DNA of 64,000 nt, taken from the NCBI RefSeq assembly GCF_000016545.1, contig NC_009437.1, positions 599,501-663,500 on the forward strand. The letters run 5' to 3'. This document shows positions 1 through 64,000 of the stretch, one piece after another (the first letter of the stretch is position 1; each line of letters begins with the position of its first letter). Source of the stretch: Caldicellulosiruptor saccharolyticus DSM 8903 (lineage in GTDB: Bacteria > Bacillota > Thermoanaerobacteria > Caldicellulosiruptorales > Caldicellulosiruptoraceae). The notes beneath the pieces were generated by a model. It worked only from the letters and a program-made list of their open reading frames with translations. It had not been told where the DNA came from and did not search any database. The position numbers and the translations under genes were made by a program.

Positions 1-2336
1 TGATAGAACGAAAAATCCAAAATTGAACCACTTTTGGTTCTTAAAAATACTATGTTAAACTTTTCATTCTTTTCATATGGTGGATTGCCCTTTTCAAGAT
101 TGTAACATTTCAAATAGCTGCCAAGATTGGATTCTACCTTTTTCTTGGTGTCACTTGGCAGACTTTCAAAACTCTTTGTCAGTAAAATTACAGACGATTT
201 TGCAAGCTTACTATCGAACTTTGCAACATACTGGTTTATAGCTTCAACAGGCGGTAAATTTACAACATTACCTTTCAGATTGTCAATCCAGATATAACCT
301 TGTGTTTTTTGAGGGATGAGCAAAATATAGTCTAAAGTTTTGTAACTCTCTACATTCAAGGAATAGCTTTTAAAATTGTCGCTTTTGCTCTGAGGTATTT
401 CAACCTCTTTTTGAGTGCCATTTGGCATTTTAAAGCCAAGGTATACTTTGACATTTTTTGCGCAAAGGTCAAATGAAATTTTATTTATATTTGTAAGGTC
501 GACAGGAGTTTTAAAGTTGAGCTTAAAGCTTTTGCCTTTTGTCGATGAGACGCTGAAATAGACCTTATTTGAATATTTTCCTTGTGTCTTGTTCTTTGAT
601 GAAAGAAACATCGAAACACCTTTTGGCCAGCTCAAGGCAAGGTAATCAAACGACCTAAGAAGCTGTAAAGTCTCACCTATTCCAACGGGTATACTGCATT
701 TTAAATCCTTGTAAGAAAATGTTACAAAGCCTCTAAAATTAGATTTTGCTATAAAACTTCCGTCTTTGAACTCAAAAGCAGGATTTTTTTCCGCTTGAAC
801 TTTTCTTGGGTCTATCTCTTTAAAGTGGCCAAGCTTATCTTTTATATAAAACCTTAGCCTTGCCGACTCACCGGGCAAAAGGTAAAGCTGCTTTTTGTTT
901 GTGGTCAAAATCTCCGGTTTGTATACCGAAATCTTTTTTTGTGCAAAAGCTTTTTGATACACATCTTCATACACACAAGATATTGTAACAACACCATCTT
1001 TGTAAGGAATAAATGTGCCATCTTTTATGTCTATCTCGTAAGCATCTTGGTAGACCTTCAAATATACAGCATCATATGTAATTGTATTGTAAAATCTGTC
1101 CTTTGCATATACCTTTATAGGATACTCTTCACCTGCAAAGACCCTGTCAGGGCAGTCTATATAAAATGTAGCAATCTTATCATCTCTGTATTTGTAAAAA
1201 GCTGCTATTGAGTCAAAGACCTTTCGAGTCTCACCTATGTTGTAAAAAGCTTTGAACTTTCCATCATTGTCCTTTGCAATAAGCTGTGTGGAATACCCAC
1301 CATCAAGGTTTATGGCTGTCCACACGTCAATTGATTGCAAGAAACTTGCAAGCTCACCCTGTGAGAGACCAATGCTCTTTCCATTTCGTCCGTCAACAGC
1401 AACAAGATAGAGATATCGACCGGTTTTGTCAATGCCAATTGCAGACCGTGGATGCCTTCCTGCAATCTCATGTGTAAAAGATGGTATTTTGCCGTCTTTT
1501 AACAAGAAGGTATTACCAGATGCCGCAGCTTTTATTTTTTCAAGTGGAATGGAAAGGTCTATCTTTAAACTTACTTTGTCGCCCACTTTGAAGTTTGCTT
1601 TCAGGTTTTTTGCATAGTTACCTGTTGCTACCAAAAGATATTCGTTCTTGTCCAAGGCAACAGTCTGCTTTTCTTCTCTGATATCTTTGATGATGCCATC
1701 TTTTATGATGAGCTCCACAATTCCCTTGTACTTGTTTCCGATAGTTTTTTGAACATAGTCGCCTGTGAACAAAATAGGGTATGTCAAATCGCCTGTGAAC
1801 TTGTTTACATGTGCAATCTTGAATTCATAACCAGAATCTAAGTTTACAAGCTTGTATAAAAGACCATTTATATAGTCAAAAAGAATTTCATTTGAAGTTG
1901 TATATACAAATGCTGGAAAGGTATTTTGCTTGTTATTTGGTGAAGATAGAATCTTGCCACCTGATACAGAAATTCCAATTGGCCAGATTTTATTATAGTC
2001 TGTCTTGGTATTTGTATAAAAGAAGTTTGCGTTTATTGCAGCAATAGGGTTTTTGTCGATTTGACTTGAAACCATGTTATATACAAAATCACCGGTGTTC
2101 GCAACTTTTGACTTTAACACATCAAAGTCAAATCCACCATCTATAAGGTCAAGCTTTATGCAATTTATATCCACAAAACCTTCATCTGTCAAAAGTTCAT
2201 ACTTTTCATAATACGTGCGAGGAGCAATCTGCTGTGTTGTTTTAAATCTCAAAATTTCTGTATACGGCTTTGCAAATACTGATAGAACGAGCGACACAAT
2301 TGTCGCAAAAGAAATAAAGCTTAAAAACTTTTTCAT
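1..2336 (-). CDS. Secreted phosphodiester glycosidase (NAGPA-domain) family protein, 3' end outside window
   Basis: The frame is open from an ATG at 2334-2336 to the window edge, about 778 codons, so the C-terminus is missing. A GGAGGC ribosome-binding site lies about 10 bases upstream of the ATG. The N-terminus (MKKFLSFISFATIVSLVLSV) is a typical signal peptide, so the product is exported. Around residues 285-350 it carries the hallmark of the NAGPA/phosphodiester glycosidase family: a GRHPRSAIGID segment, then VAVDGRNGKSIGLS, then AINLDGGYST. Family members hydrolyse sugar-phosphodiester bonds on glycans or cell-wall polymers; the substrate here is unknown. The downstream half looks like beta-sandwich, carbohydrate-binding-like sequence. 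It probably shares a transcript with the TtcA-like gene upstream of it. Confidence 0.8.
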   Translation of the reverse strand, partial: MKKFLSFISFATIVSLVLSVFAKPYTEILRFKTTQQIAPRTYYEKYELLTDEGFVDINCIKLDLIDGGFDFDVLKSKVANTGDFVYNMVSSQIDKNPIAAINANFFYTNTKTDYNKIWPIGISVSGGKILSSPNNKQNTFPAFVYTTSNEILFDYINGLLYKLVNLDSGYEFKIAHVNKFTGDLTYPILFTGDYVQKTIGNKYKGIVELIIKDGIIKDIREEKQTVALDKNEYLLVATGNYAKNLKANFKVGDKVSLKIDLSIPLEKIKAAASGNTFLLKDGKIPSFTHEIAGRHPRSAIGIDKTGRYLYLVAVDGRNGKSIGLSQGELASFLQSIDVWTAINLDGGYSTQLIAKDNDGKFKAFYNIGETRKVFDSIAAFYKYRDDKIATFYIDCPDRVFAGEEYPIKVYAKDRFYNTITYDAVYLKVYQDAYEIDIKDGTFIPYKDGVVTISCVYEDVYQKAFAQKKISVYKPEILTTNKKQLYLLPGESARLRFYIKDKLGHFKEIDPRKVQAEKNPAFEFKDGSFIAKSNFRGFVTFSYKDLKCSIPVGIGETLQLLRSFDYLALSWPKGVSMFLSSKNKTQGKYSNKVYFSVSSTKGKSFKLNFKTPVDLTNINKISFDLCAKNVKVYLGFKMPNGTQKEVEIPQSKSDNFKSYSLNVESYKTLDYILLIPQKTQGYIWIDNLKGNVVNLPPVEAINQYVAKFDSKLAKSSVILLTKSFESLPSDTKKKVESNLGSYLKCYNLEKGNPPYEKNEKFNIVFLRTKSGSILDFSFY

Positions 2337-2380
2337 CTTCACACTTGCCTCCAGTCTTTTGTGATGAAAATCGCAAAAGT

Positions 2381-3088
2381 TTAGTCTTTTAATCCCCATA
2401 TATTTCTCTTTATAGCATTAAAGACCAAATCCTTGGTTGCGGGATGAAACTGTTTCAAACTTTTTACAAACTCTTTCATTCTTTGTCTGTTAGTTTTTCC
2501 ATTTGCAGGGCATAGGTTTGTGATTACGGGAAGCTCAAGCTTTCTTGCAGCAGCCCTCAAGTCATGTTCTTTTAAATAAATCATAGGTCTTATAGTTGTA
2601 ATTTGAGTTCTGTCAAGGTATGTCTTTGGCGAAAAACAGTAGATTCTTCCTTCAAAAAATAGGCTCAGGAAAAATGTTTCAACCACGTCATCCAAGTGAT
2701 GTCCGAGCGCAACCTTGTTGCAGCCAAGACTTTTTGCAGTGGAGTTAAGTATTCCACGTCGAAGGTTTGCACAAAGCGAGCAAGGATTTTCTTCTTTTCT
2801 AATGTCAAACACAATCTGTTTTATCTGCGATGGCACAAGATGAAATTCAACATCTATTTTATCACAAAATTCTTTGATTGGCAAAAAATCCATTCCCTCA
2901 AATCCCATATCAACCGTGATAGCAACAACATCAAACTTTTTGGGGTAAAATCTTCTCATAAAGCTCAAAGTGTAGAGCATAGTGAGACTATCTTTTCCGG
3001 CAGAAACACCAACTGCAATCTTGTCTCCTTCTTCTATCATTTCAAAATCTTCTACAGCCTTTCTCACCTTGCTAAAGATATGCTGCAT
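2381..3088 (-). CDS. TtcA-family PP-loop ATPase, probable tRNA thiolation enzyme
   Basis: A 235-residue protein with the PP-loop SAGKDS at residues 29-34, which binds ATP and adenylates the target base. A Cys pair (C103, C106, in CSLCANLRRG) and a third Cys (C193, in NLCPANGKTNRQRMK) match the iron-sulfur and sulfur-transfer arrangement of TtcA-type tRNA 2-thiocytidine synthases. The GHHLDD motif at about 130-134 is also typical of TtcA/TilS-like enzymes. The loop reads SAGKDS rather than the commoner SGGKDS. The start is supported by a GGAGG site a few bases before the ATG. It is co-oriented with the exported glycosidase, 44 bases downstream. A TilS-like role is less likely because of the Cys pattern. 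Confidence 0.8.
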   Translation of the reverse strand: MQHIFSKVRKAVEDFEMIEEGDKIAVGVSAGKDSLTMLYTLSFMRRFYPKKFDVVAITVDMGFEGMDFLPIKEFCDKIDVEFHLVPSQIKQIVFDIRKEENPCSLCANLRRGILNSTAKSLGCNKVALGHHLDDVVETFFLSLFFEGRIYCFSPKTYLDRTQITTIRPMIYLKEHDLRAAARKLELPVITNLCPANGKTNRQRMKEFVKSLKQFHPATKDLVFNAIKRNIWGLKD

Positions 3089-3325
3089 TTTTCATTCCTC
3101 CAAATGCTATTATTTTGATTTATATTGTAGACATTATTGAATTATACCATGTTTGCTATCATATAAGGAAGTTAAAAATTACTCATTCTTAGTGTAAAAT
3201 ATTTATAGCACATTAGATGGGAAAAAAGCTCCCTCCTCTTGGTAGAAGAGAAAAAATGATGTAGAATATAAGGTTGAAAAAAGAATAAAAAAGAAAAGGA
3301 AAAACAAACCAAAGGAGGGACCAAA

Positions 3326-4091
3326 ATGACTAAAAATATTGTATCAAAAATAGAAGAACTTTTAAAGACTTTTGAGGACGGATTAGAGAAGATAGTGCGA
3401 AAGGAGAAGGATTTAGCAGAATATTCAATTGAGCTTAAGAAGCAATTGGACCAGATAGGTAAGGGGATGATAGAGGAGGCATGTAGATTTATAGATGAAG
3501 TGGTGAAAGAAAGCAAAGAGAGGAAGAAGAGGTATGAGGTTGTAAGGAAAGATAAGAGAAGTTTAAAGACAATATTTGGGGATATTGAATATGAGAGGAC
3601 GTATTATAGGGATAAAAAAAGCAAAGGATATGTTTATTTAGTGGATGAGATTTTAGGGATAGAGAGATATCAAAGGATAGACAATGCAGTAAAGGGAGCG
3701 ATAATAGAGAGGGTAGTGGAGATGTCATATGAGAAAGCAGCGAAGGAAGTATTAGGAGAAGATAGGATTAGTAGACAAAGTGTAATGAATATTTTGAAGG
3801 GGATAGATAGTAAAGAATTAGATGAAATCCAGCGTAGCAAGAGGGTAAGAGAAGGGAAGAAAGTTGTAAAAGAGCTTTATATAGAGGCGGATGAAGACCA
3901 TATTTCATTACAGAATGGGGAGAGGAAGATAGCAAAGCTTGTTTACATAAATACGGGATATAAGGAGAGAGGAGGTATTGTTAAGAGGAAAGAATTAAAT
4001 GATGTGCATTATTTTAGCAGTGTAAAAGAGGATGGAGATGATTTTTGGGCTAAAGTGAGTGAGTATATTGAAAAGAATTTTGAAGTTGAGA
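3326..4091 (+). pseudogene. ISLre2 (UPF0236) transposase, N-terminal part
   Basis: The first ~255 codons of an ISLre2-family transposase, starting at an ATG after an AAAGGAGGGA site. The N-terminal coiled-coil-like segment, the RRKDKRSLKTIFGDIEYERTYY-type core and the VKELYIEADEDH segment containing catalytic acidic residues are recognisable. Genuine coding ends at 4091, where an IS256 end begins; codons read beyond that belong to the IS256 terminus. It cannot make an active transposase. A closely related, shorter N-terminal piece lies at 34912-35198. Confidence 0.8.
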
Positions 4092-5400
4092 GAGACTTGT
4101 CAAGAATTTTGTGTTTCCATTTCATAGCGTATATTGTAGAGCTGTAATATATTGTAACTACATTTTTTAAGAATAGGTACTCCGTTTTTCCACTTGCCCC
4201 GACGCAAGTTTTCTCTTTGTAAATATATGTTTATCTCTAAAACTTCTACAGATTGAAAATAACCACCGGAGTTTATTCTTATCTTTTCAATCATACTGTT
4301 TACGCTTTCTACAGCATTAGTAGTATAAATGTACTTTCTTAAATCTTCAGGATACCTCATATGTGCAAGATAGAACTCTGCTTTTTCGCAAATACCTTTT
4401 ATGAATCGAGGATATTTTGAGGAGTATTGCTCACAAAGAAGTTTGAACTTTGAAATAGCTTCGTCAAAATCAGCAGAGGAAGTTCTTAGTTTATCAAGCT
4501 CTTTGTTGAAAACGGAAGCATCATCTTTTGCCATATGTTTTCTGACATTGCGTTGAAGGTGAACAAAACATAGTTGATGGTCGGCAAGGGGATAAGCGAG
4601 TCTAACAGCATCGATAATGCCTGGAAAATCATCGCTTACAACTATTAAGACTTTTTTAAGACCTCTTGTAATTAAGTCGTCAAAGACTCTCATCCAATCG
4701 GCTTTGTTTTCTTTGCCGAAGAAAGTGTAGATACCGAAGATATCTTTTTTGCCTTCTAAATCAATGCCAAGCACGACATAGCAAGTAGCTTGTTTAACTT
4801 TTGAGTTATCTTTAATTTCGCAATGGTAACCGTCAATGATAAGAGCAAAAGCACTTTCAGGAAGTTCTCTTTGTTTGAAAAGTTGAAGCTCGTTTTTAAG
4901 ATCGTTTTTGATTTTTTCGATTTCGTCTTCAGAATAAGGCAGATTCATGCTTTTAAGAGTTTGGACAAGAGAACTTTCTGAGTAACCATTGGCGACTAAA
5001 GACATGAGCAGGTCAGTGTATGAGCTGTCAACCCTTTTGTAGCGGTCAGGGAGAATGGAAGGTCGAAAGTTACCAGAGCGTGTGCGAGGAACAGAAATTT
5101 CAAGGCTGCCAACAGGTGTTGCAAGTTTTCTGCCGTAAAAACCATTGCCTTTATCGTTTTCGTTTTTAGCAAGGTAAACAGTTCTTTCTGATAACATAAA
5201 GCAATCGAGCAAGTTTTCCAAAAGCTGTTTTAAAGCTGGGCGAGTAGGATCATCTTTGGAGCAATACATATTTAATACTTGCTCGATAGCCATATTTTTA
5301 GCGGTTTCAAAAATTTCATTTTTCTCCATAATCGTGAGCCCCCCTTTGGTGATTATTTCAACACTAATTATACAGTGGACACAATTTTATTTTAACTCCC
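4092..5400 (-). mobile_element. IS256-family insertion sequence, copy 1
   Basis: A 1309-bp element. Its ends are GAGACTTGTCAAGAATTTTG on the left and, read from the right, GGGAGTTAAAATAAAATTG, forming imperfect terminal inverted repeats. The length is the same as copies at 21013-22321 and 35199-36507. The 8-bp flanks differ (AGTTGAGA on the left, CACTGGGA on the right), so there is no target-site duplication. This indicates deletion or recombination after insertion. Confidence 0.9.
4100..5329 (-). CDS. IS256/Mutator-family transposase
   Basis: An intact 409-residue Mutator-type DDE transposase that would cut and join the element ends. The likely catalytic residues are D166 (in IIDGYH), D233 (in VVSDDF) and E341 (in NAVESVNS). 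The family motif C254-x2-H257 followed by LQRN is also present. The length is typical of the family. The protein is identical to those at 21084-22313 and 35207-36436, which points to recent spread. The start follows a GGGGGG-type ribosome-binding site. A fourth, degenerate copy lies at 25378-26697. Confidence 0.95.
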   Translation of the reverse strand: MEKNEIFETAKNMAIEQVLNMYCSKDDPTRPALKQLLENLLDCFMLSERTVYLAKNENDKGNGFYGRKLATPVGSLEISVPRTRSGNFRPSILPDRYKRVDSSYTDLLMSLVANGYSESSLVQTLKSMNLPYSEDEIEKIKNDLKNELQLFKQRELPESAFALIIDGYHCEIKDNSKVKQATCYVVLGIDLEGKKDIFGIYTFFGKENKADWMRVFDDLITRGLKKVLIVVSDDFPGIIDAVRLAYPLADHQLCFVHLQRNVRKHMAKDDASVFNKELDKLRTSSADFDEAISKFKLLCEQYSSKYPRFIKGICEKAEFYLAHMRYPEDLRKYIYTTNAVESVNSMIEKIRINSGGYFQSVEVLEINIYLQRENLRRGKWKNGVPILKKCSYNILQLYNIRYEMETQNS

Positions 5401-5793
5401 CACTGGGATAATATAGTATTAGAAGCAGTGAATGTAAATATAAAGGGATGCAGTGCGGAAGGGCATGTAAGTCATGTATTAGCGGAGAGGATGAGTTCAA
5501 GACCAAGGGGATGGAGCGAAGATATAGCAGAGACCATGGTAAAGCTATTGAGTTTAAAATACAATGGTTTTAAGATTATGGATGTATATTTGGATAGGAT
5601 AAAGGCAAAGAAGAGAGAAAGGCGAGAAGTTAAGGAAATAGGAGAGGGTATTATAAAGAACGTGAGGAAAGTAATAAAAGGCGTGGAGAAGAGGAATAAT
5701 ATACCGGTTATGGCAAATGGTAAAGTTAACCAGTTGCAGAGGACATTAAAATCTTTGATTAGTTGTGACTTCTATAATGCAGGTATATTCTAA
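5401..5793 (+). pseudogene. ISLre2 transposase, C-terminal part
   Basis: The C-terminal ~130 codons of an ISLre2 (UPF0236) transposase. It opens in frame with WDNIVLEAVN and contains the family signature GCSAEGHVSHVL followed by MSSRPRGWSE. There is no start of its own, because the IS256 copy at 4092-5400 has replaced what preceded it. Together with the N-terminal piece it totals about 385 residues against roughly 450-480 in intact relatives, so perhaps 80-90 codons are missing. Confidence 0.8.
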
Positions 5794-5844
5794 TAAAAAA
5801 TTTTTCCTACAAACTCTTGACACTATCTTACTCATTCCAACCTC

Positions 5845-5873
5845 TTGACGAAAATCAAAAATGGTGCTATTAT
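5845..5873 (+). promoter_or_regulatory. Sigma-A-type promoter of the tRNA cluster
   Basis: TTGACG at 5845-5850, a 17-base spacer, then TATTAT at 5868-5873. It lies just upstream of tRNA-Pro and just outside the ISLre2 right end, so it is the likely promoter for all five tRNA genes. Confidence 0.75.
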
Positions 5874-5887
5874 ATAAATGCTGATGG

Positions 5888-5964
5888 CGGGGTGTAGCTC
5901 AGCTTGGTAGAGCACGTGGTTTGGGACCATGGGGCCGGAGGTTCAAGTCCTCTCACCCCGACCA
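5888..5964 (+). tRNA. tRNA-Pro (UGG)
   Basis: A 77-base cloverleaf with acceptor arms CGGGGTG and CACCCCG, anticodon loop TTTGGGA (anticodon TGG), a TTCAAGT T-loop and encoded CCA. First gene of a five-tRNA cluster. Confidence 0.95.
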
Positions 5965-6059
5965 TTAGAATAGATTGTTGAAAAGGGTATTGACAGAAAG
6001 GGAAAGCGTGTGCTAAAATACAAAAACGTCGGCTCTTAAAAAAGAAGAGAGTAAAAAAT

Positions 6060-6144
6060 GGAGGGGTACCCAAGTGGTCAAAGGGGGCAGACTGTAAATC
6101 TGTTGCCGCAGGCTTCGTTGGTTCGAATCCAACCCCCTCCACCA
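6060..6144 (+). tRNA. tRNA-Tyr (GUA)
   Basis: An 85-base class II tRNA with a long variable arm, acceptor arms GGAGGGG and CCCCTCC, anticodon loop CTGTAAA (anticodon GTA), a GTTCGAAT T-loop and encoded CCA. Confidence 0.95.
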
Positions 6145-6161
6145 CTAAGATTAAAAATGGT

Positions 6162-6237
6162 GCTGGCGTAGCTCAATCGGTAGAGCAGCCGACTTGTAAT
6201 CGGCAGGTTGCGGGTTCGAGTCCCATCGCCAGCTCCA
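6162..6237 (+). tRNA. tRNA-Thr (UGU)
   Basis: A 76-base tRNA with acceptor arms GCTGGCG and CGCCAGC, anticodon loop CTTGTAA (anticodon TGT) and encoded CCA. Confidence 0.95.
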
Positions 6238-6263
6238 TTTAATTTAATAAAAAAATAAAAGGT

Positions 6264-6339
<76 letters not shown>

Positions 6340-6347
6340 ATTTAAAT

Positions 6348-6424
<77 letters not shown>

Positions 6425-6515
6425 TTTGTTTTTGAGGGTTTTGATGGTTAGAATAGTATTATAAACATTTTTTTGATAATTATCTTTCAGCTATCTAAGA
6501 GACTGCAAAAATTTA

Positions 6516-6550
6516 GGGTAACTGCTCTGCTATCGTAGGAGCAGTTACCC
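6516..6550 (+). terminator. Hairpin terminator after the tRNA cluster
   Basis: A perfect 12-bp stem, GGGTAACTGCTC paired with GAGCAGTTACCC, with an 11-base loop, followed by a T-rich stretch. Its twin is at 41276-41310. It could also serve the minus-strand cupin gene. Confidence 0.75.
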
Positions 6551-6662
6551 TTATATTTTGTTTGCTAAAATACGTGATTTAACTTAATTTACAGCATTAT
6601 GATAAACTTAAACGAAAATGAAATATTTATACCTCTTTAGTTGTGGCAGCTCATGTTTTTTT

Positions 6663-6986
6663 TTATAGCTCATACTGATGGCCTTTTCGCCTTTTGCCCA
6701 TAAGAGGACCTTCCAACCAAAACATTGTTGTGTCTTCTAAAGCTTCTACAATTTCATGAAAATCTCCCATCCTTGTCCAGAGCATGTCACCTTTTTCAAG
6801 TATGTATTCCTTATCTTCTGAAATCACTTTTAGTTTTCCTTCGAGTACGAAATAGTACTCATCACAGTCGTGTGTATGTCTTTCTACAATGTTTTTTTGT
6901 CCTTTTTTATAATAAGCAATTCCCCACGAAGAAAATCCTGGGTCACCAAACAATAATGGCTGCTCATTTATGTTTCGTTTTGGCAT
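6663..6986 (-). CDS. Small cupin-domain protein (copy A)
   Basis: A 107-residue single-domain cupin. The metal-binding motif is visible as HTHDCDEYYFVLEG (residues ~37-50), and the second cupin motif as KGDMLWTRMGDFHEI (residues ~70-84). It is probably a cytoplasmic small-molecule-binding or isomerase-like protein; no substrate can be assigned. It is transcribed away from the glutamate synthase operon, so the two share a ~350-base regulatory region. Copy B at 41418-41741 differs by one residue (D to E within the metal motif segment). Confidence 0.8.
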   Translation of the reverse strand: MPKRNINEQPLLFGDPGFSSWGIAYYKKGQKNIVERHTHDCDEYYFVLEGKLKVISEDKEYILEKGDMLWTRMGDFHEIVEALEDTTMFWLEGPLMGKRRKGHQYEL

Positions 6987-7108
6987 TTTCTCACCTCAAA
7001 AAATTCATTTTTTCTCTTCAGTATGTTATACTTAAATTCTAACTTATAATCATTGCAATTAGAAGATATATTCAAAATTTTTTGTTTTTTATTTTAACAC
7101 CCAATGTT

Positions 7109-7156
7109 TTGCAAGTTCTGTACCAAAATTGCAAGTTTTTTATTCTCAACTTGCAA
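7109..7156 (+). promoter_or_regulatory. Three TTGCAAGTT sites upstream of the glutamate synthase promoter (copy A)
   Basis: TTGCAAGTT at 7109-7117 and again at 7129-7137 (20 bases apart, about two helical turns), then the inverted form AACTTGCAA at 7148-7156. The block sits 29-76 bases upstream of the -35 box of the operon, where an activator would bind. The same three sites at nearly the same spacing are kept in copy B. The binding protein is unknown. Confidence 0.55.
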
Positions 7157-7184
7157 GAAGCAAAAAATTCACCTCAATTTATTA

Positions 7185-7213
7185 TTGATTGTTTAAGAAT
7201 TTGCTGCTATAAT
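7185..7213 (+). promoter_or_regulatory. Promoter of glutamate synthase operon (copy A)
   Basis: TTGATT at 7185-7190, a 17-base spacer and a perfect TATAAT at 7208-7213. The resulting leader is about 115 bases and contains the palindrome ATACATGTAT. Conserved in copy B at 41941-41969. Confidence 0.75.
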
Positions 7214-7336
7214 TAAATTTAACACATTGTATACATGTATTATTGTTGTTCTTTGAATGCAAAATATATTAAGATTTTATCAAAAAAGAGAATAAATGTA
7301 AATAAAATTTCAATTTATATACAGGAGGTATAAAAA

Positions 7337-8431
7337 TTGTTAAGAGAAGGGCAAGTTAGGATTCCATCAGGTTGTGCTATTTCTGGGTTTATTAACAAAA
7401 AAGGTGTGAGGGTTTCTGGCACAGACATTATAAATTCCATTGCAATTATGAAAGAGAGAGGGAATGGACTTGGTGGTGGGTTTGCAGCTTATGGAATCTA
7501 TCCTGACAGGAAAGACTGGTATGCTTTTCACTTATTCTTTGACGATATAAAAGCAAAAGAGGACACAGAACATTTTTTGAACCAAAACTTTGAAATATTA
7601 GAAAGTGAAGTAATTCCAACAAGAAAGATTTCAAGTATTCAGAACGCTCCAATTGTTTGGCGATATTTTGTAAAACCTCTTGAAAAAAGGTTGAGAGACA
7701 CAGAAAAAACAGAAGAGGACTTTGTGGTGGACAGTGTTATGTTCATAAACAGCCAGATTGATGGTGCATATGTCTTTTCAAGCGGTAAGAACATGGGCGC
7801 ATTCAAAGGAGTTGGGTATCCTGAGGACATAGGCGAGTTTTTCAGAATTGATGAATATAAAGCATATATCTGGACAGCGCACTCAAGATTTCCAACAAAC
7901 ACACCTGGTTGGTGGGGCGGTGCGCATCCATTTACATTACTTGACTGGTCAATTGTCCACAATGGCGAGATTTCGTCATATGGCACAAATTATAGGTACT
8001 TAGAGATGTTTGGATACAAATGTACACTCAGGACAGACACCGAGGTTATGGCATATCTTTTTGACCTTCTTCTAAGAAGACACAGACTTCCTGTTGAGAT
8101 TGCAACAAAAGCGTTAGCAGCGCCGTTTTGGAGTGTGATCGACAGGCAAAGCGAACAAGAAAGAGAGAAACTGAGAGCTATCAGGATAGTTTATCAATCA
8201 TGCCTTGTAAATGGGCCGTTTTCTATCATTTTAGGTTTCTCAAACGGAATATTAGCATTAAATGATAGGATAAAGCTAAGACCGCTGGTTGCAGCACAAA
8301 AAGGCGATTTTGTTTATGTTGCTTCAGAAGAGTCGGCTATTAGAGAGATTTGCAAGGATCCAGAAAAGGTCTGGATGCCAAAGGGTGGCGAAGCTGTTTA
8401 TGTTACTTTGGACGAAGGGGTGATAGTATGA
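7337..8431 (+). CDS. Split glutamate synthase, glutaminase (class II amidotransferase) subunit, copy A
   Basis: A 364-residue Ntn-hydrolase domain that releases ammonia from glutamine for glutamate synthesis. The probable catalytic Cys is C13 (in PSGCAISGF), so the first 12 residues may be removed as a propeptide. Further glutaminase signatures are TAHSRFPTNTPGWWGGAHPF, VHNGEISSYGTN and LRTDTEV. In bacterial GltB this is the N-terminal domain of one large chain; here it is a separate protein, as in the archaeal-type enzymes of clostridia and Thermotogales. TTG start at 7337 after AGGAGGT. It overlaps the next gene by 4 bases (ATGA), so translation is coupled. Confidence 0.9.
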   Translation: MLREGQVRIPSGCAISGFINKKGVRVSGTDIINSIAIMKERGNGLGGGFAAYGIYPDRKDWYAFHLFFDDIKAKEDTEHFLNQNFEILESEVIPTRKISSIQNAPIVWRYFVKPLEKRLRDTEKTEEDFVVDSVMFINSQIDGAYVFSSGKNMGAFKGVGYPEDIGEFFRIDEYKAYIWTAHSRFPTNTPGWWGGAHPFTLLDWSIVHNGEISSYGTNYRYLEMFGYKCTLRTDTEVMAYLFDLLLRRHRLPVEIATKALAAPFWSVIDRQSEQEREKLRAIRIVYQSCLVNGPFSIILGFSNGILALNDRIKLRPLVAAQKGDFVYVASEESAIREICKDPEKVWMPKGGEAVYVTLDEGVIV

Positions 8432-9936
8432 TTTCGCTATATGAAAACGAATTTGAGGTCGTAAGGGACGAGCTAAAGTGTATTCGCTGTAAAGTATGTG
8501 TGAGACAGTGCGCAAACGAAGTTCATGAATATGATGAAGAAGAAGACAGAGTGGTTGCAGATTCTTCAAAATGCGTTGCATGCCACAGATGTGTTGTAAT
8601 GTGCCCAACAAAGGCGCTGACAATCAAAAAGACAGAAAATGCATTCAAAGAGAATGCAAACTGGCTACCTTCTTATATAAATGAAATATACAAACAAGCA
8701 GAAACAGGCGGGATACTTTTAACTGGTATGGGAAATGACAAGCCAATACCAATTTACTGGGATAGACTCTTAATAAACGCAAGCCAAGTTACAAATCCGT
8801 CGATTGACCCGCTGAGAGAGCCGATGGAGCTTAAAACCTTTATTGGTAGAAAACCTGACAAGCTTGAGTTTGATGAAAATGGTAATCTTAAAACCAAACT
8901 TCCGCCACAGCTTGAGTTAGAAGTACCTATTATGTTTTCTGCGATGTCGTTTGGCTCTATTTCACTCAATGCTTGCGAGTCTTTGGCGGCAGCAGCAGTT
9001 GAGGTAGGAACATACTGGAATACAGGTGAAGGTGGTCTTCATCAAAAGCTTTACAAGTACAAAGAAAGAGCAATAGTTCAGTGCGCATCAGGAAGATTTG
9101 GAGTTGATGTTGACTATTTGAATGCAGGTGCGGCGATTGAGATAAAGATAGGTCAGGGTGCAAAACCAGGGATTGGCGGGCACCTTCCTGGTGAGAAGGT
9201 TGGTGAAGAGGTATCAAGAACAAGGATGATTCCAATTGGTTCTGATGCAATCTCACCAGCACCACACCATGATATTTATTCAATTGAAGACTTAAGACAG
9301 CTCATTTTTGCGCTAAAAGAGGCAACAAACTACACAAAACCAGTTGGTGTCAAGATTGCAGCAGTTCACAACGTTGCAGCAATTGCCTCTGGTATTGCAA
9401 GAGCTGGCGCTGACTTTATCACAATAGACGGTGTCAGAGGCGGAACAGGTGCAGCACCGCTTAGAATAAGAGATAATGTTGGTATACCTATTGAGCTGGC
9501 TTTGGCAGCGGTGGACTCAAGACTTAGAGAAGAAGGAATTAGAAATCAGGTGTCAATCATTGTTGCAGGTTCAATCAGAAACAGCGCAGATGTTGTAAAA
9601 GCCATTGCACTTGGTGCTGATGCTGTTTTCATTGGAACAGCAGCGCTAATTTCCTTGGGGTGCCATGTTTGCCAGAAATGTCACACTGGTAGGTGTAACT
9701 GGGGTATTGCAACACAGGACCCTGTTTTGGTAAAAAGGCTAAATCCAGAAATTGGCGCAAGAAGAGCTGCAAATCTGCTTCGTGCTTGGGCGCATGAGAT
9801 AAAAGAGATGCTGGGCCTTATGGGAATTAATGCTCTTGAGAGCTTGAGAGGAAATAGACTGATGCTTCGAGCAGTTGGGCTTACAGAAAAGGAAATGGAG
9901 ATTTTAGGTGTAAAGCATGCAGGAGAGGGGGTCTAA
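8428..9936 (+). CDS. Split glutamate synthase, FMN-binding synthase subunit with N-terminal ferredoxin domain, copy A
   Basis: A 502-residue protein that condenses ammonia with 2-oxoglutarate using FMN and iron-sulfur clusters. Residues ~15-60 hold two four-Cys ferredoxin motifs (CIRCKVCVRQC and CVACHRCVVMC). The central FMN/glutamate synthase barrel follows, with MFSAMSFGSIS, GEGGLHQ, IKIGQGAKPGIGGHLPG and GVRGGTGAAPL. A Cys-rich CHVCQKCHTGRCNWGI near residue 410 would bind a further cluster. The start is taken as the ATG overlapping the upstream stop, because sequence further upstream is the coding end of the glutaminase gene. Residues 1-170 are identical to copy B. Confidence 0.92.
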   Translation: MISLYENEFEVVRDELKCIRCKVCVRQCANEVHEYDEEEDRVVADSSKCVACHRCVVMCPTKALTIKKTENAFKENANWLPSYINEIYKQAETGGILLTGMGNDKPIPIYWDRLLINASQVTNPSIDPLREPMELKTFIGRKPDKLEFDENGNLKTKLPPQLELEVPIMFSAMSFGSISLNACESLAAAAVEVGTYWNTGEGGLHQKLYKYKERAIVQCASGRFGVDVDYLNAGAAIEIKIGQGAKPGIGGHLPGEKVGEEVSRTRMIPIGSDAISPAPHHDIYSIEDLRQLIFALKEATNYTKPVGVKIAAVHNVAAIASGIARAGADFITIDGVRGGTGAAPLRIRDNVGIPIELALAAVDSRLREEGIRNQVSIIVAGSIRNSADVVKAIALGADAVFIGTAALISLGCHVCQKCHTGRCNWGIATQDPVLVKRLNPEIGARRAANLLRAWAHEIKEMLGLMGINALESLRGNRLMLRAVGLTEKEMEILGVKHAGEGV

Positions 9937-9940
9937 AAAG

Positions 9941-10408
9941 GTGGCAAAGAAGATATTCCCAAAGGAAGAGGTGTGTGTGGGCTGCCATTTGTGTGAGGTC
10001 TACTGTGTATATGCCCACTCAAAATACAAAAAGCCTACTGTAAAGGCTTATGAGCTTATAAAGCTTTACAACAAACACAAAGATTCAAAACCAACACCAA
10101 GAATTTTAGTTGAGGAAAAAAGTGGTGAGTGGACAACCTTTGCACTGCAATGCAGACATTGCGACGATGCCCCCTGCACTAAAGCTTGTATCACAGGTGC
10201 TATGAAAAAGCTTGAAGACGGAAGAGTCATTTGCGATGAGGAAAAGTGTGTCGGGTGCTGGTCATGTATAATGGCATGTCCACACGGGGCAGTAAGGCGC
10301 GGGGAGAACAAAAAAGCAGCATCTAAGTGTGATTTGTGCTTAGAACTTGGTGAACCTGCGTGCGTCAAGAACTGCCCGAACGAAGCGCTTGTAATCAAAG
10401 AGGTGTAA
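9941..10408 (+). CDS. Ferredoxin-type electron-transfer subunit of glutamate synthase, copy A
   Basis: A 155-residue polyferredoxin. It opens with CVGCHLCEVYCVYAH, continues with CRHCDDAPCTKAC and CVGCWSCIMACPHGAV, and ends with CDLCLELGEPACVKNCP. This gives at least three, probably four, iron-sulfur cluster sites of the DMSO-reductase-subunit or CooF type. It would carry electrons from the neighbouring NADH oxidoreductase to the synthase. I chose the GTG at 9941 because AGGAGAGGGGG lies about 9 bases upstream; an ATG at 9917 would overlap the previous gene by 20 bases. Confidence 0.85.
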   Translation: MAKKIFPKEEVCVGCHLCEVYCVYAHSKYKKPTVKAYELIKLYNKHKDSKPTPRILVEEKSGEWTTFALQCRHCDDAPCTKACITGAMKKLEDGRVICDEEKCVGCWSCIMACPHGAVRRGENKKAASKCDLCLELGEPACVKNCPNEALVIKEV

Positions 10409-10430
10409 AAAAAGGGGGAAATGAAGCAAG

Positions 10431-11699
10431 ATGAGATATGTTATAATAGGAAACTCTGTTGCAGCCTGTGGCTGTATTGAGGCAATAAGAAAAGTAGATC
10501 TACAAAACCCTATTGTTGTAATCTCAGATGAAAAGTACAGGGTTTATTCAAGGCCGCTCATTTCTTACTATCTTGGTGGAAAAGTTGACGAGAGCAAGAT
10601 GTATATAAGGGATGAGGATTATTATGAAAAAAACAAGGTAGAAGCAATCCTTGGCAAAAGAGCAGTTTCGGTTGATTTTAAAAACAAAGAGGTTGTGCTG
10701 GATGATGGAAGTAAAGTAAAATACGACAAGCTCCTTATTGCAACAGGTGGAAAGCCTTTTGTGCCACCTACAAAAGGATTTGAACTAAGGAATGTCTTTA
10801 CATTTATTAAGTTTGACGATGTAAAGGCTATAGATGAGGCAATTAAAAATGGTGCAAAAAAGGCAACGGTCATTGGTGCGGGACTTTCTGGTCTTAAGGC
10901 AGCAGAAGCACTTATCAAAAGGGGCTTGGAAGTTACAGTTGTTGAGCTTGCAAATAGGATTTTGGGTTCTATCTTGGATTTAGAGGCATCAAAAATAGTT
11001 CAAGCTGAACTTGAGAAACACGGAATTGTTTTTAAGCTTGAAACATCTGTTGATGAAATTATTGGCAATGGCAAGGTAGAAAAGGTAAGGCTGAAAAATG
11101 GTGAGGTTTTAGATAGCGACATAGTTGTGTTTGCCATAGGTGTTGTTCCAAATATTGACTTTTTGAAAGGGACAGAACTTAAAATCAACCGCGGAATTGT
11201 TGTAGATAACCATATGAGGACAAACATTGAGGATGTGTACGCAGCAGGTGACTGCGCAGAAGGGTATGACTGTGTATATCAGCAGCAAAGAGTAATTCCT
11301 ATCTGGCCAAATGCGTACAATCAGGGCGAGACTGCAGGTTATAATATGGCAGGGGTTGAAAAGACATTTGACAGAGGCTTCCCAATGAACTCTATAGGAT
11401 TTTTTGATGTGCATATGATAACAGCAGGAATTGTTATGCCAAACTCAGATGATATAGAGGTACTTGTAAAGCATGATAAAGAAAAAAATAGCTATAGAAA
11501 GATTTACATCAAAAACGGTAGTGTTTTAGGATTTATGTTTATAAACTCAATTGACAGAGCTGGTATGATAACAAACATGATAAAAGAAGATTTGAATGTA
11601 GAAAGCATAAAGCACAGACTCCTTGACGATGACTTTGGATACTTAGATTTGCCAAAAGAGCTGAGGCAAGAAAAGATTTTAGGGGGTGCAAAAGCTTAA
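10431..11699 (+). CDS. FAD/NAD(P)H oxidoreductase subunit of glutamate synthase, copy A
   Basis: A 422-residue pyridine nucleotide-disulfide-type reductase. It has an N-terminal FAD-binding segment (YVIIGNSVAACGCIEA), a central NAD(P)H-binding segment (ATVIGAGLSGLKAAEAL, residues ~143-160) and the FAD signature VYAAGDCAEG near residue 265. It resembles NADH oxidase, nitrite reductase and rubredoxin reductases rather than classical GltD. Its place inside the operon suggests it feeds NAD(P)H electrons through the ferredoxin subunit. Copy B differs by scattered substitutions. Confidence 0.88.
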   Translation: MRYVIIGNSVAACGCIEAIRKVDLQNPIVVISDEKYRVYSRPLISYYLGGKVDESKMYIRDEDYYEKNKVEAILGKRAVSVDFKNKEVVLDDGSKVKYDKLLIATGGKPFVPPTKGFELRNVFTFIKFDDVKAIDEAIKNGAKKATVIGAGLSGLKAAEALIKRGLEVTVVELANRILGSILDLEASKIVQAELEKHGIVFKLETSVDEIIGNGKVEKVRLKNGEVLDSDIVVFAIGVVPNIDFLKGTELKINRGIVVDNHMRTNIEDVYAAGDCAEGYDCVYQQQRVIPIWPNAYNQGETAGYNMAGVEKTFDRGFPMNSIGFFDVHMITAGIVMPNSDDIEVLVKHDKEKNSYRKIYIKNGSVLGFMFINSIDRAGMITNMIKEDLNVESIKHRLLDDDFGYLDLPKELRQEKILGGAKA

Positions 11700-11700
11700 A

Positions 11701-12456
11701 ATGGCAGATAAGCAAAAGCTTACTATAGATGCGAAGGGAGTACACTACAAAGAACTAAATGAGATGATTGAAAATGCCCTAAATGAGGGGTATAAAGAGA
11801 TAGATTTGATAAACGTAAACGGGCAGCGCTATATAGGTGATGGGTTGACTTTCCCAGACAGAAAACTTAACATCTATGGCACCCCTGGCAATGATATGGC
11901 TGCATTCATGAACGGGCTTACAATAGAGGTTTTTGCAAACGGTCAAGATGGTATTGGAAATACCATGAACGCAGGCAAAATCATAGTCCATGGCTCAGCA
12001 GGGGATATTATAGGCTATGGTATGCGCGGTGGCGAGATTTTTATAAAAGGGGATGTTGGCTACAGGGTTGGTATTCATATGAAAGAATACCAAGATAAGA
12101 TTCCTGTATTAGTTGTTGGTGGTAAGGCAGGAGATTTCTTAGGGGAGTACATGGCAGGAGGAAGAATTATTGTACTTGGTCTTACTTTAAAGGAAGATGA
12201 GGAGATAACAGGGCTTTATTGTGGAACTGGTATGCACGGTGGAATTATGTATTTAAGAGGTCAACTTCAACCATATCAGCTGGGAAAAGAAGTGAAAATA
12301 GTTGATATGGAAGAAGAGGATTATAAGTTTATAGACAAATACGTAACAGAGTTTGTAAAATACTTTGGCTACAGCAAAGAGTTTATAATGTCAAAGCCGT
12401 TTTATAAGCTAATTCCATACAACAAGCGTCCTTACGGCAAGTTGTATGCTTATTAA
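11701..12456 (+). CDS. Split glutamate synthase, GXGXG-domain subunit, copy A
   Basis: A 251-residue beta-helix protein matching the C-terminal GXGXG domain of bacterial GltB, here a separate chain. The repeated glycine pattern is visible in IYGTPGNDM, NTMNAGKIIVHGSAGDIIGYGMRGGEIFIKG, VVGGKAGDFLGEYMAGGRIIVLG and GTGMHGGIMYLRG. In the fused enzyme this domain is structural and positions the FMN and glutaminase domains. The ATG at 11701 follows the preceding stop by one base; a GTG at 11686 is an alternative start. It is the last gene before a hairpin terminator. Confidence 0.9.
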   Translation: MADKQKLTIDAKGVHYKELNEMIENALNEGYKEIDLINVNGQRYIGDGLTFPDRKLNIYGTPGNDMAAFMNGLTIEVFANGQDGIGNTMNAGKIIVHGSAGDIIGYGMRGGEIFIKGDVGYRVGIHMKEYQDKIPVLVVGGKAGDFLGEYMAGGRIIVLGLTLKEDEEITGLYCGTGMHGGIMYLRGQLQPYQLGKEVKIVDMEEEDYKFIDKYVTEFVKYFGYSKEFIMSKPFYKLIPYNKRPYGKLYAY

Positions 12457-12474
12457 TAAAAAAATTTTTTAGGT

Positions 12475-12520
12475 GGCCAGTGGTAATTTTGTTTTTGCCA
12501 TTGGCCGCTTTATATTATTT
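12475..12520 (+). terminator. Hairpin terminator after glutamate synthase operon (copy A)
   Basis: GGCCAGTGGTAA pairs, with G-T wobbles, with TTGCCATTGGCC, and a T-rich tail follows. Its twin is at 47229-47260. Confidence 0.6.
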
Positions 12521-12547
12521 TTAATAAACAGGGGGGTTTGCAATTTT

Positions 12548-13036
12548 ATGGATATTGAAAAGGTTTTATTTGAAATGATAAAATATTTCAAAACTGATGT
12601 GCGAAGAATAAACCATGCAATAAAGGTATTTTCGTTTGCAAGGCTGATTGGCAAAATGGAAGGGTTAGATGACAGTAAACAGCAGATTTTAGAGATAGCA
12701 GCTGTGTTGCATGACATTGGCATAAAGGTTTGTGAACAGAAATATGGTTCTACTGCTGGGCATTTTCAAGAAATAGAAGGTCCAGAGGTTGCAAAAGGTA
12801 TTTTAGATGGCTTTGATATAGACCAAAAGACATTAGAAAGGGTTCTTTTTTTAATTGGAAATCATCATTCATACCACAAGATAGATGACATAGACTTTCA
12901 GATTTTGATTGAGGCTGATTTTATTGTAAATATCTACGAAGATGGGATATCAAAAGATGCTATAAAGGTAATCAAGGAAAAATACTTTAAGACAAAAACA
13001 GGCACAGCGCTTCTTGAAACTATGTTTGAGGTGTAA
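12548..13036 (+). CDS. HD-domain phosphohydrolase (copy A)
   Basis: A 162-residue small HD-superfamily protein. The metal-binding pattern is seen as NHAIKV (His ~22), AAVLHDIGIKVCEQ (HD at residues ~57-58) and LIGNHHSYHK (residues ~106-115). Such proteins hydrolyse nucleotides or phosphodiesters; the substrate is unknown. ATG start after AGGGGGG. It lies past the synthase terminator but travels with that operon in both duplicated copies, which hints at a linked role or shared readthrough. Copy B uses a TTG start. Confidence 0.8.
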   Translation: MDIEKVLFEMIKYFKTDVRRINHAIKVFSFARLIGKMEGLDDSKQQILEIAAVLHDIGIKVCEQKYGSTAGHFQEIEGPEVAKGILDGFDIDQKTLERVLFLIGNHHSYHKIDDIDFQILIEADFIVNIYEDGISKDAIKVIKEKYFKTKTGTALLETMFEV

Positions 13037-13069
13037 GGAAAAGCCTTAAAGTAGTAAGTTTGGTAGCAC

Positions 13070-13104
13070 GGTCAACAGCTAAAAAAGTGCGTGTTGGCCT
13101 TTTT
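13070..13104 (+). terminator. Hairpin terminator after HD gene (copy A)
   Basis: GGTCAACA pairs with TGTTGGCC, followed by TTTTT. In copy B (47820-47846) the hairpin survives but the T-run is replaced by TTGAAAAA. Confidence 0.55.
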
Positions 13105-13698
13105 CCCATTTGCTAAGAGGGTATGTGGTTTGACAAAATAAACTAAAAAGGAACCCCATACCTAATTTAAGTCAAGAATTTTTTTGGAAAATTTTTAAAG
13201 ACAAAGCATGGTAATTTTAAAAACACCAATTTTATTATTTTTCACTTTTCTTATTGAGATATTTTTGATAGAATCAGATAGACGTGGGCTTAATAAGATC
13301 ATTTCCAATCCAATTTTAGAGAAGTAGTGGAAGGGGATTTTGTGGTAATGCCCTGCTGAATTGTATTACAACTACAAGGGCTGCTGCAAAATCCTTTTTA
13401 ACTTTTTCAAGCATATCAACAGCTTTTTTAAATCTAAAAAACTTTGATATTTAATTTGCACTCGAGCAATTATCTGTCAATAAGATGAGATGATAACCGT
13501 TTCGCTGAAGTTTTTAGCAATGGCAAAACCTGCGATAGGTCTTTCGGTCATTTGTGTTATGCCATTCTTCTTAGGTTGCTAAATTACCATTTTACAATTA
13601 GATTTAGTTAGAAGTACTCCATTCTATCCAGAGGTAAGCAAATAACCTTACTCAAAAATAGCCAATGATATAACGAAGTTGGTTCTTTATACAAGCCA
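13105..13698 (+). other. Gene-free stretch past the duplication breakpoint
   Basis: About 590 bases without a convincing gene. On the minus strand two short frames look like gene debris: MTERPIAGFAIAKNFSETV (about 13496-13541) and an RFKKAVDMLEKVKKDFAAAL frame (about 13330-13435). They are interrupted by stops and I do not recognise them. An inverted repeat (AAGGGGATTTTG and CAAAATCCTTTT, about 13331-13398) encloses another (GCCCT/AGGGC). Confidence 0.4.
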
Positions 13699-13727
13699 TT
13701 GACACAAAATTCTTTAGAGCGTAAAAT
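13699..13727 (+). promoter_or_regulatory. Promoter of the MarR/ABC exporter operon
   Basis: A perfect TTGACA at 13699-13704, a 17-base spacer and TAAAAT at 13722-13727. Its position rules out translation from the in-frame ATG-like codon at 13699 and supports the start at 13792. Confidence 0.75.
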
Positions 13728-13738
13728 ATATAGCATGC

Positions 13739-13763
13739 AAAATATTCTTATACGAAATATTTT
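13739..13763 (+). promoter_or_regulatory. Candidate MarR operator
   Basis: An inverted repeat, AAAATATT, nine bases, AATATTTT. It lies just downstream of the -10 box and before the MarR start, where a bound repressor would block initiation. The assignment to this MarR protein is inferred from position. Confidence 0.45.
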
Positions 13764-13791
13764 AAAACTAAATGTTGAAAGAGGCGCGAAG

Positions 13792-14235
13792 ATGGATGAT
13801 ATAAGCAAAGGGCTTAAGATAATTGAGCTTGTAAAGGAAATAATGAAGATAACAAAGAAAATAGCGAGGCACCAGTTTGACCAATTTGACATCACAGCAC
13901 CTCAGGGGATGCTGTTGGGGCAGCTGATTCGCCATGGAAAGATGAAGGTGAGCGATTTGAGCAGAAAAATGGGGCTATCGAACAGCACTGTCTCAGGAAT
14001 AATTGACAGGCTTGAAAAGCAGGGGATGGTTCAGAGAATAAGGAGTCAAGAAGACAGAAGAGTTGTGTATGTTGATGTCACACCAAAGTTCAAAGATGCT
14101 TTTGAGAAAAATTTTAAGGATATGGAGAAGAGGTTTGAAGAAATACTCAACAGGGCAGACGAAAAAGAGATAGATACAATATTAAATGGCCTTGAAACCT
14201 TAAAAAAGGTTTTAGATAGGTATGTGCACAAATAA
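13792..14235 (+). CDS. MarR-family transcriptional regulator
   Basis: A 147-residue winged-helix repressor. The DNA-binding core runs from about residue 45 to 95: MKVSDLSRKMGLSNSTVSGIIDRLEKQGMVQRI, then the wing RSQEDRRVVYVDVTP. Terminal helices would form the dimer interface. The ATG at 13792 is preceded by GAGG at 7 bases and lies downstream of a good promoter. It is followed 63 bases later by a two-gene ABC exporter, so it most likely represses exporter expression until a drug or toxic small molecule binds. Confidence 0.88.
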   Translation: MDDISKGLKIIELVKEIMKITKKIARHQFDQFDITAPQGMLLGQLIRHGKMKVSDLSRKMGLSNSTVSGIIDRLEKQGMVQRIRSQEDRRVVYVDVTPKFKDAFEKNFKDMEKRFEEILNRADEKEIDTILNGLETLKKVLDRYVHK

Positions 14236-14298
14236 ACTTTGTTTACAGCAGCTATTTTAGCTAAAAATCCAAAAACTAAACAAAGAAGGTGAGCTATC

Positions 14299-16527
14299 TT
14301 GACAAAACTGGCAAAGTACTTAAAACCGTATGTCTTCCTGCTCTTTATGGCCATCTTTTTTGTAATTGTTCAGGCAATGAGTGATTTGTCCTTGCCAGAC
14401 TATATGTCAGATATTGTCAACAAAGGTATCCAGCAAGGTGGTATAGTAAATGCAGTACCTGAAGCTATAAGAAAGACGCAGATGGATAAACTTTTGCTCT
14501 TTGTGTCAGATAAAGACAAGGAAAGAATTTTGAATGATTACAAACTAATTGATAGATCAAGTAGTGAGTATGAAAAGTATTTGAAGAAATACCTAATTTT
14601 ATCCAAAGAAGCTGTATATGTATTGAAAAAAGTTGACAAAAAAGAAATAGATAAGCTAAATATACCCATGGCAAAAGCACTTTTGGCAGTGGCAGGGATT
14701 GAAAAGGCAAAAGCAAATGCAAAAAATGGCGTAATTGAATTTAATGGCAAACAAATACCAGCAAACATAGACATTTTCATGCTTTTGAGCCAGCTTCCAA
14801 ATGATCAGCTTCTTAAAATCAGAGAAGAGTTAAACAAAAAGTTTTCCTCTTTAGGCGATAACATGGTGGTGCAGGCAGCAGCTGCTGTGATTAAAGATGA
14901 GTATAAAAAGATTGGAATTGACACAGGAGCTCTTCAGACAAGATATATACTACGCGTAGGGCTTTTGATGCTTCTGATTACTCTTTTGAGTGCGTTTTCT
15001 ACTGTGATGGTTGCATTTTTTGGCTCAAAGGTTGCAGCTGGTGTTGCAAGAGACTTAAGGAAAGACCTTTTTACAAAAGTAGAGAGCTTTTCAATTGCTG
15101 AATTTGACAAGTTTTCAACAGCTTCTTTGATAACAAGAACAACAAACGACATTGCTCAGATACAGATGCTTCTTGTAATTATGATAAGATTGGTATTTTA
15201 TGCGCCTGTGATGGGGGTTGGAGGAGTATTTAGAGCACTTAGCAAGAGCCATTCGATGTCGTGGATTATAGCTTTGGCAGTTATAATTCTTTTAGGGCTT
15301 ATAGCTGTGCTTTACAAAGTTGCAATGCCAAAGTTTTTGCTTATGCAAAAGTTGATTGACAGGCTAAATTTGGTTGCTCGCGAGAACTTATCTGGCATTA
15401 TGGTGGTCAGAGCTTTTAATAGCGAAAAGTTTGAAGAGGAGAGATTTGACAGGGCAAATCAGGACCTTACCAAAGTAGGCCTTTTCGTAAATAGAAGCAT
15501 GGCAGTTATGTTCCCTACTATGATGCTTGTTTTGAACGGAGTTACTCTTTTGATTGTATGGGTAGGGGCTCACCAGATTCAAAACTCAAGTATGCAAGTT
15601 GGAGACATGCTTGCGTTCATGCAGTACGCTATACAGATTATATTTGCTTTTTTGATGCTATCTGCCCTGTTTATTATGATACCAAGAGCTTCTGTATCTG
15701 TACAGCGTATTGCTGAGGTGCTATCAACAGAGCCTTCTGTAAAAGACCCTGAAAATCCGAAAAGCTTTGATGAAAGCAAAAAAGGCATGATTGAGTTTAG
15801 AAATGTTTCTTTCAAATATCCCGGTGCAGAGGAGTATGTTTTAAAGAACATTAGCTTTACAATTTTACCCGGCCAAACAGTTGGTATCATTGGAAGAACG
15901 GGCTCAGGAAAAAGTACACTTGTAAATTTAATTTTGAGATTTTATGATGCAACAGAAGGTCAGGTCTTAGTTGATGGAGTAGATGTAAGAGAAGTTAGGC
16001 AAGAAGACTTGAGAAAGAGAATAGGATATGTTCCGCAAAAGAGCTGGCTTTTTAGTGGAACTATAAAATCTAATCTCAAATACGGCAAAGATAACGCGAC
16101 AGATGAAGAGATTGTAGAGGCAGCAGAGATTGCACAGGCGCTTGAGTTTATCAATGAAAAGCCCAACAAGTTTGATACTGAAATTGCTCAAGGTGGGACA
16201 AATGTCTCAGGTGGACAGAAACAAAGACTTTCTATTGCAAGAGCTCTTGTTAAAAAACCTGAGATTTACATCTTTGATGAGAGCTTTTCAGCCCTTGACT
16301 TTAGAACAGAACTTGCTTTGAGAAGAAAACTCAGAGAAAAGCTAAAAGACAGTACAGTTATTATGGTTTCGCAAAGGGTTGCAACAATGATGTATGCTGA
16401 CCAGATAATAGTGTTAGATGATGGTGAGCTTGTTGGCATAGGAAAGCACGAAGAACTTTTAAAAACTTGTCCAACTTACAGAGAAATAGCACTATCACAG
16501 CTGCCAGAGGAGGAATTGTTAGCATGA
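14299..16527 (+). CDS. ABC exporter half-transporter, subunit 1 (MdlB/YheI-like)
   Basis: A 742-residue membrane-ATPase fusion of the multidrug exporter family. After the first membrane helix comes an unusually long extracytoplasmic insert (about residues 35-190). The remaining helices follow to about residue 470, then the ATPase domain: Walker A GRTGSGKST (~531), signature NVSGGQKQR (~635), Walker B IYIFDES (~655). The switch-loop His is replaced by Gln (VSQRVATMM, ~690). Such asymmetric sites are known in heterodimeric exporters. TTG start after AAGGTGAGC. Its stop overlaps the start of the partner gene. Confidence 0.88.
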   Translation: MTKLAKYLKPYVFLLFMAIFFVIVQAMSDLSLPDYMSDIVNKGIQQGGIVNAVPEAIRKTQMDKLLLFVSDKDKERILNDYKLIDRSSSEYEKYLKKYLILSKEAVYVLKKVDKKEIDKLNIPMAKALLAVAGIEKAKANAKNGVIEFNGKQIPANIDIFMLLSQLPNDQLLKIREELNKKFSSLGDNMVVQAAAAVIKDEYKKIGIDTGALQTRYILRVGLLMLLITLLSAFSTVMVAFFGSKVAAGVARDLRKDLFTKVESFSIAEFDKFSTASLITRTTNDIAQIQMLLVIMIRLVFYAPVMGVGGVFRALSKSHSMSWIIALAVIILLGLIAVLYKVAMPKFLLMQKLIDRLNLVARENLSGIMVVRAFNSEKFEEERFDRANQDLTKVGLFVNRSMAVMFPTMMLVLNGVTLLIVWVGAHQIQNSSMQVGDMLAFMQYAIQIIFAFLMLSALFIMIPRASVSVQRIAEVLSTEPSVKDPENPKSFDESKKGMIEFRNVSFKYPGAEEYVLKNISFTILPGQTVGIIGRTGSGKSTLVNLILRFYDATEGQVLVDGVDVREVRQEDLRKRIGYVPQKSWLFSGTIKSNLKYGKDNATDEEIVEAAEIAQALEFINEKPNKFDTEIAQGGTNVSGGQKQRLSIARALVKKPEIYIFDESFSALDFRTELALRRKLREKLKDSTVIMVSQRVATMMYADQIIVLDDGELVGIGKHEELLKTCPTYREIALSQLPEEELLA

Positions 16528-18404
16528 GTGGAGGCAGAGAAACACAACAAAGAAGTGTGCATGGGATAAGACCTCGAAGGGGTATGGGCCATGGACCGCG
16601 TGGTTTTGTCCCCGGTGAGAAAGCAAAAGATTTTAAGGGGACTATGAAAAAACTTATAAGGTATTTGTCTACCTATAAGATTTCTCTCATAACTGTGCTG
16701 GTTTTGGCAATTTTGAGTACCTCATTTTCGATTGCAGGACCCAAGATTTTGTCAAAGGCAATTACAAAGATCTTTGAAGGTATAATGAACAGAATAACCG
16801 GGCAGGGCAGCGGCATAGATTTTGAATATATTGGAAAGATTTTAATTATCCTACTTGTACTGTACGGGCTCAGCAGCATTTTTGGGTATTTACAAGGATG
16901 GATAATGTCTGGTGTGTCGATGAAAATCACATATAGATTTAGAAAAGAAATTTCAGAGAAGATAAATAGACTCCCTTTGAAGTATTTCGAAAGCACCAAC
17001 CAAGGCGAGATTTTATCGAGGATTACAAATGACGTTGATACAATTACACAAACACTTAATCAGAGCATGACACAGATAATTACCTCTGTGACAATGGTCC
17101 TTGGTGTGCTTGTGATGATGATCAGTATTAACTGGCTAATGACCTTGGTTGCACTTTTGATCATACCTGCATCTTCAATTATCATTGCCTTTATTATCAA
17201 ATACTCTCAGAAATATTTTAGACAGCAGCAAGATTATTTAGGACATTTAAATGGGCATATAGAGGAAATGTATGGTGGGCATCATATTGTCAAGGCGTTT
17301 AATGGCGAGAAAAAGAGTATTGAAAAGTTTGATAGCCTTAACAATACATTGTACAATGCTGCTTGGAAGTCGCAGTTTTTGACAGGTGTAATGATGCCGC
17401 TTATGAACGTCATAGGCAATTTAGGATATGTAGTGGTAACCATTTTGGGCAGCTGGCTTGTTATAAAAAATGCAATTGAGATTGGAGATATTCAGGCATT
17501 TATACAGTACATCAGGTCATTTACACAGCCAATTGCCCAGATTGCAAATATCTCAAACATCTTGCAGCAGACTGCTGCATGCGCTGAAAGGGTGTTTGAG
17601 TTTTTGGAAGAAGAGGAAGAAGTACCAGATACACCAAAACAGATTAATCTTGAGGATATAAAAGGGGAGATTGAGTTTAGGAACGTCAGGTTCGGCTACA
17701 AGCCAGACAAAATTGTCATAAACAACTTCTCTGCAAAAATTCGTGCAGGGCAAAAGGTTGCAATTGTTGGACCAACTGGTGCTGGTAAAACTACTATTGT
17801 AAAGCTTCTTATGCGATTTTACGATGTAAATGACGGTGCAATTTTAATTGACGGGCATGATATAAGAGAATTTTCGCGAAAAGACCTACGATCTTTATTT
17901 GGCATGGTTTTGCAAGACACATGGCTTTACAATGGAACTATAAAAGAGAATATAAAATACGGAAAGCCAGATAGCACAGACGAAGAAGTGATAAGAGCAG
18001 CAAAGCTTGCCCACATTGACCACTTTATAAGGACACTCCCACAAGGGTACGACACAGTGTTAAATGAGGAGACTACGAATATATCTCAAGGTCAAAAACA
18101 GCTTTTGACAATTGCACGTGCTATCTTGAAAAATCCAAAAATTCTTATACTTGACGAAGCAACAAGCTCTGTTGACACACTCACAGAAATCCAGATACAA
18201 AAGGCCATGGACAATTTAATGAAAGGAAGAACATCCTTTATAATAGCGCACAGGCTCTCTACAATAAGAGATGCTGATTTGATACTTGTCATGGACCATG
18301 GCGACATAGTAGAACAAGGTACACACCAGGAGCTTCTCAAAAAAGGCGGATTTTACGCAAAACTTTACTATAGCCAATTTGAAAAAGAAGAGATGGCAAG
18401 TTAA
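16524..18404 (+). CDS. ABC exporter half-transporter, subunit 2 (MdlB/YheH-like)
   Basis: A 626-residue partner of the preceding protein. A Gly/Arg-rich cytoplasmic leader (residues 1-50, with RPRRGMGHGPRGF) precedes six membrane helices and an ATPase domain: Walker A GPTGAGKTT (~415), signature NISQGQKQL (~518, LSGGQ altered to ISQGQ), Walker B ILILDEATSS (~540) and a normal switch His (IAHRLST, ~573). The two proteins would therefore form one canonical and one non-canonical ATP site. ATG overlaps the upstream TGA (ATGA) after an AGAGGAGG site. The substrate is unknown. Confidence 0.9.
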   Translation: MSGGRETQQRSVHGIRPRRGMGHGPRGFVPGEKAKDFKGTMKKLIRYLSTYKISLITVLVLAILSTSFSIAGPKILSKAITKIFEGIMNRITGQGSGIDFEYIGKILIILLVLYGLSSIFGYLQGWIMSGVSMKITYRFRKEISEKINRLPLKYFESTNQGEILSRITNDVDTITQTLNQSMTQIITSVTMVLGVLVMMISINWLMTLVALLIIPASSIIIAFIIKYSQKYFRQQQDYLGHLNGHIEEMYGGHHIVKAFNGEKKSIEKFDSLNNTLYNAAWKSQFLTGVMMPLMNVIGNLGYVVVTILGSWLVIKNAIEIGDIQAFIQYIRSFTQPIAQIANISNILQQTAACAERVFEFLEEEEEVPDTPKQINLEDIKGEIEFRNVRFGYKPDKIVINNFSAKIRAGQKVAIVGPTGAGKTTIVKLLMRFYDVNDGAILIDGHDIREFSRKDLRSLFGMVLQDTWLYNGTIKENIKYGKPDSTDEEVIRAAKLAHIDHFIRTLPQGYDTVLNEETTNISQGQKQLLTIARAILKNPKILILDEATSSVDTLTEIQIQKAMDNLMKGRTSFIIAHRLSTIRDADLILVMDHGDIVEQGTHQELLKKGGFYAKLYYSQFEKEEMAS

Positions 18405-18426
18405 CAAACAAAAGATGCCTAAACAA

Positions 18427-18458
18427 AAGTCCTGGGGGCAGATCCCAGGACTTTTTTC
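18427..18458 (+). terminator. Strong hairpin terminator after ABC exporter
   Basis: AAGTCCTGGG pairs perfectly with CCCAGGACTT around a 7-base loop, followed by TTTTTC. The A-run on the other side lets it also end the minus-strand AraC transcript. Confidence 0.85.
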
Positions 18459-18479
18459 TTGATTAGACACTTTTTGCCT

Positions 18480-19307
18480 TCAACTATTTAGAGCTTTTTT
18501 GTATAAATTTGGTGTAACTCCAAATTTGTTTTTAAATTCTTTAATAAAATGAGAAATATTTTCATATCCTATGTCATAACATACATCGGTAACATTTTCA
18601 AATTTCAATAACTCTTTTGCTTTATTAAGTTTTAAATCTTTGATGTATTCTTTTGGAGACTTCCCTGTGAACTTTTTAAAATACCTGGTAAATTCATATT
18701 CTTTCATATTAAATTCTTTTGCAATATCTGAGATCTTTAATCTGCGCAAATAATTGTTATTTATATAATCCAAGATATGATATATTTCTGAATTTTTATC
18801 GTTTATTATCTTCTCAGCACCTCTGTATTTGAAGATATCATATACAAACTCTTGAGTATATAAATCAAGGAGAAACTCTCTGTTGACCTTTCTGCTGAAG
18901 AATGTATCAACAATCTTTTTGTATGTCTGTGTCAAATCTGGGCTATACTTCCCTACAAAAAATATGTTATTGACATTGCCAAGTTCATAAGGTTCAAACT
19001 CTATTTTTAGCTTGCTCAAAACGTGGTTTATTAAATAGCTGTCTATTTCTATAACCAATGCTTTAGTTTTTTCTTCAATTTCTAATTTAACTCTTGAATA
19101 AGGCGGCAATATTACAAAACTGTTACTATCATACTTGAATTTTTCAGACTCATTTATTTCCACATATTTATCTCCTTGTAGAATACTGCAAAATCTCAGA
19201 TAGTTTTTTGATGAATAACTTGCTCTTATATAATTATCGAAATCATAGTAAAATACTCTAACATGTTCTGACTCCAAAACAGATGTTGGTGTTAAGTCAC
19301 TTACCAT
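18480..19307 (-). CDS. AraC-family transcriptional regulator
   Basis: A 275-residue regulator. The C-terminal ~100 residues hold two helix-turn-helix units: LKISDIAKEFNMKEYEFTRYFKKFTGKSPKEYI, then VTDVCYDIGYENISHFIKEFKNKFGVTP, the classical AraC signature. The N-terminal ~160 residues are a probable cupin-like sensor domain (KFKYDSNSFVILPPYSRVKLE). It is divergent from the iron alcohol dehydrogenase gene 111 bases away and is likely its regulator. The ligand is unknown. Confidence 0.85.
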   Translation of the reverse strand: MVSDLTPTSVLESEHVRVFYYDFDNYIRASYSSKNYLRFCSILQGDKYVEINESEKFKYDSNSFVILPPYSRVKLEIEEKTKALVIEIDSYLINHVLSKLKIEFEPYELGNVNNIFFVGKYSPDLTQTYKKIVDTFFSRKVNREFLLDLYTQEFVYDIFKYRGAEKIINDKNSEIYHILDYINNNYLRRLKISDIAKEFNMKEYEFTRYFKKFTGKSPKEYIKDLKLNKAKELLKFENVTDVCYDIGYENISHFIKEFKNKFGVTPNLYKKALNS

Positions 19308-19418
19308 CTCTGTACCCCCGGCAAAAATGAAATATTATTTGCAAAAAAGAATTAGAAGAAGAGAAAAAGTGCATGTTAAAATTATAACAACATTTGCAGC
19401 AGATGTGGAGGGGTAAAT

Positions 19419-20569
19419 GTGAAAACATATAGATTTTACATGCCACCTATTAGCTTGATGGGAAGAGGATGTTTGAAAGATGTTGGGCAAGAAATCAAAG
19501 CTTTAGGTTATAAAAAAGCACTGATTGTAACAGATAAAGCATTAGTGAAAATTGGTTTGGTTAAAAAAGTTACTGATATGTTAGATGAAGCAAATATAAA
19601 TTATGTAATATTTGATGAAACAAAACCCAATCCAACAGTAAAGAATGTTGAAGATGGTTTGAAAATGTTAAAAGATAATAATTGCGACTTTTTAATATCA
19701 ATTGGAGGCGGTTCACCACATGATTGTGCCAAAGGTATAGGACTTGTTGCAACTAACGGAGGTTCAATAAAGGACTATGAAGGGGTAAACAAATCACAAA
19801 AACCGATGCTTCCTCTTGTTGCTATCAATACAACTGCAGGAACAGGCAGTGAAGTGACAAGGTTTGCAATTATCACTGATGAGGATAGACATGTAAAGAT
19901 GGCAATAGTTGACTGGCATGTGACACCGCTAATTGCTGTAAATGACCCAGAGCTTATGATTGAAATGCCAAAGTCGCTGACTGCTGCAACTGGAATGGAT
20001 GCGTTAACGCATGCAATCGAAGCGTATCTATCCACAGATGCAACACCGGTTACAGATGCTTCAGCCTTGATGGCAATTGAATTGATTTTCAAATATCTGA
20101 AGAAAGCTGTTGAAAATGGCAATGATATTGAAGCAAGAGAAAAAATGCCTATGCTGAGTATTTGGCAGGAGTTGCATTTAACAATGCGGGTTTGGGCTAT
20201 GTTCATGCAATGGCACATCAATTAGGAGGATTTTATGATTTGCCACATGGAGTGTGCAATGCAGTATTATTACCACATGTTTTGGCATACAACTTAAAGG
20301 TAGTTCCACATAGATTTATTGACATTGCAAAAGCAATGGGGATTGATGTGCAAGGAGCTTCGGCTGAGAAAGCCGGTGAAATGGTAATTGAGAGCATTAA
20401 GGCTTTGTCAAAAGAAATAGGTATACCGTCAGGTTTGAAGGAATTGGGTGTAAAAGATGAAGATATAAGGATTTTAGCTGAAAATGCTTTAAAAGATGCT
20501 TGTGGTTTGACAAATCCAAGGCAAGCTACTGTAGAAGAGATAATGGAAATTTATAAATCGGCATTTTAA
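19419..20569 (+). pseudogene. Iron-containing alcohol dehydrogenase, interrupted by a one-base frameshift
   Basis: The two reading frames together give about 383 residues, the full family length. The first frame (GTG at 19419 after GGAGGGG) contains GRGCLKDVG, the nucleotide-binding [13 protein letters not shown] (~96-108), [13 protein letters not shown] and the metal-site helix [14 protein letters not shown]. Reading then shifts by one base near 20147-20150: ATGCCTATGCTGAG would read in frame if a G had been lost before CC. The second frame resumes with [14 protein letters not shown], then [26 protein letters not shown] with the remaining metal His residues. Everything else is intact, so this is a very recent mutation or a sequencing error. 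NAD(P)H-dependent aldehyde/alcohol interconversion is expected. Confidence 0.85.
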
Positions 20570-21012
20570 AAAATTTTACCAAAACTAAGAGGCTCTCTCA
20601 AAATAGTAATTTTCAATGGCCAAAATCAAGCATTTGATAGTATTAAATGTCAATATTAAGCTATGCAGTAAAAAACAAGAGGGTTGGCTGACAATTTTGC
20701 CCCAACCCTCTATTATTATCTTCGCTAACCTTTCTATGTTATAGGCAATACAAACCAAACTCTACTTTAGCTTCACACCCTTCAAGCCACTGAGCAGGAA
20801 ACTCCTAAATCCCTTATTATTCTTTATTATCCCAAATACTGTCTCAACTTCTATCTTCCTTCTGCTGTAAATCTCTTTGCCCACTTCGCTCAAAAGTCTT
20901 TCTCTTACTTCATTCTTTAACTTCTCCAATCTTGGCCTTATCCTAAATCTCTTCTTCCATCTCTTGCCTCTGTAACATTTATCTCTGTACTCACATCCAT
21001 TGCATATATCCT

Positions 21013-22321
21013 GGGAGTTAAAATAAAATTGTGTCCACTGTATAATTAGTGTTGAAATAATCACCAAAGGGGGGCTCACGATTATGGAGAAAAATGAAAT
21101 TTTTGAAACCGCTAAAAATATGGCTATCGAGCAAGTATTAAATATGTATTGCTCCAAAGATGATCCTACTCGCCCAGCTTTAAAACAGCTTTTGGAAAAC
21201 TTGCTCGATTGCTTTATGTTATCAGAAAGAACTGTTTACCTTGCTAAAAACGAAAACGATAAAGGCAATGGTTTTTACGGCAGAAAACTTGCAACACCTG
21301 TTGGCAGCCTTGAAATTTCTGTTCCTCGCACACGCTCTGGTAACTTTCGACCTTCCATTCTCCCTGACCGCTACAAAAGGGTTGACAGCTCATACACTGA
21401 CCTGCTCATGTCTTTAGTCGCCAATGGTTACTCAGAAAGTTCTCTTGTCCAAACTCTTAAAAGCATGAATCTGCCTTATTCTGAAGACGAAATCGAAAAA
21501 ATCAAAAACGATCTTAAAAACGAGCTTCAACTTTTCAAACAAAGAGAACTTCCTGAAAGTGCTTTTGCTCTTATCATTGACGGTTACCATTGCGAAATTA
21601 AAGATAACTCAAAAGTTAAACAAGCTACTTGCTATGTCGTGCTTGGCATTGATTTAGAAGGCAAAAAAGATATCTTCGGTATCTACACTTTCTTCGGCAA
21701 AGAAAACAAAGCCGATTGGATGAGAGTCTTTGACGACTTAATTACAAGAGGTCTTAAAAAAGTCTTAATAGTTGTAAGCGATGATTTTCCAGGCATTATC
21801 GATGCTGTTAGACTCGCTTATCCCCTTGCCGACCATCAACTATGTTTTGTTCACCTTCAACGCAATGTCAGAAAACATATGGCAAAAGATGATGCTTCCG
21901 TTTTCAACAAAGAGCTTGATAAACTAAGAACTTCCTCTGCTGATTTTGACGAAGCTATTTCAAAGTTCAAACTTCTTTGTGAGCAATACTCCTCAAAATA
22001 TCCTCGATTCATAAAAGGTATTTGCGAAAAAGCAGAGTTCTATCTTGCACATATGAGGTATCCTGAAGATTTAAGAAAGTACATTTATACTACTAATGCT
22101 GTAGAAAGCGTAAACAGTATGATTGAAAAGATAAGAATAAACTCCGGTGGTTATTTTCAATCTGTAGAAGTTTTAGAGATAAACATATATTTACAAAGAG
22201 AAAACTTGCGTCGGGGCAAGTGGAAAAACGGAGTACCTATTCTTAAAAAATGTAGTTACAATATATTACAGCTCTACAATATACGCTATGAAATGGAAAC
22301 ACAAAATTCTTGACAAGTCTC
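21013..22321 (+). mobile_element. IS256-family insertion sequence, copy 2, with intact target duplication
   Basis: A 1309-bp element flanked by the perfect 8-bp direct repeat TATATCCT (21005-21012 and 22322-22329). This fixes the element ends exactly: GGGAGTTAAAATAAAATTGT on the left, GACAAGTCTC on the right. It is inserted in the IS1182 transposase pseudogene. The clean duplication marks it as a simple and recent insertion, unlike copies 1 and 3. Confidence 0.95.
21084..22313 (+). CDS. IS256/Mutator-family transposase
   Basis: A 409-residue protein identical to those at 4100-5329 and 35207-36436, with the same D166/D233/E341 candidate catalytic triad. It is the only copy in a structurally complete, duplication-flanked element, so the best candidate for the active source element in this window. 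Confidence 0.95.
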   Translation: MEKNEIFETAKNMAIEQVLNMYCSKDDPTRPALKQLLENLLDCFMLSERTVYLAKNENDKGNGFYGRKLATPVGSLEISVPRTRSGNFRPSILPDRYKRVDSSYTDLLMSLVANGYSESSLVQTLKSMNLPYSEDEIEKIKNDLKNELQLFKQRELPESAFALIIDGYHCEIKDNSKVKQATCYVVLGIDLEGKKDIFGIYTFFGKENKADWMRVFDDLITRGLKKVLIVVSDDFPGIIDAVRLAYPLADHQLCFVHLQRNVRKHMAKDDASVFNKELDKLRTSSADFDEAISKFKLLCEQYSSKYPRFIKGICEKAEFYLAHMRYPEDLRKYIYTTNAVESVNSMIEKIRINSGGYFQSVEVLEINIYLQRENLRRGKWKNGVPILKKCSYNILQLYNIRYEMETQNS

Positions 22322-23870
22322 TATATCCTCACATTGATATATCTTCTCCCAACTTACAAATCCCCTCTCATTTACATCTACCCTCGGATATAAGTATTTT
22401 ACCTTCTTACCAGCAGGACAAATATATGCATCTTCAGAGGCAATATACTCCCAATTCCTGCTATTGAACTTGTCCTTCTTAAATTTCCTTGGCTGCTCTA
22501 AGTTAAATGTGTTATACTTAAATAGAACTATTGATGCCACGTTTTTTCAAATGAAGGTAGTTTCAATCAAGCCCATAGCCACTGTCTGCTACAATGTTCT
22601 TTGGCTTGTGAGCTGTTATCTTTTCCACAAGCTCAAGATGTTCTTTTAAACACATGTAGCCGTGGGGCTTTGGTGGATGCTAAAACCTATGACAAATCGG
22701 TTCTGTGTGCCGATTTGTACATTATACCCGGCTTTTAATTCCCGTTTTTCATACGGTCATCCTTCAGCCTCATAAACGTGGCATCATTGTCTGTTTTAGA
22801 AAAACTGTTCCTGCCATTTAAAATTGCCTCATTAATTTTCATACTTTTTGAGCCTGAAAACACAATCATTTTTCAATACCTTTACCAGCTTCTTTACTCT
22901 TTTTTCTTTTCTCTTGCTTTTAAACTCAGCCTACTCAAGTTTTTGGTTTATTTGCTCAATCTTTTCTTCTAACTGCTTGCTATCATAGTAAATTTCTAAC
23001 TTTACACCCAAATCTCTCAATGCTTTGTCTTCCTTTTCATTTATTTTTTCAATCTCTTCAATTATGTTTTTCACTTTCTCTCTTAACTTCTTTTCGAAAG
23101 TTCTTGTACTTTTAGCCCAAACAAATGAATACTTGTTTGCATTAGCTTCAGGTTTTGTCCTATCAAGATAGTAATAATCGAAGTTTACATACCCTAACTG
23201 TACAAGAAGTTTAACCACCTGAGCAAAAATATTTTCAATTGTCTCTCCTAAAATTTCTTTTTTAAATCTGTTGATAGTTCTAAAATCAGGGACTTGATAC
23301 TTTGAGAGCCACATAAAAGTAATATTTTCTTGTAAAGCCTGAGCTATTTTTCTTGATGAATAAATACCTTGTATGTAAAGCGTATATTAAAACTTTTAAT
23401 AACATTAGTGGATGGTAACTACTTGTACCACCGCCTTTGTACCTTTCTATTATGGTGGATATATCTATGATTTTATCAATTACTCTGACCAGATGATTTT
23501 GAGGTATAAAAGCTTCTGGGTCGATAGGCGTCAAATTATGGGCTGTAATTTTTGAAGACAACTTTATCATGTTTACGAGCCAAGGGTTATCACCTCACAT
23601 TATTATTTATGGTATATTACATCATAAATATATCGTATTGTAAAAATATCAAAATTAAAAGGAGCTGCCCAATTATCATTTTGGACAGCCCCTTATTTTT
23701 TTTAACTCTGGTTCATATAAAGTTAAGTTTGGACTTAAATCCTACGATAGTAGCAACTTTGTCTTATTCTAAACTCAAGAAAATCAAAGCAATTTTAAGC
23801 TATTTTAAGAAAAACGTAATTTTAGCTCAAAAATTGGCGAAATATCGTCTAAAAAAAGGAAAAAACGTGA

Positions 23871-23900
23871 TTGACAGTGTGAAAAAGTATAAGATAAAAT
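23871..23900 (+). promoter_or_regulatory. Promoter upstream of the C39 ABC transporter fragment
   Basis: A perfect TTGACA at 23871-23876, an 18-base spacer and TAAAAT at 23895-23900, about 110 bases before the transporter start. The rest of 23695-24011 is AT-rich with no gene. Confidence 0.6.
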
Positions 23901-24011
23901 TTGCATAGAAATTCCAAGAAGAAGTTTACAGAAAATATAGTTTGCGCATAAGACACACTAAATAAGATAATAAAGAAACGATCACACTAAAAAATCAAGT
24001 GGGATGAAGAA

Positions 24012-25377
24012 ATGAGAAGTAGATACTATTGTGTAAAGCAGCATGATATAACGGACTGTGCGGCAGCAAGTCTTGCGACAATTTGTTTGCAATATGGGAA
24101 AGAGGTATCAATAGCCAAAATAAGGGAAATAGCAGGGACAGACAGGTTTGGGACAACGGCATATGGAGTTGTAAAGGCGGCAAAGGAGCTTGGATTTGAA
24201 GCAAAAGCAGTTCGGGCAGAAACTAAAGAAGCAATATTTGAGAAAATACCACTTCAGTGCATAGCGCATGTGCTGGTAGATGGTAAGTTGTTTCATTATG
24301 TTGTAATACATGAAATTGGTAAAGAAAAGATAGTGATAGCAGACCCGGCGAAAGGGATTGTGAAGTTAAAGCCTGAGGAGTTTTTTGAGATATGGACAGG
24401 CATTTTGATACTTCTTGTACCAAATGAGAGGTTCAAGAAAGGAAAACAAGAAGGAGTTTTGAAAAAGTTTTTTAAGCTATTAAGTCCGCAGAAGGGCTTG
24501 ATATTGAATATTTTTGCAGTATCTATTGTATATACCTTACTTGGGATAGGGGCAGCGTTTTATTACAAGTTTTTGATGGATGATGTAATACCAAATCTGT
24601 TGAAGAATACTCTTCATGTTATAGCAGCAGGTGCAATACTGATTACGATATTTAAGGTGATATTAGGAGCATTCAGGGTAAGGCTTTTGATACATTTGAG
24701 CCAAAGATTGGATATTAGATTAATGCTGGGGTATTATGAACATGTAATTAAGCTTCTGATGAGTTTTTTTGGTAGCAGAAAGATAGGAGAGATAATTTCG
24801 AGGTTTATGGATGCGTCAAAGATAAGGGATGCGGTATCAGGTGCAACGCTAACACTTATGATAGACAGCGCAATGGCGGTGGCAGGCGCAACTGTTTTGT
24901 ATTTGCAAAATTCCACGCTGTTTTTCATAGCCTTTGTAATGGTTTTGTTATATGCAGCAGTAGTGCTTGGATTTAACAGGGCATTGAGGGAAGCGAACAG
25001 GCAGGAGATGGAAGACAATGCAATTTTGACGTCATATTTGGTAGAGTCACTGAATGGGATAGAGGTAGTAAAGGCATTTAATATAGAAGAGGATGTGAAT
25101 TTTAAGACAGAGAGCAAGTTTGTAAAGCTTTTAAAGGATGTTTTCAAGGTAGCGAACCTAAACAATTTGCAAAGTAATATAAGCAGTGGAATAGCAGCGG
25201 TAGGTGTTATGGTAATACTGTGGGCAGGAGCACACAAAGTAATAAATGGGCAGATGAGCATAGGAGAGTTATTTACATTCAATGCACTGCTTGCATACTT
25301 TGTAGACCCGATAAAGAACTTGATAGGATTGCAGCCAATGCTGCAGACGGCGATAGTTGCAGCCGAAAGGCTTAGTG
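24012..25377 (+). pseudogene. Bacteriocin-type peptidase C39/ABC exporter, ATPase domain lost
   Basis: About 455 codons of a peptidase-containing ABC transporter (PCAT). Residues 1-130 are a C39 peptidase that would cleave after a double-Gly leader: Gln9 and Cys15 in KQHDITDCAAAS, His ~96 in LFHYVVIHEI, Asp ~111 in VIADPAKG. Membrane helices follow (about 155-440). The frame is cut at 25377, just after the AAERL linker that precedes the nucleotide-binding domain, by a decayed IS256 element. The whole ATPase domain is gone, so it cannot power export. The peptidase might still fold. The RiPP cluster 2.3 kb downstream raises the possibility that it once served a peptide system here. Confidence 0.85.
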
Positions 25378-26697
25378 GAGACTTGTCAAGAATTTTGTGT
25401 TTCCAATTTATAACGCAAGTAGTAAAGTTGGGTTATATTATTGATGCATTTTCTAATAGTGGGAACTCCATTTTTCCATTTTGTGCATTGTAAGTTCTCT
25501 CGCTGCAAGTAAATATTAATTTCTAAGACTTCAACAGACTGAAAGTATCCACCTGAATTTTCTTCTAGCCTTCTCAATCATGCTGTTTACACATAAAGCG
25601 GCGTTTGTGGTAAGAATATGCTTCCTTAATTCTTCAGGGTATTTCATATGGGCAAGATAAAACTCTGCTTTTTCTGATATTGCAGCAATAAAATCGAGGA
25701 TATTTTGAAAGATACTCGTTGCAAAGTTCTTTAAATTTAAATACTTATCAATCGAAATCAGAAGTTTAGAATTTTGATTTTGTCTAAACTCTTATTAAAA
25801 GTTGGAGCGTCTTCTTTTGTCATATGTTTTCTGATATTACGTTGTAGGTGGACAAAAGCAAACTTAAGATCAGCAAGAGGGTAAGCAAGTTTGACAGCAT
25901 CTATAATACCAGGGAAGTCATCACTTATGACAATTAGAATCTCTTTTAGTCCTATTGTAATTAAGTCGTCAAATACTTTCATCCAATCAGCCTTGTTTTC
26001 TTTGCCGAAGAAAGAACAGAATACCAAAGATATTTTTTTACTTTTCTTGAGTCAATACCGAGGACAACATAACAAGTAACATATTTGCCCTTAGAATTAT
26101 CCTTAACTTCACTTCTGAATAACCGTCGATGATTAAGAACAAAAGCACATGTAGAGAATTTTCTTTGTTTAAATAATTGAAGTTCATTTTTAAGGTCTTC
26201 TTTAATTTTTAGGATTTCGTTTTTGTAATCAAGAAGATTTAAATTTTTCAAAGTTTGAACAAGAGAATACTCAAGAGTACCCGTTGACGTACTCATGACA
26301 TAAGAAGGTAAGTAGATGAACTATCAACTCTTTTGTAGCGGTCAGGGAGGATAGAAGGGCAAAAATTCAAAAGTAACGTGTGCGAGGGACAGAAATTTCA
26401 AGACTGCCTACAGGTGTTGCAAGTTTTACTTCAATAAAAACCATTGCCTTTGTCATTGTCATTTTTAGCAAGGGCTACTTATTTTTCGATAACAAAAGGC
26501 AATCGAGCAGGTTTTACTTTTAGCTGTTTTAAAGCTGGGCGGTTAGGCTCGTCGCAAGAAACAATACATATTTAATACTTGTTCTACAGCTATATTTTTA
26601 GCAGTTTCGTAAATTTCGTTTTTATTCATTTTCATGCCCCCTTTGATGATTGTTTCAATACTAATTATACAGTGGGCACAATTTTATTTTAACCCCC
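25378..26697 (-). mobile_element. Degenerate IS256-family element with transposase pseudogene (copy 4)
   Basis: Both ends match the intact IS256 copies (GAGACTTGTCAAGAATTTTG at the left; CACAATTTTATTTTAACCCCC at the right) and the length, 1320 bp, is similar. The minus-strand transposase reads in pieces: SGGYFQSVEVLEINIYLQRENL, then NKADWMKVFDDLITIGLKEILIVISDDFPGIIDA, then NLNLLDYKNEILKIKEDLKNELQLFKQR, separated by frameshifts and stops. There is no 8-bp duplication (GCTTAGTG against TCAAGAGA). It is clearly older than the three identical copies. Confidence 0.85.
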
Positions 26698-27101
26698 TCA
26701 AGAGAAGTAGGAAATTAATTCTTAAAAGATATAAGAAGCTTAAGCCTGAGCAGAGAGAAGAATTAGAAGTAATGTTTTTATATGCACCGGAATTAAGGAT
26801 AGCTCACAGATTGAAGGAAGAATTTAACGAAGTATTAGGAAGTAAGACATGTGATGAAGTAAAGGAGAAGCTCAAGAAATGGATAGAGATAGTAGAGGCA
26901 AGTAATTTAGAAGAATTCCAAAGATGTGTACAGGTATTTAGAAATTGGTTTTCAGAAATAGTGGAATCATTTGATGTGCCGTATACAAATAGTTTGACAG
27001 AAGGATTTAACAACAAGATAAAGGTGTTAAAGAGGAAGGCATATGGATTTAGGAATTTTGAAAGGTTTAGGAAGAGGATACTGTATTGTTGTACAGACTA
27101 A
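26698..27101 (+). pseudogene. ISL3-family transposase, C-terminal fragment
   Basis: About 134 codons in frame without a start of their own; the 5' part is replaced by the decayed IS256. The end reads FDVPYTNSLTEGFNNKIKVLKRKAYGFRNFERFRKRIL, the standard C-terminus of ISL3 transposases, including the last acidic catalytic region (TEGFNN). Non-functional. Confidence 0.8.
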
Positions 27102-27638
27102 GAATATGGTAGAGGTAAATATTTAAAAGTTTCCATTTTTAATAAGCGATAGAAGTTGTTGATGAGTTTTTACAATCAAATAGTTATAATTGTTATTGAT
27201 GTAATTAAATGCATGCTTAATTAAACTGAAAGGTGAGCATTCAGAACACCCACCCCAACTCTTGACAAAGGGCCTAAATTTTAGAAATTATGGTATTAAC
27301 TGTTTTAGTTTTTGTCGAAATTTATTTATGATTCAAATCATTAAAATTAGCTTTCATAACTAATTTTGATATAGCTTAATAAACTAATTCTCTGAAAACT
27401 GAGCTTAAATACTTAGATATTATTATACAATGCTTTAAACAAATAGCTCTAAAATGTTCCATAAATAACAATAAAATACATATGATTCTAATCTTAAAAA
27501 TATATAACAGTTAATAGTAACAAGTGTTGAACTCAAAAATATAAGCGGTAAATGAACTGCGTCTAATAATAAAGATTTAAAAAAAATGTGGCCTGGACTG
27601 AACCCTTTTATTTCAAAAACATCGGAGGTGATAAAGGA
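27102..27638 (+). other. AT-rich leader region before the RiPP cluster
   Basis: About 540 bases with no gene. It includes the probable tail of the ISL3 element (to about 27275; the segment CACCCACCCCAACTCTTGACA lies at 27249-27269 and could supply a TTGACA -35 element). Upstream of the precursor gene I see only weak promoter-like sequences, such as TTGAAC at about 27523 with AAATGA 17 bases later. A regulated promoter for the cluster probably lies here. Confidence 0.35.
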
Positions 27639-27839
27639 ATGAATAGTAAAATTTTTATTAATCCTATACCTATTACCATGGATGAGGTCTACAATGCTTC
27701 TTTATCACATTTGGAAATGGAGTCACCGTCTCATGTGGGTGGAGGAATAATTGCAATAGCAATTGTTGCATGCGGTGGTAAATTGGGTTCGGCCACAATA
27801 GTTACTGCAGGTACTACTATAGTAACAGTTGCTGCCTAA
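27639..27839 (+). CDS. RiPP precursor peptide with Gly-Gly-Gly leader junction
   Basis: A 66-residue peptide with a strong GGAGGTGA ribosome-binding site 7 bases before the ATG, suggesting high expression. Residues 1-33 form a charged, amphipathic leader (with ITMDEVYNASLSHLEMES). Residues 34-36 are GGG, a substrate for C39 peptidases that cut after GG. The remaining ~30 residues are almost free of charge (one Lys) and very rich in Ile, Val, Ala, Gly and Thr. There is a single Cys (C45, in IVACGGKLG) and five Thr, ending TIVTAGTTIVTVAA. It is followed by two radical SAM genes, a C39 peptidase and an ABC exporter. I do not recognise the peptide family; the core suggests a membrane-active, heavily modified peptide. 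Confidence 0.85.
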   Translation: MNSKIFINPIPITMDEVYNASLSHLEMESPSHVGGGIIAIAIVACGGKLGSATIVTAGTTIVTVAA

Positions 27840-27950
27840 TTATATTGTAATCTTTATTGAAATCTTTTTACTCTATGTATTTATTTTTATAATTTAGGTT
27901 TTATGAAGGTTCAGTCCAGGTCTGAATTTAAAGAAGTGAGGGGAGAAACT

Positions 27951-29414
27951 ATGAGTAAAGAACAAATCATAAAATATAAATATGCCGAAGAGAAAAAAAT
28001 AATACCACTTCCAAACGACGATATTATTATTTTAGATGTTTCATCGCCCAACTGGTTAAAAACATCAATTACAGGAAAATATTTATTAGAAGAAATGAAA
28101 GAACCTAAAACAATAGATGAATTAACTGCTAAAATATCTCAGGTTTACGGCTTACCAATAGACGTAGTTAAGCCTATTATTCGTGAGACTGTAGAAAAAT
28201 TTTATGAAACAGGTGTTGTTATAAGGATAGATAAAGACAACAAATTTACTTCGAGGGAAAAGCAGAAAATTGAATCATTAGGACTACAACAAATATGGAT
28301 TAATGTAACATATGCCTGTAATTTAAATTGTTCTCATTGTTTTGCACGTATGAAAGGAGATACAGGCTTTATACCTGCTAATGATTTAATTCGTATATTT
28401 AAAGAAGCTCAAAGCTTGGGAGTTCAGGAGATAGTGATATCTGGGGGCGAACCAACACTCCATCCTGAATTAGAAAATATATTAAGAGAAGCAAGAAAAA
28501 TAGGTGATTGGAAGATTAAGTTGATAACTAATGGATACTTATCTGGTAATCCTGAAAATGAAAGAAAAATAAAATCTCTTTGTAACTACGTTGATGATAT
28601 CCAGGTTTCTTTTGATGGGATAAAACCTGAAACTCATGATGCTATTAGAGGGAAAGGTTCTTTTGAAAAAGCGTATCGATTTATGTTTTTATTGTCAGAA
28701 GTTGAAAGCATTAAAACAGGTATTTCATTTACGCCATTACCAAAAAATATAAATGAGATTCCAAAATTATTTAATTTTGCAATTCAAGTTAAAGCAACTT
28801 ATATACACTTAAATCGGCCTAAGTATCCCCTTAATACTTTGGCTTTTCCGTCATTAGACTTATTCATGTCACAACAATTTGCTGAAGAAGCTTTTACTGC
28901 TTATGATAAACTTGTACAAGAATTCTATAAATCCTTCGAGGATATGAGAAATCTTAATGTTAGACTTCCAATTATCGATACAAGTTTTGATCCAGCTTCT
29001 GAATTACTAAGCCCACTTAAAAAAGAAAGGTGTAGTGCTGGTATATTGACAATTGCAATTGATCCAAAGGGAGATGTATTTCCTTGTGCTGCCTTAATGA
29101 GAAGAGAAATGTTATATTTTGGCAATGTTTTTGAGGAAGGACTTGAAAAGATTTATAAAAGAGGACGCGATAAAATGATAGAGTTATTTTCAGTTGAAAA
29201 AAATGATAAATGCAAAGAATGTTTGTTTCGATATTTCTGTGGTGGTGGATGTAGAGCAACTGCCAAGGATTTGAAGGAATGTGATTATTTATGTGATATA
29301 TTCCAAAAGCGCTTTATAGATTTTTGGAAAAGGATTTCTCTGCCTGTAATAAGAACTTATGCAAATAAGATTTACGAAACAAGAGAAGGAGGTATAAAAA
29401 GATTGACATGTTAG
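27951..29414 (+). CDS. Radical SAM/SPASM peptide maturase with N-terminal PqqD-like domain
   Basis: A 487-residue protein. Residues ~15-95 look like a PqqD-like recognition element that would bind the precursor leader (LEEMKEPKTIDELTAKISQVYGLP, VEKFYETGVVIRI). The radical SAM motif is CNLNCSHC (C123, C127, C130), followed by ISGGEPTLHPEL. The C-terminal SPASM domain has CSAGILTIAIDPKGDVFPCAAL and CKECLFRYFCGGGCRA with more Cys after it (CDYLC), for two auxiliary clusters. Such enzymes form thioether, C-C or ether crosslinks or other modifications in peptides. The ATG at 27951 follows GAGGGGAG; an upstream ATG at 27903 is less likely. It overlaps the next gene by 7 bases. Confidence 0.88.
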   Translation: MSKEQIIKYKYAEEKKIIPLPNDDIIILDVSSPNWLKTSITGKYLLEEMKEPKTIDELTAKISQVYGLPIDVVKPIIRETVEKFYETGVVIRIDKDNKFTSREKQKIESLGLQQIWINVTYACNLNCSHCFARMKGDTGFIPANDLIRIFKEAQSLGVQEIVISGGEPTLHPELENILREARKIGDWKIKLITNGYLSGNPENERKIKSLCNYVDDIQVSFDGIKPETHDAIRGKGSFEKAYRFMFLLSEVESIKTGISFTPLPKNINEIPKLFNFAIQVKATYIHLNRPKYPLNTLAFPSLDLFMSQQFAEEAFTAYDKLVQEFYKSFEDMRNLNVRLPIIDTSFDPASELLSPLKKERCSAGILTIAIDPKGDVFPCAALMRREMLYFGNVFEEGLEKIYKRGRDKMIELFSVEKNDKCKECLFRYFCGGGCRATAKDLKECDYLCDIFQKRFIDFWKRISLPVIRTYANKIYETREGGIKRLTC

Positions 29415-29683
29415 AAAAAAGACAATTAATTATGCAAAATATTACAACAGAACAACCGCTGAACGGCTGTATTAGAATAGTTAACAGTGAATATGAAATT
29501 TATCTTGGTACTCTCCAGGGATTGATTTGGAGAAAAATAAGTGAAAATGGACAATTGACAATAGGAGAACTTTATCAACTATTAATTTCAGAAAACATTA
29601 ATATCAGCTATGATGAATTAGTAGAAGTAGTATCTGTGTTTTTGCGTTATGGTTTGGTTGTAATACGAGATGAATTATGGTAA
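29408..29683 (+). CDS. Stand-alone PqqD-like peptide recognition protein
   Basis: A 91-residue protein with the length and pattern of PqqD-fold recognition elements: IRIVNSEYEIYLGTLQGLIWRKI, then a predicted winged-helix part (LTIGELYQLLISENINISYDELVEVVSVFLRYGLVVI). It probably binds the precursor leader and delivers it to one of the radical SAM enzymes. The neighbouring SPASM enzyme already has such a domain, so this one may serve the cobalamin enzyme. The ATG overlaps the upstream stop; GGAGG lies 13-14 bases before it. Confidence 0.7.
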   Translation: MLEKRQLIMQNITTEQPLNGCIRIVNSEYEIYLGTLQGLIWRKISENGQLTIGELYQLLISENINISYDELVEVVSVFLRYGLVVIRDELW

Positions 29684-29699
29684 TATGGGGGGAAGAATA

Positions 29700-31151
29700 A
29701 TGACGCGGTCACATGTTATATTAATTCAAGCCTGCAAATTCTCATTAATTACTGAAAAGTACAAAGAAAGGTATCCTTATCCACCTTTTGGATTGATTTG
29801 CCTTGCTAATATATTGAAGATGAATGGATATGATGTAACTATTATAGACTTATACTTAGAGCCACTAAGCAAAAGAGAATTTGTTAAAAAACTTACACAA
29901 AGTAAAAGACCATTATTAATCGGTATATCAAGCTATACTGATTCTATTCTAGATGCTTATAAAATAGCTGAAACTGCCAAAGAAATTTATTATGATGTTC
30001 CAATAATTATGGGCGGTCCCCATGTTAGTTTTATGTTTGAAGAAGTTATGAAAGATTGCTATGCTGTAGACTTTTGTTGCTTAGGAGAAGGTGAACCTGT
30101 TTTAGTTGAATTATTAGAGTATCTACAGTATGGAGTTCCAAATTTAAAAGATATATATGGACTTGTGTACCGTAACAGTTTAGGACAATGTATTGCTAAT
30201 CCTAAAAGAGGCTTTATAGATTCTCTTGATATTATGCCTTTTCCATGGTTTTCTGAAAAGGTCCAATCTATAATTAGAGAAGGAGAAGGTTTTGTTTTTG
30301 TATCCAGCCGAGGGTGTCCTGGAGAATGTATTTTTTGTGCTTCGAGAGCTCTATCGGGTCCAAAATATCGCTGCCACTCAGCTGAGTGGTTAGCAAGTCT
30401 TATCTATTACTATTACAAACTTTTATCCTTTAAAATGTTTGGACCTTTAGATGATACTTTTACAGCTAATCGAATAAGGTTGAAAAAGTTTTTAAGTTAT
30501 TTAAAAATTTTAGAAATTAACATTCCTTGGTCGTGTAAGAGTAGAGTTGATGTTATTGATGGAGAATTGGTGGAGATATTGTATAAATCAAAATGCATAT
30601 CTGTTCATATTGGTGTAGAAAGTGGCGATGATGAAGTTCTTAAATCTATTGAAAAAAGGATAACTGTAGAAAAAGTATTAAAAGCAATTACACTATTAGC
30701 TTCAAAAGGTATTCGTGCAGAATGTTCTTTTATTATTGGTCATCCAAGTGATACATTAGAATCTATTGAAAGAACCCTTATTTTAGCTGACAAATTAGAT
30801 AAATGTGGTGTAGCAATATCTGTGATGGGAATTTGCACTCCTTTTCCTGGTACGAAAATATGGAATAGACTTAAACTGTATGAACTACAATATGGATTGA
30901 AAATTCATACATATAATTGGCGTTTATATGATTTAGGAACGCCTATCTTCAGTACTAATAATTTTACATTAGATGATTTAAGGAGGGCATTTTTTTATTT
31001 TAACTATTTAAGAAAAACAGGACAAATATTACCATTGTTGACTAAGTACAATCATAGTAACTACATTAAAATGATTGATGATTATTTAAGTATAATCCAT
31101 AAAATTAGAAGTACAAATGAAGATGAGGTGAATCAGAAAAATGATGTATGA
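29700..31151 (+). CDS. Cobalamin-binding-domain radical SAM enzyme
   Basis: A 483-residue class B radical SAM protein. Residues ~25-160 are a Rossmann-like B12-binding domain (PPFGLICLANILKMNGYDVTIIDL, VPIIMGGPHVSF, CCLGEGEPVLVELL). The radical SAM motif is CPGECIFC (C206, C210, C213). The barrel continues with IPWSCKSRVDVIDGEL, HIGVESGDDEVLKSIEKR and ECSFIIGHPSDT. Relatives methylate unactivated carbons, as in C-methylation of peptide side chains, or rearrange carbon skeletons. In this operon the likely substrate is the precursor peptide. The start at 29700 follows GGGGGGAAG; 29670 is an alternative. Confidence 0.88.
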   Translation: MTRSHVILIQACKFSLITEKYKERYPYPPFGLICLANILKMNGYDVTIIDLYLEPLSKREFVKKLTQSKRPLLIGISSYTDSILDAYKIAETAKEIYYDVPIIMGGPHVSFMFEEVMKDCYAVDFCCLGEGEPVLVELLEYLQYGVPNLKDIYGLVYRNSLGQCIANPKRGFIDSLDIMPFPWFSEKVQSIIREGEGFVFVSSRGCPGECIFCASRALSGPKYRCHSAEWLASLIYYYYKLLSFKMFGPLDDTFTANRIRLKKFLSYLKILEINIPWSCKSRVDVIDGELVEILYKSKCISVHIGVESGDDEVLKSIEKRITVEKVLKAITLLASKGIRAECSFIIGHPSDTLESIERTLILADKLDKCGVAISVMGICTPFPGTKIWNRLKLYELQYGLKIHTYNWRLYDLGTPIFSTNNFTLDDLRRAFFYFNYLRKTGQILPLLTKYNHSNYIKMIDDYLSIIHKIRSTNEDEVNQKNDV

Positions 31152-31335
31152 GTTTCTTGTTGGCTTTCGTGTTGTTTTAAGATGTCAAAACAATTTAACA
31201 TTTGCAGGTATATTAAAAGATATTATTGTAAAGGACGATAAAAAATATGTTTGGATAGTAACCGATGAGATATCACAATTTGGGATTCTTTGCCCTGTAG
31301 ACTTTATTTATGAAATGATAAAAGTACCTATTTAA
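31141..31335 (+). CDS. Small protein of the RiPP cluster, unknown function
   Basis: A 64-residue protein starting at an ATG after GAGGTGA and overlapping the cobalamin enzyme gene by 11 bases. The sequence (LVGFRVVLRCQNNLTFAGILKDIIV, KKYVWIVTDEISQFGILCPVDF) predicts a small all-beta barrel of SH3/Sm-like type. There is no signal peptide. Its place within the operon argues for a role in peptide maturation or immunity, but no function can be read from it. Confidence 0.6.
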   Translation: MMYEFLVGFRVVLRCQNNLTFAGILKDIIVKDDKKYVWIVTDEISQFGILCPVDFIYEMIKVPI

Positions 31336-31361
31336 ATCTTTTTAAAGGAGAAAAGGAAAAC

Positions 31362-32033
31362 ATGATAGAATATTTATATTATGTGATTATTATATTATCT
31401 CTATGGGCTGTATTACCCCTATTGTTTATGTTGTTGATTTCTATGTTAGCATATTTTTTCAAGAAAAATGATTTTATAATTAGACGTATTATGAAAATTG
31501 GATTAGGTCTTGGAAAGGAAAATGATGATGGAATCCAGATGCAAGTGAAGCATTTTGATTGTGGAAAGGCAGTTTTAAGCCAGATTTTAATGGATTTTGA
31601 GCTTTTTCATGCTGATTTATCATTGCCAGAACCTAGTTCAATGAAAGATATTGTTGAAGTTGCCTCAAAGCATGGTTGCTTAGCTTACGGTTATAGTGAA
31701 GCAACACTCACGCTAATTGAAGAGAGTATTAAAAGGAATGGCAAAGTTATGACACTTTTAAAAATTTATTATCCATTTGAGGGGTGGTGGGTAAAACCTA
31801 CCAAATTAATGTTAAAAGTGCTATGTGGGAAAGAAGATTTGTATCATTGGGTTATGATAGAGAAAATACACGAGAAATATATTTACATTATTGATCCTTA
31901 TTTCGGTAAAATAAAATTGTCAAGATATTCTTTTGAAGATTGTTGGACAAAAAAAGTTATTTTTATTTATAATCCACTTACTCGTAGCAAAACTATTGCA
32001 AAAAGAGGGGAGGATAACATATGTATCCCATAG
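31362..32033 (+). CDS. Membrane-anchored C39-type leader peptidase
   Basis: A 223-residue protein with an N-terminal membrane helix (residues ~5-33) and a C39 peptidase-like domain. Key residues are Gln61 and Cys67 (in QVKHFDCGKAVLSQIL, the same Q-x5-C spacing as bacteriocin exporters), His162 (in LYHWVMIEKI) and Asp178 (in YIYIIDPYFG). It is expected to cut the precursor after its Gly-Gly motif. Unlike usual C39 domains it is not fused to an ABC transporter; the next two genes supply a separate exporter. AAAGGAG site before the ATG. It overlaps the ATPase gene by 13 bases. Confidence 0.82.
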   Translation: MIEYLYYVIIILSLWAVLPLLFMLLISMLAYFFKKNDFIIRRIMKIGLGLGKENDDGIQMQVKHFDCGKAVLSQILMDFELFHADLSLPEPSSMKDIVEVASKHGCLAYGYSEATLTLIEESIKRNGKVMTLLKIYYPFEGWWVKPTKLMLKVLCGKEDLYHWVMIEKIHEKYIYIIDPYFGKIKLSRYSFEDCWTKKVIFIYNPLTRSKTIAKRGEDNICIP

Positions 32034-32761
32034 AAACTATAGAGCTTACAAAGATTTATCGCAAAACTTCTCAAGGGATTGAAGGAATAGAAAAGATAAG
32101 TCTTAAGCTTTCAGAGGGACAGATACTGTCGTTGTTAGGACCTAATGGTGCAGGAAAAACTACTTTCATTAAAATAATTACTTCACAAATATTACCTGAC
32201 AGTGGTGAAGTATTTATTTATGGAAATCCACTTTGCAAAATAATTAAAGAATCTCAAATTTTAATTCGACAACAAATTGGATATTTGCCAGAAACGCCGT
32301 TTTTCTACGCCAAATTAACAGGTTGGGAATTTGCAAGATTTATGGAGAGTATATATAATTGTCCTTTAGAAGAAGGTGGTAGTTTAAGTTTTCATAGTAT
32401 CGCAGACGCTTTTAATTTGACTTCTCACTTAAATAAATTAATAGCTTCTTATTCGCAAGGCATGTTACGTAAACTTGTTCTTTGTTTTGCAATAACTTTT
32501 GGCAAAAAAATTATTATTCTTGATGAACCTTCAAACGGTTTAGATCCTGATAGTTATTTGACATTAAAAGATATCTTGCGCGAATGTAGAGCTCAGAAAA
32601 GAGCTATTTTGCTTTCTACACATCATTTATCTTTAGCCCAAGAGATTGCAGATGAAATTGCAATATTTCATCAGGGGCATATAAAATGTAAAGTAAAAAA
32701 CGATGGTTCAGTAGAAGTATTATACAAAAAAATAATTCACGAGGTGAAAAATATAGAATGA
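32021..32761 (+). CDS. ABC transporter ATP-binding protein of the RiPP cluster
   Basis: A 246-residue ATPase: Walker A LGPNGAGKTTF (~40-50), Q-loop region GYLPETPFFY, signature YSQGMLRKL (~145), Walker B KKIIILDEPSNGLD (~160-173) and switch His (LLSTHHLS). It resembles bacteriocin immunity/exporter ATPases of the CcmA/NatA type. With the permease gene it overlaps (ATGA) it would export the mature peptide or protect the producer. GGGGAGG ribosome-binding site. Confidence 0.9.
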   Translation: MYPIETIELTKIYRKTSQGIEGIEKISLKLSEGQILSLLGPNGAGKTTFIKIITSQILPDSGEVFIYGNPLCKIIKESQILIRQQIGYLPETPFFYAKLTGWEFARFMESIYNCPLEEGGSLSFHSIADAFNLTSHLNKLIASYSQGMLRKLVLCFAITFGKKIIILDEPSNGLDPDSYLTLKDILRECRAQKRAILLSTHHLSLAQEIADEIAIFHQGHIKCKVKNDGSVEVLYKKIIHEVKNIE

Positions 32762-34218
32762 AGCTATATAAAGCTTTTTTTTCTTCTGCTTTTATACGCG
32801 CTGTTCGAACAATAGGTATACCATTAAATTGTGAGTGTTCTAAAAAAAGAATCTTACTGAGTATTTTTACTTTGGCTTTAGGGATACTATTTTTTATTTT
32901 GAGTTTACATTACGTGCCAGAGTCTTTTAAAATTTATCTTCCTTCTTTATTGATTGAAAAGTGGCTTGCTATTGTAATTTTTACTATTGGAGTTGGTAAC
33001 TTAATTGGTCTTTTAAAATTTGAGTATGGAGAACGAGAAGAAATCATGTTTATGCTATCGTTACCTATATCACGTCAGTTCATTGTTAATTGGAAAATAA
33101 CAACTCAGATACTAGAATTTTGTATAATTATGCTAATACTGCTGTTATTTGTTGTTCCATGGGGCAGTGAGGCTATAAAGTGGGAAATTTTTTGTGTCCA
33201 ATGGTTTGTTCTTTTTCTTCTTACGATAGCTAGTCTAATGTGGGGCATGGTAGTTTCTGCATTAATAGCTAAAAAAATAACCAATGAACTATTGCGAAAA
33301 GTAGTAACTTATGGATTAGTGTTATTTTTCTTTGTGATGTCGATAATAGCAGTTTTACACATTGATACAAGTTTTATTTTTAAGCTATACAATAATGCGT
33401 GGTATTGGATAGCAACTACTAATCTTCTATTAGTGTTGGTAGCATTATCGATAAAGGCGACATGTACTTACTTTTCTGCATTTTTTGAAATTTTAAATAT
33501 TTCTAATAGTCGCACAGAAACTAGAAATTATGGTAAAAATAAATGGGGCAGTTTTATGACTGCAACAGCTAAAAAGGATTGTCTTTACTACTTAAGAGAA
33601 ATAGATCAATTAATTCAAATGTTAATTATATTTGTTATTATAATAATTTCATTATCGAAATTCTCTTGGTTTGAAAAATATAGCATTTTGCTTATATTGT
33701 TGTGTCTTCCATACAGTTTTTCCGGGATAATTACATTACATTTGATTGGCAGAGATGGGGTAGCTTTAAACTTAATTAAGATGCTGAGAGGTACATTAAA
33801 AAATTATTATTTAATGCGAACTGTACTGTCTTATATTTTCGTCTTAATACCGACGTTGATATCCTATATTTTTCTATCAATTCTTTTCTATAAAGAAGGA
33901 TTTTATATCCAAAATATATTGTTGATATTATTATTTAGTTTTATTTTTGTTATGTTAGCAATGGGTATCTCAGTTCTATTTCTACAAAAGAAAAATGGAA
34001 ATATATACCTTCAAAAAAGAGGTGTTTCTGTGTTAGGGGAAATTTTTTATTGGGTTGTAGGAATTGTTTTGCCTATAGCATTAACTCGATGGGCAAACAA
34101 TGGATATAAGATAAGTAATGTTCCATTGGGGTTTATTGTGATAGCAATAGTTACCATAGTTACAATAATTAGTATTTTTATAGTTGGTTATCTCTACATT
34201 GATAAGGTAAATGATTAA
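32758..34218 (+). CDS. ABC transporter permease of the RiPP cluster
   Basis: A 486-residue polytopic membrane protein with about ten to twelve hydrophobic segments (for example ILLSIFTLALGILFFILSL and ILEFCIIMLILLLFVVPW). No enzymatic motif is seen. It is translationally coupled to the ATPase gene and is the last gene of the cluster. ABC-2-like exporter or immunity permease is the best reading. Confidence 0.8.
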   Translation: MKLYKAFFSSAFIRAVRTIGIPLNCECSKKRILLSIFTLALGILFFILSLHYVPESFKIYLPSLLIEKWLAIVIFTIGVGNLIGLLKFEYGEREEIMFMLSLPISRQFIVNWKITTQILEFCIIMLILLLFVVPWGSEAIKWEIFCVQWFVLFLLTIASLMWGMVVSALIAKKITNELLRKVVTYGLVLFFFVMSIIAVLHIDTSFIFKLYNNAWYWIATTNLLLVLVALSIKATCTYFSAFFEILNISNSRTETRNYGKNKWGSFMTATAKKDCLYYLREIDQLIQMLIIFVIIIISLSKFSWFEKYSILLILLCLPYSFSGIITLHLIGRDGVALNLIKMLRGTLKNYYLMRTVLSYIFVLIPTLISYIFLSILFYKEGFYIQNILLILLFSFIFVMLAMGISVLFLQKKNGNIYLQKRGVSVLGEIFYWVVGIVLPIALTRWANNGYKISNVPLGFIVIAIVTIVTIISIFIVGYLYIDKVND

Positions 34219-34381
34219 TTGTAGGACAACTCGCTGTAATTTTATATGAGCGTTCTTGCAATGAACGAAAATAATTGAAAATGAAGTGTAATTCAGATTT
34301 GCATGAAGGAGATACCTCCTGATAAAATTCAGAATGTAAGTTGGACAACTTATGACAAAATACAACAAAGGAGGTACCCTC
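34219..34381 (+). other. Gene-free junction after the RiPP operon
   Basis: No gene. It includes weak hairpins (CGTTC/GAACG with an A-rich tail at about 34252-34275; AGGAG/CTCCT at about 34306-34320) that might end the RiPP transcript. Confidence 0.3.
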
Positions 34382-34473
34382 GTCATTGTGATTCTTAGCA
34401 AGGTAGTTTGACCTTTTCAATAACGCATAGCAACTGAGCACGGTTTTCTAAAAGTTGTTTCAAAACTAATTAG
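34382..34473 (-). mobile_element. Short IS256 remnant (copy 5)
   Basis: About 90 bases alignable, with many changes, to the 5' coding part of the IS256 transposase (minus strand: the segment with TTCTTAGCAAGGTAG, CAATAACGCATAGCAA, CTAAAAGTTGTTTC). Both sides are truncated. It is older than all other copies in the window. Confidence 0.6.
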
Positions 34474-34807
34474 GATGAGTTAAAGACCAACAGGATGAAG
34501 TGAACAGAAAGCTGAAGTGATGGTAAGGCTATTGAGCTTGAAATATAACGGTGTAAATTTGAAATTTGAAAGAAGCATATAAAAAAATTTGTAGCAATGG
34601 AAGGAAATAATATAAAATATTGGACGAAATTGTAAAAAAACGTAAAGATGATAAAAAAGCAAATTAAGGAAACATGGGATAATGTACCAATTTTAGCAAG
34701 AGGAAAAGTTAATTTGACGTTTGGAATACTAAAAGGTTTAAGCATTGGGAGATTTCTTAAATGCAGTCTTATTTTTGTAAAAAATTTCTCTACAAACACT
34801 TGACACT
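34474..34807 (+). pseudogene. Decayed ISLre2 transposase C-terminal remnant
   Basis: Nucleotide similarity to 5490-5827: ATGAGTTAAAGACCAACAGG, GATGGTAAGGCTATTGAGCT, AGCAAGAGGAAAAGTTAA and the terminal CTACAAACACTTGACACTAT, with frame-breaking differences throughout. It abuts the left end of the next ISLre2 piece almost directly. Confidence 0.65.
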
Positions 34808-34809
34808 AT

Positions 34810-35198
34810 CAAAAAGCTCCCTCCTCTTGGTAGAAGAGAAAAAATGATGTAGAATATAAGGTTGAAAAAACTAAAAAAGAAAAGGAAAAACAAACCAAAG
34901 GAGGGAGCAAAATGACTAAAAATATTGTATCAAAAATAGAAGAACTTTTAAAGACTTTTGAGGACGGATTAGAGAAGATAGTGCGAAGGGAGAAAGATTT
35001 AACAGAATATTCAATTGAGCTCAAGAAGCAATTGGACCAGATAGGTAAGGAGATGATAGAGGAGGCATGTAAATTTATAGAGGAATCAGCAAAAGAAAAC
35101 GAAGAGAGGAAGAAGAGGTATGAGGTTGTAAGGAAAGACAAGAGAAGTTTAAAGACAATATTTGGGGATATTGAATATGAGAGGACGTATTATAAGGA
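34810..35198 (+). pseudogene. ISLre2 element left end with truncated transposase
   Basis: Starts with the same terminal sequence as the element at 3223 (AAAAAGCTCCCTCCTC). The transposase begins at an ATG at 34912 after AAAGGAGGGA and gives about 95 codons (MTKNIVSKIEELLKTFEDGL to DIEYERTYYKE), nearly identical to the piece at 3326. It is cut at 35198 by IS256 copy 3. The remainder of the transposase is absent on the other side. Confidence 0.8.
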
Positions 35199-36507
35199 GA
35201 GACTTGTCAAGAATTTTGTGTTTCCATTTCATAGCGTATATTGTAGAGCTGTAATATATTGTAACTACATTTTTTAAGAATAGGTACTCCGTTTTTCCAC
35301 TTGCCCCGACGCAAGTTTTCTCTTTGTAAATATATGTTTATCTCTAAAACTTCTACAGATTGAAAATAACCACCGGAGTTTATTCTTATCTTTTCAATCA
35401 TACTGTTTACGCTTTCTACAGCATTAGTAGTATAAATGTACTTTCTTAAATCTTCAGGATACCTCATATGTGCAAGATAGAACTCTGCTTTTTCGCAAAT
35501 ACCTTTTATGAATCGAGGATATTTTGAGGAGTATTGCTCACAAAGAAGTTTGAACTTTGAAATAGCTTCGTCAAAATCAGCAGAGGAAGTTCTTAGTTTA
35601 TCAAGCTCTTTGTTGAAAACGGAAGCATCATCTTTTGCCATATGTTTTCTGACATTGCGTTGAAGGTGAACAAAACATAGTTGATGGTCGGCAAGGGGAT
35701 AAGCGAGTCTAACAGCATCGATAATGCCTGGAAAATCATCGCTTACAACTATTAAGACTTTTTTAAGACCTCTTGTAATTAAGTCGTCAAAGACTCTCAT
35801 CCAATCGGCTTTGTTTTCTTTGCCGAAGAAAGTGTAGATACCGAAGATATCTTTTTTGCCTTCTAAATCAATGCCAAGCACGACATAGCAAGTAGCTTGT
35901 TTAACTTTTGAGTTATCTTTAATTTCGCAATGGTAACCGTCAATGATAAGAGCAAAAGCACTTTCAGGAAGTTCTCTTTGTTTGAAAAGTTGAAGCTCGT
36001 TTTTAAGATCGTTTTTGATTTTTTCGATTTCGTCTTCAGAATAAGGCAGATTCATGCTTTTAAGAGTTTGGACAAGAGAACTTTCTGAGTAACCATTGGC
36101 GACTAAAGACATGAGCAGGTCAGTGTATGAGCTGTCAACCCTTTTGTAGCGGTCAGGGAGAATGGAAGGTCGAAAGTTACCAGAGCGTGTGCGAGGAACA
36201 GAAATTTCAAGGCTGCCAACAGGTGTTGCAAGTTTTCTGCCGTAAAAACCATTGCCTTTATCGTTTTCGTTTTTAGCAAGGTAAACAGTTCTTTCTGATA
36301 ACATAAAGCAATCGAGCAAGTTTTCCAAAAGCTGTTTTAAAGCTGGGCGAGTAGGATCATCTTTGGAGCAATACATATTTAATACTTGCTCGATAGCCAT
36401 ATTTTTAGCGGTTTCAAAAATTTCATTTTTCTCCATAATCGTGAGCCCCCCTTTGGTGATTATTTCAACACTAATTATACAGTGGACACAATTTTATTTT
36501 AACTCCC
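35199..36507 (-). mobile_element. IS256-family insertion sequence, copy 3
   Basis: 1309 bp, same ends and orientation as copy 1. The flanking octamers differ (TATAAGGA and AGAGCAAC), so there is no target duplication. The left flank is ISLre2 and the right flank is a truncated gene of an unrelated element, so this IS marks a deletion or recombination joint. Confidence 0.92.
35207..36436 (-). CDS. IS256/Mutator-family transposase
   Basis: An intact 409-residue protein identical to the two other full-length copies (4100-5329, 21084-22313). Since copies 1 and 3 are direct repeats 31 kb apart, recombination between them could delete the island core. Confidence 0.95.
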   Translation of the reverse strand: MEKNEIFETAKNMAIEQVLNMYCSKDDPTRPALKQLLENLLDCFMLSERTVYLAKNENDKGNGFYGRKLATPVGSLEISVPRTRSGNFRPSILPDRYKRVDSSYTDLLMSLVANGYSESSLVQTLKSMNLPYSEDEIEKIKNDLKNELQLFKQRELPESAFALIIDGYHCEIKDNSKVKQATCYVVLGIDLEGKKDIFGIYTFFGKENKADWMRVFDDLITRGLKKVLIVVSDDFPGIIDAVRLAYPLADHQLCFVHLQRNVRKHMAKDDASVFNKELDKLRTSSADFDEAISKFKLLCEQYSSKYPRFIKGICEKAEFYLAHMRYPEDLRKYIYTTNAVESVNSMIEKIRINSGGYFQSVEVLEINIYLQRENLRRGKWKNGVPILKKCSYNILQLYNIRYEMETQNS

Positions 36508-36864
36508 AGAGCAACCAAAAGAGAGTTAGAGACAGCTCACTGGTTTACAATTGCTTCTGCCATTGATATGGACTACAGAAAGCTTTTGATTGCACTTTTA
36601 GACCAAGGCACAGAGCTATTCTCTTCAATCTTTATAAAGAACCTCAAAGCTGGGAATAACAGAGAAGCTTCTCAGTGTTTAAGAACTCTTATCTTGCTTG
36701 AGTACTTAAAAGAGTGTATACACAATGAAGGTATTGAGAATCTGGTAGAGCTCAGATATCCACCATTGGAGGAAGAACTCAAGTTTTGGCAGGACAAAGG
36801 ATTCACAATTCCAAAGGACATATTTCTAAAATCTAAGTCAGAAAGCGAGGCGGTTTATCAATGA
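36508..36864 (+). pseudogene. 5'-truncated gene of a phage/plasmid-like element, unknown function
   Basis: The frame is open from the IS256 edge at 36508 (RATKRELETAHWFTIASAI) through 36864, 118 codons, so the start has been removed. An internal ATG at 36568 could initiate a 98-residue protein. Helical and soluble, not recognised. It overlaps the next gene by 4 bases (ATGA), showing it belonged to an operon now cut by the insertion. Confidence 0.6.
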
Positions 36865-37163
36865 TAACAATTGAGAAAACTCAAACAAATGATGTATTTG
36901 AAAAAGTCTTTTCACAGCTAACAGTTGACCTTGTAAGCTATAGGTCTAATGAAATTTTAAAAGACCAAGAGTATTTGAAGACAACAGGACAAATTGATAT
37001 CCTTGAGGCAAAGCTCAAAGAACTGATGAGTGATGAAGCAAAGAAAATTTATGAAGAGATTGAAGAGCTCCAGAGCTATTTATGTGCCATCTATGAACTT
37101 CACGGTTATAAGCAAGGGCTCAAAGATGGTGCAAAGCTGACAGTAAAGCTTTTGGCAGAATGA
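36861..37163 (+). CDS. Small helical protein of the element, unknown function
   Basis: A 100-residue protein, predicted mostly alpha-helical (EAKLKELMSDEAKKIYEEIEELQ, ELHGYKQGLKDGAKL). The latter type of ending is common in small proteins of Firmicute phages and conjugative elements, but I cannot name the family. ATGA overlap with the preceding frame suggests translational coupling. Confidence 0.55.
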   Translation: MITIEKTQTNDVFEKVFSQLTVDLVSYRSNEILKDQEYLKTTGQIDILEAKLKELMSDEAKKIYEEIEELQSYLCAIYELHGYKQGLKDGAKLTVKLLAE

Positions 37164-37177
37164 AACAGCAGATTCAT

Positions 37178-37206
37178 GAGCCGATAGGTTTTCAGCCTGT
37201 CGGCTC
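37178..37206 (+). terminator. Hairpin between element genes
   Basis: GAGCCGATAGG pairs with CCTGTCGGCTC (one mismatch) around TTTTCAG. There is no clear T-run after it, so it may be a weak terminator or an mRNA processing/attenuation structure. Confidence 0.4.
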
Positions 37207-37247
37207 TAAGGTATAAAATTTAGCCGTGTTAAGGAGGATTAAAGGCA

Positions 37248-37889
37248 ATGAAAGTTAATCCTGTTTTGTACCTTAAAGCTGCCAAGAGATTGAGCTCAAA
37301 CTTTGTGCGTGGCAATCAATTAGGCTTAATACCTGAAGAAGAAATTAAAGAAATCTCACCAAAGATTGCATATTATCTTTTGAAGTATGTAATTACTAAA
37401 CCAGAACCTGAGTTTATAACAAAAGGAGAGGTTAACGCTGAACTTTCGCTCCATTGGACTATACTACAATTCTTTTCTCAGATGACACCAGGGCAGTTTA
37501 TGAATATTTTCCCTATCAAGAAATTTTACAAAGGTCACAAATATGGCATTAAAGACTACTACACAACAAAAGCAATGCTCAGCAAAGTTGATATGAACAG
37601 TCCTATTGGTGACAAGGTTATTGATTTTTTATGGGATTATGTCAACGACGACATAGAAGAATTTCTTGTAAGATACATGGTCACAATCAGCAATTTAAGA
37701 AGATTTGAAGGCAAACCAACTATTGCCGAGGAGATAGCAAAAGAGCTTGGAGTTAAAACTTATAGGTTATATCAAGACAGCCAAGGCAAAAAGTTTTTAT
37801 TTGACGAACAAACAGGTAAAACAATAAGAGTAAGGGAAAGGCCAAAACATTTGAAAATTATCAAAGGCAGACGGTATGGGGATGTTTAA
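37248..37889 (+). CDS. Element protein, unknown function
   Basis: A 213-residue soluble protein with a GGAGG site before the ATG. Segments such as LHWTILQFFSQMTPGQFMNIFPIKK, KDYYTTKAMLSK and TIAEEIAKELGVKTYRLYQDSQGKKFLFDEQTGKTIRV are visible. The last looks like a helix-turn-helix followed by a beta hairpin, so DNA binding is possible. I do not recognise the family. Confidence 0.6.
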   Translation: MKVNPVLYLKAAKRLSSNFVRGNQLGLIPEEEIKEISPKIAYYLLKYVITKPEPEFITKGEVNAELSLHWTILQFFSQMTPGQFMNIFPIKKFYKGHKYGIKDYYTTKAMLSKVDMNSPIGDKVIDFLWDYVNDDIEEFLVRYMVTISNLRRFEGKPTIAEEIAKELGVKTYRLYQDSQGKKFLFDEQTGKTIRVRERPKHLKIIKGRRYGDV

Positions 37890-37961
37890 AATTTTGCTCA
37901 AGTTTAACAGACCGTGCGGGCCAGCTTTGCGCATGCAAACTTCCCTTTATTTCGCAAAAGG

Positions 37962-37989
37962 GGTATCCTTATTTGGGGATACCTTTTTT
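37962..37989 (+). terminator. Hairpin terminator
   Basis: GGTATCC pairs with GGATACC around a short loop, followed by TTTTTTTG. It separates the upstream element genes from the next transcription unit. Confidence 0.75.
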
Positions 37990-38021
37990 GTTGCAAACAC
38001 ATAGCAAGACTATGACAAAAT

Positions 38022-38051
38022 TCGACATAAAAGCTTTGCAGATGGTATAAT
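38022..38051 (+). promoter_or_regulatory. Promoter of the terminase-like/sigma-like gene pair
   Basis: TCGACA at 38022-38027, an 18-base spacer and a perfect TATAAT at 38046-38051, 35 bases before the next start codon. Confidence 0.65.
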
Positions 38052-38085
38052 CATTGTAGGAACATAAGTTTGAGGTGATTTCAAA

Positions 38086-38571
38086 ATGCCATACTATGAC
38101 TGGGAAAGTTTAAAACGTGAGTTTATGCTTGGGGAGTTTAAGACTCTCAAAGAGTTTGCAGAAGCCAAAAATATAAGCTATGGATTTTTGAGAAACAGAG
38201 CAAAAGGTTGGACTCAGGAGAAAAGACAACTTAGCAAAACCAAGAATCAGCTTGTGGTTGAAAAAACTCTACAAAAGCAAATAGAAAAAGCAAGCGACTA
38301 CAATACTTTGCACGTTAAGTTTTGGGACAGACTTCTTGATTTGGTGTGGCAGGCTTTGCATGATGAGAAAACCATCAAAACCAAGGATGGCAAAATAAAC
38401 ATTTATGCACTTGAAAAACTGGCTTTGGTGGTTGAGAGGGTGCAGAAAGGACAGAGGCTTGCTCTTGGACTTGATGATAAAAAGGACACTGGCAACGAGG
38501 AACTACTCCAGAGGATGAGAGAGATTGTTCAAGCAATTAATGAGGTAAATGACGTTACTGTTTTGAACTAA
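38086..38571 (+). CDS. Putative phage terminase small-subunit-like DNA-binding protein
   Basis: A 161-residue protein. The N-terminus (DWESLKREFMLGEFKTLKEFAEAKNISYGFLRNRAKGWTQEKRQ) is a helix-turn-helix of the type found at the start of small terminase subunits. The middle (ALHDEKTIKTKDGKINIYALEKLALVVERVQKGQRLALG) also resembles such proteins. No large terminase subunit is present, so a packaging role is not shown; it could be a regulator of the element. AGGTGA site before the ATG. Confidence 0.5.
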   Translation: MPYYDWESLKREFMLGEFKTLKEFAEAKNISYGFLRNRAKGWTQEKRQLSKTKNQLVVEKTLQKQIEKASDYNTLHVKFWDRLLDLVWQALHDEKTIKTKDGKINIYALEKLALVVERVQKGQRLALGLDDKKDTGNEELLQRMREIVQAINEVNDVTVLN

Positions 38572-38595
38572 GCTGCAAAGGAGTGATTACAACAA

Positions 38596-39528
38596 ATGCA
38601 GCAAACAGCTTTACCGCAGCTTACAGAATCCCAGAGACAGCTTCTAATTGTCGACAACTTAAAGCTTGTGTATCATGTTGCAAATAAATTTATGCCATGT
38701 CCAAAAGGCTATTACTATGAAGTGGAGGACCTTGTCAGTGAAGGCTATATTGGTCTTGTTGTTGCAGCAAAGAACTATGACCCTACCAAAGGCAGTTTTT
38801 CTACTTATGCTTGTAAGGTGATTGAGAGCAAGATAAAAAGAAGCTTGCCAAAATACAAGTTATCTTGTGCCATCTCTTTGGACAGTCCAGTATCAAAAGA
38901 ACCAGAAGAAGATACATCTACAGTTGCAGATACAATATCAGATGGTTATTCAGTTGAAAAAGAAGTAATTAGAAAAGACACTATTGATAAACTGCAAAGG
39001 TATTTTGATACCTTGACTGATGAGGAAAAAGAGAGGGTTTTATATTACATCTCCACAGGAAAGAATCCACCTGCAAGTGATAAGGTGTTCAAAAAAGCAA
39101 GAAGAAAGATAATAGCCAAGATGAGACAAGAACAGTTTGAGGCAGACCTTGACGACTTGACAGTGTTTATATCCTGCCCAGCTGTGCACATAGCAAGTGG
39201 TAGTAATTTTGGCTATTCACCAGTTGAGGCAACTGTTATTGATAGAGAGGAGAAAAGAAAACAGCTTGAGGTTTTGTCTACAATACCACAGCTCAGCAAG
39301 CTTAGGGTTTTAAAACAACAAGGTGAACAGGACAGAATCAAACTTCTTGCTGCCAAGTGGGAAGTAGAAGAGTTTATTGAACGCAACTGGGATAATCTCA
39401 CAGTCTATAATGTAAGACTTCTTAAAGATTACTTTGTATTTTGTCTTTCACATCTTTCGATGGTACAAAAGTATGGCAGCAAGTACAGAGAACAATTAAA
39501 AAGAGTGGTCAAAAAGTTAGCTTTGTAA
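38596..39528 (+). CDS. Sigma-70-like factor of the mobile element
   Basis: A 310-residue protein. Residues ~20-80 match sigma-70 region 2: NLKLVYHVANKF, EVEDLVSEGYIGLVVAAKNYDPTKGSFSTYACKVIESKIKR, including the DL.SEG and FSTYA core-binding and -10-reading segments. A degenerate region-4-like helix set follows (LTDEEKERVLYYISTG, KKARRKIIAKMR). The last ~130 residues are an extra domain I do not recognise. It could redirect RNA polymerase to element promoters. It follows the terminase-like gene by 24 bases with an AAGGAGTGA site. Confidence 0.75.
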   Translation: MQQTALPQLTESQRQLLIVDNLKLVYHVANKFMPCPKGYYYEVEDLVSEGYIGLVVAAKNYDPTKGSFSTYACKVIESKIKRSLPKYKLSCAISLDSPVSKEPEEDTSTVADTISDGYSVEKEVIRKDTIDKLQRYFDTLTDEEKERVLYYISTGKNPPASDKVFKKARRKIIAKMRQEQFEADLDDLTVFISCPAVHIASGSNFGYSPVEATVIDREEKRKQLEVLSTIPQLSKLRVLKQQGEQDRIKLLAAKWEVEEFIERNWDNLTVYNVRLLKDYFVFCLSHLSMVQKYGSKYREQLKRVVKKLAL

Positions 39529-39539
39529 AAATTTTTCTT

Positions 39540-39697
39540 GCGAAAAAAGCGAAAAAAGCGAAAAAAGTCTTGAGAATAGGAATATCAAGGTTTTTAGTAT
39601 ACCTACTTTTTTCGCAGCTATTGCGAAAAAAGTCCAGAAAAAACCTAAAAACCTTGTGGCGACAGAATTACAACCTTGCGAAAAAAGTGCGAAAAAA
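39540..39697 (+). repeat. GCGAAAAAA iteron-like cluster with hairpin
   Basis: GCGAAAAAA occurs at 39540, 39549 and 39558 (exact 9-base tandem), at 39623, 39678 and 39689, and inverted as TTTTTTCGC at 39607-39615. The inverted and one direct copy form a 12-bp stem (ACTTTTTTCGCA/TGCGAAAAAAGT) with a 5-base loop at 39604-39632. No protein-coding explanation is convincing. This resembles a replication-origin or plasmid/phage control region. Confidence 0.65.
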
Positions 39698-40262
39698 GTC
39701 CATATACCCTATAGGGGGTATATAAGCTTCTGTATATCCCCCCACCTTGACAAGTAGGCAAGCCATCTTGAGACCGGCGGGCCCAGCTTCAAAAACCTGC
39801 ACTCCACACGCACACGAGGGGGGTTAAACAAAAAGGGCTAAAAACAAACAAAGTTTTGTATTTTGGCTTAAAAAGTCTAAAATAATTTTAAAATTGCTTA
39901 AAAACAAATAAATCAGCAAATGCAAAATGGCTAAAATATTTAAATATGATAAGCAAAAACTTTTGTAAGATTACAAAAGGAAATGTCCCATTTTGACACA
40001 TTTTAACCACCCTCTAAAGACCAGCAAAGCGTTGTAAACTCTAACGTGGAAGGTATTTAGGACTTTAAGAGTGTGACATTTGGTGAGGTGTACCCTATTT
40101 TGTGGTGCCTTGCAAGGGTGCAGCAAATTACTGCATCACAAACATTGACTGCATTTCCATTTTTACCGTGGCTTATAAGCCATATCTGAGTGGCAGGTCG
40201 TACTTTTATCCCTCACGTCTCTTTTGCGTGTTGTAGAAGCTTTTAAAATGCTTTGAGAAGGT

Positions 40263-40451
40263 TGTCAAACGTGTCAAATGCAAAGTTTAGCGTGACAGGT
40301 TGACAAATTAACAGAGCTGATTTTGACCGCAGCGGTTAAAGTGTAACAAGCTTAACAACCAGCAAGAAAAGATTAACAGGTTAACAGTTTTAAATTGTCA
40401 AGAAGTGTCAAATTATTTTGTAAACGCTGTCTTGTGTTAAGAAATGTCAAA
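40263..40451 (+). repeat. TGTCAAA motif series
   Basis: TGTCAAA at 40263, 40272, 40406 and 40445, a near copy (TGTCAAG) at 40396, related TTGACAAA at 40300, and the inverted TTTGACA at 39992. Short, so individually weak; the local density is what is notable. Confidence 0.4.
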
Positions 40452-41002
40452 CTAAGCTACAGCTTTGACCTCTCTTTAAAGCTTATCAACCTTGGCACAT
40501 CTCAAAATGGCAGTTATTCAAGTTTAACAGCCGATGAAATTCGTTGTCTGTTTTCTGCCAAGCAGACGAAATTTGTATATTTGGACATGCTAACAAATGC
40601 TAACCTTTGGAGAACACTCTACAAAAGGTATTCTAACTTTGAACATCATAAATACAGGGCGAACTATTCGGAGATTTCGGAGTCCCTAAAAAAAGAACAA
40701 CATAACAAATTGCAGTTTTTGCAGACCATTAAATGGTGACTTCCTAACTTGGAAAGCCACTTTAAAAGGGTAGGGTATTATAAATCTCTGCAGTTTTTCA
40801 GTCAGGACCAGCGCGCTGGGCTTTGCATATGCAACCGCAAGTTTTCAATGTTTTTTGGAGCTTGTCTGTTCTTTGCAGGCTTGAGTTTGAACTCCAGAAT
40901 CTTGAGAAAAAGCTACTTAGTAAAACTTAAGGTTTGTTAAGGTTTTGAATTTGATAAAACTTGAGAAAGCTTGAGGTTCACAAATTATTGGTCAAGATTT
41001 TA

Positions 41003-41023
41003 CTACAGCTACACTACAGCTAC
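41003..41023 (+). repeat. Direct repeat near the attachment site
   Basis: CTACAGCTAC occurs twice with an 11-base period, about 120 bases from the tRNA-Arg fragment. This is the kind of spacing seen for integrase arm-binding sites, but no integrase is present to support that. Confidence 0.35.
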
Positions 41024-41138
41024 CGGAATAAAAAAATGTATTTTTTATTGAGCTGGAATAAATTTTCAAAGTCTTGTAATTAAGACGTATCAAGTTGTTT
41101 GAGATTTGTTAAAGTTTGTAAAATGATATCTCCTCAAT

Positions 41139-41183
41139 CTTCTAATCCGTAGGTCAGGGGTTCGAATCCTCTTGGGCGCGCCA
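41139..41183 (+). pseudogene. tRNA-Arg 3' fragment, probable attachment site
   Basis: 45 bases matching tRNA-Arg 6380-6424 from the anticodon loop (CTTCTAATCCG) through the T-arm (GGGGTTCGAATCCT) to GGGCGCGCCA, with four mismatches that break the variable and T-arm pairing. No 5' half is present, so it is not a functional tRNA. It is the expected second attachment site of an element integrated into the tRNA-Arg gene. Downstream sequence is homologous to that downstream of the intact tRNA. Confidence 0.85.
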
Positions 41184-41275
41184 TTTGTTTTTGAGAGTTT
41201 TGATGGTTGGAATAGTATTATAAACATTTTATTTGATGATTATCTTTCAGCTATCTAAGAGACTGCAAAAATTTA

Positions 41276-41310
41276 GGGTAACTGCTCTGCTATCGTAGGA
41301 GCAGTTACCC
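41276..41310 (+). terminator. Hairpin terminator (copy B of 6516-6550)
   Basis: The same 12-bp stem GGGTAACTGCTC/GAGCAGTTACCC with identical loop, followed by TTTATATTTTG. Here it has no tRNA operon before it, but it may end the minus-strand cupin transcript. Confidence 0.65.
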
Positions 41311-41417
41311 TTTATATTTTGTTTGCTAAAATACGTGATTTAATTTACAGCATTATAATAAACTTAAACGAAAATGAAATATTTATACCTCTTTAGTTGT
41401 GGCAGCCCATGTTTTTT

Positions 41418-41741
41418 TCATAGCTCATACTGATGGCCTTTTCGCCTTTTGCCCATAAGAGGACCTTCCAACCAAAACATTGTTGTGTCCTCTAAAGCTT
41501 CTACAATTTCATGAAAATCGCCCATCCTTGTCCAGAGCATGTCACCTTTTTCAAGTATGTATTCCTTATCTTCTGAAATCACTTTCAGTTTTCCTTCGAG
41601 TACAAAATAGTACTCCTCACAGTCGTGAGTATGTCTCTCTACAATGTTTTTCTGTCCTTTTTTGTAATAGGCAATTCCCCACGAGGAAAATCCTGGGTCA
41701 CCAAACAATAATGGCTGCTCGTTTATGTTTCGTTTTGGCAT
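41418..41741 (-). CDS. Small cupin-domain protein (copy B)
   Basis: 107 residues, identical to the copy at 6663-6986 except HTHDCEEYYF in place of HTHDCDEYYF. Both metal-binding cupin motifs are intact. The function is unknown; like copy A it is divergent from the glutamate synthase operon. Confidence 0.8.
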   Translation of the reverse strand: MPKRNINEQPLLFGDPGFSSWGIAYYKKGQKNIVERHTHDCEEYYFVLEGKLKVISEDKEYILEKGDMLWTRMGDFHEIVEALEDTTMFWLEGPLMGKRRKGHQYEL

Positions 41742-41863
41742 TTTCTCACCTCAAAAAAATCATTTTTTCTCTTCAGTATGTTATACTTAAATTCTAACCT
41801 ATAATCATTGCAATTAGAAGATATATTCAAAATTTTTTGTTTTTTATTTTAACACCCAATGTT

Positions 41864-41911
41864 TTGCAAGTTCTGTACCAAAATTGCAAGTTTTTTATTT
41901 TCAACTTGCAA
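41864..41911 (+). promoter_or_regulatory. Three TTGCAAGTT sites (copy B)
   Basis: TTGCAAGTT at 41864-41872 and 41884-41892, and inverted AACTTGCAA at 41903-41911. Spacing matches copy A to within a base, despite nearby substitutions and an indel, which supports functional conservation. Confidence 0.55.
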
Positions 41912-41940
41912 GAAAGCAAAAAATTTACCTCAATTTATTA

Positions 41941-41969
41941 TTGATTGTTTAAGAATTTGCTGCTATAAT
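41941..41969 (+). promoter_or_regulatory. Promoter of glutamate synthase operon (copy B)
   Basis: TTGATT at 41941-41946, 17-base spacer, TATAAT at 41964-41969, identical to copy A. Confidence 0.75.
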
Positions 41970-42092
41970 TAAATTTAACCCATTGTATACATGTATAATT
42001 GTTGTTCTTTGAATGCAAAATATATTAAGATTTTACCCAAAAAGAGAATAAATGTAAATAAAATTTCAATTTATATACAGGAGGTATAAAAA

Positions 42093-43187
42093 TTGTTAAG
42101 AGAAGGGCAAGTTAGGATTCCATCAGGTTGTGCTATTTCTGGGTTTATTAACAAAAAAGGTGTGAGGGTTTCTGGCACAGACATTATAAATTCCATTGCA
42201 ATTATGAAAGAGAGAGGGAATGGACTTGGTGGTGGGTTTGCAGCTTATGGAATCTATCCTGACAGGAAAGACTGGTATGCTTTTCACTTATTCTTTGACG
42301 ATATAAAAGCAAAAGAGGACACAGAACATTTTTTGAACCAAAACTTTGAGATATTAGAAAGTGAAGTAATTCCAACAAGAAAGGTTTCAAGTATTCAGAA
42401 CGCTCCAATTGTTTGGCGATATTTTGTAAAACCTCTTGAAAAAAGGCTGAGAGACACAGAAAAAACAGAAGAGGACTTTGTTGTAGACAGTGTAATGTTC
42501 ATAAACAGTAAAATTGATGGTGCGTATGTGTTTTCAAGTGGCAAGAACATGGGGGCATTCAAAGGAGTTGGATATCCAGAGGACATAGGCGAGTTTTTCA
42601 GAATTGACGAGTACAAAGCATATATCTGGACAGCGCACTCAAGATTCCCAACAAACACACCTGGTTGGTGGGGCGGTGCGCATCCATTTACATTACTTGA
42701 CTGGTCAATTGTCCACAATGGCGAGATTTCGTCATATGGCACAAATTATAGGTACTTAGAGATGTTTGGATACAAATGTACACTCAGGACAGACACCGAG
42801 GTCATGGCATATCTTTTTGACCTTCTTTTGCGAAAGCACAAGCTTCCTGTTGAGATTGCAACAAAAGCTTTGGCAGCACCATTTTGGAGTGTGATCGACA
42901 GGCAAAGCGAACAAGAAAGAGAGAAACTGAGAGCTATCAGGATAGTTTATCAGTCATGCCTTGTAAACGGACCGTTTTCTATCATTTTAGGATTTTCAAA
43001 TGGAATATTAGCATTAAATGATAGGATAAAGCTAAGACCGCTGGTTGCAGCGCAAAAAGGCGATTTTGTATATGTTGCTTCAGAAGAGTCGGCTATTAGA
43101 GAGATTTGCAAGGATCCAGAAAAGGTCTGGATGCCAAAGGGTGGCGAAGCTGTTTATGTTACTTTGGACGAAGGGGTGATAGTATGA
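42093..43187 (+). CDS. Split glutamate synthase, glutaminase subunit, copy B
   Basis: 364 residues with the same TTG start and AGGAGGT site as copy A, the same candidate catalytic Cys13 (PSGCAISGF) and all class II amidotransferase motifs. Only a few conservative changes against copy A (such as I to V near residue 98, Q to K near 138, RHR to KHK near 255). Both copies look functional. Confidence 0.9.
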   Translation: MLREGQVRIPSGCAISGFINKKGVRVSGTDIINSIAIMKERGNGLGGGFAAYGIYPDRKDWYAFHLFFDDIKAKEDTEHFLNQNFEILESEVIPTRKVSSIQNAPIVWRYFVKPLEKRLRDTEKTEEDFVVDSVMFINSKIDGAYVFSSGKNMGAFKGVGYPEDIGEFFRIDEYKAYIWTAHSRFPTNTPGWWGGAHPFTLLDWSIVHNGEISSYGTNYRYLEMFGYKCTLRTDTEVMAYLFDLLLRKHKLPVEIATKALAAPFWSVIDRQSEQEREKLRAIRIVYQSCLVNGPFSIILGFSNGILALNDRIKLRPLVAAQKGDFVYVASEESAIREICKDPEKVWMPKGGEAVYVTLDEGVIV

Positions 43188-44692
43188 TTTCGCTATATGA
43201 AAACGAATTTGAGGTCGTAAGGGACGAGCTAAAGTGTATTCGCTGTAAAGTATGTGTGAGACAGTGCGCAAACGAAGTTCATGAATATGATGAAGAAGAA
43301 GACAGAGTGGTTGCAGATTCTTCAAAATGCGTTGCATGCCACAGATGTGTTGTAATGTGCCCAACAAAGGCGCTGACAATCAAAAAGACAGAAAATGCAT
43401 TCAAAGAGAATGCAAACTGGCTACCTTCTTATATAAATGAAATATACAAACAAGCAGAAACAGGCGGGATACTTTTAACTGGTATGGGAAATGACAAGCC
43501 AATACCAATTTACTGGGATAGACTCTTAATAAACGCAAGCCAAGTTACAAATCCGTCGATTGACCCGCTGAGAGAGCCGATGGAGCTTAAAACCTTTATT
43601 GGTAGAAAACCTGACAAGCTTGAGTTTGATGAAAATGGTAATCTTAAAACCAAACTTCCGCCACAGCTTGAGTTAGAAGTACCTATTATGTTTTCTGCAA
43701 TGTCGTTTGGCTCTATTTCACTCAATGCTTGCGAATCTTTGGCGGCAGCAGCAGTTGAGGTAGGAACATACTGGAATACAGGTGAAGGTGGCCTTCATCA
43801 AAAGCTTTACAAGTACAAAGAAAGAGCAATAGTTCAGTGCGCATCAGGAAGATTTGGAGTTGATGTTGACTATTTGAATGCAGGTGCGGCAATTGAGATA
43901 AAGATAGGTCAGGGTGCAAAACCGGGGATTGGCGGGCACCTTCCTGGTGAGAAGGTTGGTGAAGAGGTATCAAGAACAAGGATGATTCCAATTGGTTCTG
44001 ATGCAATCTCACCAGCACCACACCATGATATTTATTCAATTGAAGACTTAAGACAGCTTATTTTTGCGCTAAAAGAGGCAACAAACTACACAAAACCAGT
44101 TGGTGTCAAGATTGCAGCAGTTCACAACGTTGCGGCAATTGCCTCTGGTATTGCAAGAGCTGGCGCTGACTTTATCACAATAGACGGTGTCAGAGGCGGA
44201 ACAGGTGCAGCACCGCTTAGAATAAGAGATAATGTTGGTATACCTATTGAGCTGGCTTTGGCAGCGGTGGACTCAAGACTTAGAGAAGAAGGAATTAGAA
44301 ATCAGGTATCAATCATTGTAGCAGGTTCAATCAGAAACAGCGCAGATGTTGTTAAAGCCATTGCACTTGGTGCTGATGCTGTTTTCATTGGAACAGCAGC
44401 GCTAATTTCCTTGGGGTGCCATGTTTGCCAAAAGTGCCACACTGGAAAGTGCAACTGGGGTATTGCAACACAGGACCCTGTTTTGGTAAAAAGACTAAAT
44501 CCAGAGATTGGTGCAAGAAGAGCAGCAAATCTGCTTCGTGCTTGGGCTCATGAGATAAAAGAGATGCTGGGCCTGATGGGGATAAATGCTTTGGAGAGCT
44601 TGAGAGGAAATAGACTTATGCTAAGGGCAGTTGGGCTTACAGAAAAAGAGATGGAGATCTTAGGTGTGAAGCATGCAGGAGAGGGGGTCTAA
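43184..44692 (+). CDS. Split glutamate synthase, FMN-binding synthase subunit, copy B
   Basis: 502 residues with the N-terminal double ferredoxin motif, the FMN barrel and the CHVCQKCHTGKCNWGI cluster motif. The only residue difference from copy A I find is R to K in that last motif. The first ~510 bases are identical in nucleotide sequence, unlike the flanking genes, which is a sign of recent gene conversion. ATGA overlap with the glutaminase gene is kept. Confidence 0.92.
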   Translation: MISLYENEFEVVRDELKCIRCKVCVRQCANEVHEYDEEEDRVVADSSKCVACHRCVVMCPTKALTIKKTENAFKENANWLPSYINEIYKQAETGGILLTGMGNDKPIPIYWDRLLINASQVTNPSIDPLREPMELKTFIGRKPDKLEFDENGNLKTKLPPQLELEVPIMFSAMSFGSISLNACESLAAAAVEVGTYWNTGEGGLHQKLYKYKERAIVQCASGRFGVDVDYLNAGAAIEIKIGQGAKPGIGGHLPGEKVGEEVSRTRMIPIGSDAISPAPHHDIYSIEDLRQLIFALKEATNYTKPVGVKIAAVHNVAAIASGIARAGADFITIDGVRGGTGAAPLRIRDNVGIPIELALAAVDSRLREEGIRNQVSIIVAGSIRNSADVVKAIALGADAVFIGTAALISLGCHVCQKCHTGKCNWGIATQDPVLVKRLNPEIGARRAANLLRAWAHEIKEMLGLMGINALESLRGNRLMLRAVGLTEKEMEILGVKHAGEGV

Positions 44693-44696
44693 AAAG

Positions 44697-45164
44697 GTGG
44701 CAAAGAAGATATTTCCAAAAGAAGAGGTGTGTGTGGGCTGCCATTTGTGCGAGGTCTATTGTGTGTATGCCCACTCTAAATACAAAAAGCCAACTGTGAA
44801 GGCCCATGAGCTTGTAAAACTTTACAACAAACATAGGGATTTAAAACCAACTCCAAGGATTTTAGTTGAGGAAAAAAGTGGTGAGTGGACAACCTTTGCA
44901 CTGCAATGCAGACATTGCGACGATGCCCCCTGCACTAAAGCTTGTATCACAGGTGCTATGAAAAAGCTTGAAGACGGAAGAGTCATCTGCGATGAGGAAA
45001 AGTGTGTCGGCTGCTGGTCGTGTATAATGGCATGTCCGCACGGGGCAGTAAGGCGTGGGGAGAACAAAAAAGCAGCATCCAAGTGTGATTTGTGCTTAGA
45101 ACTTGGCGAGCCTGCGTGCGTGAAGAACTGCCCGAACGAGGCACTTGTAATCAAAGAGGTGTAA
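44697..45164 (+). CDS. Ferredoxin-type electron-transfer subunit, copy B
   Basis: 155 residues from a GTG start, with all four Cys clusters of copy A (CVGCHLCEVYC, CRHCDDAPCTKAC, CVGCWSCIMAC, CDLCLELGEPACVKNC). Differences are confined to the linker (KAHELVKLYNKHRDLKPTP against KAYELIKLYNKHKDSKPTP). Confidence 0.85.
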   Translation: MAKKIFPKEEVCVGCHLCEVYCVYAHSKYKKPTVKAHELVKLYNKHRDLKPTPRILVEEKSGEWTTFALQCRHCDDAPCTKACITGAMKKLEDGRVICDEEKCVGCWSCIMACPHGAVRRGENKKAASKCDLCLELGEPACVKNCPNEALVIKEV

Positions 45165-45185
45165 AAAAGGGGGAAATGAAGCAAG

Positions 45186-46454
45186 ATGAGATATGTTATA
45201 ATAGGAAACTCTGTTGCAGCCTGTGGCTGTATTGAGGCGATAAGAAAAGTAGATCTCCAAAACCCTATTGTTGTAATCTCAGATGAAAAGTACAGGGTGT
45301 ATTCAAGACCACTTATTTCATACTATCTTGGTGGGAAAGTTGACGAGAACAAGATGTATATAAGGGATGAGGATTATTACGAAAAGAACAAGGTAGAAGC
45401 AATCCTTGGCAAAAGAGCAGTCTCAGTTGACTTCAAAAACAAAGAGGTTGTGCTTGATGATGGAAGTAAAGTAAAATACGATAAGCTCCTTATTGCAACA
45501 GGTGGGAAGCCTTTTGTGCCACTTACAAAAGGATTTGAGCTAAAAAATGTCTTTACATTTATCAAGTTTGACGATGTAAAGGCCATAGATGAGGCTATCA
45601 AGAATGGTGCAAAAAAGGCAACAGTTATTGGTGCGGGACTTTCTGGTCTTAAAGCAGCAGAGGCGCTTATCAAAAGAGGCTTAGAGGTTACAGTTGCTGA
45701 GCTTGCAAACAGGATTTTGGGCTCTATCTTGGATTTAGAGGCATCAAAGATAGTTCAAGATGAACTGGAAAAACACGGGATTGTTTTTAAGCTTGAAACA
45801 TCTGTTGATGAGATAATTGGGGATGGCAAGGTAGAAAAGGTAAGGCTAAAAAACGGTGATGTTTTAGATAGCGACATTGTTGTGTTTGCCATAGGTGTTG
45901 TTCCAAACATTGACTTTTTGAAAGGGACAGAGCTCAAAATCAACCGCGGAATTGTCGTAGATGACCATATGAGGACAAACATTGAAGATGTATATGCAGC
46001 AGGTGACTGCGCAGAGGGGTATGACTGCGTCTATCAGCAGCAAAGAATAATTCCTATCTGGCCAAATGCGTACAATCAGGGCGAGACGGCAGGTTATAAT
46101 ATGGTAGGAGTTGAAAAGACATTTGACAGAGGCTTCCCAATGAACTCTATAGGATTTTTTGATGTGCATATGATAACAGCAGGAATTGTCATGCCAAACT
46201 CAGATGATATAGAGGTACTTGTAAAGCATGATAAGGAAAAAAATAGCTATAGAAAGATTTACATCAAAAATGGTCGTGTTTTAGGGTTTATGTTTATAAA
46301 CTCAATTGACAGAGCTGGTATGATAACAAACATGATAAAAGAGGGCTTAAATGTTGAGAGCATAAAGCACAGACTCCTTGACGATGATTTTGGATACTTA
46401 GATTTGCCAAAAGAGCTGAGGCAAGAGAAGATTTTAGGGGGTGCAAAAGCTTAA
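45186..46454 (+). CDS. FAD/NAD(P)H oxidoreductase subunit, copy B
   Basis: 422 residues, same FAD (IGNSVAACG, VYAAGDCAEG) and NAD(P)H (VIGAGLSGLKAAEAL) motifs as copy A. More substitutions than the synthase subunit, including V to A after the NAD site (EVTVAELANR) and N to D near residue 206, but no cofactor residue is lost. Confidence 0.88.
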   Translation: MRYVIIGNSVAACGCIEAIRKVDLQNPIVVISDEKYRVYSRPLISYYLGGKVDENKMYIRDEDYYEKNKVEAILGKRAVSVDFKNKEVVLDDGSKVKYDKLLIATGGKPFVPLTKGFELKNVFTFIKFDDVKAIDEAIKNGAKKATVIGAGLSGLKAAEALIKRGLEVTVAELANRILGSILDLEASKIVQDELEKHGIVFKLETSVDEIIGDGKVEKVRLKNGDVLDSDIVVFAIGVVPNIDFLKGTELKINRGIVVDDHMRTNIEDVYAAGDCAEGYDCVYQQQRIIPIWPNAYNQGETAGYNMVGVEKTFDRGFPMNSIGFFDVHMITAGIVMPNSDDIEVLVKHDKEKNSYRKIYIKNGRVLGFMFINSIDRAGMITNMIKEGLNVESIKHRLLDDDFGYLDLPKELRQEKILGGAKA

Positions 46455-46455
46455 A

Positions 46456-47211
46456 ATGGCAGAGAGGGGTAAACTTACAATAGATGCAAAGGGTATACAC
46501 TACAAAGAACTCAATGAGATGATTGAAAATGCCCTAAATGAGGGGTATAAACAGATAGATTTGATAAACGTAAACGGTCAACGCTATATAGGTGATGGGC
46601 TGACTTTTCCAGACAGAAAACTTAACATCTATGGCACCCCTGGCAATGATATGGCAGCCTTTATGAACGGGCTTACAATAGAGGTTTTTGCAAACGGTCA
46701 AGACGGTATTGGCAATACTATGAACGCAGGCAAAATCATAGTTCATGGCTCAGCAGGGGATATTATAGGCTATGGTATGCGCGGTGGCGAGATATTTATT
46801 AAAGGCGATGTTGGATACAGAGTTGGAATTCACATGAAAGAGTATATGGACAAAGTGCCTGTACTTGTTGTCGGTGGCAAGGCAGGAGATTTTTTGGGTG
46901 AGTACATGGCAGGTGGAAGGATTATTGTACTTGGCCTTACTTTAAAGGAAGATGAGGAGATAACAGGGCTTTATTGTGGAACTGGTATGCATGGCGGAGT
47001 CATGTATTTAAGAGGCCAGCTTCAGCCGTATCAGCTGGGAAAAGAAGTGAAGATAGTTGATATGGAGGAAGAAGATTACAAGTTTATAGACAAATACGTA
47101 ACAGAGTTTGTAAAATACTTTGGCTACAGCAAAGAATTTATAATGTCAAAGCCGTTTTATAAGCTAATCCCATACAACAAGCGTCCTTACGGAAAACTCT
47201 ATGCTTATTAA
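46456..47211 (+). CDS. Split glutamate synthase, GXGXG-domain subunit, copy B
   Basis: 251 residues, ATG one base after the previous stop as in copy A. The glycine-repeat beta-helix is intact; changes cluster at the N-terminus (MAERGKLTIDAKGIHY against MADKQKLTIDAKGVHY) and at KEYMDKVPVLVV. Ends before the hairpin at 47229. Confidence 0.9.
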   Translation: MAERGKLTIDAKGIHYKELNEMIENALNEGYKQIDLINVNGQRYIGDGLTFPDRKLNIYGTPGNDMAAFMNGLTIEVFANGQDGIGNTMNAGKIIVHGSAGDIIGYGMRGGEIFIKGDVGYRVGIHMKEYMDKVPVLVVGGKAGDFLGEYMAGGRIIVLGLTLKEDEEITGLYCGTGMHGGVMYLRGQLQPYQLGKEVKIVDMEEEDYKFIDKYVTEFVKYFGYSKEFIMSKPFYKLIPYNKRPYGKLYAY

Positions 47212-47228
47212 TAAAAGATTTTTTAGGT

Positions 47229-47260
47229 GGCCAGTGGTAATTTTGTTTTTGCCATTGGCC
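47229..47260 (+). terminator. Hairpin terminator after glutamate synthase operon (copy B)
   Basis: GGCCAGTGGTAA/TTGCCATTGGCC stem identical to copy A, followed by an AT-rich tail with T-runs. Confidence 0.6.
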
Positions 47261-47298
47261 GATTTATATTATTTTTCTCAAAATAGGGGGTTTTGCTT

Positions 47299-47787
47299 TT
47301 GGATATTGAAAAGATTTTATTTGAAATGATAAAATACTTTAAAGCGGACGTGCGAAGAATAAACCATGCAATAAAGGTATTATCATTTGCAAGGCTGATT
47401 GGCAAAATGGAAGGGTTAGATGAAAGTAAGCAGCAGATTTTAGAAATAGCAGCTATACTTCATGACATTGGGATAAAGGTTTGTGAGCAAAAGTATGGTT
47501 CTAGTGCTGGGCATCTTCAAGAAATAGAAGGACCAGAGGTTGCAAAAAGTATTTTAGATGGCTTTGATATAGACCAAAAAACATTAGAAAGAATTCTTTT
47601 TTTAATTGGCAATCATCATTCCTATCACAAGATAGATGATATAGATTTTCAGATTTTAGTAGAGGCTGATTTTATTGTAAATATCTACGAAGATGAGATG
47701 TCAAAAGAGGCTATAAAGCAGGTCAAGGAAAAATACTTTAAGACAAAAACAGCTACAGCGCTTCTTGGAACCATGTTTGAGGTGTAA
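47299..47787 (+). CDS. HD-domain phosphohydrolase (copy B)
   Basis: 162 residues aligned end to end with copy A, keeping NHAIKV, AAILHDIGIKVCEQ and LIGNHHSYHK. The start codon is TTG at 47299 (AGGGGGT 7 bases upstream), where copy A has ATG, so expression may differ. This is the most diverged pair of the duplication, with scattered changes such as KTDVRR/KADVRR and HFQEIE/HLQEIE. Confidence 0.8.
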   Translation: MDIEKILFEMIKYFKADVRRINHAIKVLSFARLIGKMEGLDESKQQILEIAAILHDIGIKVCEQKYGSSAGHLQEIEGPEVAKSILDGFDIDQKTLERILFLIGNHHSYHKIDDIDFQILVEADFIVNIYEDEMSKEAIKQVKEKYFKTKTATALLGTMFEV

Positions 47788-47890
47788 GACTTAAGCATAA
47801 GGTAGTAGTTTGGCAGCACGGTCAACAGCAAAAGTGCGTGTTGGCCTTGAAAAAATAAAAAATGTAGGATGGTAGGAGGGGAAAAATTGT

Positions 47891-49456
47891 ATGGACTTTT
47901 TTCTAAGTAGTTTGCCAATCTTGCTGGTTTTAGTGCTTCTTATCTTTATGAAAAAGACTGCAGACTTTGCAGGGCTTGTCGGGTGGATTGCAACAGCCTT
48001 GATTGCAATCTTTTATTTTAACACCTCATTTGATGTTGTGGTAAAATCATCCATTATGGGCTTTTTAGCAGCACTTCCTGTGTCTTTGGTTGTTGTCACA
48101 TCAATTTTACAGCTCAATATCATGGAATCAGCAGGTGCTATGAAGAGAATTATTGTGTTTATAAAAGGACTATCTAAGGATGACAAGGTATTTCAGGCGC
48201 TTATTTTAAACGTTGGTTTTGGAACATTTTTGGCAGCAACAGGTGCAGTACCTGTAACAGTTCTACCACCAATCTTGATTGGGCTTGGGTATTCGACATT
48301 TGCTGCAATTGCCCTGTCTGCAGTTGGGTTTGATGCGCTTTGTACATATGCCCTATTGGGTACGCCTCTAGTTGTATTTTCTCAGATTGCAAATATTGAT
48401 TTGATAACATCTGCAAGGTATTTCTTGCCCTTTGTTGGGGTTGTTTCTTTTACAATCTCACTTGCCATGCTTTTTATAATCGGCAATAGCAAGTTTGTCA
48501 AAAGAGGATTTATTCCTGCTATAATTGTAGGCTTGGCTTCGTATGCAGCTGCAGAGCTTGCAATCTTGGTAAAAGCACCTGTTATAACAGGTATCTTTGC
48601 AGGGATTTTGATAATGCTTGTGATGATGCTGATTTTAAAGCTTATTGGCAAAAAGGTCTACGACTCAAGTCATTTTACAGACGAAGACAGGAAAACTGAA
48701 AAGACAATGGGTATTGTAAAGGCAGTCTCGCCTTGGATTTTACTGGTTATTTTTATTCTCATAACAAATCTCATAACACCAATCAGAGAATTTCTTTACG
48801 ACAAGCTCTCAATGCCTGTTGAGGTAATGAAAGGGCCAAAGATAAAGCCAATTTTCACAAGAGTTTTGTGGCAGTCTTACACATGGATTATGATTTCGAC
48901 AATAATTTCCATATTCATATTCAAGATGGATAAAACTGCACTCAAGAATGCTTGGGACAAGACAAAATCGAGGATTCCAAAACCTTTCTGGTCATCAACA
49001 GTGTTTTTCTTAATGGCATATGTTATGATGTACTCAGGTTATCAAAAGACAGACACTGGTTATGATCTTTTGAACAAGGCACACAACATAGTGTATGTCT
49101 TAGCAGAATACTCAGCAAAAGGCTTTAAAGGTGCATATGCATTCATAGCTCCTTACTTAGGGATTTTAGGTGGATTTATTACAGGAACAGAAACCTCAAC
49201 AGTTGCGATGTTTGCAAAATATACAATTGAAACTTCAAAACTTTTAGGACTTTCACCACTTTTGATGGTAGCAGCTGTTGCGTTTGGCGGTGGGCTTGCC
49301 TCAGGGATTTCACCGTCAAAACTTCAAAACGCTGCTGCTGCAATTGATGCAATTGGTGAGGAGTCAAAGGTGCTAAGAACAACACTTATAATTTCGCTTA
49401 TAATGGCTTTTATTGCTGGGATAATAAGCTTTTTACTGAGAGGATATGTAATTTAA
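47891..49456 (+). CDS. lldP: L-lactate permease family transporter
   Basis: A 521-residue polytopic membrane protein with about 13 hydrophobic segments. The family-specific segment NVGFGTFLAATGAVPVTVLPPILIGLGYS (residues ~103-131) and the C-terminal GFITGTETSTVAMFAKYT followed by GGGLASGISPSKLQNAAAAI identify the LctP/LldP family, which moves lactate or glycolate with protons. ATG after AGGAGGGG. It follows copy B of the glutamate synthase segment by about 100 bases and has its own terminator downstream. No lactate dehydrogenase or utilisation gene is next to it. Confidence 0.88.
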   Translation: MDFFLSSLPILLVLVLLIFMKKTADFAGLVGWIATALIAIFYFNTSFDVVVKSSIMGFLAALPVSLVVVTSILQLNIMESAGAMKRIIVFIKGLSKDDKVFQALILNVGFGTFLAATGAVPVTVLPPILIGLGYSTFAAIALSAVGFDALCTYALLGTPLVVFSQIANIDLITSARYFLPFVGVVSFTISLAMLFIIGNSKFVKRGFIPAIIVGLASYAAAELAILVKAPVITGIFAGILIMLVMMLILKLIGKKVYDSSHFTDEDRKTEKTMGIVKAVSPWILLVIFILITNLITPIREFLYDKLSMPVEVMKGPKIKPIFTRVLWQSYTWIMISTIISIFIFKMDKTALKNAWDKTKSRIPKPFWSSTVFFLMAYVMMYSGYQKTDTGYDLLNKAHNIVYVLAEYSAKGFKGAYAFIAPYLGILGGFITGTETSTVAMFAKYTIETSKLLGLSPLLMVAAVAFGGGLASGISPSKLQNAAAAIDAIGEESKVLRTTLIISLIMAFIAGIISFLLRGYVI

Positions 49457-49802
49457 TAGAGGAGAATAATTAGGTAGATTCCTAATTTCATTATTTTAAA
49501 AAAGAAAAACTTGTTTAAAAATCAGTAATTCTGATTATTAAGATAAGAGCTATTCTAAAAATGGATAGCTCATTTTTTTTTAATAAGAGTATAGATTTAA
49601 ATTATCTTAAACACTATACTACTTCCTTTTGCTAACACTTAATTTTTATTGCAGGAATTTTTTAGGACAATTATAAACATAGTGGCATTGAATGCCGTAA
49701 TTAACACATTTACAATTATTGCCACATTCATTGTAAGTGGGTATAGCCGGTTTTCAACTTCATCGGAGATTTTGATAAAGTTTAGCTCAATCTTGCCAAA
49801 CT
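49457..49802 (+). other. Intergenic region with minus-strand gene debris
   Basis: Contains the terminator at 49547. On the minus strand (about 49660-49790) a short frame reads ENRLYPLTMNVAIIVNVLITAF, a probable leftover of a membrane protein. No intact gene. Confidence 0.4.
49547..49582 (+). terminator. Hairpin terminator after lactate permease
   Basis: GAGCTAT pairs with ATAGCTC around an 11-base loop, then a run of nine or more T. Confidence 0.75.
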
Positions 49803-50240
49803 ATCGATATAAGAATGCCAGTTGAAGATGGTATTGCGGGGTCAAAAAATATAAAGGCTGAGTTTCCGAAAATAAAGGTGATAGTTCTCACAACATTCAA
49901 AGATGATGAGTTCATCAAAGGTGCAATTTTTTATGGTGCTGATGGATATGTGCTAAAAAGTAGCTCTTCTGAGAACTTAGTAGAGTCAATCAAGGCAGTC
50001 TTACAAGACAAGTTTGTGCTTGCCAAAGAGATTGCAAAGGCTTTGCCAAGGTTTTTAAATGAAGAAAGTAGGATGGGCGGCTTAAAAAAGTTTGATTTAA
50101 CAGGAAAAAAAGAGATTTTAAAACTTGTTGCAGGAGGCTTTTCAAATAAAGAAATAGCAAAAAGCCCTCTTTTTAACAGAGGGCACAGTGAGAAATTACA
50201 TATCAGTTTTGCTTGAGAAGTTAAATTTAGAAAAATAGGA
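49803..50240 (+). pseudogene. NarL/LuxR-type response regulator remnant
   Basis: The frame starts inside a receiver domain at IDIRMPVEDGI, which holds the phospho-acceptor Asp, then VIVLTTFKDDEFIKGAIFYGADGYVLKSSS. About 50 N-terminal residues are missing. In the LuxR helix-turn-helix (LKLVAGGFSNKEIAK) a frameshift at about 50160 diverts the frame; the other frame continues ALFLTEGTVRNYISVLLEKLNLE. Both ends are broken, so it is not functional. No histidine kinase is nearby. Confidence 0.8.
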
Positions 50241-50292
50241 CCCAGCTTGCAGTATTTTATTATAGAAATTTTAAATAGAGCTCGCCTAATTT

Positions 50293-51198
50293 CTAAGAGG
50301 TTAATTCTTTTTCCTCGATATTAATATTAGGGAGTGTTTCAATCATGTTTTTATCAATTTGAGGAATTTTTACCTTTTCTCCAATTTCGAGAACTTCTGA
50401 TGATGACTTAACAAGGTATGGCTGGTTGTTTACATTTATGGTATAAAAAGATTCCATTAAGCGAATACTTTTGTCTTTTTTATCGATAAAATAAACATTA
50501 ACAAGGTCACTGAATTTGAACTGAGCTAAAAACATATCAAGTTGTTTTTCCCACGTCTTCATATCATTTGATGAATATTTAGGATTTAAAATCTTTAGTC
50601 TTTCAAGGGAGTACGACTTTAGATACTCTTTCATTATACCTTCAAAGTATTTAGCAGGTACTTGGACCTTGACTTTGTATACAGGGATCTTTGTGTTGTT
50701 GGTATTCAAATAGGTCTCGTTAATTACTGTTTTTTGTTTTAAAACAAGCTCATAAATCTTTTTTTCTCTTTTTTCAAAAACTGGATTTATCTCAGACAGC
50801 CCCGAAGAAGCAAAAAATAACTTATACATCTGGCTATTTTCTGGAACTTCACAGAAAATAAGAGAGTCTGCTGGACTTTTAATGTAAAGCTTTTTATCTT
50901 TAACAAAATATATAGTATCATCTGTTTGAGAAATGATATAGATTTGATTGTTTTTCCTATCTAAAATCAGTTCTTCCTGATAGCTCAATAGTCCAAGTTC
51001 ATAGTTTTCGGGATTTATTACGGTTTTTTGTTTATACCTTATTTTGGAGGCTTTATTTAAATTATCTAAAGCATCTCTTAAAGAAACATTAGGTACTGTT
51101 GTTTTAGTCTGGGCAATTACAATAGAAGCTTGATACGAAATTGTTAAAAGGCAAATTGAAAGAAGAATGGATAATACTGAGGCAATTTTCTTTCTCAT
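50293..51198 (-). CDS. Exported protein, LolA-like fold possible, function unknown
   Basis: A 301-residue protein with a clear signal peptide (MRKKIASVLSILLSICLLTI, cleavage probably after the SIVIAQ region near residue 30). The rest is rich in beta-strand-like alternation (YELGLLSYQEELILDRKNNQIYIIS, KKLYIKSPADSLIFCEVPE) reminiscent of LolA/LppX-type lipoprotein-handling folds found in Gram-positive exported proteins. There is no lipobox Cys. Single-gene unit, divergent from the GH3 gene. I cannot name a function. Confidence 0.6.
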   Translation of the reverse strand: MRKKIASVLSILLSICLLTISYQASIVIAQTKTTVPNVSLRDALDNLNKASKIRYKQKTVINPENYELGLLSYQEELILDRKNNQIYIISQTDDTIYFVKDKKLYIKSPADSLIFCEVPENSQMYKLFFASSGLSEINPVFEKREKKIYELVLKQKTVINETYLNTNNTKIPVYKVKVQVPAKYFEGIMKEYLKSYSLERLKILNPKYSSNDMKTWEKQLDMFLAQFKFSDLVNVYFIDKKDKSIRLMESFYTINVNNQPYLVKSSSEVLEIGEKVKIPQIDKNMIETLPNINIEEKELTS

Positions 51199-51301
51199 GG
51201 TTAATTTCCTCCCTTACGTAGATAATTTGTAAATTTTCTCAAAGAATTATAACATCCAGTAGAAAATAATTCAATTCCTATTTTTACATGTCAATTTCTT
51301 A

Positions 51302-51330
51302 TTGAAGTTGTTTACTAGAACTGATATAAT
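51302..51330 (+). promoter_or_regulatory. Promoter of GH3 glycosidase gene
   Basis: TTGAAG at 51302-51307, a 17-base spacer and a perfect TATAAT at 51325-51330. The long leader (~165 bases) contains a GTAACTTTT/AAAAGTTAC palindrome at about 51360-51379. Confidence 0.7.
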
Positions 51331-51398
51331 AAATATGCACACATTGTAGAGTGTGATAATGTAACTTTTAAAAAGTTACATTTAATTTTTAATTTATT

Positions 51399-51412
51399 TG
51401 AAACCGTTTTCT
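51399..51412 (+). promoter_or_regulatory. Catabolite-response-element-like site
   Basis: TGAAACCGTTTTCT matches the Firmicute cre consensus TGWAANCGNTNWCA at every position but the last. It lies about 70 bases downstream of the -10 box of the GH3 gene, where bound CcpA or another LacI-family repressor would act as a roadblock. Fits sugar-controlled expression of a glycosidase. Confidence 0.55.
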
Positions 51413-51504
51413 AAATTCAATTTTGTTTGATTTTATTTGGTATCTACCCCCAGCACATTTTTTTAAACCTTTTAAAATCCAAAAAATTGGAGGTGTTTTA
51501 AAAA

Positions 51505-53817
51505 GTGTCAGTTGAAAAGAAAGTGAATGATCTTTTGCAGAAGATGACAATTGAAGAAAAGGTGTATCAACTCACAAGCATTCTTATACAAGATATTTTG
51601 GAGAATGACAAATTCTCACCACAAAAAGCAAAAGAAAAGATACCACACGGAATTGGGCAGATTACAAGGCTGGCAGGTGCGAGCAATCTGTCACCACAAG
51701 AGGCAGCAAAGACTGCAAACGAGATTCAAAAGTTCTTGATTGAAAACACACGACTTGGGATTCCTGCAATGATACATGAAGAATCTTGCTCGGGCTTTAT
51801 GGCGAAAGGTGCAACTGTTTTTCCACAGAGCATAGGCGTTGCCTGCACATTTGACAATGAAATTGTTGAAGAACTTGCAAAAGTGATAAGAACGCAGATG
51901 AAGGCGGTAGGTGCGCATCAAGCTTTAGCACCGCTGATTGATGTTGCAAGGGATGCACGCTGGGGAAGGGTTGAAGAAACTTTTGGAGAAGATCCATACC
52001 TTGTTGCAAATATGGCAGTAAGCTATGTAAAAGGGTTGCAAGGTGATGATATAAAAAAAGGAATTGTTGCAACAGGAAAACACTTTGTTGGGTATGCAAT
52101 GTCAGAAGGTGGAATGAACTGGGCACCTGTCCACATTCCAGAAAGAGAGCTGAGAGAGGTATATCTTTATCCATTTGAGGTTGCAGTAAAAGTTGCAGGC
52201 TTGAAGTCCATCATGCCTGCATATCACGAGATTGACGGAATTCCATGCCATGCTAACAGAAAGTTACTTACCGATATTGCAAGAAATGAATGGGGATTTG
52301 ACGGAATCTATGTTTCAGACTATAGTGGTGTGAGGAATCTCTTAGATTACCACAAGTCAGTAAAAACATATGAAGAGGCAGCGGCACTTTCACTTTGGGC
52401 AGGGCTTGACATTGAGCTACCAAAAATTGAATGTTTCACAGAAGAGTTTATAAAAGCTTTAAAAGAAGGCAAATTTGACATGACTTTGGTTGATGCAGCA
52501 GTAAAAAGAGTTTTAGAGATGAAGTTCAGACTTGGGCTTTTTGACAATCCATATATCAAAACTGATGGTATTGTAGAGCTATTTGATAACAAAGAACAGA
52601 GACAGCTTTCAAGAAGAGTTGCACAAGAGTCTATGGTACTTTTGAAGAACGACAATTTCCTGCCACTTTCAAAGGATTCAAAGAAGATTGCAGTAATTGG
52701 TCCAAATGCAAATTCTGTGAGAAATCTTTTGGGTGACTATTCATACCCTGCTCATATAGCAACTCTTGAGATGTTCTTCATCAAAGAAGACAAAGGAGTT
52801 GGCAACGAAGAAGAGTTTGTTAGAAACGTAATCAACATGAAGTCTATTTTTGAAGCGATAAAGGACAAGGTTTCAAGCAATACTGAAGTTGTGTATGCAA
52901 AAGGTTGCGATGTGAATTCACAAGATAGGTCAGGATTTGAGGAAGCAAAAAAAGCAGCAGCGGACGCAGATGCGGTAATTTTGGTTGTTGGCGACAAGGC
53001 AGGTTTAAGACTTGACTGTACATCTGGCGAGTCAAGAGACAGAGCATCTTTAAGACTGCCTGGCGTTCAAGAGGATTTAGTAAAAGAGATTGTAAGCGTA
53101 AATCCAAACACAGTTGTAGTTTTAGTAAATGGTAGGCCGGTTGCGCTTGACTGGATTATGGAAAATGTCAAAGCTGTGCTTGAGGCATGGTTCCCAGGTG
53201 AGGAAGGTGCAAATGCTGTTGCAGATGTTCTGTTTGGGGATTACAACCCAGGTGGTAAACTTGCAATTTCATTCCCACGAGATGTTGGTCAGGTTCCAGT
53301 TTACTATGGACACAAACCATCTGGCGGAAAGTCTTGCTGGCATGGGGATTATGTTGAGATGTCAACAAAACCGCTTTTGCCATTTGGCTATGGGCTTTCA
53401 TATACCACTTTTGAGTACAAAAATTTTGCTATTGAAAAAGAAAAGATTGGCATGGACGAGAGCATAAAAATATCTGTTGAAATTGAGAATACAGGAAAAT
53501 ACGAAGGAGACGAGATTGTACAGCTTTACACAAGAAAGGAAGAGTATTTGGTAACCAGACCTGTCAAAGAGCTAAAAGGCTACAAGAGAGTTCATCTAAA
53601 ACCGGGTGAGAAGAAGAAGGTTGTATTTGAACTCTATCCAGACTTGTTTGCCTTCTATGACTATGATATGAACAGGGTAGTAACACCTGGAGTTGTTGAG
53701 GTTATGATAGGTGCATCATCAGAGGACATTAAGTTTACAGGAACTTTTGAGATAGTGGGAAGCAAGAAGGATGCAAAAGAGCTTAAACACTACTTTAGCA
53801 AAGTTTGGTGCGAATAA
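51505..53817 (+). CDS. Family 3 glycoside hydrolase (beta-glucosidase/beta-xylosidase), intracellular
   Basis: A 770-residue GH3 enzyme without a signal peptide, so it acts on imported oligosaccharides. The TIM barrel carries ARDARWGRVEETFGEDPYL, KHFVGYA and the nucleophile Asp272 in IYVSDYSGV. The second domain has the candidate acid/base Glu ~509 in TSGESRD and LNGRPV/GEEGANAVADVLFGDYNPGGKL. A fibronectin III-like domain closes the protein (residues ~645-755). Sequence alone does not settle glucosidase against xylosidase; the overall pattern (SDY rather than SDW, EESCSGF) is closer to clostridial beta-xylosidase/glucosidase enzymes. GTG start after GGAGGTG. Confidence 0.9.
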   Translation: MSVEKKVNDLLQKMTIEEKVYQLTSILIQDILENDKFSPQKAKEKIPHGIGQITRLAGASNLSPQEAAKTANEIQKFLIENTRLGIPAMIHEESCSGFMAKGATVFPQSIGVACTFDNEIVEELAKVIRTQMKAVGAHQALAPLIDVARDARWGRVEETFGEDPYLVANMAVSYVKGLQGDDIKKGIVATGKHFVGYAMSEGGMNWAPVHIPERELREVYLYPFEVAVKVAGLKSIMPAYHEIDGIPCHANRKLLTDIARNEWGFDGIYVSDYSGVRNLLDYHKSVKTYEEAAALSLWAGLDIELPKIECFTEEFIKALKEGKFDMTLVDAAVKRVLEMKFRLGLFDNPYIKTDGIVELFDNKEQRQLSRRVAQESMVLLKNDNFLPLSKDSKKIAVIGPNANSVRNLLGDYSYPAHIATLEMFFIKEDKGVGNEEEFVRNVINMKSIFEAIKDKVSSNTEVVYAKGCDVNSQDRSGFEEAKKAAADADAVILVVGDKAGLRLDCTSGESRDRASLRLPGVQEDLVKEIVSVNPNTVVVLVNGRPVALDWIMENVKAVLEAWFPGEEGANAVADVLFGDYNPGGKLAISFPRDVGQVPVYYGHKPSGGKSCWHGDYVEMSTKPLLPFGYGLSYTTFEYKNFAIEKEKIGMDESIKISVEIENTGKYEGDEIVQLYTRKEEYLVTRPVKELKGYKRVHLKPGEKKKVVFELYPDLFAFYDYDMNRVVTPGVVEVMIGASSEDIKFTGTFEIVGSKKDAKELKHYFSKVWCE

Positions 53818-53839
53818 TATTTGAAGTTCAAAAAAACGA

Positions 53840-53890
53840 GGTTGCTGCACTTTCCCGAATTAAAAGGGAGTGTGGCAGCCTTATTTTTTT
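53840..53890 (+). terminator. Hairpin terminator after GH3 gene
   Basis: GGTTGCTGCACTTTCCC pairs with GGGAGTGTGGCAGCC (few mismatches), followed by TTATTTTTTT. Confidence 0.8.
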
Positions 53891-54000
53891 ATAGCAACAA
53901 TTTTTTTAAGGTAGTAAACAATATTTAAAAAGGATTTTAGTCTCGTAAAGTAGAAATATACAATCAATTACCTTATTTTAATTTGAAGGGAGAGTTATTT

Positions 54001-54699
54001 GTGGAAAAAATAATTTCAAATTTAAATACACTACCTTTATTTATGCTTATGTCAAAAAAGCTTACAAAATCCAAGTCCAATCTTTTAAAGCTCATTGCTG
54101 CTGCTTCTATGCTAATTGACCACATAGGTTATTTGTATTTTCCTAATAGAGTACTTTTTAGAATAGTTGGGCGAATTGCATTTCCTATTTTTGCTTTTCA
54201 AGTGGCAGCTGGCTTTAAGTTTACATCAAATCCTAAGAGGTATTTAAAAAGGCTTTTCATATTTGCGCTGGTCTCACAGATTCCGTTTAGTCTTATGACA
54301 GGGGACCCATACGAGCTAAATGTGATTGCTACATTCTTCTTTGCAGCTGTAGCTTTATTTTTTATTCAGAAGAGATGGTATTTTCTTGTTATAATTCCAC
54401 TTGCAATCTCTTATTTTGTTCCTATGGACTATGGAATATATGGTGTTTTGTCAATTCTAATTTTTTACTTATCCTTTGATATGCCGCTTTTGCAACTGAT
54501 AGGATTTTGTATCCTTACGTGGTTTGAAGTACACCTTATTGGCTGGCCTGTCCAGTTTTATTCAATAATATCTGTAGTCCTGATTTTACTAATTAGAATG
54601 CTACCAGTTGAATTTGAACTAAGGCTAAACAAATACTTTTTCTACTGGTTTTACCCTGTTCACATGCTGCTTCTTGTTGTGATAGGAAAGATGTTTTAA
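54001..54699 (+). CDS. TraX-family membrane protein
   Basis: A 232-residue polytopic protein. The TraX signature is visible: LKLIAAASMLIDHIGYLYFP, then FRIVGRIAFPIFAFQVAAGF, RYLKRLFIFALVSQIPFSLM and a final WFYPVHMLLL. TraX proteins are membrane acyltransferase-like; F-plasmid TraX acetylates pilin, and chromosomal ones are of unknown substrate. I take the GTG at 54001, since AGGGAGAG lies 6 bases before it; a TTG at 53983 would sit upstream of that site. Confidence 0.8.
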   Translation: MEKIISNLNTLPLFMLMSKKLTKSKSNLLKLIAAASMLIDHIGYLYFPNRVLFRIVGRIAFPIFAFQVAAGFKFTSNPKRYLKRLFIFALVSQIPFSLMTGDPYELNVIATFFFAAVALFFIQKRWYFLVIIPLAISYFVPMDYGIYGVLSILIFYLSFDMPLLQLIGFCILTWFEVHLIGWPVQFYSIISVVLILLIRMLPVEFELRLNKYFFYWFYPVHMLLLVVIGKMF

Positions 54700-54794
54700 G
54701 ATGGGAATTTTCAAAGATTTGTAATTTTGAGTGTTTAAAAAATGTGATAAGATTTAAAGTAAAGGAAAATTAGAGCATAGGAGAACAGAATTCC

Positions 54795-55202
54795 ATGAAT
54801 ATTGAAGATGTCAAAAGAACTATAGTAGAATTTTTAAATGAAACACTCTCTCCCTGGCTTATTATTCTATTTGGGTCTCTAATCAAGGGGAATTTTAGAA
54901 AGAATAGTGACATTGACATTGCATATTTTTCTGACAAAGATATTGATAATTATGAAAGATTTTTGATTGCACAGGAACTTGCAAATATATTAAATAGAGA
55001 TGTGGACTTAATTGACCTTAAGAAAACATCTACAGTTTTTAGGACGCAAATAATTTCAACAGGTGAGGTAATTTTTTGCGCTGATGAGACAAGAAAAATG
55101 TACTTTTTCATGAGAACGTTTAAAGAGTACGCTCTTTTGAATGAGGAGAGGGAGATTGTATTGAAAAGCCTTTTTGAAGGGAGCAATAAGCCAGAATGCT
55201 AA
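54795..55202 (+). CDS. MntA-like minimal nucleotidyltransferase, no HEPN partner adjacent
   Basis: A 135-residue nucleotidyltransferase with the GS-x10-DxD signature (G27-S28, D39, D41, in LFGSLIKGNFRKNSDIDIAYF). Family members in MntA/HepT toxin-antitoxin pairs add AMP to a HEPN toxin to silence it. No HEPN gene lies on either side; the next gene, dusB, starts inside its last codons (7-base overlap). It may be an orphan antitoxin, have a distant partner, or modify something else such as an RNA. Confidence 0.8.
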   Translation: MNIEDVKRTIVEFLNETLSPWLIILFGSLIKGNFRKNSDIDIAYFSDKDIDNYERFLIAQELANILNRDVDLIDLKKTSTVFRTQIISTGEVIFCADETRKMYFFMRTFKEYALLNEEREIVLKSLFEGSNKPEC

Positions 55203-56182
55203 ACATCAAAGGAAAACTCTTCTTAGCACCAATGGCAGGGTTTACAGACAAGGTATTTAGAAGCCTTTGCAGCAGGTTTGGTGCAGATGTTACCGTAACT
55301 GAGATGGTGAGTGCAAAGGCAATCACAATGGGGAGCCAAAAGACAAAAGAATTAATTTCGTTTTCTGAAGATGAAAAGATAAAAGGTGTTCAGATTTTTG
55401 GAAGTGACCCACATGTAATGGCTGAGGCGGTCAAAATTATTCAAGATGAATTTGAGTACGACTTTATTGACATAAACATGGGCTGTCCTGTTCCAAAAGT
55501 TGTAAAAAGTGGTGAAGGAAGTGCGCTGATGAAAAATCCCTCCTTGGCAGCAAAGATAGTAGAAGAGGTTGCCAAAGTGAGTAGAAAACCTGTGTCTGTC
55601 AAGATACGAAAAGGGTTTGATGAGGAGAATATAAATGCACCAGAGTTTGCCTGTATCATGCAAGAAAGCGGAGCCTCTTTTATAACAGTCCATGGCAGGA
55701 CACGCACACAGATGTATTCAGGGAAGGCTGACTGGGAGATAATAAAAATGGTAAAAGAAAAGGTTAAAATTCCGGTTGTTGCCAACGGCGATATAGTGGA
55801 TTTTGAGTCAGCAAAAAAAGCGTATGAAATAACAGAAGCAGATAGCATCATGATAGGAAGAGCAGCTCTTGGGAACCCTTGGGTGTTTCTTCAGATAAAA
55901 GAGGGATTTGAAAACGGACAGGTTACAACAAGAGTCTTACCTCATGAGAAAGTCAAAGTTGCAATTGAATTTTTCAGGCAGCTATGCACTGAAAAAAGCG
56001 AGAAGATGGCAGTGCTTGAGGCAAGAAAGCATCTTAGTTTTTTTATAAAAGGGATAGAAAATGCAGCCAAAATTAGAGATAAAATTAACAGGATTGATAA
56101 TGCAGAGATTTTGATTTCGTATCTTGAACAGCTGAAGGCCGAGCTTGAACAGAAATTAAAAAAGGTCGATAATATTTTATAG
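55196..56182 (+). CDS. dusB: tRNA-dihydrouridine synthase DusB
   Basis: A 328-residue FMN enzyme that reduces uridine in tRNA D-loops. It has the N-terminal LAPMAGFTDKVFR (FMN phosphate region), the catalytic Cys97 in INMGCPVPKV, SVKIRKGF, FITVHGRTRTQMYSGKADW and MIGRAALGNPW. The C-terminal helical tRNA-binding domain runs from about residue 245 (ending in a Glu/Leu-rich helix). Translationally coupled to the nucleotidyltransferase gene. Confidence 0.93.
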   Translation: MLNIKGKLFLAPMAGFTDKVFRSLCSRFGADVTVTEMVSAKAITMGSQKTKELISFSEDEKIKGVQIFGSDPHVMAEAVKIIQDEFEYDFIDINMGCPVPKVVKSGEGSALMKNPSLAAKIVEEVAKVSRKPVSVKIRKGFDEENINAPEFACIMQESGASFITVHGRTRTQMYSGKADWEIIKMVKEKVKIPVVANGDIVDFESAKKAYEITEADSIMIGRAALGNPWVFLQIKEGFENGQVTTRVLPHEKVKVAIEFFRQLCTEKSEKMAVLEARKHLSFFIKGIENAAKIRDKINRIDNAEILISYLEQLKAELEQKLKKVDNIL

Positions 56183-56232
56183 AATTTTTTTAAAATCTTT
56201 TTTGACATAATGAAAATGAGAAGGTGGACAAG

Positions 56233-59200
56233 TTGAGAAGGAAAAATCCGTTTTTATCTTTATTGATAATTTTGGTGTTTGCATTAAGCCTTTTTACACC
56301 TGCATGGGCTCAACAGGCTATTGAATACACAACTGTTGCCGATTATTCCAAGATGATTAAAAATACCGAGATACTACAGCTTCCTCAGAATCCAGTATCC
56401 AAAAAGGGACTTTTGTTTTTAGCAGCGCTGGGATTTCTAAATTCGACAAACAAGGAAAATATAAAACCATCTGATATACTTACAAAAGAAGAAGCACTTT
56501 CGATAATTTTAAACAGTGCAGGAAAACAGCAAGATGCCTTCTTGAGAGCAGAAAAGTTAGAATCAAAAAGAGTATCTGGCACAAAGCTTGTGGTACCATA
56601 CAACTACCTTTATTTAGGATATATACAACTTGCATATGACCTGAAAGTAATTTCCAAAAAAGAATATCAAGATGCAATGTCACAGGTACGGCCAAGTCAA
56701 AAAGACCATGAAAAGATGACAGATGATCTTATCAAAAAGAACAACGAAATTGTTTCAAGAGCTATCTATGAAGGTAGGCCATATTCATATGATGACCTGA
56801 TTTTTGTAAGGTCGGCACCTGCCACACGTCAGGAAGTTGCCCGCTGGGTTGTGTTAACATTCAAAATACCGCAAAGCTACGAAAACTTAGCCAAAACCTA
56901 CCCTGACTATGATAAGATTGATAGTAAGTTTTTATCTTCAATAAATACTCTTCTTAAAAACGGAAGCTTAATCGGAAGGACTGATGGTTATCTTCATCCT
57001 GATGACTATATAACATATGAGGAGCTAAGTTTCATTTTGTATAATCTTAAAGATTACATTGTAAAGGCGAACAATCTTAAAGAAATGTCTGCTGAGTTAA
57101 AAAATATTCAAAGATATTCTGATAAGACTGTGTACAACTTTGAAGACGACAATGGAAATGATATAGAAATAACTACAATTCCAGGGAAACAAGATTTTGT
57201 TGTTCTAACAGACTCTGGTGCAGGTTTGTCCTCTTCATTGCAACAAGGGGACTATATTGACCTTTATGTAAATGACAAGGGTCAGGTTGTATTGGGTGAG
57301 GTTTTATCCAAAGCAGGAACAGTGACATTGAAAGGTGTCATTACGAAGATTGATGTAAAAAAGAATACAATTCAAATAAAAATGCCAGATGGCAAGGCCT
57401 ATGATCTTTTAGTAAATCCCAAGGCTATAATTTACGATACAAGAGCTTCAAAAGCTATAAATCTTTCAGATTTGTCAGTTGGAAATATTGCTGTAGTAGT
57501 TGCAAAAAAGAACAGAGCAGATAACATTGAGGTTTTGTCTTATCAAGACCAAGACATCAGCAGGATAGAAGGTGTTATTTCTCAGATCTCAAATGACAGA
57601 ATTGTTATTAACTCAAACGGGAAGCTAATGTCGTTTTTGCTATCCCCTGATACAGCTTATATTGACAAAGGAGATTTTACAAGAGGACTTACAAAAAATG
57701 ATTTTTATCAAGGCATGAAGGTTTTAGTTGGAGAGTATGGTGGGTTTGCTCAGTATATCAGCACAACCTATGATGAGAGAGCTGAGGATATAGTCGGTGG
57801 TATACTTTATGAGATTGATACAAACTTAAGTTATATTGAAATTTACAATCAAGACGGTGTCAGAAAAAGCTACAGGTTTTCTAAAAAAATGGGACTAAAG
57901 GTTATAAAAGATGGTAAAACCACTTCACCTGACAGTCTTTCGAAGGGCGATATAGTATATCTTTATTTTAATGGCGATTTTGTTAGAAGTATCACTGCAA
58001 GCTCAAATCTCCAGCCAAAGATTGCTAAAATCGAAAATATCCAGAGAAATCCGATTACAAAAATGCCTGAGAAGATATATCTTAATATTAATGGCAAAGT
58101 ATATGGACCTTATGAACTGAGTAGCGATGTTGAGGTTGTAAAAAGTAACTCAAAAGGAAGTCTTAAGGATTTGGTTCAAGGTCAGTATGTAAAAGTCACC
58201 GGGTCCTTTTTTGGAGCCTCAGCAAATATCAAAAAGATTGAAATATCTACAAATGATTATGTAAAGAATATCTATATTGCAAAAGCAACTACAATCGGTA
58301 ATATTTTGTATTTGTCAGATATTTCTATTTTGCGAAACAACCAGTTTGAAAGGTTGTATGACTACAAGACATTTAAAATACCATCTGACGCACTGTTTAT
58401 TGTAGATGGTATAAAACAAAAAAGCACACCCATTTTACAGAATTTCTCTGTAGTGGTAATTACAAAGGATAGGTTTTCGCAAGAGACTGTAGCTACAGTC
58501 TTTGCTCTTTCAAAAGGGTGGTTTTCTCAACTGCAAGGTGAAGTGACAAATGTTAAGTCAGGTACCATTACGCTATCTGGTGAGCAATTAAACTTCAACC
58601 AAAACTCATACATTGTTGAAAATGGACTTCTTTCAAATACAGCTCCAAAAGTTGGGGATGAGATTATAGCTGTATCTGATGGGAAAAACCTTGTTGTTGC
58701 AAAATACAAAGAAGCAGTTTCAAAACCTATTATAGTAAGAGGCGAAGTTTCAGAGATTAGCGAGCTTGAATATATTAAGCTTAAAAACTTTGTATACCTT
58801 GACAAACAAAATGGCTGGCAATTTGTTTCAACCCCGCTTGTGCTTTCATACGACACCCAGACAGTATACTGTGATGTATATGGCATAAATAATCCAAAGG
58901 ATATTTTAGGGCTTATAAACAAAAGTGTGTATGTTATTCATGATGGAAAGTACGCAAAGTCCATTATTGATGCAAGTTTTGGTGGGTATATAGTTATAGG
59001 GACAATTGGTAAAAATGGACAAGTTTTAAATCCGCAGTACCATGATATGGTTACAAAAACCTGGAATAAGATAAACACAAGCCTTGTTTTAGATCCGGCA
59101 AATGCAATTTTGATAAATAGTTCAGGTGATATTACATCGCAGCCACCGCAGTATGGGGATGAAGTGATCTTGCTTGTGCCTCAAACCAGCTTTAACATTT

Positions 59201-59244
59201 CTAAAGGAGTAGTAGAGCCATCTATTGTTATAATTAATTACTAA
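56233..59244 (+). CDS. Large exported S-layer-homology domain protein
   Basis: About 1003 residues with a signal peptide (MRRKNPFLSLLIILVFALSL, cut after WAQ). SLH-like repeats fill residues ~40-275: GLLFLAALGFLN with TKEEALSIIL, ATRQEVARWVVLTF, and LLKNGSLIGRTDGYLHPDDYITYEELSFIL. These would bind pyruvylated secondary wall polymer. The long C-terminal part consists of repeated small beta-barrel units (VTLKGVITKIDVKKNTIQIKM, IEGVISQISNDRIVINSNGK, LQGEVTNVKSGTITLSGEQL), each with a V-x-x-I-x-x-x-x-I pattern. The TTG at 56233 fits the AGGTGG site; GTG at 56224 is an alternative. Confidence 0.8.
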   Translation: MRRKNPFLSLLIILVFALSLFTPAWAQQAIEYTTVADYSKMIKNTEILQLPQNPVSKKGLLFLAALGFLNSTNKENIKPSDILTKEEALSIILNSAGKQQDAFLRAEKLESKRVSGTKLVVPYNYLYLGYIQLAYDLKVISKKEYQDAMSQVRPSQKDHEKMTDDLIKKNNEIVSRAIYEGRPYSYDDLIFVRSAPATRQEVARWVVLTFKIPQSYENLAKTYPDYDKIDSKFLSSINTLLKNGSLIGRTDGYLHPDDYITYEELSFILYNLKDYIVKANNLKEMSAELKNIQRYSDKTVYNFEDDNGNDIEITTIPGKQDFVVLTDSGAGLSSSLQQGDYIDLYVNDKGQVVLGEVLSKAGTVTLKGVITKIDVKKNTIQIKMPDGKAYDLLVNPKAIIYDTRASKAINLSDLSVGNIAVVVAKKNRADNIEVLSYQDQDISRIEGVISQISNDRIVINSNGKLMSFLLSPDTAYIDKGDFTRGLTKNDFYQGMKVLVGEYGGFAQYISTTYDERAEDIVGGILYEIDTNLSYIEIYNQDGVRKSYRFSKKMGLKVIKDGKTTSPDSLSKGDIVYLYFNGDFVRSITASSNLQPKIAKIENIQRNPITKMPEKIYLNINGKVYGPYELSSDVEVVKSNSKGSLKDLVQGQYVKVTGSFFGASANIKKIEISTNDYVKNIYIAKATTIGNILYLSDISILRNNQFERLYDYKTFKIPSDALFIVDGIKQKSTPILQNFSVVVITKDRFSQETVATVFALSKGWFSQLQGEVTNVKSGTITLSGEQLNFNQNSYIVENGLLSNTAPKVGDEIIAVSDGKNLVVAKYKEAVSKPIIVRGEVSEISELEYIKLKNFVYLDKQNGWQFVSTPLVLSYDTQTVYCDVYGINNPKDILGLINKSVYVIHDGKYAKSIIDASFGGYIVIGTIGKNGQVLNPQYHDMVTKTWNKINTSLVLDPANAILINSSGDITSQPPQYGDEVILLVPQTSFNISKGVVEPSIVIINY

Positions 59245-59289
59245 AAAACTTTAAGGTTTTTTGAGCAGTTTTAAAAGGGGGCATAACTT

Positions 59290-60741
59290 TTGAAAAAAAG
59301 GATTCTTGCTTTATTAATTGTCATTGTAAGTATTTTTCTTGGTCCCATTAAAATGGCATTTTCTGAAGAAGGGTATTTAGGTTATGAAGGAGGAATATCT
59401 TCCTACAAAGAATCTGACCCGAAAAAGACCAAAATAGATTATTACGAATACACTTTTGTGACAGGCCAACCTGTTTTGCTTTCTGGAACACTTGATGCAA
59501 AAATTAGAGCTGCTGGAAAATCTGAGACAATCTCTTACTCATATGATTTGAAGGACTCAACAGGCAAGATTACAGTAAAGAGAACAGTTAGTCTCAAAGG
59601 GAGCTTGACAAAACTTCCAAATGGTAGTATAACAAAGGAGTATACGTTGAGCAGTTACAAAGAGACACTGACAGTTGGTGGGGCTGTCTATAACCTTCAA
59701 AACTATTCATTCTCAAAATCAACAGCAGTGGATACAAACCCTGCTGTGAACTTCTATCAAGGTGGGTGGAATCTTATCAAGACATATGATGGAGGTTTGA
59801 AGATTTCGATTGAAGGTGAAAACTATGGATATGATGGGTACTGGGGGAGTGGTGAGTTTCAAAAAATAAAACAGACTATTGAAACACCTTCATGGTTTGG
59901 CGTTGCAAACCTTAACATCGCACTTGTACAAAAAACGCTGTTAGAATTTAAAAAGAACGATACACCATCGAGTATCACAGGTACATATGTTCTAAAATCT
60001 AAAGTAGAAGGTAACCTTGACATAACCTATGATATGCCTATATTTACCAAAAACGGTGAGGTCTTGACAAAGCGAAACAAGGGTAAGATTCAAAAAAATA
60101 TTGAGAAGTCTCCAATCATCAGAATGGCTGTTATTCCAAGCCTGCCCAAGGTAAAAGGATATGAATATGAAGAGGCGGTAAATACATGTTTTGCCTTCAA
60201 TGGTTTTGACAACAAAGATGATTTTGTTCCAACAGAGTATATCACAAGAGCTCAATTTGCAAAGCTTTTACTTGACACGTTGAACATTTATAGTAACTAC
60301 TACAACCCGCGAACAGTTCAGAAAAAGTCAATCTACAAGGATGTTCCACTAAATCACAAGTATTATGGATATATATATGCAATTACAAAAGCCGGACTTA
60401 TGAAAGGAAAGTCCGCTGATTATTTCAAACCTGAAGACTATATAACAAGAGCTGAGGCAGCATTGGTAATTTCAAGAGTAATAGGCTTTGACAAAAAAAT
60501 AACTCAGCCCATAACACAGACGAGCTATTTAGACGATAGCAGCATTCCCACATGGGCAAAAGATGCTGCTCAGGTTTTAAAAGAGACAGGAATTATGGCA
60601 GGTACTGAAGAGAACATGTTCATGCCCCAGGAAAGGCTTACAAAAGGTGTTGCAGCTAATATCATATTTAATCTTATTAACTATCTTAGAAATGATCTTC
60701 CACAGCAGTATCTTAACATGAGTATTTTTCACACTGATTAA
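59290..60741 (+). CDS. Exported S-layer-homology domain protein
   Basis: A 483-residue protein with a signal peptide (MKKRILALLIVIVSIFLGPI). The N-terminal ~280 residues are beta-rich and unrecognised (YEYTFVTGQPVLLSGTLDAKI, KGSLTKLPNGSITKEYTLSSYKE). Three SLH repeats form the C-terminus (about 295-475): EYITRAQFAKLLLDTLN, FKPEDYITRAEAALVISRVIG with ITKAGLMKGK, and QERLTKGVAANIIFNLI with LKETGIMAGT. TTG start after AAAAGGGGG. It lies between another SLH protein and a processing protease, all co-oriented, so they may form an envelope operon. Confidence 0.82.
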   Translation: MKKRILALLIVIVSIFLGPIKMAFSEEGYLGYEGGISSYKESDPKKTKIDYYEYTFVTGQPVLLSGTLDAKIRAAGKSETISYSYDLKDSTGKITVKRTVSLKGSLTKLPNGSITKEYTLSSYKETLTVGGAVYNLQNYSFSKSTAVDTNPAVNFYQGGWNLIKTYDGGLKISIEGENYGYDGYWGSGEFQKIKQTIETPSWFGVANLNIALVQKTLLEFKKNDTPSSITGTYVLKSKVEGNLDITYDMPIFTKNGEVLTKRNKGKIQKNIEKSPIIRMAVIPSLPKVKGYEYEEAVNTCFAFNGFDNKDDFVPTEYITRAQFAKLLLDTLNIYSNYYNPRTVQKKSIYKDVPLNHKYYGYIYAITKAGLMKGKSADYFKPEDYITRAEAALVISRVIGFDKKITQPITQTSYLDDSSIPTWAKDAAQVLKETGIMAGTEENMFMPQERLTKGVAANIIFNLINYLRNDLPQQYLNMSIFHTD

Positions 60742-60785
60742 AAAAGAAGATAAAAACAATATATTAATGGAGGTAAAGGTGTAAA

Positions 60786-62204
60786 ATGAGCAAAAACAAG
60801 AAACTTTTTCTCAAAATTGTTGCAATTGTAATTGCATTGTCTTTATTTGTTGCAATTCCTGTATATTCTCAGTTTTTTATAATCTCAAATGACTATCCCA
60901 CAGATCAGCAAATGGACTATATCAAAAAAGTGCTGCAAGTTGCCAAGGTTTATCATATTGGAAAGTACAGCTATGATGATTTGATTGACATGATGTTTGC
61001 AGGACTTTTCAAGAGCCTTGACAAGTACTCTGAGTATATGAAACCACAAGAGGCTAAAGACTTTACAGAGAGTGTGAATGGGGAGTTTTCTGGAATAGGT
61101 GTTCAGATAGAAAAACAAGATGATTATATTGTGATAACTGGTGTGTTTGATGGAACGCCAGCAAAAGAGGCAGGATTAAAGGTTGGTGATAAAATCATTG
61201 CAGCAGATGGGAAATCTCTTGTTGGCAAGACAACAGATGATGCTGTAAAGCTCATTCGCGGGCAAGAGGGAACAACTGTTGTGATTGACATCTTGCGAGA
61301 TGGCAAAACTTACAGATTTTCTATTGTAAGAAGAAAGATAAAGATTCCTGTTGTTGAGTACAAGGTGTTAGAAAATGATATAGGTTATATTAAACTTACA
61401 CAATTTTCGCAAGGTGCGTCAAATGAGGTCAAGAAAGCTCTTGATGAGTTTGACAAAAAGGGAATTAGAAATATCATATTTGATGTACGAAACAATCCCG
61501 GTGGGCTTTTGGATGAGGTTGTAAAGATTTGTGAGTTCTTTGTACCAGAGGGACCAATTGTAACAATTGAATACAATACCTTCAAGGATGAGTATAAATC
61601 AAAGAATAAAAATCCAAAATACAAACTTGCTGTTTTGACAAATGAATCAAGTGCTTCTGCATCTGAGATATTTGCCCAAGCTATTAAAGACAGGAAGGTT
61701 GGTGTGGTGATTGGTACAAAGACATACGGCAAAGGGACAGTCCAGACACTAATCTCGCTTCCCGAAACAGCTACTAAAAAAGGGTATATGGCAAAGGTTA
61801 CAGTTGCTAAGTATAAATCACCGTCTGGGTACTATGTAGATGGCAAAGGTGTTATACCAAATATTGAGGTGCAGGATGATTCGCTTTCCCAGTTTGGGCC
61901 TGACAAGATTTTGGCTTTGACAGCAACTAAGAAATACAAAAAAGGCGATATGGATTTGGAAGTACTTGCTGCTCAGCAAAGACTTTATTATTTGAGATAT
62001 TTGAGTAGCTGGACTGGAAAAATGGACGATGCGACTGTAAATGCAATCAAGAAGTTCCAAAAAGATAATAAGCTTTCACTAAATGGAGTACTTGATATAA
62101 CAACTCAAAAGAAGTTAAATGAAAGGTTTACAGAGTTTTTAAAATCAAAGTATGTTGACAAGCAGCTACAAAGAGCTATTCAGTACTTTAAGCAAGGGAA
62201 GTAA
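60786..62204 (+). CDS. S41-family C-terminal processing protease with PDZ and peptidoglycan-binding domains
   Basis: A 472-residue protein anchored or exported by an N-terminal hydrophobic segment (LFLKIVAIVIALSLFVAIPV). A PDZ domain (FSGIGVQIEKQ to VGKTTDDAVKLIRGQEGT, about 95-180) recognises substrate tails. The protease core has FDVRNNPGGLLDEVV, a probable Ser291 nucleophile (in NESSASASEIFAQAI) and Lys316 (in KTYGKGTVQT), the expected Ser-Lys dyad. Residues ~390-450 form a peptidoglycan-binding domain (DDATVNAIKKFQKDNKLSLNG). It acts outside the membrane on envelope proteins. AGGTAAAG-type site before the ATG. Confidence 0.92.
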   Translation: MSKNKKLFLKIVAIVIALSLFVAIPVYSQFFIISNDYPTDQQMDYIKKVLQVAKVYHIGKYSYDDLIDMMFAGLFKSLDKYSEYMKPQEAKDFTESVNGEFSGIGVQIEKQDDYIVITGVFDGTPAKEAGLKVGDKIIAADGKSLVGKTTDDAVKLIRGQEGTTVVIDILRDGKTYRFSIVRRKIKIPVVEYKVLENDIGYIKLTQFSQGASNEVKKALDEFDKKGIRNIIFDVRNNPGGLLDEVVKICEFFVPEGPIVTIEYNTFKDEYKSKNKNPKYKLAVLTNESSASASEIFAQAIKDRKVGVVIGTKTYGKGTVQTLISLPETATKKGYMAKVTVAKYKSPSGYYVDGKGVIPNIEVQDDSLSQFGPDKILALTATKKYKKGDMDLEVLAAQQRLYYLRYLSSWTGKMDDATVNAIKKFQKDNKLSLNGVLDITTQKKLNERFTEFLKSKYVDKQLQRAIQYFKQGK

Positions 62205-62212
62205 AAATTGGA

Positions 62213-62254
62213 AAGGGACCTTCTTTGGCAGAATCCTGAGAAGGTCCCTTTTTT
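62213..62254 (+). terminator. Hairpin terminator after processing protease
   Basis: AAGGGACCTTCT pairs perfectly with AGAAGGTCCCTT, followed by TTTT. Confidence 0.85.
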
Positions 62255-62281
62255 GATTTTAAAATTTGTTAATAAAATTGA

Positions 62282-62310
62282 TTGAAAATATCTAAATTAA
62301 AAATTAAAAT
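62282..62310 (+). promoter_or_regulatory. Candidate promoter of mreB-like gene
   Basis: TTGAAA at 62282-62287, 17-base spacer, TAAAAT at 62305-62310, in a very AT-rich region, so support is moderate. Confidence 0.45.
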
Positions 62311-62361
62311 ATTGTTAAGGTAATATAACAAAAATAAAGAGAGGAAAGGATAGGTCTTAAT

Positions 62362-63381
62362 ATGGCATTTGGAACAGATATAGGAATCGATTTGGGGACA
62401 GCAACAGTTTTAGTGTATGTCAAGGGCAAGGGTATAGTTTTGAGAGAACCGTCTGTTGTTGCAATAGAGCAGACAAGGAAACAGATTTTAGCAGTTGGGG
62501 AAGAAGCAAGGCGAATGATAGGAAGAACTCCTGGGAACATTGTGGCGGTAAGGCCACTCAGAGATGGTGTTATATCAGACTATGAAGTGACAGAAGCAAT
62601 GTTAAAGTATTTTCTTGGGAAAGTACTTGGCAGGCGTGTGTTTTTCAAGCCGAGGGTTGTTGTGTGTGTCCCCTCAGGTGTAACAGAGGTTGAAAAAAGG
62701 GCTGTTTTGGATGCTACATATGAAGCAGGAGCAAAGCAGACATTCTTGATTGAAGAGCCAATTGCAGCAGCAATTGGTGCAGGTCTTGATATTTCAAGGC
62801 CGATGGGATGTATGGTAATAGACATTGGTGGAGGTACAACAGACATTGCAGTAATTTCGCTTGGTGGAGCGGTTGTGAGTGAGTCAATTAAAGTTGCAGG
62901 GGATAAATTTGACGAGGCAATTATCCGATATATAAGAAAGAAGCACAGTGTTGCAATTGGTGAAAGAACAGCAGAAGAACTCAAGATAAACATAGGATGT
63001 GCATACAAAAAACCAAAGGTAGAATCTATGGAGGTCCGCGGACGAAGCTTACTTACTGGTCTTCCAAAGACAATTACTGTCACATCAGACGAGATGTTGC
63101 AGGCCTTAGAAGAACCAGTGTCGGCTATAATTGAAGCTGTTCACAGGGTACTTGAAAACACACCACCTGAACTTGCAGCAGATATTACCTCAACAGGGAT
63201 TGTCATGACAGGTGGAGGAAGTCTTTTATGGGGTTTGGACAAGCTGATTGTTGAAAAGACAGGTATTCCAACCAGAATTGCAGATGACCCAATTTCATGT
63301 GTTGCGCTGGGTACAGGAAAGGCGTTAGAAGCACTTGATCAACTGGAATCAAGTTTGATAAAGGACTCAAGAGTAAGGTAA
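62362..63381 (+). CDS. mreB: MreB/Mbl-family rod-shape actin homologue
   Basis: A 339-residue bacterial actin that organises lateral cell-wall synthesis. ATP-binding segments are present: [19 protein letters not shown] (phosphate 1), [17 protein letters not shown] (phosphate 2, ~153-169) and [20 protein letters not shown] (adenosine). [19 protein letters not shown] and [20 protein letters not shown] are typical of MreB/Mbl. It is followed 19 bases later by a flagellar rod-type gene, the same pairing as mbl-flhO in Bacillus, so Mbl is the closer analogue. AGAGGAAAGG site before the ATG. Confidence 0.9.
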
Positions 63382-63400
63382 AAAAAGGGGATTTTATAAA

Positions 63401-64000
63401 ATGATTAGAGGAATTTACACATCTGCATCAGGGATGATTCTAAACCAAAAACTCATGGATTTGACTGCTAACAATATTGCAAATGTCAGTACAACTGGGT
63501 TTAAAAGAGATATTGCCCAGGTTGAAAGCTTTAGAAGGATGATGACCCACAAGATATACGATGACTCTTCAAATAGTATCGACAATGCAATTGGGTATAT
63601 GTCACTCGGAGCAGACGTTTCAAGGATTGTTAGCGATTTTTCTCAGGGGCTTTACATAAAGACAGACGAACCTTTGAACTTGGCGATAAGAGGAAGTGGA
63701 TTTTTTGCTGTAGAAAAAGTTGATCCTCAAACAGGTCAAGCTCAGGTTTACTATACAAGAAATGGTGCATTTACACTAAATTCAAATGGTGAGCTTGTGA
63801 CACTTGAAGGTTTTCGCGTCCTTGGACAAAACGGAAGGATTGTACTGCAAAATCAGGGACAAATCAGGATTGATGAGCAGGGTAACATCTATCAAGACGG
63901 CAGATTTGTTGACCGTTTGAGACTTGTCGATTTCCAAGACAAAACTCTTTTGCGTAAAATCGGCAATAATCTTTTTGAAGCAGATGCACAAAGTCAGCAG
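63401..64000 (+). CDS. Flagellar basal-body rod/hook protein (FlgF/FlgG/FlhO type), partial
   Basis: Open to the window edge, 200 codons seen. The N-terminal rod motif is MIRGIYTSASGMILNQKLMDLTANNIANVSTTGFKRD, with the family's ANNxANxxTTGFK signature. Further typical segments are PLNLAIRGSGFFAVE and YYTRNGAFTLNSNGELVTLEGFRVLG. Such proteins assemble into the flagellar rod. The position directly after the Mbl-like gene matches flhO in Bacillus. The C-terminus is outside the window. Confidence 0.88.
   Translation, partial: MIRGIYTSASGMILNQKLMDLTANNIANVSTTGFKRDIAQVESFRRMMTHKIYDDSSNSIDNAIGYMSLGADVSRIVSDFSQGLYIKTDEPLNLAIRGSGFFAVEKVDPQTGQAQVYYTRNGAFTLNSNGELVTLEGFRVLGQNGRIVLQNQGQIRIDEQGNIYQDGRFVDRLRLVDFQDKTLLRKIGNNLFEADAQSQQ

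Follow-up and report, generated by a model that had tools for sequence, protein, structure and literature searches.

A predicted operator upstream of the glutamate synthase operon of Caldicellulosiruptor saccharolyticus, recurring beside nitrogen-assimilation and PEPCK genes in Clostridia

The glutamate synthase operon and its upstream repeats

The stretch of DNA analysed here (the window, 64,000 nucleotides) belongs to the single-contig genome of Caldicellulosiruptor saccharolyticus DSM 8903 (2,970,275 bases) and carries two copies of a split glutamate synthase (glt) operon. According to Pfam, the operon encodes a class-II glutamine amidotransferase (GATase_2), the FMN/4Fe-4S synthase part (Glu_synthase with 4Fe-4S), a ferredoxin, a pyridine nucleotide oxidoreductase, a GXGXG subunit and an HD-domain protein. 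Upstream of its promoter, the word TTGCAAGTT occurs exactly at 7109-7117 (+), 7129-7137 (+) and 7148-7156 (-), with start-to-start steps of 20 and 19 bases; the preliminary description had reported two direct and one inverted copy at this place, and the exact matches bear it out. The second and third words form an inverted repeat, which can be laid out as TTGCAA-N16-TTGCAA with inner GTT/AAC, and to which the copy at 7109 adds a weaker extra half-site. The features are the following:

7109-7117, + strand: extra upstream half-site TTGCAAGTT, weakly conserved
7129-7156, no strand assigned: 28-bp inverted repeat TTGCAAGTT-N10-AACTTGCAA, copy 1, predicted conserved operator of the glutamate synthase operon
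7185-7213, + strand: operon promoter, TTGATT (7185-7190), 17 bases, TATAAT (7208-7213), its -10 box invariant in 12/12 genus genomes
7337-13036, + strand: split glutamate synthase operon
41864-41872, + strand: extra upstream half-site, copy 2, exact word match
41884-41911, no strand assigned: inverted repeat, copy 2, of the duplicated operon
42093-47787, + strand: second copy of the split glutamate synthase operon, by duplication

Transcription probably starts at about 7220, which would place the centre of the inverted repeat near -78. A -24/-12 promoter of the sigma-54/NtrC type was not found here; instead, the conserved TTGATT-N17-TATAAT promoter lies downstream of the site. Just past the -10 box there is a second strongly conserved box, ATTGTATACATGTAT (7224-7240, also 41980-41996), in which 13 of the 15 positions from 7224 to 7238 are invariant in the 12 genus genomes, and which could be another operator.

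The second array, with TTGCAAGTT exact at 41864-41872 (+), 41884-41892 (+) and 41903-41911 (-), was thought to have been kept while the bases around it changed. Its repetition is real, its preferential retention is not: the block 6380-13101 is duplicated at 41139-47848 with 94.6% identity, and this duplication of about 6.7 kb takes in the glt operon and both arrays. Between 6980 and 7344, the alignment with the second copy counts 8 substitutions and one gap, and a C/T difference at 7145 falls into the spacer of the array, which is therefore kept no better than its surroundings; lying inside the duplication, the second array is no independent evidence and proves nothing about selection. Nor is the 9-mer enriched in the window as such, with 50 matches at up to one mismatch vs 44 +/- 7 in shuffles (22 of 100 shuffles gave at least 50), so that only its clustering is unusual.

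Some observations on the surroundings should also be noted. The duplicated block has its start within the final gene of a cluster of five tRNAs (5888-6421) and includes a small cupin gene (6663-6986, - strand) divergent from the glt operon; in genome G007, the first gene of the operon is likewise present twice, the copies scoring equally and lying about 35 kb apart. The window also harbours a Mutator-family insertion sequence in three identical copies (4090-5400, 21011-22322 and 35198-36509) and a fourth at 76% identity (25378-26697), as well as two neighbouring radical-SAM genes (27903-29414 and 29670-31151), one related to SPASM peptide maturases and one to B12-binding radical-SAM proteins.

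Conservation in the family and recurrence in other genomes

Conservation of the array appears only in the comparison of species, and there it concerns the inverted pair 7129-7156 rather than the copy at 7109. The orthologous operon is found in 12/12 genus genomes (C. saccharolyticus included) and in one genome of a second genus of the family. When one upstream region per genome was aligned, TGCAAGTT (7130-7137) and AACTTGCA (7148-7155) proved invariant in all 12 genus genomes, mean column identity being 0.83 further upstream (7000-7108) and 0.88 in the spacer. The word at 7109 is exact in three of the 12 (C. saccharolyticus, L004 and L005), follows TTRCAAGCT in seven and is not recognisable in the second genus (L015). 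The conserved unit is thus the 28-bp inverted repeat rather than the triple array that had been proposed. Recurrence of the motif ahead of the orthologous operon in relatives, on which the preliminary description had staked its case, is seen within the family (11/11 other genus genomes, and 15 of 18 positions in the second genus) and does not extend to Thermoanaerobacter-type glt promoters, where no clear site was found, only degenerate TTGCAA pairs. Within the phylum of C. saccharolyticus, 398 genomes were searched for the exact core, which occurs in 8/8 genus members drawn and in 0/390 others.

A scan of GTDB (one genome per species) for exact TTGCAAGTT-N10-AACTTGCAA returned 88 stretches, where by our own estimate from base composition about 4 to 9 would be expected by chance; 80 were loaded, about three quarters of them clostridial by title (counted by hand). 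As neighbours we took ORFs starting near the site at these 80 loci, compared them with representatives and named most of them by NCBIfam/Pfam. At 53 of the 80 loci (54 minus L096, a generic ABC ATPase matching a GlnQ-like query), the neighbour encodes GOGAT, GS, GDH, Amt, aspartate aminotransferase, PEPCK or a related protein. Counting divergent pairs in both classes, these neighbours comprise long glutamate synthase (11), split glutamate synthase (8, with L080 and L093 having it there too), type III GS (8), aspartate aminotransferase type Ic (7), NADP-GDH (5), Amt (3), GTP-PEPCK (3), amino-acid ABC transport (3, namely one substrate-binding protein and two GlnQ-like ATPases that fall short of the curated cut-off), diaminopimelate dehydrogenase (2) and MetF-like proteins (2); type I GS, aspartate ammonia-lyase, ATP-PEPCK, SerC, a TetR-GS operon and RpiR are each represented once. 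Among the remaining loci are some from Bacteroidales, cyanobacteria and proteobacteria, whose matches are most simply put down to chance. The preliminary description had suggested an activator or a nitrogen-responsive regulator from the position of the array; the link to nitrogen is supported, in that many Clostridia carry the site beside genes for GOGAT, GS, GDH, Amt and aspartate aminotransferase.

A relaxed search of 14 clostridial genomes gave 40 sites vs 7 for the reversed pattern. Fifteen regions, chosen around sites from motif searches in clostridial genomes, add asparagine synthase, an RpiR-family gene (G424) and, named partly by eye, more genes resembling aspartate aminotransferase and one resembling GSIII. 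GlmS (G436/G452) was considered as a target and not counted, the listed site lying inside the gene near its start.

In the C. saccharolyticus genome itself, 11 sites with up to 3 mismatches in 18 were found vs 4 for the reversed pattern. Two of them are the predicted glt operators. Another, with 2 mismatches, covers the -35 box of the ammonium transporter gene amt, and a further one, with 3 mismatches, falls downstream of the -10 box and ahead of the start of the GTP-PEPCK gene pckG. Of the other seven, six fall in reading frames, including the one at 10926-10953 inside the glt oxidoreductase gene in the window, and one (L040) is intergenic. Seven further genomes were read at the amt site, six of them with the amt frame behind it (in G004 it is missing there), and six further genomes at the pckG site; with the listing of sites within 3 mismatches incomplete for three genomes, those with fully listed matches include one without an amt site (G008) and one without a pckG site (G007). 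Direct observation covers the site, its conservation, the genes beside it and where it lies at three genus promoters. By position, the amt and pckG sites would be those of a repressor, and the glt site near -78 would be suitable for activation or for repression from upstream. As a separate observation, a hairpin with a T run after it, almost without variation in the genus, lies behind the amt promoter (L037, L372-L378) and resembles an intrinsic terminator of a leader; it is also kept in G004, where amt does not adjoin.

A candidate regulator of the RpiR family

Regulators of the RpiR family have so far been known mainly from sugar metabolism. When the 543 ORFs surrounding the 80 sites were clustered, no regulator gene proved consistently linked to them, and the RpiR-family protein was chosen as the candidate from genome data, before the geometry of RccR sites (see below) was known to the analysis. 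It carries HTH_6 and SIS domains (Pfam, L242:1480-2340), its DNA-reading domain is nearly identical between clades, and solved structures exist for RpiR/MurR relatives. In C. saccharolyticus, the gene lies outside the window (2027142-2027975) and follows a gene for an oxaloacetate decarboxylase / pyruvate carboxylase subunit, a position in keeping with the PEPCK link. With the G424 protein as query, strong matches at 50 to 52% identity were obtained in 12/12 genus genomes (in G002 as two pieces), and the protein is present in 28 of the 30 motif-bearing clostridial genomes examined (30 out of 37 examined), no rpiR being found with this query in the motif-bearing G421 and G442. Six genomes from the rest of the phylum gave a 42% match (G057), two weak ones (G037, G038) and no RpiR match in G040, G047 and G049. 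The protein is also present in 14/14 genomes of the Thermoanaerobacter class examined, where the exact motif was not found, and this counts against a strict link between RpiR and the motif.

Within one clostridial order, the RpiR protein occurs in 83 of 147 genomes and the motif core (up to one mismatch) in 23, that is, in 20 of the 83 with the protein vs 3 of the 64 without it (Fisher p = 0.001; p = 0.002 without the seed genome G424); these p-values are optimistic, since completeness is not given for the genomes, so that missing genes may equal missing sequence, and since the hits of G462, G486 and G550 are the same stretch in related genomes. The reversed pattern occurs in 3/147 genomes of the same order. 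Sites also stand ahead of rpiR itself: in G441 with all 18 positions (L082, the exact site), in G424 with 17/18, in G427 with 16/18, and just upstream of the gene in G523 and G592. G441 and G424 were found through their sites, and therefore only G427, G523 and G592 are independent examples of a strong site. Among 80 rpiR upstream regions of this order (82 fetched with the seed left out, two of them too short), 14 score at least 12/16, vs 1/80 for the reversed motif and 3/274 for control windows from the same rpiR loci, which are probably richer in coding sequence; 66 of the 80 score below 12/16. In the genus, 11 rpiR loci were read and none has the site, the best reaching 12/18, the same as shuffles.

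Proposed regulon, alternatives and known systems

The exact site beside nitrogen and PEPCK genes at 53 of the 80 loci, together with the amt and pckG sites of the genus, points to 7129-7156 as an operator of a nitrogen-assimilation/PEPCK regulon in Clostridia and in this genus, bound most likely by the conserved RpiR-family regulator; we hold this reading to be probable. General caution is due, as three points weaken both the regulon and the RpiR claim: the findings in the Thermoanaerobacter class, the completeness values that the genomes lack, and GlmS not counting as a target. The identity of the regulator should be taken as a prediction from genome comparison. The same operator and regulon might be read by another, unlinked regulator, with rpiR merely one target in some Clostridia, an explanation we consider rather unlikely but serious. 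It would account for the lack of a regulator gene generally linked to the sites and for genus rpiR genes without a site, and other regulators are indeed met beside the motif: a TetR gene heads the GS operon behind an exact site in Acetivibrio alkalicellulosi (L090), and response-regulator genes stand across the site from aspartate aminotransferase at L048, L119 and L207. However, the TetR protein has only distant relatives in the C. saccharolyticus genome (best 22% identity), which led us to reject it. NrpR, which in archaea represses nitrogen-assimilation genes from an inverted repeat, was rejected as well, its domain (PF01995) being absent in 16/16 genomes (C. saccharolyticus included) and matching in two archaeal control genomes. 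Furthermore, rpiR is the sole regulator gene behind the site in several unrelated genomes and co-occurs with the motif.

Two further readings concern the glt array. It could be an activator site with a local regulator, for example of the LysR type, to which GltC of Bacillus belongs, and be unrelated to the sites of the same sequence elsewhere; the position near -78 (from the assumed start) and the additional half-site at 7109 would suit this. Yet the exact match of 18 positions with the same spacing beside glutamate synthase operons and other nitrogen genes elsewhere, and the presence of the site at amt and pckG in the same genus, make it very improbable. Chance repeats preserved only by recent duplication, or an RNA hairpin or terminator, deserve even less credence: the arms could pair in RNA, the 9-mer alone is unenriched in the window and the second copy is a duplication, but the same arms and spacing recur in unrelated surroundings beside nitrogen genes in many species, and the site over the amt -35 box would not be transcribed. 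Rfam has no match at the site at gathering scores.

Compared with known systems, the predicted operator is of an ordinary type, and the protein reading it most likely belongs to a known type of regulator, here in a function from which RpiR proteins have not been described. The GlnR/TnrA regulators of Bacilli, of the MerR family, likewise have an operator set ahead of GS, GOGAT and Amt genes; their site, TGTNA-N7-TNACA, does not occur in 7109-7156. HexR is an RpiR-family regulator of central metabolism that binds a pseudopalindrome, but it reads TTGT-N7-8-ACAA with a short spacer at sugar genes. Closest in geometry is RccR of Pseudomonas, an RpiR-family protein which, according to the accessible part of its description, binds 28-bp pseudopalindromes whose two 6-bp arms are separated by 16 bases, recognises a 15-bp site as well and, at the pckA promoter, a 29-bp version, controls gluconeogenesis including pckA, has a site at its own gene and responds to KDPG (PMC5489143). 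The 28 bp and the 6+16+6 layout equal TTGCAA-N16-TTGCAA at 7129-7156; the candidate here is of the same family and would likewise control a PEPCK gene, and a site at the candidate's own gene is seen in some Clostridia and absent at the 11 genus loci. The arms, in contrast, are TGTAGT/ACTACA in RccR and TTGCAA here, and the targets named in that part of the description are carbon genes, with no nitrogen-assimilation genes among them. Among the matches listed in a literature search leaving most subscription journals uncovered, no paper linked RpiR or the motif with clostridial nitrogen control, and a term search of a study on regulator binding profiles in C. thermocellum met none of the words nitrogen-, RpiR, glutamine, glutamate or TTGCAA (PMC8457756).

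Should the RpiR-family protein be the regulator, it would read one TTGCAA(GTT) arm on each side, about two helical turns apart, while its SIS domain might sense a phosphorylated sugar or a related carbon/nitrogen signal. At amt, with the site over the -35 box, and at pckG, with the site between the -10 box and the start codon, it would hinder transcription; at glt, from the site near -78, it may activate or repress from upstream, perhaps aided by the half-site at 7109. Such a regulon would tie GOGAT, GS, GDH, Amt and aspartate-family enzymes to the PEP/oxaloacetate step (PEPCK). More tentatively, and as a possibility we would not yet favour outright, a global RpiR/SIS regulator of carbon and nitrogen metabolism in Clostridia and related thermophiles, acting on TTGCAA-N16-TTGCAA operators and sensing sugar phosphates, may set GS/GOGAT/GDH/Amt, aspartate-family synthesis and PEPCK.

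If this is true, a hitherto unrecognised global RpiR/SIS regulator would do the job of GlnR/TnrA or CodY in Bacilli. For many gut and rumen Clostridia we know of no described regulator of ammonium assimilation, and a shared operator, a list of neighbouring genes and one conserved candidate make the question of ammonium control directly testable by gel shift. In the cellulolytic thermophiles, the switch would couple glutamate synthesis with the PEP/oxaloacetate node.
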